A stretch of DNA of 35,967 nt from an uncultured Oscillospiraceae bacterium. GTDB taxonomy: Bacteria > Bacillota > Clostridia > Oscillospirales > Oscillospiraceae. A program made the position numbers and the translations under genes. The DNA is taken from contig CANRNU010000022.1 of NCBI GenBank assembly GCA_947632005.1, positions 1 through 35,967 on the forward strand. Reading direction: 5' to 3'. Of this stretch, positions 1-35,967 are shown one piece after another. The first letter of the stretch is position 1. Each line of letters starts with the position of its first letter. The notes beneath the pieces are model-generated. The model searched no databases. It was not told the DNA's origin and saw only the letters and a program-made list of their open reading frames with translations.

Positions 1-3
1 AAA

Positions 4-429
4 ATGTCTCAGAAAGTAGTTGGATACGTCAGATTCCAGGTCCCGGCGGGCCGCGCCACCCCGGCGCCCCCTGTGGGTCCCGCCCTTGGCCAGTACGGCA
101 TCAACATCGGCCAGTTCACCAAGGACTTCAACGAGCGCACCAAGGGCGACATGGGCATGATGATCCCCGTGGTCATCACCGTCTATGCCGACCGCAGCTT
201 CACCTTCATCACCAAGACCCCGCCCGCGGCCCTGCTCATCAAGAAGGCCTGCGGCATCGAGACCGCCTCCGGCGTGCCTCAGCGGGATAAGGTGGCCACG
301 ATCTCCAAGGAGGACCTGCGGAAGATCGCGGAGCAGAAAATGCCCGATCTCAACTGCACCAGCATCGAGTCGGCCATGAGCATGATCGCCGGCACCTGCC
401 GGAGCATGGGCGTTCTCGTGGGCGAATAA
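4..429 (+). CDS. rplK: 50S ribosomal protein L11
   Basis: This 141-residue protein is the usual length for L11, which binds 23S rRNA at the GTPase-associated centre and forms the stalk base with L10. The N-terminal Pro/Gly-rich segment (residues about 16-32, with [13 protein letters not shown]) is the classic L11 signature. The C-terminal half carries the rRNA-binding domain and ends in a Gly-rich segment. The gene begins at ATG 4, so its ribosome binding site lies outside the window. rplA follows 59 bp downstream on the same strand, the standard L11-L1 order. Identification is secure. Confidence 0.98.
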
Positions 430-488
430 GCCGCCCGATATGTGGGAGGAAAACTTCCGCTTAACCACATTTTTTGGAGGAAAATCAA

Positions 489-1181
489 ATGTTCAGAGGC
501 AAGAATTATAAAGAGAGCGCCAAGCTCTTTGACAAGCAGACCGTATACGATCCCCAGGAGGCCTTCGACCTGGTGTGCAAGACCAGCAAGGCCAAGTTCG
601 ACGAGACCGTCGAGCTGCATGTGAAGCTGGGCGTGGACGGCCGTCACGCCGACCAGCAGGTCCGCGGCGCCATCGTCCTGCCCCACGGCACCGGCAAGAG
701 CCGCACGGTGCTGGTGTTCTGCAAGCCCGAGCGCGAGGAGGAGGCCAAGGCCGCCGGCGCGGACTATGTGGGCGGTCAGGACATGGTCCAGAAGATCCAG
801 ACCGAGAATTGGTTCGACTTTGATGTGGTCATCGCCACGCCCGACATGATGGGCATGGTGGGCCGCCTGGGTAAGGTCCTGGGCCCCAAGGGCCTGATGC
901 CCTCCCCCAAGGCCGGCACCGTGACCCCCAACCTGACCCAGGCCATCAATGAGGTCAAGGCCGGTAAGATCGAGTACCGTCTGGATAAGACCAACATCAT
1001 CCACTGCCCCATCGGCAAAGTGAGTTTCGGTCCTGAAAAGCTCCAGGAGAACTACGAGGCCCTCATCGGCGCGATCGTGAAGGCCAAGCCCGCTGCGGCG
1101 AAAGGCCAGTATATCCGCAGCTGCGTCACCGCCTCCACCATGGGCCCCGGCATCAAGGTCAACGCCCAAAAGAGCGTGTAA
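489..1181 (+). CDS. rplA: 50S ribosomal protein L1
   Basis: L1 binds 23S rRNA to form the mobile L1 stalk at the E site, and in many bacteria it also represses its own mRNA. The frame is open from a TTG at 474. The GGAGG at 476-480 lies 8 nt before ATG 489, so ATG 489 is the start, giving 230 residues, the normal length. The conserved core '[20 protein letters not shown]' type motif is visible around residues 122-142 ([19 protein letters not shown]). It is cotranscribed with rplK. A terminator follows directly, so rplJ and rplL are not next in the operon, which is unusual for this locus. Confidence 0.98.
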
Positions 1182-1194
1182 GCAAAAGGACAGC

Positions 1195-1230
1195 AAAACT
1201 GCCTCCGTCCCCTCGACGGAGGCAGTTTTA
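1195..1230 (+). terminator. rho-independent terminator after rplA
   Basis: A 15-bp inverted repeat (AAAACTGCCTCCGTC / GACGGAGGCAGTTTT) begins 14 nt after the rplA stop, with a short CCCCTC loop and an A/T-rich flank on each side. It should end the rplK-rplA transcript. The next gene's ribosome binding site begins immediately after it. Confidence 0.88.
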
Positions 1231-1248
1231 TTGAGAGGAGGCTGCCCG

Positions 1249-2766
1249 GTGAAAAACGTCACCAATGTCCTGGAATACCTGGAGGCCAGCGCCAGGCGCT
1301 GGCCGGACAAGCCCGCCGTGACGGACGGACAGGACAGCTGCACCTTTTCCTGGCTGGAGCAGACGGCAAGGGCCATCGGCACCGGGCTGAGCGGGTATGT
1401 GGACCCGGGACAGGGCGTGGCGGTGTGCATGGAAAAAAGCGCGGACCAGATCGCCGCTTTTTTGGGCGCGGTCTGCGCCGGGGCGTTTTATTGTCCGGTG
1501 GATACAGACCAGCCGGCCCGGCGGATGCAGGCCATGCTGGACAGGCTCCGCCCGGCGGCCATCGTCGCGGACCGGGCGGGAGCGGAGAAACTGGGGAAAC
1601 TGTCCCTGGCCGGGCCTGTTCTGCTCTTTGACGAATTGGAACAGACAGAAGAAAACGGCGAAAAACTGATCGCCATCCGCCGGCAGGCCATCGACAGCGA
1701 CCCGCTGTATGTGATGTTCACCTCCGGCTCTGCCGGCGCGCCCAAAGGCGTGGCGGTGAGCCACCGGTCTGTCATCGATCTGACCGAGTGGTTCTGCGGC
1801 ACCTTCGGCTTCACGGAGGAGGACGTGTTCGGGAACCAGACGCCCTTTACGTTTGACGCCTCGGTGAAGGAGATCTACGCGGCACTGAAAAGCGGCGCGG
1901 AGATGTGCGTTTTCCCGCGGGAGCTGTTTTCCTTCCCCCTGCGGCTCATCCAGCAGCTCAACCACCGGCAGGTCACCTGCATCATGTGGGTGCCCACGGT
2001 CCTGTGCCGGGTGGCGGACTTTGACACCTTTGAGACCATTCGTCCCCGGACGCTGCGGACAGTGCTTTTTGCCGGGGAGGTCATGCCCGCAAAGCAGCTC
2101 AACGTCTGGCGGCGGGCGCTGCCGGACGCGCGCTTTGCCAACCTGTACGGCCCCACGGAGGCCACCGTGGACGCGGCCTATTACATCGTGGACCGGCAGT
2201 TCCGGGACGGGGAGCCCATCCCCATTGGCCGGGCCTGCGAGAACACCGACGTCTTTCTTCTGAGTGAGCAGGACGAGCGGGCGGGTCCCGGGGAGGCTGG
2301 GGAGATCTGCATTCGCGGGACATCCCTGGCGCTGGGGTATTTCCGCGACCCGGCGGCCACGGCGGCGGCCTTCGTGCAAAATCCGCTCCATGACCGCTAT
2401 CCGGAGCGCGTCTACCGGACCGGGGACCTGGGCCGGTACAACGGGCAGGGAGAGCTCATCTACCTGGGCCGGAAGGACCGGCAGATCAAGCATATGGGTC
2501 ACCGGATCGAGCCGGGGGAGATCGAGGCGGCAGCCGAGGCGGCGGCGGGCGTCCGGCGGGCCTGCTGCCTGTATGACGCAGGCCGGCGGCGCATCCTGTG
2601 CGTCTATGAGGGGACCGCGGAGGGTCCGGCGCTGCGGGCCGCGCTGCAGGAGGCCCTGCCGCGGTATATGCTCCCGGCGGAGTGCCGGAGGATGGACGTC
2701 CTGCCGGTCAACGCCAACGGCAAGATCGACAGACAGGCGCTGGCGGAGATATTCATCCGGGAATAA
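1249..2766 (+). CDS. stand-alone amino-acid adenylation (AMP-binding) enzyme, NRPS A-domain/DltA-like
   Basis: The product (505 residues) is a complete adenylate-forming enzyme of the NRPS adenylation/DltA type. Visible core motifs are A3 FTSGSAGAPKG (about 157-167), A4 FDASV with the amino-group-binding Asp at 203, A5 YGPTEAT (from Tyr300), A6 GEICIRG, A7 YRTGD (about 389), A8 GRKDRQIKHMGHRIEPGEIE, and A10 NANGKID with the catalytic Lys at about 492. Such enzymes activate an amino acid as aminoacyl-AMP and load a carrier protein. GTG 1249 is chosen because GAGAGGAGG lies just upstream; a TTG at 1231 is less likely. No carrier protein, condensation domain or dlt genes are adjacent, so its substrate and partner are unknown. 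The length resembles DltA, but the missing dltBCD argues against naming it that. Confidence 0.85.
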   Translation: MKNVTNVLEYLEASARRWPDKPAVTDGQDSCTFSWLEQTARAIGTGLSGYVDPGQGVAVCMEKSADQIAAFLGAVCAGAFYCPVDTDQPARRMQAMLDRLRPAAIVADRAGAEKLGKLSLAGPVLLFDELEQTEENGEKLIAIRRQAIDSDPLYVMFTSGSAGAPKGVAVSHRSVIDLTEWFCGTFGFTEEDVFGNQTPFTFDASVKEIYAALKSGAEMCVFPRELFSFPLRLIQQLNHRQVTCIMWVPTVLCRVADFDTFETIRPRTLRTVLFAGEVMPAKQLNVWRRALPDARFANLYGPTEATVDAAYYIVDRQFRDGEPIPIGRACENTDVFLLSEQDERAGPGEAGEICIRGTSLALGYFRDPAATAAAFVQNPLHDRYPERVYRTGDLGRYNGQGELIYLGRKDRQIKHMGHRIEPGEIEAAAEAAAGVRRACCLYDAGRRRILCVYEGTAEGPALRAALQEALPRYMLPAECRRMDVLPVNANGKIDRQALAEIFIRE

Positions 2767-2773
2767 AAAAGAC

Positions 2774-2799
2774 AGGGGACACGCTCTCGCGTGTCCCCT
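2774..2799. terminator. bidirectional terminator between convergent genes
   Basis: An 11-bp perfect stem (AGGGGACACGC / GCGTGTCCCCT) with a TCTC loop lies between the adenylation gene and the convergent anti-sigma gene. Read on the minus strand it is followed by a run of six T (complement of 2765-2770), a good terminator for the sigma/anti-sigma operon. On the plus strand the T-tract is weaker. Confidence 0.85.
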
Positions 2800-2820
2800 T
2801 GCTTATCTTTGCGGCGGGAT

Positions 2821-4311
2821 TCAATCGTCCCACTCCTGCTCGTGGTCCAGGATGGCGCCGGTGGCGGCGTCCACGGTGTACTCGTACTCATATCCGTCGC
2901 AGCGGAAGTTGATCTCATATTCCACCCGGCCATCGTCCCGGTCCCGCTCGCACTTGATCCGGTCGGCCTGTTCCTGGGTCAGACCCGCATGCTCCAGGGC
3001 GGCGGCCACGGCGGCGGCCTCGCCCACGTCACCGCTGGGGTCCGGCGCAGGCGCGCCGGTGGCGGCGGCAGCAGTGGTAGCGGCAGGGGCGGTCTCCCGG
3101 GCGGCGCGGGGGTCGGGTTCTTTGTCCCAGCTCATGATCTCGCCGGTCTGGCCGTCGATCTCATAGTCATACTCATAGCCGTCCGCGAAAAATTCCACGT
3201 CATACTGTATCCGGCCGTCGTCCCGGTCGGTCTTCACGGTGAGGCGGTCGGCGGCGCTCTGCTGCACCTGGGCGTCCGCCAGGGCGATGGCCTCCGCCTC
3301 GTCCTCCGTCACGGCCACGGCGTCTTGGGGCAGGGCCGGTCCGGGGACCAGCACATTGGGGAGTTCAGCGCCCTGGATGACCTCGCCGGAGAAGGCGTGT
3401 ACGCCATAATCGGTCTCCCGGCCATCGATGAGCAGCTCCACGTCATAATAGGGGACTCTCTCGTCCAGCTCGGGGTCCACCTCGGCGTAGGTATAGTCGG
3501 CATCCGTCAGGCCGGCGAAGTCCAGCACGGCCTGAAGGGCGGCGTCCTGGCCGATGGGCATATCTGGCGCGCCGATCTCCAGCAGATCCCGCAGCTCCTC
3601 CACGGACAGGGCTGCCAGGGCGTCGAAGTCCAGCCCGCTGTTCCTGGCGACGATCTGGTCGATCAGATACGCCTTACCGGTGGAGATGTTGTTGCGCTGG
3701 GCCCGATCATCCAGGGACCTGTCCGCCGTCACGTTCTGGCTCAGGACGGAGGCGCTGTTGGCGGCGGTCTGCAGGACCCCGTCCACGGAGGCCACCAGCT
3801 CCTGCTGGAGCCGGGCGCCCCGGACGGTGTCGCTGTCTTCCACGGAGATGAGGATGGCGCTGTCCAGGTCGTCCAGATAACCGTTGCGCACCAGCGCGCC
3901 CACGATGGCGTTTACGGCCACGTCCAGCTTGGCGCCCTTCAGGTCGCTGCCGCCGCCCATGTCTGCCAGGACGTCGACGCCCTCCTGGTTGAGACCGGTA
4001 CAGCTGAGCACCTTCTCGTTTTTGTTCACGGTCAGCTCGATGCTGGGATTCACGTCCAGGCTGACCACGGAGGCAACGGCATAAGCCTGCTGGTAGAACA
4101 GGCCGCCTCCCCCCGCCAGCATCACCAGGGCCAGGCAGGCGGCGATGAGGCCTTTTTTCCAGCTCTTGTTTTTCTTGGCATTGGATGCGTTTTTCATGTC
4201 GATCACATTCCCCTTTCCCGTCCCGCAGCGGGAGAGGACCGCCGCCAGATCATCGGGGGCGGCGTGTTCCAGGGCGGTCTTCAGCCGCTGGTCCAGCTCC
4301 CGGTCTGTCAT
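2821..4311 (-). CDS. membrane anti-sigma factor, RsgI-like with PepSY repeats
   Basis: This 496-residue protein has a short cytoplasmic N-terminus, one membrane segment at about residues 53-72, and an extracytoplasmic region starting with a conserved 'SLDVNPSIEL' block (about 84-93). That block is typical of RsgI-type anti-sigma factors. After it come two or three acidic repeats of the PepSY type (for example the units with EYDYEIDGQTGEI and EYEYTVDAATGAI), which in this family sense the envelope. The start ATG 4311 overlaps the sigma gene stop by 4 nt (ATGA), indicating translational coupling. It is inferred to hold the adjacent ECF sigma factor at the membrane until an envelope signal arrives. 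Its signal and targets cannot be read from the sequence. Confidence 0.8.
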   Translation of the reverse strand: MTDRELDQRLKTALEHAAPDDLAAVLSRCGTGKGNVIDMKNASNAKKNKSWKKGLIAACLALVMLAGGGGLFYQQAYAVASVVSLDVNPSIELTVNKNEKVLSCTGLNQEGVDVLADMGGGSDLKGAKLDVAVNAIVGALVRNGYLDDLDSAILISVEDSDTVRGARLQQELVASVDGVLQTAANSASVLSQNVTADRSLDDRAQRNNISTGKAYLIDQIVARNSGLDFDALAALSVEELRDLLEIGAPDMPIGQDAALQAVLDFAGLTDADYTYAEVDPELDERVPYYDVELLIDGRETDYGVHAFSGEVIQGAELPNVLVPGPALPQDAVAVTEDEAEAIALADAQVQQSAADRLTVKTDRDDGRIQYDVEFFADGYEYDYEIDGQTGEIMSWDKEPDPRAARETAPAATTAAAATGAPAPDPSGDVGEAAAVAAALEHAGLTQEQADRIKCERDRDDGRVEYEINFRCDGYEYEYTVDAATGAILDHEQEWDD

Positions 4312-4883
4312 AGGGCGTCATCTCCTTCCAGCAGGGTACGCAGTTTTTTTCGTGCGCGGTGGTATTTGGACAGGACTGTCGCGAGGGGAAGGCCCAGCAG
4401 CTGACCGATCTCCCGGTGCTTGAGACCGGAGGCGGCGTGGAGCAGTATGATCTGCCGCTCCGGGTCGGAGAGGCGCGCCAGCGCCGATTGGAGCACCGCC
4501 CGGTCCTCGGCGGTGACGCCGGCAGCGGCCGCAGGAATGGCGTCCCATTCCTCCTCGGTCATGGTGCGGGTGCGGCTGCTTTGGCGCAGGCGCATGAGGG
4601 CCAGGTTTCGGGCGATGGCCAGGACCCAGGCCATGGGCGAACCCTGGGGCCGGTACCGGTCGGCGCTCTCCCAGAGTTTGACGAAGGTATCCTGGGTCGT
4701 GTCGGCGGCGTCCTCGGCATTTTTGAGGATGCCCAGAGCCGTGGCATATACGGCGCCGCGGGTCTGCTTGTACACGGCGCCCAGCGCCTCTCTGTCGCCG
4801 GCGGCCACCCGGAGCAGAAGCTCTTCCAGGCGGGCAGCATCCGGTGTGATGCTCTCAGTCTTGGTTGCCGTTCCCATCTGCAT
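4308..4883 (-). CDS. ECF-type RNA polymerase sigma factor
   Basis: The 191-residue product has the two-domain layout of extracytoplasmic-function sigma factors. Region 2 (about residues 25-95) contains DAADTTQDTFVKLWE and WVLAIARNLALMRLR. Region 4 (about 130-185) contains LSDPERQIILLHAASGLKHREIGQLLG, a helix-turn-helix for -35 recognition. ATG 4883 is chosen because GGAG at 4893-4896 sits at good distance; a TTG at 4901 is the alternative. The gene overlaps the RsgI-like anti-sigma gene by 4 nt, the usual sigma/anti-sigma pairing. An htrA-like protease gene lies directly upstream on the same strand, consistent with an envelope-stress circuit, but a hairpin separates them. Confidence 0.9.
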   Translation of the reverse strand: MQMGTATKTESITPDAARLEELLLRVAAGDREALGAVYKQTRGAVYATALGILKNAEDAADTTQDTFVKLWESADRYRPQGSPMAWVLAIARNLALMRLRQSSRTRTMTEEEWDAIPAAAAGVTAEDRAVLQSALARLSDPERQIILLHAASGLKHREIGQLLGLPLATVLSKYHRARKKLRTLLEGDDAL

Positions 4884-4947
4884 CTTGCGATCTCCTGTCA
4901 ATGAAGGAATGCGCGGGAAAAGGGTTTTATTGCACGGGTTCTGAAAA

Positions 4948-4980
4948 ATTTTTTCAGGGCACGCCGGATGACATGCCCTG
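4948..4980 (-). terminator. terminator after htrA-like gene
   Basis: Seven base pairs (CAGGGCA / TGCCCTG, 4955-4961 with 4974-4980) close a loop that can pair further, followed on the minus strand by an A/T tract around 4943-4954. It lies 8 nt after the protease stop and upstream of the sigma gene, so the two are probably separate transcripts or partly attenuated. Confidence 0.65.
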
Positions 4981-4988
4981 AGATCGTT

Positions 4989-6311
4989 TTATGGCTGCGG
5001 TGTGGCGGCGGGGAGCTCCTCCCCGAAGACCACAGGCAGGGTGATGGTCTCGTTGCCCCGGCAGACGGTGAGCAGGGCGGTGTCCCCCGCCCGGTAATTG
5101 CGCACGGCTGCCACCAGTTCGTCTGCGTCGGTGACGGGGGTGTCGTCCACGGCGGTGATGATGTCACCCTTCTGCAGGCCGGCGGCCTCCGCGGCGCTGC
5201 CCGGCTGGACCGCGCTCACATAGGCGCCGGGAACAGCCCGGAAATACTGGGCCACGGCAGGGGAGAAGGAATCCAGCATCAGACCAAGATACGCCTTGCC
5301 GGAGACATAGCCCTTGGTGATGAGCTCATTGGCGATGGAGCAGGCATCGGCGATGGGGATGGCGAAGCCAAGGCCCTCCACGCCGTCGGCGGTGTACTTG
5401 GCGGTGGTGACGCCCACCACCCGGCCGTATACGTCGTAGACCGGCCCGCCGGAGCTGCCGCTGTTGACGGCTGCGTCAAACTGGAACATGTTGGCGGACA
5501 CATTGTCGTCGATCAGAATGTCCCGGTCCCGGGCGGAGACGATGCCCTTCGTCATGGTACAGGGCAGATCCCGGGTGGGGTTCCCCACGGTATAGATGGT
5601 CTGTCCCACGGCCAGGGCGTCCGAGTCGCCCAGGGGCGCGGCGGCCAGGCCCTGGGCCTCGATCTTCAGTACGGCAAGATCGCTGTCCGTCTCCGCACCC
5701 ACGATCTGCGCGTCGTATTCCGTCCCGTCAAAGGTGACGATGGTGAGGGGCCAGCCCCGGAGGACGCCGGCCTGGATGACGTGATAATTGGTGAGGATGT
5801 AGCCGTCCGTGCTGACGATGATACCGGAGCCGGCCATATTCCCGCCCTGGCTGCCGGTGGACAGCACCGCCACCACCTGGCCGCAGGCGGCGGCGTACAG
5901 CTCCTCTCCGGACAGGGCGGCGCCGGCTGTCCCGGCGGGACTCAGCATCAGCGGCCCGGCGGGTTCCTGGGTCACGCCGGCCTCGGCGTAAAACGCTGAG
6001 GAGGGCTCCTCCGCGTGGCGCATGTTCCGGCTGACGAGATAAAGCCCGCCGGCGCCCAGCAGACTGGCCACCGTCACGCACACGAGACAAAGGATCAATA
6101 CGGTCTTCAGGCCCATCTGGCCCCGATGGCAGGCGCTGTCCTCCCCGGCGTAATAGCGGGCGGGGTTGTAGCCATAGGGAGACCTGTCCTCCCGGGGAAC
6201 GGCGCGGTAATAGGCGTCGCTGTACGCCGAGCGGTCCCGTTCCGGGCGGACGATATGATATTCCGACGGCTCCTCTCCGAAGGGCCGGTCGATACGGGAG
6301 TGCTGGTTCAA
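4989..6311 (-). CDS. membrane-anchored HtrA/DegP-type serine protease with PDZ domain
   Basis: This 440-residue S1C-family protease has a Tyr/Pro/Arg-rich cytoplasmic N-terminus, one membrane anchor at about residues 68-93, a trypsin-like domain and one C-terminal PDZ domain (about 335-430). The catalytic triad is visible: His177 in TNYHV, Asp211 in TDSDLAVLKI and Ser287 in NSGSSGGP. Such proteins degrade or refold misfolded envelope proteins outside the membrane. The start is TTG 6311, supported by GGGGAGG 7 nt upstream. The -10/-35 promoter lies at 6353-6381. A paralogue is encoded at 8687 on the opposite strand. Confidence 0.92.
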   Translation of the reverse strand: MNQHSRIDRPFGEEPSEYHIVRPERDRSAYSDAYYRAVPREDRSPYGYNPARYYAGEDSACHRGQMGLKTVLILCLVCVTVASLLGAGGLYLVSRNMRHAEEPSSAFYAEAGVTQEPAGPLMLSPAGTAGAALSGEELYAAACGQVVAVLSTGSQGGNMAGSGIIVSTDGYILTNYHVIQAGVLRGWPLTIVTFDGTEYDAQIVGAETDSDLAVLKIEAQGLAAAPLGDSDALAVGQTIYTVGNPTRDLPCTMTKGIVSARDRDILIDDNVSANMFQFDAAVNSGSSGGPVYDVYGRVVGVTTAKYTADGVEGLGFAIPIADACSIANELITKGYVSGKAYLGLMLDSFSPAVAQYFRAVPGAYVSAVQPGSAAEAAGLQKGDIITAVDDTPVTDADELVAAVRNYRAGDTALLTVCRGNETITLPVVFGEELPAATPQP

Positions 6312-6352
6312 GAAAAGACCTCCCCACAGCGCGCGTCTCTCTGGGGGATACT

Positions 6353-6381
6353 ATAATACTTTCCGACATCGAAAATGTTAA
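6353..6381 (-). promoter_or_regulatory. sigma-A-type promoter of the htrA-like gene
   Basis: On the minus strand TTAACA (6376-6381) and TATTAT (6353-6358) are separated by 17 bp, about 40 nt before the TTG start. The spacing and boxes fit a housekeeping promoter. Confidence 0.65.
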
Positions 6382-6387
6382 CAGTTT

Positions 6388-6415
6388 GAAAAAACCGGAC
6401 GGCAAAGCCGCCCGG
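6388..6415 (-). terminator. terminator of the ABC exporter operon
   Basis: A 9-bp stem (CCGGGCGGC / GCCGTCCGG on the minus strand, one wobble) with a TTT loop is followed by TTTTTTC. It lies just after the permease stop and before the htrA promoter. Confidence 0.85.
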
Positions 6416-6418
6416 CGC

Positions 6419-7150
6419 TCAATTTCTGCGCATTTTTCGGGAAAACACCGCTCCGGCCAGGACCAGGGCCAGGGTCATATATCCCAGTACCCACCGGAGA
6501 TGGACCGCCGCCCCGGCGCCCTCCCCCCGGAGGGCGGCCCGGGCCAGCTCCACCGCGTGCAGAAAGGGCAGTGCCTCCGCCAGCCGCCGGAACCATCCTC
6601 CCACCAGGGACACGTCAAACCAGGTCCCGGACAGCCAGGCGGTCAGGTTCGTCAGCAGCGCCCCGCACAGGCCGCCCACCTGCTTGTCGGTGAACACCGT
6701 CCCGCACAGAAGGCCCAGCCCGATGAAAAACAGGCTGGCCGGCAGACAGGCCAGCATCGCCCAGAGGATATGGCCCGAGACCTCCAGTCCCAGACAGACC
6801 GCCGCCAGATAGCACACGGCGCACTGGGCCAGACCCATGGGGACGAGGGGCAGCGCGTAGCCCAGGATATAGTCCGCGCCGGTGAGGGGCGTGGTATAGA
6901 GCCGCTGGAGAAAGCTGGTTTTCCGGTCCCGGGAGATGAGCGTCGCGGCGAACAGGGTGATGAACGCCTGGCCGAACACCGCCACCCCCGGCGTCAGACT
7001 CTCCAGCGCGAACATCGCCGCGGGGACATTTTTCTGGATGGCTGTCAGAAGCAGCAGCAGGATGAGGGGAAACCCCAGACCGAATCCCACGGTCAGCGGG
7101 TCCCGCAGCATCTCCCGGGCCGTCCGCCGGGCAAAGGTCAGCATCCTCAT
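6419..7150 (-). CDS. ABC-2 type transporter permease
   Basis: The 243-residue product is highly hydrophobic with about six predicted membrane helices, starting near residues 20-40 (LTVGFGLGFPLILLLLL). This matches ABC-2 family permeases of drug, antibiotic or polysaccharide exporters. The region RDRKTSFLQRLYTTPLTGADYILG resembles the conserved loop of this family that contacts the ATPase. ATG 7150 overlaps the upstream ATPase stop as ATGA, so the two are translationally coupled. With the ATPase and TetR regulator it forms a three-gene operon, probably an efflux system. The substrate cannot be deduced. Confidence 0.88.
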   Translation of the reverse strand: MRMLTFARRTAREMLRDPLTVGFGLGFPLILLLLLTAIQKNVPAAMFALESLTPGVAVFGQAFITLFAATLISRDRKTSFLQRLYTTPLTGADYILGYALPLVPMGLAQCAVCYLAAVCLGLEVSGHILWAMLACLPASLFFIGLGLLCGTVFTDKQVGGLCGALLTNLTAWLSGTWFDVSLVGGWFRRLAEALPFLHAVELARAALRGEGAGAAVHLRWVLGYMTLALVLAGAVFSRKMRRN

Positions 7151-7875
7151 CCCAGTCCTGCCTCCTTTACGATGGACACAAAGGCGTCCTCGAACCGGTC
7201 CGTTCCCGCCCGGGCTTTCAGATCTGCCGCCGTGCCGGTGCAGACGAGCCTTCCCCCGGCCATCACGCCCACCCGGTCCGCCAAGGCCTCCGCCTCCTCC
7301 ATATAATGGGTGGTGAGAACGACCGTGACGTCCCGCAGGGCCCGGATGACCTCCCACAGGGCGGCCCGGGCCAGCACGTCCAATCCCAGGGTCGGCTCAT
7401 CCAGGAACAGCACCTTGGGGCCGGATACCAGGGCCATGGCGATGGAGAGCCGCCTCTGCCAGCCGCCGGACAGCTTCCCCGCCCGGCGATGCAGGACCGG
7501 CGCCAGCCCCAGCTTTTCCGCCAGGTCCCCGGTCCGGGCCCGGGCGGAGGACCTGTCCAGCCCGTGGACCCGTGCCATGAACAGCAGGTTCTCCTCCGCC
7601 GTCAGATTCATCGCCGCCGCCGTCTCCTGGGGAGACAGACCGATGAGGCTTTTGACCGCCTGGGGCTCCCGGACCACGCTCCTGCCGCCCACCAGGGCGT
7701 CCCCCGCCGTGGGCCGGGTCAGGCAGGAGAGCATCCGTACGGTGGTGGTCTTCCCCGCCCCGTTCACCCCCAGCAGGGCAAACAGCTCCCCCGCCGGAAC
7801 GGTCAGACACAGATCCTCCACCGCCGTCAGGCCGCCGTACCGCTTGGTCAGCCCCTCCGTCCGGACGCCGTCCAT
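7147..7875 (-). CDS. ABC transporter ATP-binding protein
   Basis: This 242-residue ATPase shows Walker A GVNGAGKTTT (residues 36-45), the signature LSGGW (135-139), Walker B VLFLDEP (155-161) and the switch His in TTHYMEEAE, so it should be catalytically competent. It matches the DrrA/CcmA-like class that pairs with ABC-2 permeases to export drugs or lipids. The start ATG 7875 lies 1 nt after the TetR gene stop, with AAGGAGGG inside the end of the regulator gene. It overlaps the permease start by 4 nt. Confidence 0.95.
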   Translation of the reverse strand: MDGVRTEGLTKRYGGLTAVEDLCLTVPAGELFALLGVNGAGKTTTVRMLSCLTRPTAGDALVGGRSVVREPQAVKSLIGLSPQETAAAMNLTAEENLLFMARVHGLDRSSARARTGDLAEKLGLAPVLHRRAGKLSGGWQRRLSIAMALVSGPKVLFLDEPTLGLDVLARAALWEVIRALRDVTVVLTTHYMEEAEALADRVGVMAGGRLVCTGTAADLKARAGTDRFEDAFVSIVKEAGLG

Positions 7876-7876
7876 A

Positions 7877-8443
7877 TCACGCGCCCTCCTTCCCGGCGAA
7901 CCGGGCCCGCAGCCCCTGGAACACGTCCGTGAGCATGTCGCTCACGAGAGCGGGGTCCCAGCGCACATATCCTGTGGCCAGCGTGGCCGCCACCCCGTGG
8001 ACGAACAGCCACATCTCCAGGTGGAACCGCCACGCGGCGTCCTCGGAAAGGCCGGTCTTGTCCATGATGAGCCGAAGCACGCCGGCGTTCTCCACCCGGT
8101 CATCGGCAGGGGATTCGGCGGACCGGTCCCGCATATAGAGCCAGCGAAACAGCGCCGGCTCCTCCGCGGCAAAGCGGATATACCCCATGCCCACGGCCTT
8201 ATAGGGGGGATAGTCCGACCCGGAGGCCGGGTCCATGTAGGCGTTGGCGGCAGCCTGGGCCGCGGCCAGCACATCCCTTTGCAGGTCCTCCATGGCGGCG
8301 TAGTTGGAAAAGACCGGCTGGGTGGAACAGCCCAGCTTTGCGGCCACGGCCCGGGCGTTGATGGCCTGGGGCCCCCTGGCCCGGGCCAGCGCCAGCCCCG
8401 CCGACACGATCTGCTCCCGGGTCACCTTCGTTTTGGGCGGCAT
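7877..8443 (-). CDS. TetR family transcriptional regulator
   Basis: This 188-residue protein has an N-terminal TetR-type helix-turn-helix (about residues 6-50: TREQIVSAGLALARARG, then AINARAVAAKLGCSTQPVFSNYAAMEDL) and an alpha-helical ligand domain containing a Trp/His-rich segment. ATG 8443 is preferred over the upstream TTG 8467 because of the AAGAAGG sequence 5' of it. It is the first gene of the exporter operon, and its promoter is covered by an inverted repeat (8461-8488). It therefore probably represses its own operon and is released by the exported compound. Confidence 0.88.
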   Translation of the reverse strand: MPPKTKVTREQIVSAGLALARARGPQAINARAVAAKLGCSTQPVFSNYAAMEDLQRDVLAAAQAAANAYMDPASGSDYPPYKAVGMGYIRFAAEEPALFRWLYMRDRSAESPADDRVENAGVLRLIMDKTGLSEDAAWRFHLEMWLFVHGVAATLATGYVRWDPALVSDMLTDVFQGLRARFAGKEGA

Positions 8444-8460
8444 AAAAACACCTTCTTTAA

Positions 8461-8488
8461 ATAACAAATGTTATATATCTGCTGTTAT
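8461..8488. promoter_or_regulatory. palindromic operator, probably for the TetR regulator
   Basis: ATAACA-AA-TGTTAT (8461-8474) is a perfect inverted repeat, and a second TGTTAT at 8483-8488 can also pair with ATAACA at 8461. The site lies between the start codon and the -10 box and overlaps that box, a typical position for autorepression. Binding by the adjacent TetR protein is inferred. Confidence 0.6.
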
Positions 8489-8515
8489 TATACATGCCTC
8501 CCCACTTATTGTCAA
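8487..8515 (-). promoter_or_regulatory. consensus sigma-A promoter of the tetR-ABC operon
   Basis: On the minus strand a perfect TTGACA (8510-8515) is spaced 17 bp from a perfect TATAAT (8487-8492). Such a strong promoter fits an operon held off by a repressor. Confidence 0.85.
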
Positions 8516-8614
8516 GAGTTGTTTTTTCCGGGGAGAGATACTATAATATACCCGCTGCGCGGCCTGGCGGACCGTAACAAAAAATCCACAATTTATTTAC
8601 ACATTTCAGTGGAA

Positions 8615-8643
8615 TTGGGCGCGCGTTCCGGCTAAATTATAAT
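8615..8643 (+). promoter_or_regulatory. promoter of the second htrA gene
   Basis: TTGGGC (8615-8620), a 17-bp spacer and TATAAT (8638-8643) lie about 45 nt upstream of ATG 8687. A second possible promoter, TTGTTT-N17-TATAAT, sits at 8519-8547. Confidence 0.55.
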
Positions 8644-8686
8644 CATCAAAAGCAAACGATGTGTCTGCGAAAAAGGAGGCAGTACC

Positions 8687-10084
8687 ATGAACGAATATGA
8701 CAATAACAATAACAATACCGGCAGCGGGACCGGGACCCAGAGCCCCTATTATTCCGCTCCGGACCACGGGTCCTACGGATATGGCCAGGAGCCGGCCCAT
8801 GCCAAGCAGAAAAAGGGCGTCAGCGCCGGCGCGGTGGTGGCCATCTGCCTGGTGTGCGCCATTTTGGCGGCGGCCATCGGCGTGGGCGTGACGTACTTCC
8901 TGCTCCGGGACCGGAATGACGGCGGCGACGTTCTGTCGGAGGAGCCGCTGCCCAGCGCGGAGGCCACAGAAGCGCCGGCGGAGACAGAGGAGCCCGCGGT
9001 CACGGAGGAGCCGATCCAGGAGGATGCCGCCATGCCCGGTGCCGCGGTGGGCCAGGACATCTATGAGCAGGCCACCAAGCAGGTGGTGGGCATCACCTCG
9101 GAGATCACCTATACCAACTTCTTCGGTCAGATCAGCGCCGCCAGCGTGTCCGGCACCGGCTTCATCATCAGCGAGGACGGCTATATCCTGACCAACAACC
9201 ACGTCATCGATCAGGCCCGCCAGGGCGGCTATGACGTATCGGTGCTGATGTATGACGGCACGGAGTATGCCGCCGATATCGTGGGGTATGACGCGGAGAA
9301 CGACATCGCCGTTTTGAAGATCGACGCGGACGACCTGACCCCTGTGACCATGGGCGACGCCAGCGACATCGTGGTGGGCGACCCCGTCTACGCCGTGGGC
9401 AACCCCCTGGGCGAGCTGAACTACACCATGACCACCGGCATCATCTCCGCCACCGACCGGGCCATCACCACGGACACCGACAACGTGCCCATCAACATGT
9501 TCCAGATCGACGCGGCGGTGAACAGCGGCAACTCCGGCGGCCCCGTGTATGACGCGGAGGGCGAGGTCATCGGCGTGGTGACCGCCAAGACCAGCGCCAC
9601 CGGCGTGGAGGGCTTGGGCTTTGCCATCCCCATCGAGGACGCCAACCACATCGCCGACCAGCTCATGGAGCATGGCTATGTGACCGACCGGGCCACCGTG
9701 GGCATCAGCGGCTACACCCTGCCTGAATCCGTGGCGGACCGGTACGGCATGGTGCCGGGCGCTTATGTGACGATGGTGGTGGCCGGGGGCCCCGCCGACG
9801 AGGCCGGCATCCAGGAGCGGGATATCATCACCGCTGTGGACGACCAGGAAGTGGCCGGTTTCACGGAGCTGACGGCCATCGTCCGGAAGTATTCCGTGGG
9901 CGACACGGCGGAGTTCACCCTCTGGCGCAACGGCGAAGAGGTGACCGTGTCCGTCACCTTCGGCGAGAGCCAGAAGCCGGTGGAGGTCACGCCCAGTCCG
10001 GAGCCCCAGCAGGGCCAGGGCGGCCAGTATTACAGCGGCGACATGGATGATTTCTTCCGTCAGTTCTTCGGCTACGGTTTTTAA
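8687..10084 (+). CDS. membrane-anchored HtrA/DegP-type serine protease with PDZ domain
   Basis: This 465-residue protein starts with an Asn/Gly/Tyr-rich cytoplasmic tail. It has one membrane helix (about 45-73), an acidic Glu/Pro/Thr linker (about 80-115), a trypsin-like domain and a PDZ domain (about 330-430). The triad is His172 (TNNHV), Asp206 (ENDIAVLKI) and Ser283 (NSGNSGGP). It ends in a Gly/Gln/Tyr-rich tail with FFRQFFGYGF. AAAGGAGG precedes ATG 8687. It is the better-conserved of the two HtrA paralogues in this window, since its active-site motif is the canonical GNSGGP. It is followed by a terminator and is probably monocistronic. Confidence 0.94.
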   Translation: MNEYDNNNNNTGSGTGTQSPYYSAPDHGSYGYGQEPAHAKQKKGVSAGAVVAICLVCAILAAAIGVGVTYFLLRDRNDGGDVLSEEPLPSAEATEAPAETEEPAVTEEPIQEDAAMPGAAVGQDIYEQATKQVVGITSEITYTNFFGQISAASVSGTGFIISEDGYILTNNHVIDQARQGGYDVSVLMYDGTEYAADIVGYDAENDIAVLKIDADDLTPVTMGDASDIVVGDPVYAVGNPLGELNYTMTTGIISATDRAITTDTDNVPINMFQIDAAVNSGNSGGPVYDAEGEVIGVVTAKTSATGVEGLGFAIPIEDANHIADQLMEHGYVTDRATVGISGYTLPESVADRYGMVPGAYVTMVVAGGPADEAGIQERDIITAVDDQEVAGFTELTAIVRKYSVGDTAEFTLWRNGEEVTVSVTFGESQKPVEVTPSPEPQQGQGGQYYSGDMDDFFRQFFGYGF

Positions 10085-10104
10085 AAACAACAGAGATATG
10101 CTAT

Positions 10105-10136
10105 AATGGCCGCACAGTTTGTGCGGCCATTTTTAT
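10105..10136 (+). terminator. terminator after the second htrA gene
   Basis: A 12-bp perfect stem (AATGGCCGCACA / TGTGCGGCCATT) with a GTT loop and a following T-tract lies 20 nt after the stop codon. A TATAAT-like sequence at 10102-10107 overlaps its base. Confidence 0.85.
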
Positions 10137-10167
10137 CATTACCATATGGGATAGCGGGGGATACGGG

Positions 10168-11406
10168 ATGGAAAACAAGATGCATCCGGAGGTCCTTGCC
10201 CCGGCGGGGGACAGGGAAAAGCTGGTCATGGCGGTGACCTATGGAGCGGACGCGGTGTACCTGGCCGGTCCCGCCTTCGGCATGCGGGCCGGGGCGGGCA
10301 CGTTCGGCCCGGAGGACATGGCCTGGGCCATGGCGTACTGCCATGACCGGGGCGTGAAGGTCTATGTGACCGTGAACACCATCCCCACAGACAGGCAGAT
10401 GGACGTGCTGCCGGCGTATCTGGAGAGCCTGGAGGCAGTCCGGGCGGACGGCCTCATCGTCTCGGACCTGGGGGTCATGGCCCTGGCGAGGCAATACGCC
10501 CCCCATGCCGCCGTACACATCAGCACCCAGGCGGGGGTGATGAGCGCCGGGACGGCCCTGGCGTTCCGGGACCTGGGGGCCAGCCGGGTGGTGCTGGCCC
10601 GGGAGATGAGTCTTGACCAGATCGCCCGGCTGCGGTCCCGCGTCCCGTCGGACCTGGAGCTGGAGGCCTTCTGCCACGGAGCCATGTGCGTGTCTTTTTC
10701 CGGCCGGTGCGTGCTGTCGAACTACCTGACTGGCCGGGACGCCAACCAGGGGGCCTGCGCCCAGCCCTGCCGGTGGAAGTATCATGTGACGGAGGAGACG
10801 CGGCCGGGGGAGTATATGGAGATCACGGAGGACGGCGGAACGTATCTCTTCAACGCCCGGGACATGTGCATGATCGACCACGTGCCGGAGCTGCTGGCTG
10901 CCGGGGTGACGAGCCTCAAGATCGAGGGCCGGACCAAGTCCGCCTATTACGCCGCCGCGGTGACGAACGCTTACCGGCACGCCGTGGACGCGGCCCTGGC
11001 GGGGGAACCTCTGGCCCCGGTCTGGCGGGAGGAGGTGCTGAGCGTCAGCCACCGGCCCTATTCCACCGGCTTTTACTTCGGCGAGCCCGGACAGTATACG
11101 TCCGACGCCTGCTATTTTTCCCGCTGCGACGTAGCCGCCGTGGTGGAGAGCTGCGATGAGGCCGGCAACGCCTCGCTCACCCAGCGCAACCGGTTCTTCC
11201 CAGGGGACGAGCTGGAGCTCCTCCTGCCCGGGGCGGAGCCGCTGCGGTTTATTGCCGGGGAAATATGGGACGGGGTCGGCGCCCCCGTCGTGGCGGCCAG
11301 CCACCCCAAGATGGAGCTGCATATGCGTCTGCCGGTCCCTGCGCCGGCCAACGCCATTTTGCGCCGGCGCCGGACGGAGAACAAGCCCGGACACCATATC
11401 GCGTAA
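10168..11406 (+). CDS. U32 family peptidase-like protein (tRNA hydroxylation type)
   Basis: The 412-residue product begins with the family block EVLAPAGDREKLVMAVTYGADAVY and contains the U32 signature around residues 165-185 (AFCHGAMCVSFSGRC) plus further Cys (GACAQPCRW), which may bind a metal or Fe-S cluster. Family members were named collagenase-like peptidases, but several (TrhP/YegQ, RlhA) act in prephenate-dependent RNA hydroxylation at tRNA U34 or 23S rRNA. Which RNA this one acts on is not resolved. ATG 10168 has only a weak purine tract upstream; ATG 10180 is an alternative. It stands alone between a terminator and a convergent gene. Confidence 0.88.
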   Translation: MENKMHPEVLAPAGDREKLVMAVTYGADAVYLAGPAFGMRAGAGTFGPEDMAWAMAYCHDRGVKVYVTVNTIPTDRQMDVLPAYLESLEAVRADGLIVSDLGVMALARQYAPHAAVHISTQAGVMSAGTALAFRDLGASRVVLAREMSLDQIARLRSRVPSDLELEAFCHGAMCVSFSGRCVLSNYLTGRDANQGACAQPCRWKYHVTEETRPGEYMEITEDGGTYLFNARDMCMIDHVPELLAAGVTSLKIEGRTKSAYYAAAVTNAYRHAVDAALAGEPLAPVWREEVLSVSHRPYSTGFYFGEPGQYTSDACYFSRCDVAAVVESCDEAGNASLTQRNRFFPGDELELLLPGAEPLRFIAGEIWDGVGAPVVAASHPKMELHMRLPVPAPANAILRRRRTENKPGHHIA

Positions 11407-11440
11407 GGTATGTGCACCCGCCCCCGCGGGGCATGCACAC

Positions 11441-11468
11441 AAAAAAAGAGGGCGGCCGAAGCCGCCCC
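11441..11468 (-). terminator. terminator of the hpf gene
   Basis: On the minus strand GGGCGGC-TTCG-GCCGCCC, a UUCG-type tetraloop hairpin, is followed by TCTTTTTTT. It lies 18 nt after the hpf stop. A separate hairpin at about 11411-11438 (TGTGCA / TGCACA arms) follows the convergent U32 gene. Confidence 0.9.
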
Positions 11469-11485
11469 TTTCAGGTACGATGAAC

Positions 11486-12031
11486 TCAGTCGTCGTCCGC
11501 GTCGGAGAACATGCCGTAGCCCCCGTCGCGGCGTTTATAGACCACGGAAAAGGCGTCGCCGGACTCCTGGTTGCGGAAGGCGAAGAAGGTGTGGCCCAGC
11601 AGGTCCATCTGCATGGCGGCTTCCTCCGGGCTCATGGGCTTGATGGGGAAGCGCTTGGTGCGGATGATCTTGTACTCGGCGGGCTCCTCGTCGTCTTCGG
11701 GCACGGGCACCGGTGCGGAGGTACGCTCGAACGCGCCGTCCCGCAGCCGCTTTTCCAGGCGGGTCTTGTTCTTCCGGACCTGCCGCACCAGGGCGGCGCA
11801 GGCGGAATCGATGGAGGCATACATATCGCTGGTGGTCTCGGTGACCCGGTAGAACATCCCGTTGTTCCGCAGCGTCACCTCGACGGTGTAGCGGCCCCGC
11901 TCCTCGCTGAAGGTGACGGAGGCGTCGCTCTCCGTGCGGAACAGTCTGTCGATCTTGCCGACCTTCTTTTCCGCATAGGCCTTCAGTTCGTCGGATGCCT
12001 CAAATTTCTTTCCGGTGAATATGAATGTCAT
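11486..12031 (-). CDS. hpf: long-form ribosome hibernation promoting factor
   Basis: This 181-residue protein has the N-terminal ribosome-binding domain of HPF/RaiA (residues about 1-100, beginning MTFIFTGKKFEASDELKAYAEKK) and a C-terminal dimerisation domain (about 120-181) with RTKRFPIKPMSPEEAAMQMDLLGHTFFAF. The long form pairs 70S ribosomes into inactive 100S dimers in stationary phase. ATG 12031 is chosen over an upstream start because AAAGGAGG lies at 12041-12048. A perfect 12-bp hairpin (12055-12084) lies immediately upstream, between it and the vanZ-like gene. Confidence 0.95.
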   Translation of the reverse strand: MTFIFTGKKFEASDELKAYAEKKVGKIDRLFRTESDASVTFSEERGRYTVEVTLRNNGMFYRVTETTSDMYASIDSACAALVRQVRKNKTRLEKRLRDGAFERTSAPVPVPEDDEEPAEYKIIRTKRFPIKPMSPEEAAMQMDLLGHTFFAFRNQESGDAFSVVYKRRDGGYGMFSDADDD

Positions 12032-12054
12032 AGCACTCGACCTCCTTTGTGAAA

Positions 12055-12084
12055 ATTGTACCACACATTTTTGTGTGGTACAAT
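12055..12084. terminator. 12-bp inverted repeat between vanZ-like gene and hpf
   Basis: ATTGTACCACAC and its exact reverse complement flank an ATTTTT loop. On the minus strand it comes just after the vanZ-like stop and just before the hpf ribosome binding site, followed by only ATTTTC. It may be a terminator for the upstream gene or a regulatory structure for hpf. Confidence 0.5.
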
Positions 12085-12089
12085 AGTTT

Positions 12090-12677
12090 TTATGAAAAAT
12101 TTCCAGTTTTTGGGGTCCTCTTCCGTTTCTTTGCCCGGACCCTGACGATGAGCCGCAGGATGGACAGCAGGATGAGCGCGGCGGTCAGGCCCGCGATGGC
12201 GCCCAGCATATCGATGCACACGTCCCGGAGCTGGGCGGCCCGCTGGATGGAGAACAGCTGGATGCCCTCGTCCACCAGGGCAGCGGCCAGGCACGCCCCC
12301 TCCGGCAGAAAGACCCGGCCCCGGCCATCGGAATGGGCGAAGAGAAAGCCCATGAAAAAGCCCAGCAGCATATACTCGGACAGGTGGGCGGCCTTACGGA
12401 CCAGGAAGGAGGAGTCCCGGGTTAGGACGTGCCGGTCCAGCCAGCCGATGGCCCGGTAGGAGAAGGACTGGATGCGCTCCGGCAGATGGTCTGCCAGGCG
12501 GGTCAGCCAGACCTGGATGCGGCCGCTGTGCACAAAGTCCAGCACCGGCTGGACCAACTGCATCACCCAGTCGCTCTCCTCGGTGGAGATGTCCCCAGGC
12601 ATCATGGAGTTGCCCCAGATGAACAAAAGCGTGAACACCACGAAAACGAGCATGATTTTTCGGAAGGTCTTGATCAT
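12090..12677 (-). CDS. VanZ-like membrane protein
   Basis: This 195-residue protein has an N-terminal helix (about 7-25), a polar middle region and further hydrophobic segments. The VanZ-family pattern is visible: KAAHLSEYMLLG (about 115-126), DEGIQLF (about 149-155) and RDVCIDMLGAIAG (about 163-175). VanZ relatives are small integral membrane proteins, some linked to teicoplanin resistance or lipid handling; the general function is unclear. Its C-terminus is Arg/Lys-rich. A good promoter lies immediately upstream, so the 5' leader is very short and the ribosome binding site is weak. Confidence 0.82.
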   Translation of the reverse strand: MIKTFRKIMLVFVVFTLLFIWGNSMMPGDISTEESDWVMQLVQPVLDFVHSGRIQVWLTRLADHLPERIQSFSYRAIGWLDRHVLTRDSSFLVRKAAHLSEYMLLGFFMGFLFAHSDGRGRVFLPEGACLAAALVDEGIQLFSIQRAAQLRDVCIDMLGAIAGLTAALILLSILRLIVRVRAKKRKRTPKTGNFS

Positions 12678-12682
12678 GGGTG

Positions 12683-12712
12683 TATTGTCCGTCCAAAACG
12701 GGAATTTGTCAA
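12683..12712 (-). promoter_or_regulatory. promoter of the vanZ-like gene
   Basis: Minus-strand TTGACA (12707-12712), an 18-bp spacer and ACAATA (12683-12688) lie just 6 nt from ATG 12677, implying an almost leaderless mRNA unless another start is used. Confidence 0.6.
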
Positions 12713-12719
12713 GTCACAC

Positions 12720-12747
12720 TTGACTTTGCCGGAAAGCATGTTAGAAT
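12720..12747 (+). promoter_or_regulatory. promoter of the riboswitch-metK-ahcY transcript
   Basis: TTGACT (12720-12725), a 16-bp spacer and TAGAAT (12742-12747) precede the riboswitch by about 20 nt. Confidence 0.65.
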
Positions 12748-12767
12748 AAACGTGGACAAGTTCATAG

Positions 12768-12866
12768 CCTTATCAAGAGTGGCGGAGGGACCGGCCCTGT
12801 GAAGCCCGGCAACCTGCTGAAAAGCGCAAGGTGCCAAATCCGGCGGTGTAGAATCGAAAGATAAGG
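12768..12866 (+). ncRNA. SAM-I (S-box) riboswitch
   Basis: The P1 helix CCTTATC / GATAAGG (12768-12774 with 12860-12866) encloses the S-box core: AGAGTGG.GGAGGGA, GCCCGGCAACC and GGTGCCAAATCC, in the order and spacing of SAM-I riboswitches. SAM binding should stabilise the aptamer and let the following terminator form. It sits directly upstream of metK, so the product of the pathway shuts down its synthesis. Confidence 0.97.
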
Positions 12867-12884
12867 ACCAACACAGAGTTCTTC

Positions 12885-12911
12885 AGCCCGCCGGTCTTCG
12901 GCGGGCTTTTT
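12885..12911 (+). terminator. riboswitch-controlled terminator
   Basis: AGCCCGCCG / CGGCGGGCT (12885-12893 with 12899-12907) followed by TTTT lies 18 nt after the aptamer and 41 nt before metK. It is the expression platform of the S-box element. Confidence 0.93.
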
Positions 12912-12951
12912 GCTGTCCTCCGCCTCGGGACATACGAAAGGAGCATACAAA

Positions 12952-14244
12952 ATGGGACATTATCTTTTCACATCGGAATCGGTCACGGAGGGCCATCCCG
13001 ACAAGGTCTGTGACCAGATCTCCGACGCGATCCTGGACGCGATCCTGGCCAAGGACCCCCAGGGGCATGTGGCCTGCGAGTGCACGGCCACCACGGGCAT
13101 GGTGTTCGTGATGGGCGAGATCACCACCAGCTGCTATGTGGACATCCCCCAGGTGGCCCGGGGCGTGCTGCGGGACATCGGCTATGACCGGGCCAAGTAC
13201 GGCATGGACTGCGACACCTGCGCGGTGATCACCTCCATCGACGAGCAGTCCCCGGACATCGCCCTGGGGGTGAATGCCAGCCTGGAGCAGAAGTCCGGCG
13301 GCGAGGCGGCGGAGCTGGAAAACGGCGCGGGCGACCAGGGCATGATGTTCGGCTATGCCTGCGACGAGACCCCGGAACTGATGCCGCTGCCCATCAGCCT
13401 GGCCCACAAGATGGCCCGGCGTCTGGCCCAGGTCCGCAAGGACGGCACCCTGCCCTACCTGCGGCCCGACGGCAAGACCCAGGTGACCATCGAGTACGAC
13501 GAGGAGAACCGGCCTGTCCGGGTGGACACGGTGGTGGTCTCCGCCCAGCACGCCCCGGAGGTGGAGAACGAGCAGATCCGGGACGACATCATCCGGGAGG
13601 TCATCACCCCCATCCTGCCGGAGCGGCTGAACCACGGGGACGTGAAGTGCTACGTCAACCCCACCGGTCGGTTCGTGGTGGGCGGGCCCCAGGGGGACTC
13701 CGGCCTCACCGGCCGGAAGATCATCGTGGACACCTACGGCGGCACCGCGCCCCACGGCGGCGGCGCGTTTTCCGGCAAGGACCCCACCAAGGTGGACCGC
13801 AGCGCGGCCTATGCCGCCCGCTGGGTGGCCAAGAACGTGGTGGCCGCAGGCCTCGCCACCCGCTGCCAGGTCCAGATTGCCTACGCCATCGGCGTGGCCA
13901 ACCCGGTCAGCGTGAACATCACCACCTTCGGCACCGGCAAGGAGTCGGACGAGACGCTCCAAAAGGCCGTGATGCAGGTGTTCGACCTGCGTCCCTCCGC
14001 CATCATCCGGGACCTGGACCTGCGCCGGCCCATCTACCGCCAGCTGGCCGCCTACGGCCACATGGGCCGGGAGGACCTGGACGTGCCCTGGGAGAAGACC
14101 GACAAGACCGAGGCCCTGAAGGCCGCCATCCCGGAGCCCAAGGAGGCCCTGATCCCCGCGGACAACGTGAAGAAAACGCCCTGGTGGAAGTTCTGGCTCC
14201 GGTGGAAGAAGCAGCCGGCAAAGGAAGAGAACGCCGGAAAATAA
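12952..14244 (+). CDS. metK: S-adenosylmethionine synthetase with C-terminal extension
   Basis: MetK makes SAM from methionine and ATP. The start [22 protein letters not shown] and the segment [23 protein letters not shown] are diagnostic. AAAGGAG at 12937-12943 supports ATG 12952, giving 430 residues. The usual family end ([13 protein letters not shown]) is followed here by about 38 extra residues rich in Pro, Lys and Trp, including [11 protein letters not shown]. That tail is not part of the catalytic fold. The gene is under S-box control and is followed 22 nt later by ahcY, completing the SAM cycle. Confidence 0.97.
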
Positions 14245-14266
14245 CTATGCGGAGGGACCTGCCACT

Positions 14267-15502
14267 ATGAGTACCATTCGAGACATCGCCCTGGCTCCAT
14301 CGGGGGAGGAGAAGATCGCCTGGGTGGAGCGGAACATGCCTCTGTGCCGGTCCATCGGGGAGGAATTTGCCCGGACGAAGCCCTTTGCGGGGCTGAAGAT
14401 CGCCCTGTCCGTCCACCTGGAGGCCAAGACGGCCTATCTGTGCCGGATGCTGGCCGGGGCGGGGGCCGAGATGCACATCACCGGCTCCAACCCTCTGTCC
14501 ACCCAGGATGACGTGGCCGCGGCGCTGGCAGCCGGCGGCCTGGAGGTCCACGCCATCTACGGCTGCACGCCGGAGGAATACGACGGGTGCATCGACCGGG
14601 TGCTGGCCTGCGGGCCGGACATCGTCATCGACGACGGAGGCGACCTGATGCAGGGCCTTCGGGAGCGCTTCCCCCAGTTCCTGCCGGGGGTGACCGGTCT
14701 TTGCGAGGAGACCACCACCGGCGTGCACCGGCTGCGTCAGCTGGACCGGGCGGGGGAGCTGCCCTTCCCGGCCATCACGGTGAACGACGCCGACTGCAAG
14801 CACCTGTTTGACAACCGTTACGGCACCGGCCAGTCCGTCTGGGACGGCATCATGCGCACCACCAACCTGATCGTGGCGGGCAAGGACGTGGTGGTGGCCG
14901 GCTACGGCTGGTGCGGCAAGGGCGTGGCCATGCGGGCCAAGGGCCTGGGCGCCCGGGTCATCGTCACGGAGGTGGACCCGGTCCGGGCCATCGAGGCGGT
15001 GATGGACGGCTTCCGGGTCATGTCCATGGCCGAGGCCGCGCCCATCGGCGACATTTTCTGCACCGTCACCGGCTGCGCCGGGGTCATCACGAAGCGGCAC
15101 TTCCCCCTGTTGAAGGACGGGGCCATCCTCACCAACGCCGGCCACTTCAACGTGGAGGTGGACGCGGCGGCCCTGGCGGACTATGCCCAGAGCCACTATG
15201 AGGCCCGGCGCAACATCGAGGGCTACCGCCTGCCCAATGGCCGGACGGTGTTCCTCCTGGCCGAGGGCCGGCTGGTGAATCTGGCCTCCGGCGACGGCCA
15301 CCCGGCGGAGATCATGGACATGAGCTTCGCCATCCAGGCCCTCAGCGCCAAGTACCTGGCCGATCACAAGGGGCAGCTCACCCCCGGCGTGATGGCCGTG
15401 CCCCGGGCCATCGACGAGGAGGTGGCCCGCCGGAAGCTGGCCACCATGGGCGTGACCATCGACGCCCTCACCCAGGAACAGAGGGATTACCTGGGCGTTT
15501 GA
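14267..15502 (+). CDS. ahcY: adenosylhomocysteinase (SAH hydrolase)
   Basis: The enzyme cleaves S-adenosylhomocysteine to adenosine and homocysteine using tightly bound NAD. The 411-residue product shows the family blocks GSNPLSTQDDVAAAL (near residue 76), the substrate/catalytic region ETTTGVHRL and the NAD-binding VVVAGYGWCGKG (about 208-219). GGAGGG lies upstream of ATG 14267. It is cotranscribed with metK behind the S-box riboswitch, so removal of the methylation by-product is coordinated with SAM synthesis. It is of the shorter type without the long insertion seen in many proteobacterial enzymes, as is common in archaea and some clostridia. Confidence 0.96.
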   Translation: MSTIRDIALAPSGEEKIAWVERNMPLCRSIGEEFARTKPFAGLKIALSVHLEAKTAYLCRMLAGAGAEMHITGSNPLSTQDDVAAALAAGGLEVHAIYGCTPEEYDGCIDRVLACGPDIVIDDGGDLMQGLRERFPQFLPGVTGLCEETTTGVHRLRQLDRAGELPFPAITVNDADCKHLFDNRYGTGQSVWDGIMRTTNLIVAGKDVVVAGYGWCGKGVAMRAKGLGARVIVTEVDPVRAIEAVMDGFRVMSMAEAAPIGDIFCTVTGCAGVITKRHFPLLKDGAILTNAGHFNVEVDAAALADYAQSHYEARRNIEGYRLPNGRTVFLLAEGRLVNLASGDGHPAEIMDMSFAIQALSAKYLADHKGQLTPGVMAVPRAIDEEVARRKLATMGVTIDALTQEQRDYLGV

Positions 15503-15507
15503 ATACC

Positions 15508-15550
15508 AAAAAAAGACGTCCGCCGGCACAGCGTGCCGGCGGACGTTTTG
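15508..15550. terminator. bidirectional terminator between ahcY and the radical SAM gene
   Basis: A 13-bp perfect stem (ACGTCCGCCGGCA / TGCCGGCGGACGT, 15516-15528 with 15534-15546) has A7 on its left and T4 on its right, so it can terminate both convergent transcripts. Confidence 0.93.
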
Positions 15551-15553
15551 CAT

Positions 15554-16417
15554 TTATACTCCGGTGCCGTCAAAGGGCGGGGTATATTCCGCCTCGGCGC
15601 TGGTCAGGTCCTGGGTATAGCCCTCCAAAAGGCCCAGGGCGGCCATGTAATCCACGGCCCGCCGGTACTCCTCCTCCGTCAGCCGCCGGTCCGGCCCCCC
15701 GTGGCCGTTGGGGGTGTACTGGCCCATCAGGCTCACCAGGATGTCCCCGGGCCGGAAGGACTCCGCCAGCCAGTCCAGCACGCCGAAGGTATTGTCCAGC
15801 TCCCCCGGCAGCACCAGGTGCCGGACCATCACTCCCCGGACCAGCATCCCGTCCCCGTCCAGCACATAGGGCCCGGTCTGGCGGAACATCTCCAAAATGG
15901 CGGCCTTCGCCGTCCTGGGGTAATCCTCCGCCCCGGACAGGCGCCGGGCCAGGGCCGGGTCCGCGTACTTCATATCCGGCAGATACACCTGGACCTTCCC
16001 CGCCAGGGCCTGCAGGGCCGGGACGGATTCATACCCCCCGGTGTTCCACACCACGGGAACGGCGGGCGGGGGGTCCAGGGCCTTCAATACCCCGGGCAGG
16101 AAGTGGGAGGCGGTCACCAGATTCAGGTTGTGCACTCCCTGGGCTTCCAGCGCCCGGAATATCTCCCGCAGCCGCTCCGGGGAGACGGCCTTGCCCCGGC
16201 CTCCGGCGCTGATGGCATGGTTCTGGCAGAAGACGCACCGGAGGGCGCACCCGGCGAAGAACACCGCGCCGCTGCCCCTGGTCCCGCTGATGCAGGGCTC
16301 CTCCCAAAAGTGGGGGGCGGCCCGGGCCACCACCGGCTCCCAGCCCGCGCCGCAGAAGCCGGGATGGTCCGCGTCCCGGCGCACGCCGCACCTTCGGGGG
16401 CAGATGGAACAGTTCAT
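15554..16417 (-). CDS. radical SAM protein, pyruvate formate-lyase-activating-enzyme-like
   Basis: This 287-residue protein has the radical SAM Fe-S motif CALRCVFC (Cys57, Cys61, Cys64) after an N-terminal cluster of Cys (3, 6, 10, 22) as found in the COG1313 PflX/PflA-like group. That group resembles glycyl-radical activases, but their substrates are mostly unknown. Later blocks such as VWNTGGYES and VYLPDMKYAD match this subgroup. AGGTG lies before ATG 16417. No glycyl radical enzyme gene is adjacent, so a specific partner cannot be named. Confidence 0.85.
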   Translation of the reverse strand: MNCSICPRRCGVRRDADHPGFCGAGWEPVVARAAPHFWEEPCISGTRGSGAVFFAGCALRCVFCQNHAISAGGRGKAVSPERLREIFRALEAQGVHNLNLVTASHFLPGVLKALDPPPAVPVVWNTGGYESVPALQALAGKVQVYLPDMKYADPALARRLSGAEDYPRTAKAAILEMFRQTGPYVLDGDGMLVRGVMVRHLVLPGELDNTFGVLDWLAESFRPGDILVSLMGQYTPNGHGGPDRRLTEEEYRRAVDYMAALGLLEGYTQDLTSAEAEYTPPFDGTGV

Positions 16418-16727
16418 AACGCACCTCGCTCAAAAGACTGCCGGACAGGCCGCCGGCAGGTATTCATTATACCATAGCCCCGCCGTCCCGCACAAGCACG
16501 GCGTATCCCGGGGCGTCCCCGGCAAAAAAAACATAAATAAAGCAAAATTGATCGCAAAACACGTATAGTTTTCTCTTGCCTTGCGGCCATTTGTGTGATA
16601 TACTTCACTATTATTGTAAACTGATAATCATGACCACAATGCAATTAATTGCACCAAATCGGTATTGGGAGATATCGTACCGCGGCAAGCGGGGGGGGTA
16701 TATTCTTCTTTCCAGGAGGAAGTTCTC
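16418..16727 (+). other. 310-bp intergenic leader region of the surface protein gene
   Basis: This stretch separates the divergent radical SAM and surface protein genes. It holds the promoter at 16576-16604 and an A/T-rich leader of about 115 nt ending in AGGAGGAAG. Apart from those I see no further gene or clear structured RNA. Confidence 0.6.
16576..16604 (+). promoter_or_regulatory. promoter of the giant surface protein gene
   Basis: TTGCCT (16576-16581), a 17-bp spacer and TATACT (16599-16604), in a markedly A/T-rich stretch, lie about 120 nt upstream of ATG 16728. Confidence 0.6.
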
Positions 16728-19700
16728 ATGTGGGGTGTGAGATCGAAGAACAGAGGGCGCAGGCTGCTGGCGGGGCTGCTGTGCCTGGTGATGGTGTTGT
16801 CGGTGTTCGACGGCACGGGCCTGCTGGCGGGCAGGGCCTACGCGGCTGAGACGCCCAACGTCCATGACCGGGAGGCCGACCCGGACACGATGGATACATA
16901 CATGGACGCGCTGTTGAGCGATGCCAACGGCTCCCGGTATGCCGGACGCGTCTGGACGGACAAGACGGTGTTTGCCTATGAGGACAGCCAGGGCCAGGCC
17001 ACCTCGACCCATTTCGACGGCGTGCAAACCATCAAGCTGGACTGGGATACCGACGGCTATGACGGCTCTGTGGGTTTTGATACAGACTTTGCCCATGTGT
17101 TCAGCGCGGTAGCCAGCTCTCAGGTGGTGAACGAATATCCCCCCAGCCCCATCGACCTGGTGATCGTGTTCGATATGTCCGGCTCCATGGGCCAGGACAC
17201 CCGGTATACCATTGATGGCTACGGAAACATGTATATGCCTCACGCTGACATGAGCGACGGCTTTCCGAGCGAGGGCGTGCCCATGCAGGAGCGCATCGAC
17301 AACTCCCGTGTCAAGGCCACCCTGAACGCCATCAACAACACCATCGACGGCCTGATGAAGCAGAACCCCCAGAACCGGGTGGCGGTGTGCGGCTACGGCG
17401 CCAACGCCACGGTGCTCCTGCCCCTGGCCCACTATCGGCACAGAGAGGGCACCAATACCCCCTACCTCTCCGTGGGGGGCATGGAGACCCTGTACCACCC
17501 CAGCGACCTGCGGTACGACGATACCACAAACCAGTGGATGTGGATGAACAACCGGGACACCTGCTACACCGTGGTGGTGAACGGCGAGGACAACGAGTAC
17601 AACACCTACACCGGCCCCCTGAGCGAATCGAACCGGGACAACACCTGGACGACGGTGGCGCAGCGCACCGTCAGCAACAACGCCCTCACCAGCTCCGGGG
17701 AGCACGTCAAGGCATTTCCCGGCGCATGGGACGCCGACGGGAAAACGCCTCTGCCCACCTTTAAGACGCAGAGCCAAGAAGTCTATAATGGTTCGGTGGC
17801 CGAGAAGGACTTCGATGAAACAAAGGAAAAAGAATATGACCACGGATCCCCAAAGCTCATCGCCGCCATGAAGCCCACCCAGGGGCTGGATGCCGACGAC
17901 TATGTGGGCTACTTCACCAACACCCAGGGGGGCATCTACCTGGCCTACAAGCAGCTGGCGAACTCCGAGGCCACCACTTACGCCGAGATGCTGGAGACCA
18001 CCCACCAGCTCTCCACCGTGGCCCGGGTCCCGGCGGCCATCATCATGTCCGACGGCGGCGCCAACTTCGCCTTCAACGAGATGGGTGACGGTTCCAGTCC
18101 TTACGCGGCGAAGGACTGGTATGCCCGCTACGGTCAGAAAACGCTAGAGGCATTCGATGAAAACAGCTTCGATAATTCTTACCTAAATGACAACTCCTGG
18201 TTGACCGCCCTTCCTGGAGGAGCGCCTGAAGGAGTGACAGATGGCCGCGATCTTGACTATCAGCACCGGCTGGGAACAGATGGTTATCGCCCCAATGGCA
18301 ACCCGGGCGACGAGTGGTACAAGGTCTTTCTCCCCGGCGAGGACACCCTCGGCGAGGGGTGGAAGGGTCTGCACGGTATCTATAACGCAGGCGCGGACTA
18401 TTACCAGGACGGCACCCTGTCCACCCGGCCGGAGTGGGAGTGCGCCGGCGTGCTCTATAACAGCGACACCGAGCTGGGCAGCACCGGCGGCACGGTGCTG
18501 GAGGTGCTGCTCACCGCCTCCTACATGAGCCGGGTGGTGAAGGAGCACTACGAGGGCGGCTGGGAGAAATACAACGCCACCAAGGACAGCCGGGTCCCCC
18601 TGTCCACCTTCACCATGAACGTGGACACCCGCCACGTGCCCCAGTGGGGCCGGTGGCGGCTGTACCCCACCCTGGATCCCAAGCACAACGCCCTGGACGA
18701 CATCACCGAAAGCGGCGACAGCTGGAACAACGACCTGAAAAAGGTGGGCGAGGTCTATGGCGGGGACTCCTGGGGCTCGGACGGCGACAATTTCGCTCAT
18801 ACTTATCGTGCCTTCCCCAGTCTCAAAGGTCATTGGGATAACTGGAAAAGCGGTTCACAAGCTCAGCCGAAGATCGGCGGCGGGGGCGTACAGACGATCA
18901 ACATCGACCCCGCCCCTGATGATGGCATCACCTATATGGCCGGCGGCGGCGACAATGTCAACGTGACCCAGGAAGAGATCGTGGCGAACATCGCCTACAA
19001 CGACGAGTTCTACGACGTGGACTCCGAAAAGCTGGCGGATATCTTCGAGGAGATCCTCACCATCATCCTGGGCAAGGTGTTCGTGCCCGTCAGCGGCGAC
19101 AACGACGCCGGCGTGGGCGACGCCGTCACCTATCAGGACCCCATCGGCGACCTGATGGAGGTGAAGAACCAGTCCATCACCGCCAACGGCAGCACCGACG
19201 ACATGGCCCTGCTGCTCTTCGGCAAGATGCACAACATGACCCGCACCGGCGTGTACGACTTCCAGTGGAACGATAAGTACATGGCGGCAACAGGCAAGGG
19301 GCAGGGAGAGAATCCCATGGAGATGGGCTGGTACAGGGGCGAACCGACCATAGAGGCGGAGTATGCCCCCGCGAACAGCCTGCCTCCCGACTGCTCCAGC
19401 GCGGCGGACGCCTGGGCCCAGGGCTGGGTCTTCCGGCTGAACTACACGACGCTGGCCAGCTATGTGCCCATCTCCGGAGGCGCTCCGGATAAGCCGGAGA
19501 ATCTGTCCGAGCAGCTGAAGAACACGGTCTTTACGATCTACCGCTTCAGCGAGAATGAGGACGAGCGCAACGCCCTGCACCGCAACCCCGTCTTCGGGAC
19601 GGTGCCCGAGGACCTTAATAAACAGTGGAACGAGTATAAGGCTTCCACGGGCAGCTATCCCGCGGACGACAAGATGTACCAGGATGTCCCCGGCGTCTTC

Positions 19701-22700
19701 CGCCTCAGCGACATCCGGGTCTGGGTGGAGGAGTACGGCGAGTATCATGACGAGACCGGCGCCCTGGCGCCTGTGCGGAGCTATGACAGCTCCCTGTATC
19801 TGAACATCCCCGCCGCGGCGGTGCCCACCCAGCTGGCAGAGATCACCCTGGGGCCCAAGGGCGTGCTCAGCTACAAGACCAATCTGGAGGACAGGACGCA
19901 GTCCACCCCCATCCGCCTGTTTTACGGGGTGGGCGTGGATGACAGCGTGCTGCTGAAAAACGCCGCCGGCGAGCCCACGGGCGTGGACATCGCCAACATC
20001 CCGGTGGATTACCTGGAGAAACACCGGGACAACGACAGCCGGATATGGTTCATCTCCAACTATTACAGCGAGACCTACTATGACGGCTATGCCACCGACG
20101 CCACCCTCCGCACCCGGGGCGACCCCACGGTGAGCTTCTCCCCCAGCGCCGACAACCGTTACTATGTGGTCCAGAAGCCCCTGGCCCTCTATGCCCACGC
20201 CTATCGGGTGAAGGACGGCGAGCTGTCCCCTGTGGACAAGGCCGGCGGCAGCGTGACGGACTGGAATGACAAGACCAAGGGCGGCAACGGCAGCACCACC
20301 TGGGAGACCTATGAGGGCGTCGTCCAGTCCCCCGGCACCTGGGCCGGCGGCATCTACGGCGGAACGTTCCTGAACGAGGCCGATTTTGAGCTCAACGGAA
20401 CGGAACTGCCCGATGGCTGCATCGTGTTCCTGGAGGAGGACTTGCTGGACCACGTGACGTCTCTGGACGATTCCCAGTATAAGGAAGACTCTGTCTCCTT
20501 TGCCTCCGCCGACTACTTCTTCATGGCCTCGGATTACTACCTGCCCACCCCGGGCACCGTTGGCCGGGACCTGGAGGACAAAGAGGTGCCCGGGACCACC
20601 GGCGGCACGGCGGTGCAGCGGGTGGCCGCCCGGAAGGGCAATGAGTTCGGCTCCGGCCTGGGCTCTGACAACATCAAAAATGGCGATATGCTGTGCTGGA
20701 CCGACCTGAACAGCCACACCAGCACGGAGATACGCTATAACTCCCGCACGGAGACCGGCGATGATACCCGGGGCGAGCCCACCTATGAAAAGCTGGTGGG
20801 CAAGGAGACCAATACGCTGGATCGCGAAGATCTTATCCGCTATCTGAGCCAGACGTGCAAGGTTAAAGACGCTGAGGCCGAGGCCGACTACTGGCTGGGC
20901 CTGCGCAAGACCCTGGAGAACGTGACCATCGACGTGGACGGCGCGCCCACAAAGCTGGCCGACTTGTCGCAGGAGCAGTACAGCCAACACTTCAAGTGGG
21001 CGGTGGCCGCCAAGACCGGCGGCCTGCGCGTGGGCGACATGATCTCGAACATCGGCACCAAGGGCGACAACTGGGGCCAGACATATGCCGAGGCCAACCG
21101 CACCGAGACGGCCAACAACTACTATCTCCCCACCCTGTCCACCGCCTCCGATACCGGCGACAAGATCATCATCAACGACTACCTTGGCAACAATGGCCGG
21201 CTCTGGGTGTCGGATACCATGCTGCTGGTGACCAAGACCGTGGAGGCCAACGGCACGATCCCCGTGGACACCGAGGCGGAATTTGAGTTCCAGGTCTTCA
21301 TCCAGGGCATGGAGGGCCAGACCGTCAGCGCCGTCAAGGTCCAGCGGGACCCCTACACCGGCCTGTGGCGGCGGCGCATCAAAAGCATCGACGTGCTCAC
21401 CGACAACCGGAACCTGCTGCTGTCCTCCGACGGCAACAACCTGGCCGTCGTGGATGAAAACGGCGCCCCCTGGACCTCTGGCGAGCAATATGTGGTCTGG
21501 CTGGGCCCGCCCGACGCCGCCAGCGACAAGAACCGCTTCAACCTCTACACCGCCGCGGACGCGGGCGGGGACGTGTCCAGCAGGGGCACCCGAACGAACT
21601 ATCTGACCCAGGAGCAGTATGACGCCCTCCCGGACCCGGGCGACGAATACGCCGCTGTGACCGAAAGAGACGGACACCAGCCCGGCGACATGGAATTCTG
21701 GGTCAACGGGGAAGACGTGGGCCTGCGCCTCATCCCGATGAAGGACCTCCCGGGTGATGATGTCTGGGACGGCGCCTCGGAAGCCGGCCTGGCTGGAGGC
21801 ACCATAACACCGAATCACTTTGCCATGGCCGTCCTGAGGGCCGACCAGGATGAGCGCCTGCGTTCCGGCGTGCAGATCCTCAGCAGCTTCAACGTGCGCA
21901 GTGCCTACCTGACCCAGGACGTCAAGTTCGGACTGGATGGCGGCGCGAAGGACGTCTTCGACCAGACCGATTTCCAAAACCCGAGAAAGGACAGCAAGCT
22001 GTATACCCCGGAGGACATGTACCCCGCCACGGCCCAGTTCACCCTCCGGGACGGCGAGGGCCTGCTGTTCGTGGGCGTGGGCGATGTGGCCAGCTTCCGC
22101 GTCACTGAAAAGCTCACCAAATCGCAGATCGACCGGGGCTATATCCTGGATTGGGCCCGGCTGGTCCAGGCCGTGAACTATGTGGATTACACCCTGGCGG
22201 AGGAAAAGCAGACCCCCGGCGCCGGGGCCGGTACCACCGAGCGGGGCTACGCCGCAGTAAAGGGCTATTACGATTTCGATGGCGGCAGAGACCACCGGCC
22301 TGTCACCAACGTGAGAGAGAAGGAGGGCGAGCCCAACAACGCCGCCTACTTCGACAGAGACAACTATATCTACTCCCTGTACGGCGATACCACCAACCTG
22401 GAAAAGGCGGCCCACTTCTTCAACAAGCTGAACCCTTATACCCTGACCGTCGAGAAGAAGCTGGTGCCCCAGGAGGGCACGGAGCTCACCGACGAGGACT
22501 GGAACGTGGAATTCCCCTTCACGGTCGACTTCACCTTTGCCAACGGCGGTCCCCAGGAGCCGGAGGAACAGTGGATCTTCCCGGTGACCCGGTACCATAA
22601 GGACGGCGAGCCATATTCCGCCACCGGCATCCCCGCCGGCCAGGACGGCGAGGCCGATGACACGGACCGGACCGACCCCATCACCGGCTATATGCTGGTG

Positions 22701-25700
22701 AAGCAGGGCAACTCTGCGCTCGAGGGAGACGTCAGAGTCTATACCGCCTGGTTCGGCACGGTGAATGAGCTGGGCGAGTATGTCTGGGACGAAACGGGCT
22801 CCTTCCAGCTCAAGGGCGGGGAAAAACTGGTCATCTTCGACCTGCCCGCCGAGACCGGCTATACCTTCAAGATCACGGAGATGCCCACCATCGGCTATGT
22901 GCCGGACCCGGACCCCACGCTTCCCGCCGTGGTGGAGGGCACGGTGAACGCCTCCCTGGACAGCACCGTGAGCCCTCTGGCCAGCTTCACCAACGCGAAA
23001 AAGCCTCCTGAGCCCGCCTATCTGGACCTGGAGGTGACGAAGCAGTTCAACGAGCCCGCCGAGGGCGCCGAGGCGGTGAGCCGGGAGTTCACCATCGAGC
23101 TTGCCCCCCTCGGGAAAAACCCCGAGGGCGACCCCCTGGCCGGCGAGACCAAGACCGGCAAGGTCACGGTCACATCCGGCAGCAGCGACGTGCTGAAGCT
23201 GCTGGAGGACCTGGAGTTCACCAAGCCCGGCATCTATGATTACACCCTGCGGGAGGTCATCGGCGCCACCGACGGGGTGAAGTACGACCCCAACACCTAC
23301 CAACTGCGGGTGGAGGCGGTGGAGGTGCCCGCCACCGAGACGGAGGAGGCATATCTCCAGCTGAACGTCTCCCTTGTGAGCGCCTCCGGCGGCGACCTCA
23401 CCGTTACCCCCCAGGACGACCGGAACTATCGGGCGGAATTCAAGTCCTTCATCAACGAGTACACCCCCGACGCCGTCAACGTGGTCCTGGAGGGCAATAA
23501 GTCCATGGTCGGACGCGACATGCTGGCAGGTGAGTTCACCTTTGTCCTGACGCCTCTCAACAGCTTCTATACGGATGACCCCACGGCGCTGGCAATGCTC
23601 ATCAACGGGTCGGGGGAGGATATCCCCGACGGAGGAACGACCGGCGCCCAGGATAGCGAGGAGCCCGGCGACGGGGACAGTGAAGAGCCCAACACCGGGG
23701 ATGACAGCGAGCCCGATGCCGGGGACAGCGAAGGACCCGGCGACGGCGGCGACGTCCAGCCGAAGGATGGCGAGACGGAGAACAAGGACACGGAGCCGGA
23801 GCCCAGCGGCCAGGTCCCCGCGCCCGTAGCGGCGCCCGGGCCGGCGCATATGGCCGCCTCTGTCACGGCGTATATGGCGGCGCCCGCCCGCCGGTCGGCC
23901 CGTACCGCCCAGGCCGTCATGGCCCTCAGGGATGCGTCCGGAGAGGATGACCCGGAGGCCAGTGCGGCCCCGGAGGCCAGCGCAGCCCCGGAGGCCAGCG
24001 CGGCCCCGGAGGCCAGCGCAGCCCCGGAGGCCAGCGCGTCTCCGGACCCCGACGCATCCCCGGATCCCGACGCATCCCCGGATCCCGACGCGTCTCCGGA
24101 CCCCGACGCATCCCCGGACCCCGACGCATCCCCGGACCCCGACGCGTCTCCGGACCCCGATGCGTCTCCGGACCCCGACGCATCCCCGGACCCCGACGCG
24201 TCTCCGGACCCCGACGCGTCCCCGGACCCCAGCGCGTCTCCGGACCCCAGCGCGTCTCCGGAGCCTGTGAACGCGATGTCCCTGGGCGAGCCGATACCCA
24301 TCCATGATATCCCCATGCCCGACACGGGCACGGTGAGCACCGGCCCGGATTCTGTCCGCGCCACCACGGTGAACGATGAGGCCGGGCGCTTCCGCTTCGG
24401 CAACATCCAGTTCACGCAGCCCGGCATCTACTACTACCAGATCATGGAGGAGTATAAGCCCGGCGGCACCGTCCAGCAGCTTCCCATCCGGATCTACTTC
24501 GTGACCGTCACGGTCACCAGGGACGGGGCGGGCGCGCTGACGGCCACCCGGCAGTATTTCAACGAGCTGTGGGAGCCCATAGACACCCTGCCCGAGTTTA
24601 TCAACATCGAGACCAAGCCGGAGAAGACGGAGCCGGACCCCGGACCGAATGTGTTCGTGCAGGTGGGCGAGGTCATCACCTACCGGGTCACCTGGTTCAA
24701 CGATGCGGAGCTGGGCAAGGAAGATTATATGGTCTACGTCCGCGATAAGCTGGACCCCGGCGTGACCTTTGACACCGGCTTTGCCAAGGCATATATGGGC
24801 GAGGCGCCCGACGGCAGGGAACTGCCCTTCGACGGGGTATACGATGCGGCGTCCCATACCATCAACTGGACCATCGAGGACACACAGCCCGGCGACTACG
24901 GCTATGTGGAATTCAAGGTCACAGTCAACGAAAAGGCGAAGCGGACCTGGGATTATTCCCCCGCGGAGGACGATCCCGACACCGGTGAGGACACCCCCGG
25001 CGGTCCCGGCGACGTGACCGACGAGGAGGACGCCATCCTCCACAACCAGGCCGCCGTCCGGGTGGACAACGGCCCGTGGGAGTGGACGGAGAAGATCGAC
25101 AACCCCACATGGGAGCCTGAAAAGAAGTCCGACCCGCCCAGCAAGAGCACCATGAAGGTGGGCCAGACCATCACCTATCAGGTCACGTGGCGCAACTATC
25201 TGGAGGACAAAGCGGCGGTCACCGTCACCGACGAGCTGGATCCCGGCCTGACCTTTGTGGAGGGCAGCGCCGTATCGTTCACCGGCTCGGCCAGCGCCGG
25301 CGGCACGGACATGAACATCCCCGGCGTCTATGATCCCGTCAGCCGCGTCATCACCTGGAGCCTGGGCGACCAGGGTCCCGGCGCCCACGGATATGTGCAG
25401 TTCCAGGCCACGCTGAATGAGAACGCGCGGCTGGACGACGGCACCGTGGTGAACGAGGCGGACGTTCAGGTCAGCAACAAGCACCACCAGACCAACCAGG
25501 TGGAGCACTACGCGGACGGCCAGCTGACCGTCACGAAGACCGTCGCCGGCAGTGACGGCGACGTCAGCAAGGACTTCACCTTCACCATTACCCTCACCAG
25601 GCCGGAGACCATGGCCGAGGCCGATTGGCCCGCCTGGCCGAATGTCTGCGAGTACACCGGCGCGGGCGGCAAGGAGAGCGGCACGCTCACCTTCACCTGG

Positions 25701-26084
25701 AACGGGAGCGGCTATACCTCTCAGGAGTTCACGCTGCGCCATGGCCAGAGCATCACCGTCAGCGGCCTGCCGGTGGGCGCCGGGTATACCGTCGCCGAGA
25801 AGGAGGCCAACGCGGACCGCTACACCACCAGCGCCGCCGGCGCGGTGGGTCAGATCCCGGCGGGAGCCCCGGCAACAGCCGCGTTCACCAACACCAGAAA
25901 CGCCGAGACGCCGCCTCCCTCTCCCTCCACGCCTACCGAGCCCACCGCAACGCCTTGGAGCTCGCCCAACACCGGCGATGAGGCCCGTCCGGGCCTGTGG
26001 CTGGCGCTGATGGGCCTGTCCCTCCTGGGACTGGGCTGGGCCGGCGGCACGGCCCTGGGGCGCAGGAAAAAACACGACCGATAA
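16728..26084 (+). CDS. giant sortase-anchored surface protein (VWA, isopeptide pilin-type, DUF11-like and Cna-B-like domains)
   Basis: The 3118-residue product starts at ATG 16728, which has AGGAGGAAG upstream. Residues 1-39 are a signal peptide with cleavage after AYA. A von Willebrand A domain follows, with MIDAS DMSGS at 149-153 and a MSDGG block near 442; it is enlarged by insertions and ends near 775. A long region of beta-rich modules leads to pilin isopeptide-type domains at about 2100-2237 and 2245-2624, the second split by a low-complexity insert. Two DUF11-like domains follow (about 2637-2760 and 2795-2918), then a Cna-B-like domain (about 2932-3056). The C-terminus has SPNTG (3079-3083), a hydrophobic segment and RRKKHDR, a sortase signal of the (S/P)PxTG kind. 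It is probably a wall-anchored adhesin or pilus-tip-like protein. No sortase or other pilin gene is in the window. Domain edges are estimates. Confidence 0.88.
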   Translation: MWGVRSKNRGRRLLAGLLCLVMVLSVFDGTGLLAGRAYAAETPNVHDREADPDTMDTYMDALLSDANGSRYAGRVWTDKTVFAYEDSQGQATSTHFDGVQTIKLDWDTDGYDGSVGFDTDFAHVFSAVASSQVVNEYPPSPIDLVIVFDMSGSMGQDTRYTIDGYGNMYMPHADMSDGFPSEGVPMQERIDNSRVKATLNAINNTIDGLMKQNPQNRVAVCGYGANATVLLPLAHYRHREGTNTPYLSVGGMETLYHPSDLRYDDTTNQWMWMNNRDTCYTVVVNGEDNEYNTYTGPLSESNRDNTWTTVAQRTVSNNALTSSGEHVKAFPGAWDADGKTPLPTFKTQSQEVYNGSVAEKDFDETKEKEYDHGSPKLIAAMKPTQGLDADDYVGYFTNTQGGIYLAYKQLANSEATTYAEMLETTHQLSTVARVPAAIIMSDGGANFAFNEMGDGSSPYAAKDWYARYGQKTLEAFDENSFDNSYLNDNSWLTALPGGAPEGVTDGRDLDYQHRLGTDGYRPNGNPGDEWYKVFLPGEDTLGEGWKGLHGIYNAGADYYQDGTLSTRPEWECAGVLYNSDTELGSTGGTVLEVLLTASYMSRVVKEHYEGGWEKYNATKDSRVPLSTFTMNVDTRHVPQWGRWRLYPTLDPKHNALDDITESGDSWNNDLKKVGEVYGGDSWGSDGDNFAHTYRAFPSLKGHWDNWKSGSQAQPKIGGGGVQTINIDPAPDDGITYMAGGGDNVNVTQEEIVANIAYNDEFYDVDSEKLADIFEEILTIILGKVFVPVSGDNDAGVGDAVTYQDPIGDLMEVKNQSITANGSTDDMALLLFGKMHNMTRTGVYDFQWNDKYMAATGKGQGENPMEMGWYRGEPTIEAEYAPANSLPPDCSSAADAWAQGWVFRLNYTTLASYVPISGGAPDKPENLSEQLKNTVFTIYRFSENEDERNALHRNPVFGTVPEDLNKQWNEYKASTGSYPADDKMYQDVPGVFRLSDIRVWVEEYGEYHDETGALAPVRSYDSSLYLNIPAAAVPTQLAEITLGPKGVLSYKTNLEDRTQSTPIRLFYGVGVDDSVLLKNAAGEPTGVDIANIPVDYLEKHRDNDSRIWFISNYYSETYYDGYATDATLRTRGDPTVSFSPSADNRYYVVQKPLALYAHAYRVKDGELSPVDKAGGSVTDWNDKTKGGNGSTTWETYEGVVQSPGTWAGGIYGGTFLNEADFELNGTELPDGCIVFLEEDLLDHVTSLDDSQYKEDSVSFASADYFFMASDYYLPTPGTVGRDLEDKEVPGTTGGTAVQRVAARKGNEFGSGLGSDNIKNGDMLCWTDLNSHTSTEIRYNSRTETGDDTRGEPTYEKLVGKETNTLDREDLIRYLSQTCKVKDAEAEADYWLGLRKTLENVTIDVDGAPTKLADLSQEQYSQHFKWAVAAKTGGLRVGDMISNIGTKGDNWGQTYAEANRTETANNYYLPTLSTASDTGDKIIINDYLGNNGRLWVSDTMLLVTKTVEANGTIPVDTEAEFEFQVFIQGMEGQTVSAVKVQRDPYTGLWRRRIKSIDVLTDNRNLLLSSDGNNLAVVDENGAPWTSGEQYVVWLGPPDAASDKNRFNLYTAADAGGDVSSRGTRTNYLTQEQYDALPDPGDEYAAVTERDGHQPGDMEFWVNGEDVGLRLIPMKDLPGDDVWDGASEAGLAGGTITPNHFAMAVLRADQDERLRSGVQILSSFNVRSAYLTQDVKFGLDGGAKDVFDQTDFQNPRKDSKLYTPEDMYPATAQFTLRDGEGLLFVGVGDVASFRVTEKLTKSQIDRGYILDWARLVQAVNYVDYTLAEEKQTPGAGAGTTERGYAAVKGYYDFDGGRDHRPVTNVREKEGEPNNAAYFDRDNYIYSLYGDTTNLEKAAHFFNKLNPYTLTVEKKLVPQEGTELTDEDWNVEFPFTVDFTFANGGPQEPEEQWIFPVTRYHKDGEPYSATGIPAGQDGEADDTDRTDPITGYMLVKQGNSALEGDVRVYTAWFGTVNELGEYVWDETGSFQLKGGEKLVIFDLPAETGYTFKITEMPTIGYVPDPDPTLPAVVEGTVNASLDSTVSPLASFTNAKKPPEPAYLDLEVTKQFNEPAEGAEAVSREFTIELAPLGKNPEGDPLAGETKTGKVTVTSGSSDVLKLLEDLEFTKPGIYDYTLREVIGATDGVKYDPNTYQLRVEAVEVPATETEEAYLQLNVSLVSASGGDLTVTPQDDRNYRAEFKSFINEYTPDAVNVVLEGNKSMVGRDMLAGEFTFVLTPLNSFYTDDPTALAMLINGSGEDIPDGGTTGAQDSEEPGDGDSEEPNTGDDSEPDAGDSEGPGDGGDVQPKDGETENKDTEPEPSGQVPAPVAAPGPAHMAASVTAYMAAPARRSARTAQAVMALRDASGEDDPEASAAPEASAAPEASAAPEASAAPEASASPDPDASPDPDASPDPDASPDPDASPDPDASPDPDASPDPDASPDPDASPDPDASPDPDASPDPSASPDPSASPEPVNAMSLGEPIPIHDIPMPDTGTVSTGPDSVRATTVNDEAGRFRFGNIQFTQPGIYYYQIMEEYKPGGTVQQLPIRIYFVTVTVTRDGAGALTATRQYFNELWEPIDTLPEFINIETKPEKTEPDPGPNVFVQVGEVITYRVTWFNDAELGKEDYMVYVRDKLDPGVTFDTGFAKAYMGEAPDGRELPFDGVYDAASHTINWTIEDTQPGDYGYVEFKVTVNEKAKRTWDYSPAEDDPDTGEDTPGGPGDVTDEEDAILHNQAAVRVDNGPWEWTEKIDNPTWEPEKKSDPPSKSTMKVGQTITYQVTWRNYLEDKAAVTVTDELDPGLTFVEGSAVSFTGSASAGGTDMNIPGVYDPVSRVITWSLGDQGPGAHGYVQFQATLNENARLDDGTVVNEADVQVSNKHHQTNQVEHYADGQLTVTKTVAGSDGDVSKDFTFTITLTRPETMAEADWPAWPNVCEYTGAGGKESGTLTFTWNGSGYTSQEFTLRHGQSITVSGLPVGAGYTVAEKEANADRYTTSAAGAVGQIPAGAPATAAFTNTRNAETPPPSPSTPTEPTATPWSSPNTGDEARPGLWLALMGLSLLGLGWAGGTALGRRKKHDR
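23955..24260 (+). repeat. 17-unit 18-bp tandem repeat inside the surface protein gene
   Basis: Seventeen in-frame six-codon units run without a break: five of EASAAP/EASASP type, ten DPDASP and two DPSASP. Codon variants (GCA/GCG, TCC/TCT, CCG GAC/GAT) distinguish the units. The encoded stretch is extended, Pro-rich and acidic in its larger part, like a wall-spanning stalk. Its length probably varies between strains by slippage. Confidence 0.97.
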
Positions 26085-26100
26085 GACGCTGAAACACACG

Positions 26101-26131
26101 CACGGCGGATGGCCTCAGGCCATCCGCCGTG
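26101..26131 (+). terminator. hairpin after the surface protein gene
   Basis: A 14-bp perfect stem (CACGGCGGATGGCC / GGCCATCCGCCGTG) with a TCA loop lies 16 nt after the stop. It lacks a T-run on either strand, so its terminator role is likely but not typical. Confidence 0.6.
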
Positions 26132-26156
26132 TCATATCCTCCCCGGGAACAGGGAT

Positions 26157-26183
26157 GGCCGGACAGCGGAGAGCTGTCCGGCC
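26157..26183 (-). terminator. hairpin after the sirtuin operon
   Basis: An 11-bp perfect stem (GGCCGGACAGC / GCTGTCCGGCC) with a GGAGA loop lies 11 nt beyond the sirtuin stop on the minus strand. No T-run follows. Together with the preceding hairpin it separates the convergent genes. Confidence 0.55.
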
Positions 26184-26194
26184 GACTATGCTGT

Positions 26195-27031
26195 TCACAG
26201 GGCCTCCAGAACCCGTCGGATGTCCGCCCCGATGCAGACAGACCGCGGGGCGATCTCCGCCGGCGCGCCGGCCCTGCTCCGGTTCACGCAGGCATATGTG
26301 GCCCTCGGGTTTTCCGCCGTCATCCGCCAGAAGGGGTACTTGATGATACCCGGGGTGTTGTACCCCACGCCCAGCTCCCAGAACAGGATGCGCCGGCCCC
26401 GGCGCGTTCGGAGAAACCGGCTGTACCGCTCCGCCGCGGCGTGCCAGCCCGCGTCCTCCACGAACCGGTCGTCGGCCCGGAGATTCGTCGTGAGGGGCCG
26501 CCCGCAGCGGGGGCACACCGGCAGAAGCCCGGAGGGCACGCGCATGTCCTTCTGCTCTTCTACCATGCGGCGGATGACGCCCTCGTTGTCAAAGGTCTCC
26601 TGACAGCAGGGCTCCGAGCACTGGAACAGGCCGTAATCGCCCTGGGTATAGAACAGCCGTTCCTTGTCCGCGCCAGCCTTCTGGAAGCAGTGGTCCACGT
26701 TGGTGGTGAGGATGAAATAGTCCTTGTCCCCGATGAGCTCCAGTACCCGCTCGTACACCGGCTCCGGCGGGGCCATATAGCGGTTGATAAGGATGTAGCG
26801 GCTCCAATAGGCCCAGAATTCCTCCGGCGCCGGGAAGGGGTAGAAGCCGCCTGAGTACATGTCCCGGAAGCCGTATTTGGCGGCGAAATCGGAAAAAAAC
26901 CGGTAAAACCGCTCCCCGTCGTAGACAAAGCCCGCCGCGGTGGACAGGCCGGACCCCGCGCCTACCACCACCGTCTCCGCCCCATCCAGGGCGGCCCGCA
27001 ATTTTCGGATGTTTTCCGCAAAGGTCTCCAT
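26195..27031 (-). CDS. Sir2-family NAD-dependent enzyme, class M (SirTM)-like
   Basis: This 278-residue sirtuin has the NAD-binding GAGSGLSTAAG (about residues 24-34), TTNVDHCFQKAG in place of the usual TQNID...H motif, and a Cys pair set (CSEPCC, then CPRCG) for a structural zinc. Where canonical deacetylases have the catalytic HG, this has YTQGDYG, with Gln instead of His. As I recall the literature, that Gln is a feature of SirTM proteins, which ADP-ribosylate rather than deacetylate; this was not searched. GGAGG precedes ATG 27031, which begins 2 nt after the upstream stop. It is the last gene of the ACGX peptide operon, and the macrodomain, GcvH-like and lipoate ligase partners known for SirTM are absent here. 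Confidence 0.85.
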   Translation of the reverse strand: METFAENIRKLRAALDGAETVVVGAGSGLSTAAGFVYDGERFYRFFSDFAAKYGFRDMYSGGFYPFPAPEEFWAYWSRYILINRYMAPPEPVYERVLELIGDKDYFILTTNVDHCFQKAGADKERLFYTQGDYGLFQCSEPCCQETFDNEGVIRRMVEEQKDMRVPSGLLPVCPRCGRPLTTNLRADDRFVEDAGWHAAAERYSRFLRTRRGRRILFWELGVGYNTPGIIKYPFWRMTAENPRATYACVNRSRAGAPAEIAPRSVCIGADIRRVLEAL

Positions 27032-27033
27032 GA

Positions 27034-27648
27034 TTACCTCCGTACCACCGCCCCTACGGGACATACCGTGAGACAATTGCCGCAGTGCAGGCAGTTCTCC
27101 TGCCGGATGGCGTAGGGCGTCCCTGGTTCGATGCACCGCTGGGGACAGTTTTTCAGACACCTGCCGCAGCCGGCGCATGCATCGGAAATGACATAGCCTT
27201 TTTTCATGACGTTCCCCGCCCCGATGGTATAGCTCTCCCGGAAAATGGGGTTGACGCCTAGGTTGAAATACTCGATCTGGCCGTCCCGTATCTCAAAGAC
27301 GATGCCCGCCAGCTTCCTTGTATCGCCGGGATAGACGTTGGAAAGGTAGGGCTGTTCGGCAAAGATCGTGTCGATCCATCTCTCCTGCTCATCTGACCGC
27401 ACAGGGACCGCCCTGCCGGCCAGCCGGACCATCTCTTTATACCGGGTATATCCTAACACCTGCACCCGGCCATCCGCAAGCAGTTCCCTGCAAAAATCCT
27501 TCCCCTTCGCGGTGAAAAAGAGCATCCGGTCCGGCGCATAGTGGATGGCGGAGATATTGCGTATCTGGGGTGCGCCGGATGCGTCCACTGTGGCAAAGGC
27601 CAGCACGCCCACATATTCCAGCTTCTTCAAACAAGTCTGTGCATCCAT
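27034..27648 (-). CDS. FMN-binding pyridoxamine-oxidase-fold protein fused to a 2[4Fe-4S] ferredoxin
   Basis: The 204-residue protein has an N-terminal PNPOx-like FMN-binding split-barrel (about 1-140: GVLAFATVDASGAPQIRNIS and FFTAKGKDFCRELL). Two ferredoxin Cys clusters follow, CAGCGRCLKNCPQRC and CLHCGNCLTVCP (about 155-200). Such fusions are putative flavin-dependent reductases wired to Fe-S electron transfer. ATG 27648 is used, with GAGGGAG upstream; a TTG at 27663 is the alternative. It starts 11 nt after the nitroreductase stop and ends 2 nt before the sirtuin start, so it is co-translated. It could feed electrons to the radical SAM enzyme or the nitroreductase, but this is inference. 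Confidence 0.85.
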   Translation of the reverse strand: MDAQTCLKKLEYVGVLAFATVDASGAPQIRNISAIHYAPDRMLFFTAKGKDFCRELLADGRVQVLGYTRYKEMVRLAGRAVPVRSDEQERWIDTIFAEQPYLSNVYPGDTRKLAGIVFEIRDGQIEYFNLGVNPIFRESYTIGAGNVMKKGYVISDACAGCGRCLKNCPQRCIEPGTPYAIRQENCLHCGNCLTVCPVGAVVRR

Positions 27649-27659
27649 CGTTTTCTCCC

Positions 27660-28244
27660 TCAAAACCTAAGTACACGCCCGTCTTTTCTGGGCTTGGGCG
27701 TGGGGTGGGCGTCGCCCTCTCTCGGATAGCCCAGCAGCAGCTGCATCGCCGCGTAATAGTCCGGGCGGATGGCCCACTTTTTCAGTATCTCCTGGCCGTA
27801 GGGGTCCGCGAAAGCCGTCCAGCCCTGGCCGATGTAGCAGGAGCCCACCCCCAGTGCATCCGCCATGAGCATCATGTTTTCCGCCGCGCAGGCGCAGTCC
27901 TCCGCCGCGAACAGAAAGTTCTTCGGTGCGAAAAAAGTGATGACCGTGGGCGCGTCGTAAAAGGCGTTGACGAGGTTCGCATCGTCCGCGATGCTGGGCT
28001 GCTCCCGGGACACATAACGGGTGGCCGTGGCCATACTGGGGTTGGAGTTGGCCCGTTTGATCTTCCCCAGACGCTCATTCACTTCCCTGTCCTGGCACAC
28101 CGCGAACAGCACCCCCTGCCGTCCGCCCGCGCTGGGGGCGTACAGCCCTGCTTCCAATATCTTTTGAAGCGCATCTTCGTCTACCTGCCGGGCGTCGAAC
28201 CGGCGGATGGCCCGCCGGTGTTTCATCAATTCCAATAATTCCAT
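27660..28244 (-). CDS. nitroreductase-family flavoprotein
   Basis: This 194-residue protein starts MELLELMKHRRAIRRFDARQV, the classic nitroreductase opening whose Arg and Ser bind FMN. It continues with GLYAPSAGGRQGVLFAV and ends in LLLGYPREGDAHPTPKPRK. Family members use FMN and NAD(P)H to reduce nitro, quinone or enone groups; some act as oxidases on peptide backbones in RiPP pathways. GGAGG at 28255-28259 supports ATG 28244, which lies 1 nt after the radical SAM gene stop. Being in the ACGX operon, it may modify the peptide or serve as redox partner, but this is inference. Confidence 0.9.
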   Translation of the reverse strand: MELLELMKHRRAIRRFDARQVDEDALQKILEAGLYAPSAGGRQGVLFAVCQDREVNERLGKIKRANSNPSMATATRYVSREQPSIADDANLVNAFYDAPTVITFFAPKNFLFAAEDCACAAENMMLMADALGVGSCYIGQGWTAFADPYGQEILKKWAIRPDYYAAMQLLLGYPREGDAHPTPKPRKDGRVLRF

Positions 28245-28245
28245 A

Positions 28246-29337
28246 TCAGGATACCTCCTTCCAGCATTGGGGGTCGGGGGCATAGAAATCGCCATTGGTC
28301 CCTTTCGCCACAGCAGGGCAGCCCCGACACCAGGGCATGAGCTCGCACTTGGCGCACTTTTCAAATCTTGTGTAATCCCGGTACTGCTCCATCTGACACA
28401 CCCACACGTCCGCCAGCCGGTCCTCAAAAATGTTGCCCACCTTGCTGTCCGCCGCCCGGCGGCAGGCGTACACGTCCCCGGTGGGCAGGATGGTGATGTG
28501 GCAGTTGCCGCAGTTGCAGCCGCCGTAGATCATGCCCTCTTGGGCGTCTGTCGGGATGGTGAACGCGCCCGTCTCGTACTCGTAAAGGGTCCAGAGGTGA
28601 TCCTTCTTGTTGAAGTAGGTCTTGCACCCCTGGGCCTCGTATTCCTTGAATTTTCTGTCGCACACCGCCAGCAATTCCCGGTATTCCCGGGCCGTCATAG
28701 AGGCGTCCAGGTCCCCGCCGCTGGGTACATACCGGGAGAAGGCGAACACATCCGCGCCCGCCGTCACCGCCGCGTCGATGATGCCGGGGACTTCCATGCG
28801 GTTGGTCCTGGAGACGGTGGTCATGATAACGGCCCGGATGCCCGCCTGCTGGATGCAGCCGATCTTCTCCAGCGTGCAGTCATAGGAGCCGGGCTTGCGG
28901 AACCAGTCGTGGGTCTGGCGGAGGCCGTCCAGGGACAGCTGGTACTTCTCGCAGCCCAGGGCCTTCAGCTCCCGGCACACCTGGTCGTTCAGATGGAAAG
29001 GGTTGCCCAGGATGGTAAAGGGCACATCGTGCTCATGCAGCAGCTCCAGCAGCCGCCAGAAGTCCGGGTGCAGGATGGGGTCGCCGCCGGTGATGTAAAA
29101 ATAGGGCATCCGGTCATAGACCTGGCAGAAGTCCAGGCAGTTATAAAACGTATCCTCCATCTGCGCCCAGGTCATGGAGTCCAGATGCTGATGCTCCCCG
29201 CCGGAGAAGATATAACAGTGCTTGCACCGCTGGTCACACTGGTCCGTGATGTGCCACTGGAAGGAAAAGTATTGCTTCATGTCGTCGTCACAAGCTCCAT
29301 ATTCTTCGCTTCCGCGCATGCGCGAAAGCTCATACAT
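28246..29337 (-). CDS. radical SAM/SPASM peptide-modifying enzyme, ACGX system
   Basis: The product (363 residues from ATG 29337) has the radical SAM motif CDQRCKHC (Cys34, Cys38, Cys41) and a C-terminal SPASM domain with clustered Cys (GGCNCGNCHITILPTGDVYACRR; CAKCELMPWCRGCP), the layout of enzymes that modify ribosomal peptides with extra Fe-S clusters. The adjacent ACGX-repeat gene matches my recollection of a family named 'radical SAM/SPASM protein, ACGX system'; this was not searched. GAGGAG at 29348-29353 favours ATG 29337, though ATG 29280 (344 residues, beginning MKQYFSFQWHITDQC) is a serious alternative. The gene is followed 1 nt later by the nitroreductase. The expected reaction is a radical modification at or near the peptide's Cys residues, not known in detail. 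Confidence 0.9.
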   Translation of the reverse strand: MYELSRMRGSEEYGACDDDMKQYFSFQWHITDQCDQRCKHCYIFSGGEHQHLDSMTWAQMEDTFYNCLDFCQVYDRMPYFYITGGDPILHPDFWRLLELLHEHDVPFTILGNPFHLNDQVCRELKALGCEKYQLSLDGLRQTHDWFRKPGSYDCTLEKIGCIQQAGIRAVIMTTVSRTNRMEVPGIIDAAVTAGADVFAFSRYVPSGGDLDASMTAREYRELLAVCDRKFKEYEAQGCKTYFNKKDHLWTLYEYETGAFTIPTDAQEGMIYGGCNCGNCHITILPTGDVYACRRAADSKVGNIFEDRLADVWVCQMEQYRDYTRFEKCAKCELMPWCRGCPAVAKGTNGDFYAPDPQCWKEVS

Positions 29338-29355
29338 TCCGCTGCGACTCCTCTT

Positions 29356-29383
29356 CCCCACAAAGTCAGGCGACTTTGTGGGG
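29356..29383 (-). promoter_or_regulatory. 12-bp hairpin adjoining the radical SAM ribosome binding site
   Basis: CCCCACAAAGTC pairs perfectly with GACTTTGTGGGG around a 4-nt loop, ending 2 nt before the GAGGAG of the radical SAM gene. It could limit read-through or translation of the enzyme relative to the peptide. Confidence 0.6.
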
Positions 29384-29410
29384 CCCTGAGTGCAACGCCA
29401 AATGAGTTGT

Positions 29411-29434
29411 TCCCGGCGGGATGACCCGCCGGGA
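29411..29434 (-). terminator. hairpin directly after the ACGX peptide gene
   Basis: A 10-bp perfect stem (TCCCGGCGGG / CCCGCCGGGA) with a 4-nt loop begins 6 nt after the peptide stop. No T-run follows, so it may stabilise the short peptide mRNA or act as a partial terminator, giving more precursor than enzyme. Confidence 0.6.
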
Positions 29435-29440
29435 GTGGTC

Positions 29441-29626
29441 TTACTTACCGGACGCCCCACAGGCAGAACCGCAGGCCGCGGGCTTTTCCTCGGGTTTGTC
29501 TGCCGCACCGCACGCCGTGCCGCAGGCCGCGGGTTTCTCTTCCGGCTTGTCCGCCACGCCACAGGCCGTGCCGCAGGCGGAGGCCGCCTTGCCCTGGGCC
29601 CAACCGACCAGATCAGAAAGTGCCAT
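29441..29626 (-). CDS. ACGX-repeat Cys-rich precursor peptide
   Basis: This 61-residue peptide begins MALSDLVGWAQGKAAS and then has three pairs of ACGX motifs: ACGTACGV, ACGTACGA and ACGSACGA. The pairs are joined by two near-identical linkers (ADKPEEKPA), a 17-residue repeat at protein level and 51 bp at DNA level. It has six Cys in all. ATG 29626 is preferred because AAGGAGG (29635-29641) lies 8 nt upstream; other in-frame ATGs lie further upstream without a good site. No signal peptide, double-Gly leader or protease site is visible. It is the first gene of an operon with a radical SAM/SPASM enzyme, nitroreductase, FMN/ferredoxin protein and sirtuin, so it is inferred to be the ribosomal substrate of the radical SAM enzyme. 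Confidence 0.85.
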   Translation of the reverse strand: MALSDLVGWAQGKAASACGTACGVADKPEEKPAACGTACGAADKPEEKPAACGSACGASGK

Positions 29627-29678
29627 TGACATGTCCTCCTTGTCAGATTCAGAAAGCTGTCCGCCTCCCGTAGTTTCC

Positions 29679-29706
29679 ATTATAGGGACATTTTCAGACC
29701 CCACAA
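29679..29706 (-). promoter_or_regulatory. promoter of the ACGX operon
   Basis: Minus-strand TTGTGG (29701-29706), a 16-bp spacer and TATAAT (29679-29684) lie about 50 nt upstream of the peptide start. Confidence 0.65.
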
Positions 29707-29733
29707 GTACGCACAAAAAGGTGGGGTACGCAC
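29707..29733. promoter_or_regulatory. GTACGCAC direct repeats, candidate operator
   Basis: Two exact copies of GTACGCAC (29707-29714, 29726-29733), 19 bp apart start to start (two helical turns), sit between the divergent promoters and abut the -35 of the ACGX operon. The adjacent HxlR-type protein is the obvious candidate binder, by inference from position only. Confidence 0.5.
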
Positions 29734-29747
29734 TTTTTTGTAACGGA

Positions 29748-29776
29748 TTGACAGGGATAGGCGTATGCAGTAAAAT
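29748..29776 (+). promoter_or_regulatory. promoter of the hxlR-like gene
   Basis: TTGACA (29748-29753), a 17-bp spacer and TAAAAT (29771-29776) lie 40 nt upstream of ATG 29817. Confidence 0.75.
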
Positions 29777-29816
29777 TTAAATGCAGCATTCGATCCTGAC
29801 TGTATGGAGGCGCGAC

Positions 29817-30152
29817 ATGAAAACCAAAGCTGAGCTGCTGCCCGAATGTCCCGTGGCAACGACGGTCCAACTGATCGGCAACAAGTGGAAACTGCTCATC
29901 ATACGCAATCTCATGGTCCGCCCCTGGCGGTTCAATGAACTGCAGCGGGACCTGGACGGCATCAGCCAGAAGGTCCTCACCGACAGCCTGCGGTCCATGG
30001 AGGCAGACGGGCTCATCACCCGCACGGTCTACCCGGAGGTGCCGCCCCGGGTGGAATACGCCCTGTCGGACCTGGGCCGGAGCCTCCAGCCCATCCTGGA
30101 CGCCATGCGGGCCTGGGGCGAGGAATACCGCGCCGCCAAGCTGGCGGAATAA
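29817..30152 (+). CDS. HxlR-family transcriptional regulator
   Basis: This 111-residue winged-helix protein has the HxlR layout: an N-terminal Cys (ECPVATTVQLIGNKWKLLIIRNLM, about residues 9-32), the recognition helix region ISQKVLTDSLRSMEADGLI and a wing (RTVYPEVPPRVEYALSDLG). HxlR/YodB-type proteins often sense quinones, aldehydes or disulphide stress through this Cys. ATG 29817 has GGAGG at 29806-29810. It is transcribed with the downstream flavodoxin-fold reductase and divergently from the ACGX operon, so it may control both. Confidence 0.92.
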   Translation: MKTKAELLPECPVATTVQLIGNKWKLLIIRNLMVRPWRFNELQRDLDGISQKVLTDSLRSMEADGLITRTVYPEVPPRVEYALSDLGRSLQPILDAMRAWGEEYRAAKLAE

Positions 30153-30174
30153 GAGAAGGGAGAACATACAAAGG

Positions 30175-30792
30175 ATGAAGGTATTGATGATCAACGGCAG
30201 CCCCCGCAGGAACGGTAACACGGCGGTCGCCCTGCGGGAGATGGAACAGGTCTTCGCCCGGGAGGGCATTGAGACCCAGACCGTCCAGGTGGGAAACAAG
30301 CCCATCCGCGGCTGCATCGCCTGCAACGCCTGTGCCCAGCGGGGCAAATGCGCGTTTGACGACGCGGTCAACGAGCTGGCGCCGGTATTTGAGCAGAGCG
30401 ACGGCCTGGTGGTGGCCAGTCCGGTCTATTACGCCTCTGCCAACGCCACGCTCATCGCGTTGCTGGACAGGCTCTTTTACAGCACGGGCTTTGACAAGAC
30501 CATGAAGGTGGGTGCCAGCGTAGTGGTGGCCCGGCGGGGCGGCCTCACGGCGACTTTTGACGAGCTGAACAAGTATTTCACCATCTCCGGCATGCCCGTG
30601 GCCTCCAGCCAGTACTGGAACGGTGTCCATGGCCGGGAGCCGGGCGAGGCGGCGCAGGATGCGGAGGGCCTGCAGACCATGCGGACGCTGGCCCGGAACA
30701 TGGCCTTTCTCATGAAGAGCATCGCCCTGGGCCGGGAAAAGTACGGCCTGCCGGAACAGGAGCCCTTCCAGGCGACGAACTTCATCCGCTGA
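30175..30792 (+). CDS. flavodoxin-fold NAD(P)H-dependent reductase
   Basis: This 205-residue protein begins MKVLMINGSPRRNGNT, the FMN phosphate-binding loop of the NADPH-dependent FMN reductase/iron-sulfur flavoprotein family. It contains GCIACNACAQRGKC (about residues 43-56), whose Cys may bind an Fe-S cluster, and VVASPVYYASANATLIALLDR. Such enzymes reduce quinones, azo compounds or act as electron carriers. ATG 30175 follows AAGGGAG, 22 nt after the HxlR gene stop, so the two are an operon. Pairing with an HxlR regulator suggests induction by an electrophile. It may serve the same redox circuit as the divergent ACGX operon. Confidence 0.9.
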   Translation: MKVLMINGSPRRNGNTAVALREMEQVFAREGIETQTVQVGNKPIRGCIACNACAQRGKCAFDDAVNELAPVFEQSDGLVVASPVYYASANATLIALLDRLFYSTGFDKTMKVGASVVVARRGGLTATFDELNKYFTISGMPVASSQYWNGVHGREPGEAAQDAEGLQTMRTLARNMAFLMKSIALGREKYGLPEQEPFQATNFIR

Positions 30793-30813
30793 GCGGACGC
30801 CGCGGACAACAGC

Positions 30814-30850
30814 GCACCCCCCGGGACAGTTTTCCCGGGGGGTGCTTATT
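30814..30850. terminator. terminator after the flavodoxin-fold reductase
   Basis: A 13-bp perfect stem (GCACCCCCCGGGA / TCCCGGGGGGTGC) with a CAGTTT loop is followed by TTATT. It separates the plus-strand HxlR operon from the minus-strand glycosylase operon and may serve both. Confidence 0.8.
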
Positions 30851-30878
30851 ATCATTATCGTTTTTTCTGCCGGAGCTG

Positions 30879-31370
30879 TCACTCCGCGGTGAACCGCCAG
30901 AGCCTGGCCTGGTCCTCTGGGGCGGCGTAGCCGATGCCCACCCGGGGCGAGGCGGCCACATGCGCCGGCGCATAGCCGTCGTCCTCCAGGGAGAGGGCGT
31001 CGCCCAATCGGGTGTCGTTCAGGCTCTTGTCGATGGCCAGGAATTTTGTCACCCGGCCCGGGCCGGAGGCCCCCTCCACGCCCCGGATGAGCACGGCCTG
31101 GGGGTCGTTCTCCGGGCCGGTCACCAGATTCAGCATCCAGTGGATGCCGTAGCACAGATACACATAAATGGTCCCCGCGGGACGGTAGAGGACCTCCGTC
31201 CGCTTGGTGCGTCCGTGACAGGCGTGACAGGCGGTGTCGCTCTCGCCGAAATACGCCTCCGTCTCCGTGATGCGGACCCGGCGCACGGTCCCGTCCGGCA
31301 TGCGGCGGACCAGCACTTTGCCCACCAGGGCCCGGGCGGCCTCCGGCGCGGGCAGGTCAAGGATATTCAT
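30879..31370 (-). CDS. 3-methyladenine DNA glycosylase (AAG/MPG type)
   Basis: The 163-residue protein is an alkyladenine glycosylase of the AAG fold, which excises alkylated purines from DNA. The signature RITETEAYFGESDTACHA (about residues 33-50) and RPAGTIYVYLCYGIHWMLN (about 63-81) are diagnostic, with the catalytic Glu in the first. GAGGAT lies before ATG 31370. The start lies inside the apbE gene (14-bp overlap). It is shorter than most family members (about 190-200), lacking part of the C-terminal end, but the core is intact. Confidence 0.92.
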   Translation of the reverse strand: MNILDLPAPEAARALVGKVLVRRMPDGTVRRVRITETEAYFGESDTACHACHGRTKRTEVLYRPAGTIYVYLCYGIHWMLNLVTGPENDPQAVLIRGVEGASGPGRVTKFLAIDKSLNDTRLGDALSLEDDGYAPAHVAASPRVGIGYAAPEDQARLWRFTAE

Positions 31371-32397
31371 AGGTATAATCCTCACTGTTCTCGGTAAACC
31401 CGTCCGCCAGACCATCTGTGACGACGACCCGTCCGTCCTCTGTCACCAGCACCAGCTCCACATCCCCGTGGGCGGCGCAGTAGGCCAGGGCCTCCTCCTC
31501 GCCCAACACGAACAGCGCCGTGGACAGGGCGTCGGCCCGGGCCCCGTCCTCTGTCACCACCGTGACGGAGGCAAGACTGTTGTCCACAGGACAGCCCGTG
31601 GCCGGGTCCAGGATGTGGATATAGGTCTGGCCGCCCTCCTCAAAGTACCGCTGATAGCCTCCGGAGGTGACCACCGCCGTCTGGCCCACGGATAGGGTGC
31701 CCAGATAGCTCCCCGTATCGTTGGGGTCCGTGATCGCCACCTGCCAGGGCTTGCCGTCCGGGCGGGTCTGGCCCAGGGTCTGGACATTGCCGCCCAGGGA
31801 GAAGACGGCGCGCTCCACCCCGGCTGCCCCGGCGGCCTCTATCGCCTTCTGGGCGGCGTAGCCCTTGGCCACCGCTCCCAGGGAGACGGCCATGCCCTCC
31901 GGCAGCGCCGCGGTCCCGGCGCCGGCGTTCAGCTCGATGCCATCCGTGTCCTTGGCGGCCAGCAGCCTGTCCAGCTCCGCCTGGCTCGGCACCCGGTAGT
32001 CCCCGGTAGTGAAGCCCCAGGCCAGGATGACCGGGTACAGGGCCGGGTCCAGGGCGCCCCCGGTCTCCCGGCCGACGGCCAGGGCCGTGTCCAGTACGGC
32101 CAGGCAGTCGGCAGACACGTCCACCGCCGTTCCCGCCCCGGCGTTCAGGGCGGCAACGGAAGAGCCCTCCTGCTCCGGGTCCAGGTCCGCCGCGAGACCG
32201 TTGATGACCTCCGCGGCGGCGGCCAGAGCGGCGTCGCCCTCGTCCCCGTAGGCGGTCAGGAGCATCACCGTGTCCATGGCGAACAGCTGCTTTTCATGCT
32301 TCTCGTCCTGTCTGTTCCTGCCGCACCCGGGAAGGAGCAGGGCCAGGCTCAGGACCAGGGAGACGAGCCGGTCACAGCTCCGCCTTATGGGCCTCAT
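31357..32397 (-). CDS. apbE: FAD:protein FMN transferase lipoprotein (ApbE)
   Basis: ApbE attaches FMN to Thr/Ser of exported flavoproteins, using FAD. The 346-residue product has a lipoprotein signal with the lipobox LLPGC (Cys25), then the conserved blocks FAMDTVMLLTAYG, SLGAVAKGYAAQKA, SLGGNVQTLG and HILDPATGCPV. GGGAG precedes ATG 32397, which overlaps the aldo/keto reductase gene end by 26 bp. Its flavinylated target (for example an Rnf/Nqr or FMN-bind protein) is not in this window. Confidence 0.94.
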   Translation of the reverse strand: MRPIRRSCDRLVSLVLSLALLLPGCGRNRQDEKHEKQLFAMDTVMLLTAYGDEGDAALAAAAEVINGLAADLDPEQEGSSVAALNAGAGTAVDVSADCLAVLDTALAVGRETGGALDPALYPVILAWGFTTGDYRVPSQAELDRLLAAKDTDGIELNAGAGTAALPEGMAVSLGAVAKGYAAQKAIEAAGAAGVERAVFSLGGNVQTLGQTRPDGKPWQVAITDPNDTGSYLGTLSVGQTAVVTSGGYQRYFEEGGQTYIHILDPATGCPVDNSLASVTVVTEDGARADALSTALFVLGEEEALAYCAAHGDVELVLVTEDGRVVVTDGLADGFTENSEDYTYEYP

Positions 32398-33394
32398 AGA
32401 ACTCCCAATAATCTTTCAGCATGTACTTGAGCACGTTGGGGGTATCCAGGTGATACGGGCACTTGGACTTGCACCGGCCGCACTCCACACATTCTTTGAT
32501 CTTGTTCATCTTGGCCTGCCACTCCGGAGTGAAGTAGGGCCGCCAGGGGCTGCGGCGGATGAGCATGTCCATCCGGGCGCAGTTGCGGATCTCGATGCCC
32601 TTGGGGCAGGGCATACAATAGCCGCAGCTGCGGCAGAACTGTCCGCCCAGGTCCTTTTTATCCGCGTCGATGACCGCCTGGAGCTCTCCGTCCAGGGCCG
32701 GGTCTTCCTCTGCCAGAGCCAGCCACTGTTCCAGCTCCTCCATGGTCTGCACGCCGTAGATGGGTACGACGCCGTCCTGCTCCCGCATGAAGGCATGGAC
32801 CGCCCGGGCGTTGCTCAGCATGCCCCCGGCCAGGGCCTTCATGGCGATGAAGCCCATGCCGGCGTCCCGGCAGGACTGGACCAGGGCGAATTCCTCCGGA
32901 CTGGACAGGTAGCTGAAGGGGTACTGTAGGGTCTCGAACCGGCCGGAGGCCACCGCTTCCTCCGAGAACCGGATGGAGTGGCTGGTGACGCCGATATGCC
33001 GGACCCAGCCCTTGGCCTTGGCCTCTTCCGCCGCCGCATAGGCGCCGTTGTCGATCTCGTCCCAATTGGAGACCATGTGGAATTGGAACACGTCGATGTA
33101 GTCGGTCTTCATCCGCTCCAGGGACAGCTGGATGTGCTTGGCCACCGTGTCGTGATCCCGGCCCGTGCTCTTGGTGGAGATCACGATGTCCCTGCGCACG
33201 TCGGCCAGGGCCAGGCCGATCTTCTCCTCAGAGTCTGTGTAGGCGTTGGCGGTGTCGAAATAGCGGATGCCGCCCTCATAGGCCCGGCGCAGGATGCGCA
33301 CCGCCTCGTCCTTGTCCCGCCGCTGGATGGGCAGGGCGCCGAAGGCCGGCTTCGTCACCGTCAGGCCGGTCTTTCCAAGTTTTAAGTACCGCAT
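32372..33394 (-). CDS. aldo/keto reductase with C-terminal Fe-S motifs
   Basis: This 340-residue protein has the aldo/keto reductase barrel (GLTVTKPAFGALPIQ; RYFDTANAYTDSEEKIG with the catalytic Asp/Tyr; VRHIGVTSHS). It ends in CRSCGYCMPCP and CVECGRCKSKCP, a two-cluster ferredoxin-like tail (about 262-318). This subtype is common in anaerobic clostridia; the substrate is unknown. AGGTG precedes ATG 33394. It is the first gene of a three-gene overlapping operon with apbE and the DNA glycosylase. Confidence 0.92.
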   Translation of the reverse strand: MRYLKLGKTGLTVTKPAFGALPIQRRDKDEAVRILRRAYEGGIRYFDTANAYTDSEEKIGLALADVRRDIVISTKSTGRDHDTVAKHIQLSLERMKTDYIDVFQFHMVSNWDEIDNGAYAAAEEAKAKGWVRHIGVTSHSIRFSEEAVASGRFETLQYPFSYLSSPEEFALVQSCRDAGMGFIAMKALAGGMLSNARAVHAFMREQDGVVPIYGVQTMEELEQWLALAEEDPALDGELQAVIDADKKDLGGQFCRSCGYCMPCPKGIEIRNCARMDMLIRRSPWRPYFTPEWQAKMNKIKECVECGRCKSKCPYHLDTPNVLKYMLKDYWEFYEAHKAEL

Positions 33395-33413
33395 GAAAAA
33401 TCACCTCGAAAAA

Positions 33414-33442
33414 AGTATATCACATTCCTCTTGATATTCCAA
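33414..33442 (-). promoter_or_regulatory. promoter of the aldo/keto reductase-apbE-glycosylase operon
   Basis: Minus-strand TTGGAA (33437-33442), a 17-bp spacer and TATACT (33414-33419) lie 20 nt upstream of ATG 33394. Its -35 overlaps the divergent tRNA promoter. Confidence 0.75.
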
Positions 33443-33459
33443 GCAGGATGCTGTATAAT
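33431..33459 (+). promoter_or_regulatory. promoter of the tRNA-Arg gene
   Basis: TTGATA (33431-33436), a 17-bp spacer and TATAAT (33454-33459) lie 26 nt upstream of the mature tRNA. Confidence 0.8.
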
Positions 33460-33485
33460 AACAGGGCTTTCCGAGCGAAGTATGT

Positions 33486-33562
33486 GCGGCTGTAGCTCAG
33501 CTGGATAGAGTGTTGGCCTCCGGAGCCAAAGGTCGTGGGTTCGAATCCCGTCAGCCGTACCA
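33486..33562 (+). tRNA. tRNA-Arg(CCG)
   Basis: A full cloverleaf can be drawn: acceptor GCGGCTG / CAGCCGT (one G-T pair), D-arm GCTCAGCTGGATAGAGT, anticodon stem TTGGC/GCCAA with loop CTCCGGA (anticodon CCG at 33520-33522), T-loop TTCGAAT, and an encoded ACCA end. It is 77 nt long. The tRNA 3' end marks the boundary with a more A/T-rich region. Confidence 0.97.
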
Positions 33563-33573
33563 CCACATCCAAG

Positions 33574-33618
33574 AAATCCGAACCCGTTCCCCGTAGGGGA
33601 CCACGGGGTCGGATTTTT
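33574..33618 (+). terminator. terminator after tRNA-Arg
   Basis: A 14-bp arm (33574-33587) pairs with 33603-33616 with one mismatch around an inner hairpin TCCCC-GTA-GGGGA, followed by T5. It should end the tRNA transcript. Confidence 0.85.
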
Positions 33619-33767
33619 GGTTACCTTCGAGCCATACGAGGCGGTGTACCACCGCAACGGGGTGCCGAAGCGGACTGGCAGAGATACGGCGGCAGTCAAG
33701 TGACTGCCGCCGCAAGATATAACAAAAGGGCCGCTCATTCGAGCAGCCCTCATGGTCTTTCCGATGC
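33619..33767. other. non-coding stretch with hairpins at the start of the island
   Basis: A perfect 10-bp stem GGCGGCAGTC / GACTGCCGCC (33688-33711) and a terminator-like hairpin (GGGCCGCTC / GAGCAGCCC, 33728-33749, followed on the minus strand by TTTTGTTAT) are present. The second probably ends the minus-strand pair of small genes. No convincing coding frame was found. Confidence 0.55.
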
Positions 33768-34028
33768 TTACGCAACAGAATATTGCTTCCAGGGGATACA
33801 CTGAATCGGCGTGTGGGACAGAAACCGAACGATATCGCTACGCCCCCAGTATGTTGGGACCCCACGGCTGTTTTGAGCCACGAGGACGATTGGCATAACA
33901 CCAAACGCCTGTACGCCAAACCTCTGCATATCCTCTCGAGAGGACGGACTATTCAGCACATGCGGCTTTACAACCACAATGCCAAAGGTCACGCCCTGCT
34001 CCCGCACAACAGCACCTTGGAACCTCAT
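33768..34028 (-). CDS. small conserved-looking protein of unknown function (86 residues)
   Basis: The product (86 residues) contains a hydrophobic stretch GVTFGIVVVKPHVLNSPSS and later GVMPIVLVAQNSRGVPTYWGR, and looks like a compact globular protein. I do not recognise a named family. AAAGGAGG lies upstream of ATG 34028, inside the previous gene's end. The start shares one base with the stop of the 56-residue gene (TAATG), a sign of translational coupling. A terminator-like hairpin follows. This region is more A/T-rich than the chromosome before the tRNA, consistent with acquired DNA. Confidence 0.65.
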   Translation of the reverse strand: MRFQGAVVREQGVTFGIVVVKPHVLNSPSSREDMQRFGVQAFGVMPIVLVAQNSRGVPTYWGRSDIVRFLSHTPIQCIPWKQYSVA

Positions 34029-34198
34029 TACGAGCCTCCTTTGTGCTTGGTCTGATCGACCAGTGTGAACTTAGTGTTTCCTTTTGGCGTCGGTGGGACA
34101 CGATTTCCCTTGACAAACGTGTACTCTGTTGAGGAGCCTTTGGGGGAGTACTGCCCGGAAACTTCGACAGTACCACCGGTTTGGACAGATTTTTTCAT
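34028..34198 (-). CDS. 56-residue protein, possibly YjzC-like
   Basis: This short gene is easily overlooked. ATG 34198 follows TTAGGAGGATAAG, an excellent ribosome binding site, and the frame runs 56 codons to TAA 34028-34030. The product begins MKKSVQTGGTVEVSGQY, and its second half has RVPPTPKGNTKFTLVDQT. That layout (a Gly-rich beta segment, then a 'PPTPKG' turn) recalls YjzC-type small proteins, but this is only a resemblance by eye. It is coupled to the 86-residue gene by a TAATG overlap. Function is unknown. Confidence 0.65.
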   Translation of the reverse strand: MKKSVQTGGTVEVSGQYSPKGSSTEYTFVKGNRVPPTPKGNTKFTLVDQTKHKGGS

Positions 34199-34275
34199 CT
34201 TATCCTCCTAAATTGATAAAAATTTACAAAGGAGAGACGCCCGTTCCATTTGTCCTTTCCGTCGGCAATTTAATA

Positions 34276-34304
34276 TTGCATTTGCCCCACAAAGCTGGTA
34301 CAAT
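34276..34304 (+). promoter_or_regulatory. promoter of a candidate small RNA
   Basis: TTGCAT (34276-34281), a 17-bp spacer and TACAAT (34299-34304), in an intergenic region, point to transcription toward a terminator about 85 nt further on. Confidence 0.5.
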
Positions 34305-34310
34305 GAAAAC

Positions 34311-34398
34311 GCTACTAGACAAAGTGCCTGCCTTGTGCATGCTTTTGTCGACACGAGGCACCGCTCTTCTCATGGCATTGTGAGGGGCGGTGTTTTTT
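34311..34398 (+). ncRNA. candidate small RNA of about 90 nt
   Basis: Between the promoter at 34276 and a terminator ending in T6 (CACCGC at 34359-34364 pairing with GCGGTG at 34387-34392) lies a short region with its own helix GTGCCT / AGGCAC (34324-34329 with 34356-34361). The helix and terminator arms overlap at 34359-34361, so they compete. An ATG at 34303 overlaps the -10 box, has no ribosome binding site and cannot be translated from this transcript. The 5' end is estimated. No known RNA family was recognised. Confidence 0.4.
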
Positions 34399-34434
34399 CG
34401 TTACCCTCTTTGTATTTCACCATCTAAACGTCAG

Positions 34435-35517
34435 CTATGACCGGATTATATCAAGCAAACTATAATAGAAAAACCTTCTATTCCGAGCCTTTCCATCTGT
34501 ATACAACAACCTATTCTCTGCGAGTGTATTCAAATACCGCGTTGCACTGGCTGATGGAATATTTGCATATTTCTCAACAATGCCTGTGGTAATGATAGGA
34601 AATTTGTAGAGAAGATTCATCAGGTCGACCGCCTTATTGCTTTTGATGAGCCCCATCACCCGTTCCAAATCTTCTTCGTAAAGGCCATTGATGCGATCTA
34701 CCATTGCTATATATTTTGTGCATTGGCTTGTAACGGTCTGAAGGAAGAAGTTAATCCACGCGCTCCAGTCATTATCAGTCCGTACTCCATTAAGAAGGTC
34801 GTAATACTTGTATTTGTCGCGTTCAAGTGCTTCACTAACGAAAAAGCAGGGTAAAGAAATCTGCTTCTGCTTGTATAAGTACAACGGAATCAGTATTCGT
34901 CCTACACGTCCGTTTCCATCCATGAACGGGTGAATGGTTTCAAACTGGGCATGGGCAATTGCTGTTCGAACCAAAGGACGGAGGTTGTCTGTAGGATAAT
35001 TCAAGTACTGAACCAGGTTTTCCATCAATTCTGGAATTCTTTCGGCAACGGGAGGTGTATAAGAGATTGTCCTTCCCTTGCCAATATAATTCTGACCTGT
35101 TCTAAATTGACCCGGAATCGTTGATTTGTTTCTCCGAACATTTCCGTCCATGAGAATCTTATGTACATTTAATATGAACTCAATGGAAAATTCGTTGCGG
35201 GTCAGGTAATGATATCCTTTTTCCGCTGCACTCACATAATTTCGTACTTCAGCTAGATTCTTGTCATTTCCGCTGGGACTAACTTGGTCGACTAAAACTC
35301 CGTCCAATGTCGCCTGTGTTCCCTCCAACAGGGAGGAGGCAAGAGCTTCCTTTTGTTGTAGCGTCGGGAGAAACCACATACGATCCAATTTGCTGCTGTC
35401 AAGCTTACTACGGTAGACTTCCAGCTTGGCCGTCGCATCAATAAGGGCATCTATGTACACAAAAGGATTCAAATCCCTTTCTGAGAGAGGTATATGTTTT
35501 GCTTCAAATGCTTCCAT
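34435..35517 (-). CDS. Fic/DOC family protein, class II (N-terminal inhibitory motif)
   Basis: This 360-residue protein carries the complete Fic active-site motif HPFMDGNGR (residues 196-204), with the catalytic His and the phosphate-binding loop. The inhibitory motif SSLLEG at 61-66 fits (S/T)xxxE(G/N), marking a class II Fic enzyme that blocks its own active site. Fic proteins transfer AMP (or related groups) from a nucleotide to target proteins. A C-terminal winged-helix-like region (about 300-355, IITTGIVEKYANIPSASATRYLNTL) may bind DNA. AAGGAGG precedes ATG 35517. The gene's low G+C and position beyond a tRNA point to acquisition. No separate antitoxin gene is adjacent. Confidence 0.95.
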   Translation of the reverse strand: MEAFEAKHIPLSERDLNPFVYIDALIDATAKLEVYRSKLDSSKLDRMWFLPTLQQKEALASSLLEGTQATLDGVLVDQVSPSGNDKNLAEVRNYVSAAEKGYHYLTRNEFSIEFILNVHKILMDGNVRRNKSTIPGQFRTGQNYIGKGRTISYTPPVAERIPELMENLVQYLNYPTDNLRPLVRTAIAHAQFETIHPFMDGNGRVGRILIPLYLYKQKQISLPCFFVSEALERDKYKYYDLLNGVRTDNDWSAWINFFLQTVTSQCTKYIAMVDRINGLYEEDLERVMGLIKSNKAVDLMNLLYKFPIITTGIVEKYANIPSASATRYLNTLAENRLLYTDGKARNRRFFYYSLLDIIRS

Positions 35518-35536
35518 ATTGATTCCTCCTTATGGC

Positions 35537-35565
35537 ATAATACCATACTAAGACTCAAGAGTCAA
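35537..35565 (-). promoter_or_regulatory. promoter of the fic gene with internal palindrome
   Basis: Minus-strand TTGACT (35560-35565), a 17-bp spacer and TATTAT (35537-35542) lie about 20 nt before ATG 35517. GACTC-AA-GAGTC (35552-35563) is a palindrome overlapping the -35 box and could be an operator. Confidence 0.75.
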
Positions 35566-35656
35566 TACTTTTGATTCTAAAATTGCAAATAATCATAATT
35601 GCAACAAAATACAGCAAATAGTGGCGCTATTCACTGCAACTTAAAACAGTAGAAGG

Positions 35657-35692
35657 AAGCTGGCATACCATATAAAGATACGCCAGCTTTAT
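35657..35692 (+). terminator. hairpin between fic and the terminal small gene
   Basis: AAGCTGGCATA pairs with TACGCCAGCTT (one mismatch) around an 11-nt loop, followed on the plus strand by TATTTT. It lies just beyond the stop of the minus-strand 60-residue gene. The intervening 35566-35656 is A/T-rich with no gene seen. Confidence 0.5.
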
Positions 35693-35693
35693 T

Positions 35694-35876
35694 TTACGCC
35701 TTGGTGTCTCGGAGGTGTCTTTCTGCCTCCCGCTGGGCTTTCCACACCGCAAACTCCCTCTGGCCCTCCTCGCTCTCGTAGAACGCGAGGATGTCTGGCA
35801 GGAAGCACCGGGCGAGCTTTTCGATCTCGTGCTGCGGGATGTTGGTGTCGTTTACGAGCTTTTTCCTACGACCCAA
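35694..35876 (-). CDS. small protein of unknown function (60 residues)
   Basis: The start is TTG 35876, supported by AGGAGG 5 nt upstream (35882-35887). The product is basic at the N-terminus (MGRRKKLVND) and highly charged throughout, with a central segment LARCFLPDILAFYESEEGQREF and a helical, Glu/Arg-rich end. It resembles small proteins in integrative elements, but I recognise no family. A/T content matches the Fic neighbourhood. Confidence 0.6.
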   Translation of the reverse strand: MGRRKKLVNDTNIPQHEIEKLARCFLPDILAFYESEEGQREFAVWKAQREAERHLRDTKA

Positions 35877-35900
35877 TGTTACCTCCTATGTGGCGCTATG

Positions 35901-35951
35901 CTAGTAGTGACGGATGAACGGTGTCATGGTCTGCTCCCTCCTTTCTGTCAT
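35901..35951 (-). other. possible 16-codon peptide upstream of the small gene
   Basis: A frame from ATG 35951 to TAG 35901-35903 encodes a 16-residue peptide, and an internal ATG 35927 with AGGAGGGAG upstream would give only MTPFIRHY. It could be a leader or coupling peptide for the 60-residue gene, or chance. The sequence beyond it to the window edge is too short to interpret. Confidence 0.25.
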
Positions 35952-35967
35952 GGTCTAAAGCCTGGAT

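Follow-up and report, generated by a model that had tools for sequence, protein, structure and literature searches.

An ACGX radical SAM peptide operon with flavin and Fe-S partners and a class M sirtuin in an uncultured Oscillospiraceae bacterium: a candidate redox-stress system

Layout of the ACGX operon

The window, meaning the whole stretch of 35,967 nucleotides analysed here (contig CANRNU010000022.1, assembly GCA_947632005.1), carries at positions 26195 to 29626 five genes that follow one another on the minus strand, with a divergent regulator gene upstream of them. The features are as follows, the start codons of the genes being our choice from the open frames:

29441..29626, minus strand: ACGX-repeat precursor peptide, 61 aa (TIGR04341)
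29281..29440, minus strand: intergenic hairpins in the gap between peptide and radical SAM gene (MFE -78.4 kcal/mol, z -6.4)
28246..29280, minus strand: radical SAM/SPASM peptide maturase, 344 aa (TIGR04340)
27660..28244, minus strand: nitroreductase-family (FMN) oxidoreductase, 194 aa (PF00881, E 2.7e-25)
27034..27648, minus strand: fusion of a PNPOx-like flavin domain with a 2x[4Fe-4S] ferredoxin, 204 aa (PF01243 and Fer4 families)
26195..27031, minus strand: class M sirtuin (SirTM), 278 aa (PDB 5a3a; TQGDYG motif)
26101..26131, minus strand: terminator-like hairpin closing the operon (14 pairs, 11 of them GC)
29690..29760, no strand: shared promoter region in which GTACGCAC-type elements recur, a likely operator of HxlR
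29781..30152, plus strand: divergent HxlR-family regulator (PF01638, E 4.9e-33; matches to the YybR structures 4a5m/4a5n)
30175..30792, plus strand: accessory NADPH-dependent FMN reductase-like gene downstream of HxlR (PF03358, E 6.1e-27)

This layout agrees with a preliminary description of the DNA, which had placed five genes on one strand, headed by a 61-residue peptide with six ACGX motifs, and had given the gaps 3' of the radical SAM gene as 1, 11 and 2 nt; the gap between peptide and radical SAM gene measures 160 nt. The divergent HxlR gene and a Zn-macrodomain gene that is common at the loci of relatives had been overlooked there. Given that five terminator-like sites were found in the region and shuffled sequence yields 3.8 by chance, the hairpin downstream of the sirtuin supports a terminator but does not prove one.

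The family name used in that description was borne out, as peptide and enzyme both exceed the curated cut-offs of the ACGX system (NCBIfam TIGR04341, 60.4 vs 28 bits, and TIGR04340, 599 vs 400 bits), the entries of which, as printed, name the peptide and the enzyme only. Because both cut-offs are passed and the gene order recurs in relatives, the gene unit is, judged from its sequence, not an assembly by chance. In the open-licence literature no paper was found on TIGR04340/TIGR04341 or on their link with redox, HxlR or SirTM/Zn-macrodomain genes, and the operon offers a biological context for a radical SAM/peptide pair found there so far only as a database name.

Peptide, enzymes and regulator in related loci

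The comparison set comprised 107 ACGX loci, mostly of close relatives and a non-random sample, 78 of which come from the top 80 among at least 580 relatives, with the exact duplicates L083 and L087 dropped. These loci stem chiefly from MAGs of the gut and rumen, many with the sample label Lapin (presumably rabbit), and near-duplicates may persist among them. Downstream neighbours were counted at the 74 loci with at least 4.8 kb of downstream sequence, the 33 shorter ones being excluded, and the neighbour clusters of 106 loci received their names by visual inspection of partial sequences.

Homologous peptides were detected by a frame scan at 96 of the 107 loci, a count that retains one wrong frame (L106) and includes a few over-long or short starts. 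They combine a conserved short leader with a low-complexity repeat of A, G, C, K, P, E and D; in the window peptide, the leader MALSDLVGWAQGKAAS is followed by three ACGxACG blocks. Nearly every cysteine stands in an A-C-G context followed by Asp, Glu or a further Cys at position +4. At the compared loci, 577 of 588 cysteines precede Gly and 567 of those 577 follow Ala; position +4 is held by Cys for 202 of the 577 CG cysteines, and for the other 375 by Asp in 311 and Glu in 30 cases (together 341/375), with Asp contributing 6.3% of the peptide core. A second ACG-ACG match in the DNA of the same genome (L004) was discarded as an unrelated 76-residue frame. The hairpins between peptide and radical SAM gene are conserved (z < -2 in 83 of 95 homologous gaps) and may act in processing or attenuation, letting the peptide be produced in excess.

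Two domains, Radical_SAM and SPASM, were the only ones found in the radical SAM enzyme of the window by Pfam search, which detected no RRE domain. The next profile after its own is SbtM (TIGR04082; 163.9 bits, below the cut-off of 350), the best one across the whole catalytic region, with a match that starts at position 198 of 516 and lacks the N-terminal part. A genome search for SbtM at E 1e-60 returned 0/398 genomes of the phylum and is uninformative, since the controls also gave 0/14. The PapB profile NF047865 was failed by the enzyme (64 bits, cut-off 340). The cysteine-rich peptide is probably chemically modified.

All 74 loci carry a nitroreductase, a PNPOx-ferredoxin or an MDR quinone-reductase-like gene downstream of the radical SAM gene, so that at least one of three redox enzyme families is always present and the proposed link to flavoproteins, like the idea of a radical SAM enzyme acting with its own peptide and redox partners, is supported beyond the window. 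The nitroreductase occurs at 47 loci, the PNPOx-ferredoxin at 50 and either of them at 59, and the eight cluster cysteines of the PNPOx-ferredoxin are invariant in 15 aligned sequences. For neighbouring gene pairs less than 400 nt apart, spacings of -30 to +40 nt were found in 54/55 cases from radical SAM gene to nitroreductase, in 40/42 from nitroreductase to PNPOx-ferredoxin, in 24/24 from PNPOx-ferredoxin to Zn-macrodomain and in 29/41 from Zn-macrodomain to SirTM, the last pair overlapping with a median of -26. In line with the preliminary description, which had seen no exporter or protease in the operon, inspection by eye of the 26 neighbour clusters most widespread at the 106 loci revealed no peptide exporter or peptidase. 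A MATE-like transporter cluster is present at 6 and a copper-ATPase-like cluster, named by eye, at 5 of these loci; the FMN reductase-like gene (PF03358) occurs in a minority of loci among those listed.

The divergent HxlR gene was found at 87 of 93 loci, and an N-terminal cysteine motif, C-[PA]-V-x-x-T, in 93/93 HxlR sequences. In the window protein this cysteine is Cys23 of the longest frame, or Cys11 if the protein starts with MKTKAEL, and by the aligned ranges it lands on position 14 of 4a5m if the alignment is ungapped. YybR (4a5m/4a5n) we take to be HypR, which senses through Cys14. A GTACGCAC-type site was matched by a regular expression in 81 of 88 divergent intergenic regions, and the best 8-mer is present in 83 of the 88; the repeats are likely the HxlR operator.

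SirTM linkage and candidate targets

The assignment of the sirtuin to a class M-like type was upheld, as it carries QG in place of HG and its PDB matches at E 0.001 were confined to the SirTM 5a3a (E 1.7e-68) and the fusion 8rsn (E 1.9e-21). Sirtuins of this kind attach ADP-ribose to proteins, and the Zn-macrodomain is the eraser paired with them. QG is present in 52 of 55 SirTM sequences from ACGX loci (50 by pattern, L090 and L114 by reading), and the remaining three are fragments of 96-129 aa. An in-frame stop suspected in two SirTM genes was dismissed, the TGA in G270 being an ordinary stop and the BLAST-matched stretch in G231 having none. The link to the sirtuin recurs as well: downstream at the 74 loci, SirTM was found at 44, a Zn-macrodomain gene at 42, both at 40, either at 46 and neither at 28, and with upstream copies included 48/74 loci are linked to SirTM/Zn-macrodomain; L141 was not scored as linked, its upstream macrodomain being of the non-zinc type. 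The refuting outcome named in the preliminary description, ACGX homologues whose loci never include the flavoprotein or sirtuin genes, did not occur. The window locus itself is without a Zn-macrodomain gene, and a Zn-macrodomain-like gene sits at G000:C5:36432-37199. The window sirtuin is filed as SirTM on its sequence, the linkage to a Zn-macrodomain that serves as a further criterion being absent at this locus.

In a sample of 300 genomes of one family, SirTM (at least 400 bits) was present in 25 of 27 genomes with an ACGX radical SAM gene and in 57 of 273 others (p 8.7e-14, uncorrected for kinship), where whole or truncated ACGX matches were counted and G222 and G257, with truncated ones, were scored as ACGX-bearing. 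For the 25 genomes over the radical SAM cut-off, SirTM lies at the ACGX locus in 10, elsewhere or on another contig in 13, in some of which the ACGX contig simply ends, and was not found in 2. On the radical SAM tree, many branches of which are weak and which does not distinguish gain from loss, the linkage needs 20 changes, at least 10 of them forced by starred branches, and its clustering does not exceed that of shuffled labels. The same family also has SirTM/Zn-macrodomain pairs without ACGX, some next to genes for HxlR, FMN reductase or PNPOx-like proteins.

Regarding the target, deacylation, one of two activities proposed in the preliminary description, is rejected because of the QG motif and because class M sirtuins are described as devoid of the catalytic His and of observed deacylase activity (PMC4518038, Rack 2015). 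The published parallel is the SirTM operon with GcvH-L, and other SirTM targets are treated as an open question in PMC4518038 and PMC11490716. GcvH itself was considered and set aside as the target here: GCV_H had no match in the genome of the window (77.6% complete), and GcvH is not a general target since a strong match is present in just 8 of 27 ACGX genomes, all 8 being among the 20 that are at least 90% complete. This scarcity does not single out the peptide, because in the control a strong match is likewise found in 5 of 20 SirTM genomes without ACGX. As 57/273 ACGX-less genomes have SirTM and 15 of the 20 controls are without a strong GcvH match, SirTM/Zn-macrodomain may have an unrelated target. 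The acidic residue at +4 was also considered as ADP-ribose acceptor and dropped: Asp/Glu is equally common with linked SirTM/Zn-macrodomain (148/164 sites) and without (80/88; means per peptide 0.89 and 0.90, p 0.86), and nothing therefore marks it as the acceptor.

Proposed function and alternative explanations

With a confidence close to even, we read the locus as an operon of anaerobic gut bacteria that responds to stress and makes an intracellular RiPP, with SirTM/Zn-macrodomain as a putative on/off switch; the repeated arrangement in relatives suggests an undescribed redox-stress system. HxlR, read divergently, would control the peptide-first operon, its cysteine possibly serving as a sensor of stress by electrophiles or disulfides. 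The radical SAM enzyme may oxidise or cross-link the ACG cysteines, giving a thiooxazole as in SbtM or a Cys-Asp thioether as in PapB, and the peptide would remain cytosolic as an abundant thiol, soft-metal or redox carrier that the NAD(P)H/flavin/Fe-S oxidoreductases could feed or use. SirTM would then ADP-ribosylate the modified peptide or an operon partner and hold the system off until the Zn-macrodomain releases it. Such a scheme would resemble that of the S. aureus/S. pyogenes operon of GcvH-L-lipoyl, OYE, LLM, SirTM and Zn-macrodomain, with the RiPP replacing the lipoylated carrier.

The extended SirTM operon of Staphylococcaceae/Lactobacillales (GcvH-L, LplA2, Zn-Macro, SirTM, OYE, LLM) shares with the ACGX operon SirTM (at 40/74 loci also the Zn-macrodomain), oxidoreductases, a small sulfur-bearing protein and the redox theme. 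The ACGX operon differs in having a radical SAM peptide instead of the lipoylated GcvH-L, a radical SAM enzyme in the place of the lipoate ligase, and a nitroreductase, PNPOx-ferredoxin or MDR as oxidoreductases; profile searches of the window operon detected neither GcvH-L nor LplA2 among its genes. That SirTM/Zn-macrodomain reversibly ADP-ribosylates the modified peptide or its enzymes, which would make the RiPP an NAD-gated intracellular redox or electrophile carrier, we consider rather unlikely as a specific claim. To our knowledge, it would be the first case of a RiPP subject to reversible ADP-ribosylation and of a SirTM target besides GcvH-L. The ACGX operons provide a short list of co-transcribed SirTM target candidates in gut anaerobes, many of them without a strong GcvH match, so that the target question becomes testable with purified proteins, and they may reveal an intracellular RiPP serving redox, electrophile or metal defence.

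It is a real possibility, though we lean against it, that SirTM and the Zn-macrodomain form a self-contained redox-stress module on a shared HxlR-controlled transcript, the target being another cellular protein rather than the peptide or its enzymes. The ACGX-less pairs beside similar genes in the same family, the 28/74 ACGX loci at which both genes are missing downstream and the low frequency of strong GcvH matches with and without ACGX are consistent with this, whereas downstream linkage at 46/74 loci far exceeds chance (by our estimate from genome size, well under 1% per locus), and the tight spacing within one transcript and the radical SAM tree, on which linkage changed at least 10 times by gain or loss, also argue against an independent module.

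For the peptide itself, we find it doubtful that it is a cytosolic buffer for soft metals such as copper, binding through thiooxazole or thiolate as an anaerobe's counterpart of the bufferins, with oxidoreductases and SirTM answering metal or thiol stress. The nearest profile after its own, SbtM, forms thio(seleno)oxazole according to PMC11002830, thiooxazole bufferins bind copper (PMC12452194), and the nearly invariant A-C-G and the few loci with a copper-ATPase-like cluster fit this idea. Bufferins, like the ACGX product as proposed with a sulfur heterocycle, derive from cysteine-rich precursors and have a stress function; however, they are made by another enzyme class (MNIO) and act in the periplasm, the ACGX enzyme falls far under the SbtM cut-off, metal genes are not widespread neighbours and the regulator is of HxlR type. 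About as improbable is a ranthipeptide with Cys-Asp thioethers, a structural or signalling rather than a redox product, as in PapA/PapB (freyrasin), with which the ACGX peptides have the repeated CX3D spacing in common. The excess of Asp and Glu at +4 over the Asp content of the core and the divergent L059 peptide, which retains CX3D 5/5, speak for such links, and PapB tolerates Asp, Glu and nested links according to PMC9413430, where an RRE domain is also expected for leader binding. Against them stand the lack of an RRE domain in the Pfam search, the weak PapB profile match, the nearly invariant A-C-G flanks, the many CX3C pairs (202/577 cysteines) and the two core Asp for six Cys in the window peptide.

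Radical SAM RiPPs are frequently exported, and the MATE-like cluster could be taken as a sign of an exported antimicrobial or signalling product here. We nevertheless regard export as highly improbable, as inspection by eye of the 26 most widespread neighbour clusters showed neither a peptide exporter nor a peptidase, GG occurs within the first 20 residues in just 8 of 96 precursors, and the core is extremely hydrophilic.

Organization of the ACGX operon and its recurrence

The minus-strand run of five genes proposed from sequence reading was recovered between positions 26195 and 29626, with gaps of exactly 1, 11 and 2 nt downstream of the radical SAM gene. A terminator-like hairpin follows the sirtuin gene, and a divergent HxlR gene has its promoter region in common with the operon.

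Genes of the operon and the divergent HxlR gene
29626-29441, minus strand: ACGX peptide, first gene transcribed (TIGR04341, 60.4 bits; curated cut-off 28)
29280-28246, minus strand: radical SAM/SPASM enzyme, second gene (TIGR04340, 599 bits; curated cut-off 400)
28244-27660, minus strand: nitroreductase, third gene (clear Pfam match)
27648-27034, minus strand: PNPOx-2x[4Fe4S] fusion (PNPOx-ferredoxin), fourth gene (clear Pfam match)
27031-26195, minus strand: sirtuin, last gene (PDB matches and QG motif)
29781-30152, plus strand: HxlR gene

The ACGX peptide and enzyme are already known as database families. In the open-licence literature, judged by title and start of abstract, we found no paper on either. 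The only paper there that brings together three of radical SAM, sirtuin, macrodomain and nitroreductase concerns Haemophilus annotation, and among the matches listed for HxlR with radical SAM, nitroreductase and RiPP none names the system; the 2022 atlas of radical SAM RiPPs by Clark and Seyedsayamdost may list the class.

Profile matches above the TIGR04340 cut-off were present in 25 of the 300 genomes searched from the window's own family; the own assembly is 2.32 Mb and 77.6% complete. The family-genome matches yielded 28 regions, of which two score under the cut-off owing to a truncated radical SAM gene. A further 80 loci with organism names were the best-scoring 80 of at least 580 and are therefore near relatives; their titles name mostly gut Clostridia, while individual MAGs carry the labels Sphaerochaetaceae, Flexilinea and Succinivibrio. 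After the window was added and two exact duplicates were dropped, 107 loci were compared.

The peptide gene was found at 92/100 loci by BLAST and at 96/107 by open-frame scan, and a divergent HxlR gene at 87 of the 93 loci with at least 900 bp upstream. The suggested association with flavoproteins and a sirtuin recurs among the 74 loci whose sequence extends 4.8 kb or more past the radical SAM start: nitroreductase is encoded at 47, PNPOx-ferredoxin at 50 and at least one of them at 59, and since a quinone-reductase-like gene (MDR; PIG3-like at 135 bits, below that family's cut-off) takes their place at the other 15, all 74 carry a redox enzyme of one of three families. The class M sirtuin (SirTM) lies downstream at 44 loci, the zinc-dependent macrodomain (Zn-Macro) at 42, both at 40, either at 46 and neither at 28; with upstream copies, 48/74 loci are linked to SirTM and/or Zn-Macro. 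Wherever these sit downstream the redox enzyme precedes them, the most frequent order being nitroreductase, PNPOx-ferredoxin, Zn-Macro, SirTM (22/74), and the genes abut or overlap, as scored on neighbour pairs less than 400 nt apart only. Gene content, order, conservation and recurrence were observed, and the operon is well supported as a conserved unit.

No peptide exporter or peptidase was recognised by eye in the 26 neighbour clusters with the widest distribution over 106 loci; histidine kinase-like genes occur at 13 loci, response regulators at 11 and MATE-like transporters at 6. A gene that by eye resembles a copper ATPase is found nearby at 5/106 loci (upstream at locus L044, for example), too few to judge.

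The sirtuin and the zinc-dependent macrodomain

Pfam SIR2 did not match the window sirtuin at E 0.01, and the only PDB matches at E 0.001 were 5a3a (E 1.7e-68) and 8rsn (E 1.9e-21), which, in view of PMC4518038 and PMC11490716, we take to be the S. pyogenes class M sirtuin and a fungal macrodomain-sirtuin fusion. These sole matches and the replacement of HG by QG, the mark of class M sirtuins according to Rack et al. 2015 (PMC4518038), bear out the class first assigned to it.

In relatives, the protein encoded in the gap is a zinc-dependent macrodomain; the copy at locus L037 scores 366 bits against NF003163 (cut-off 272), with 8rsi and 5kiv as nearest solved structures. The zinc-loop signature is present in 49 of 51 macrodomain sequences compared, and of the two exceptions, L141 is a macrodomain of the canonical kind that lies upstream of an ACGX locus, whereas L142 narrowly misses the pattern used. 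Zn-Macro is missing from the window locus and from three more SirTM-bearing loci among the 74 (L047, L066, L100). The own genome encodes a relative at G000:C5:36432-37199 (L194), 58% identical to the L037 copy, with no sirtuin beside it, and its sole SirTM match is the window gene, which has no adjoining macrodomain; writer and eraser are split in this genome.

Divergent SirTM-like genes (about 180-254 bits) adjoin as tandem pairs or triples in several genomes.

Locations (genome:contig:positions) of tandem SirTM-like genes
G122:C101:1579-3251
G246:C1:12245-13923
G143:C207
G271:C262
G237:C25
G294:C5:46661-48336
G294:C1:108977-110649
G182:C22

Candidate peptide chemistry and probable HxlR control

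The peptide has a leader of about 16 residues, with a MAL start in 83/96 sequences, and from residue 19 on consists almost exclusively of A, G, C, K, P, E, D, S and T. Gly follows 577 of 588 cysteines, and Ala precedes 567 of those 577. Position +4 from the CG cysteines is taken by Asp (311), Cys (202) or Glu (30), and where it is not Cys, it is Asp/Glu in 341 of 375 cases. This CX3D spacing is that of the PapA/PapB thioethers, as presented in PMC9413430. Apart from its own profile, the enzyme scores best against that of SbtM (164 bits; PapB, 64 bits), a maker of thiooxazoles according to PMC11002830. A PapA/PapB-like thioether and an SbtM-like thiooxazole are both candidate modifications. Strong RNA structure in the gap between peptide and enzyme genes is conserved (z < -2 in 83/95), and we read this as a means to make more peptide than enzyme.

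HypR (YybR), YodB and HxlR are sensors of disulfides, quinones or formaldehyde that act through a cysteine near the N terminus. A C-[PA]-V-x-x-T motif lies near the N terminus in 93/93 HxlR sequences, within the segment that aligns to the beginning of the YybR and HxlR structures, and 81 of the 88 shared promoters contain GTACGCAC-type elements.

Possible meaning of the SirTM linkage

Of the 300 family genomes, 27 encode an ACGX enzyme, whole or truncated, and 25 of these have a SirTM at 400 bits or more, versus 57 of the 273 others (p 8.7e-14, uncorrected for kinship). In the 25 genomes over the enzyme cut-off, SirTM is at the ACGX locus in 10, elsewhere or on another contig in 13 and not found in 2; the SirTM/Zn-Macro pair clearly also lives apart from ACGX. 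The radical SAM tree (104 proteins, 73 of them scored for linkage to SirTM/Zn-Macro) requires 20 changes of linkage, at least 10 of them forced by starred branches, and the linkage labels cluster no more than shuffled ones; the SirTM tree (n=81, including long-branch rows L204 and L205) requires 17, at least 5 forced. Both trees are quick, have many weak branches and do not distinguish gain from loss, but they indicate that the pair has repeatedly joined or left the operon.

According to PMC4518038 and PMC11490716, the GcvH-L operon encodes a lipoylated carrier, a pair of flavin oxidoreductases, SirTM and Zn-Macro, which are proposed to cooperate in redox stress. Because of the analogy with this operon, we hypothesize here that the ACGX peptide would be a sulfur carrier in place of the lipoylated one, with its chemistry installed by the radical SAM enzyme; nitroreductase, PNPOx-ferredoxin or MDR may exchange electrons with the peptide or with a stressor, and SirTM with Zn-Macro would switch the system on or off. 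Peptide modification, cytosolic role, stress and SirTM target are steps that we infer, and the operon offers a testable, unusual regulatory idea. That SirTM instead has an unrelated target, outside the peptide system, is a serious rival to this mechanism, since SirTM genomes lacking ACGX mostly lack a strong GcvH match too (present in 5/20, versus 8/27 ACGX genomes) and Asp at +4 of the peptide cysteines is independent of linkage.

Possibly, a smaller redox module is represented by SirTM/Zn-Macro pairs near a divergent HxlR gene at loci without ACGX, namely G278:C16 (L191), G001:C14 (L184), G015:C2 (L201) and G095:C159 (L203), some of them accompanied by a PNPOx-like or FMN-reductase gene. In the window, an ApbE FMN transferase adjoins an aldo-keto reductase/4Fe-4S fusion (31357-33394, minus strand) just past the HxlR-FMN reductase pair, and the gene at 34435-35517 (minus strand) encodes a protein of the Fic/DOC family, which may be a further nucleotide-transfer enzyme. 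Convergent to the operon lies the gene of a 3139-residue surface protein (16665-26084, plus strand) with FctA, DUF11 and DUF7601 domains and a long DPDAS/PEASA repeat tract.
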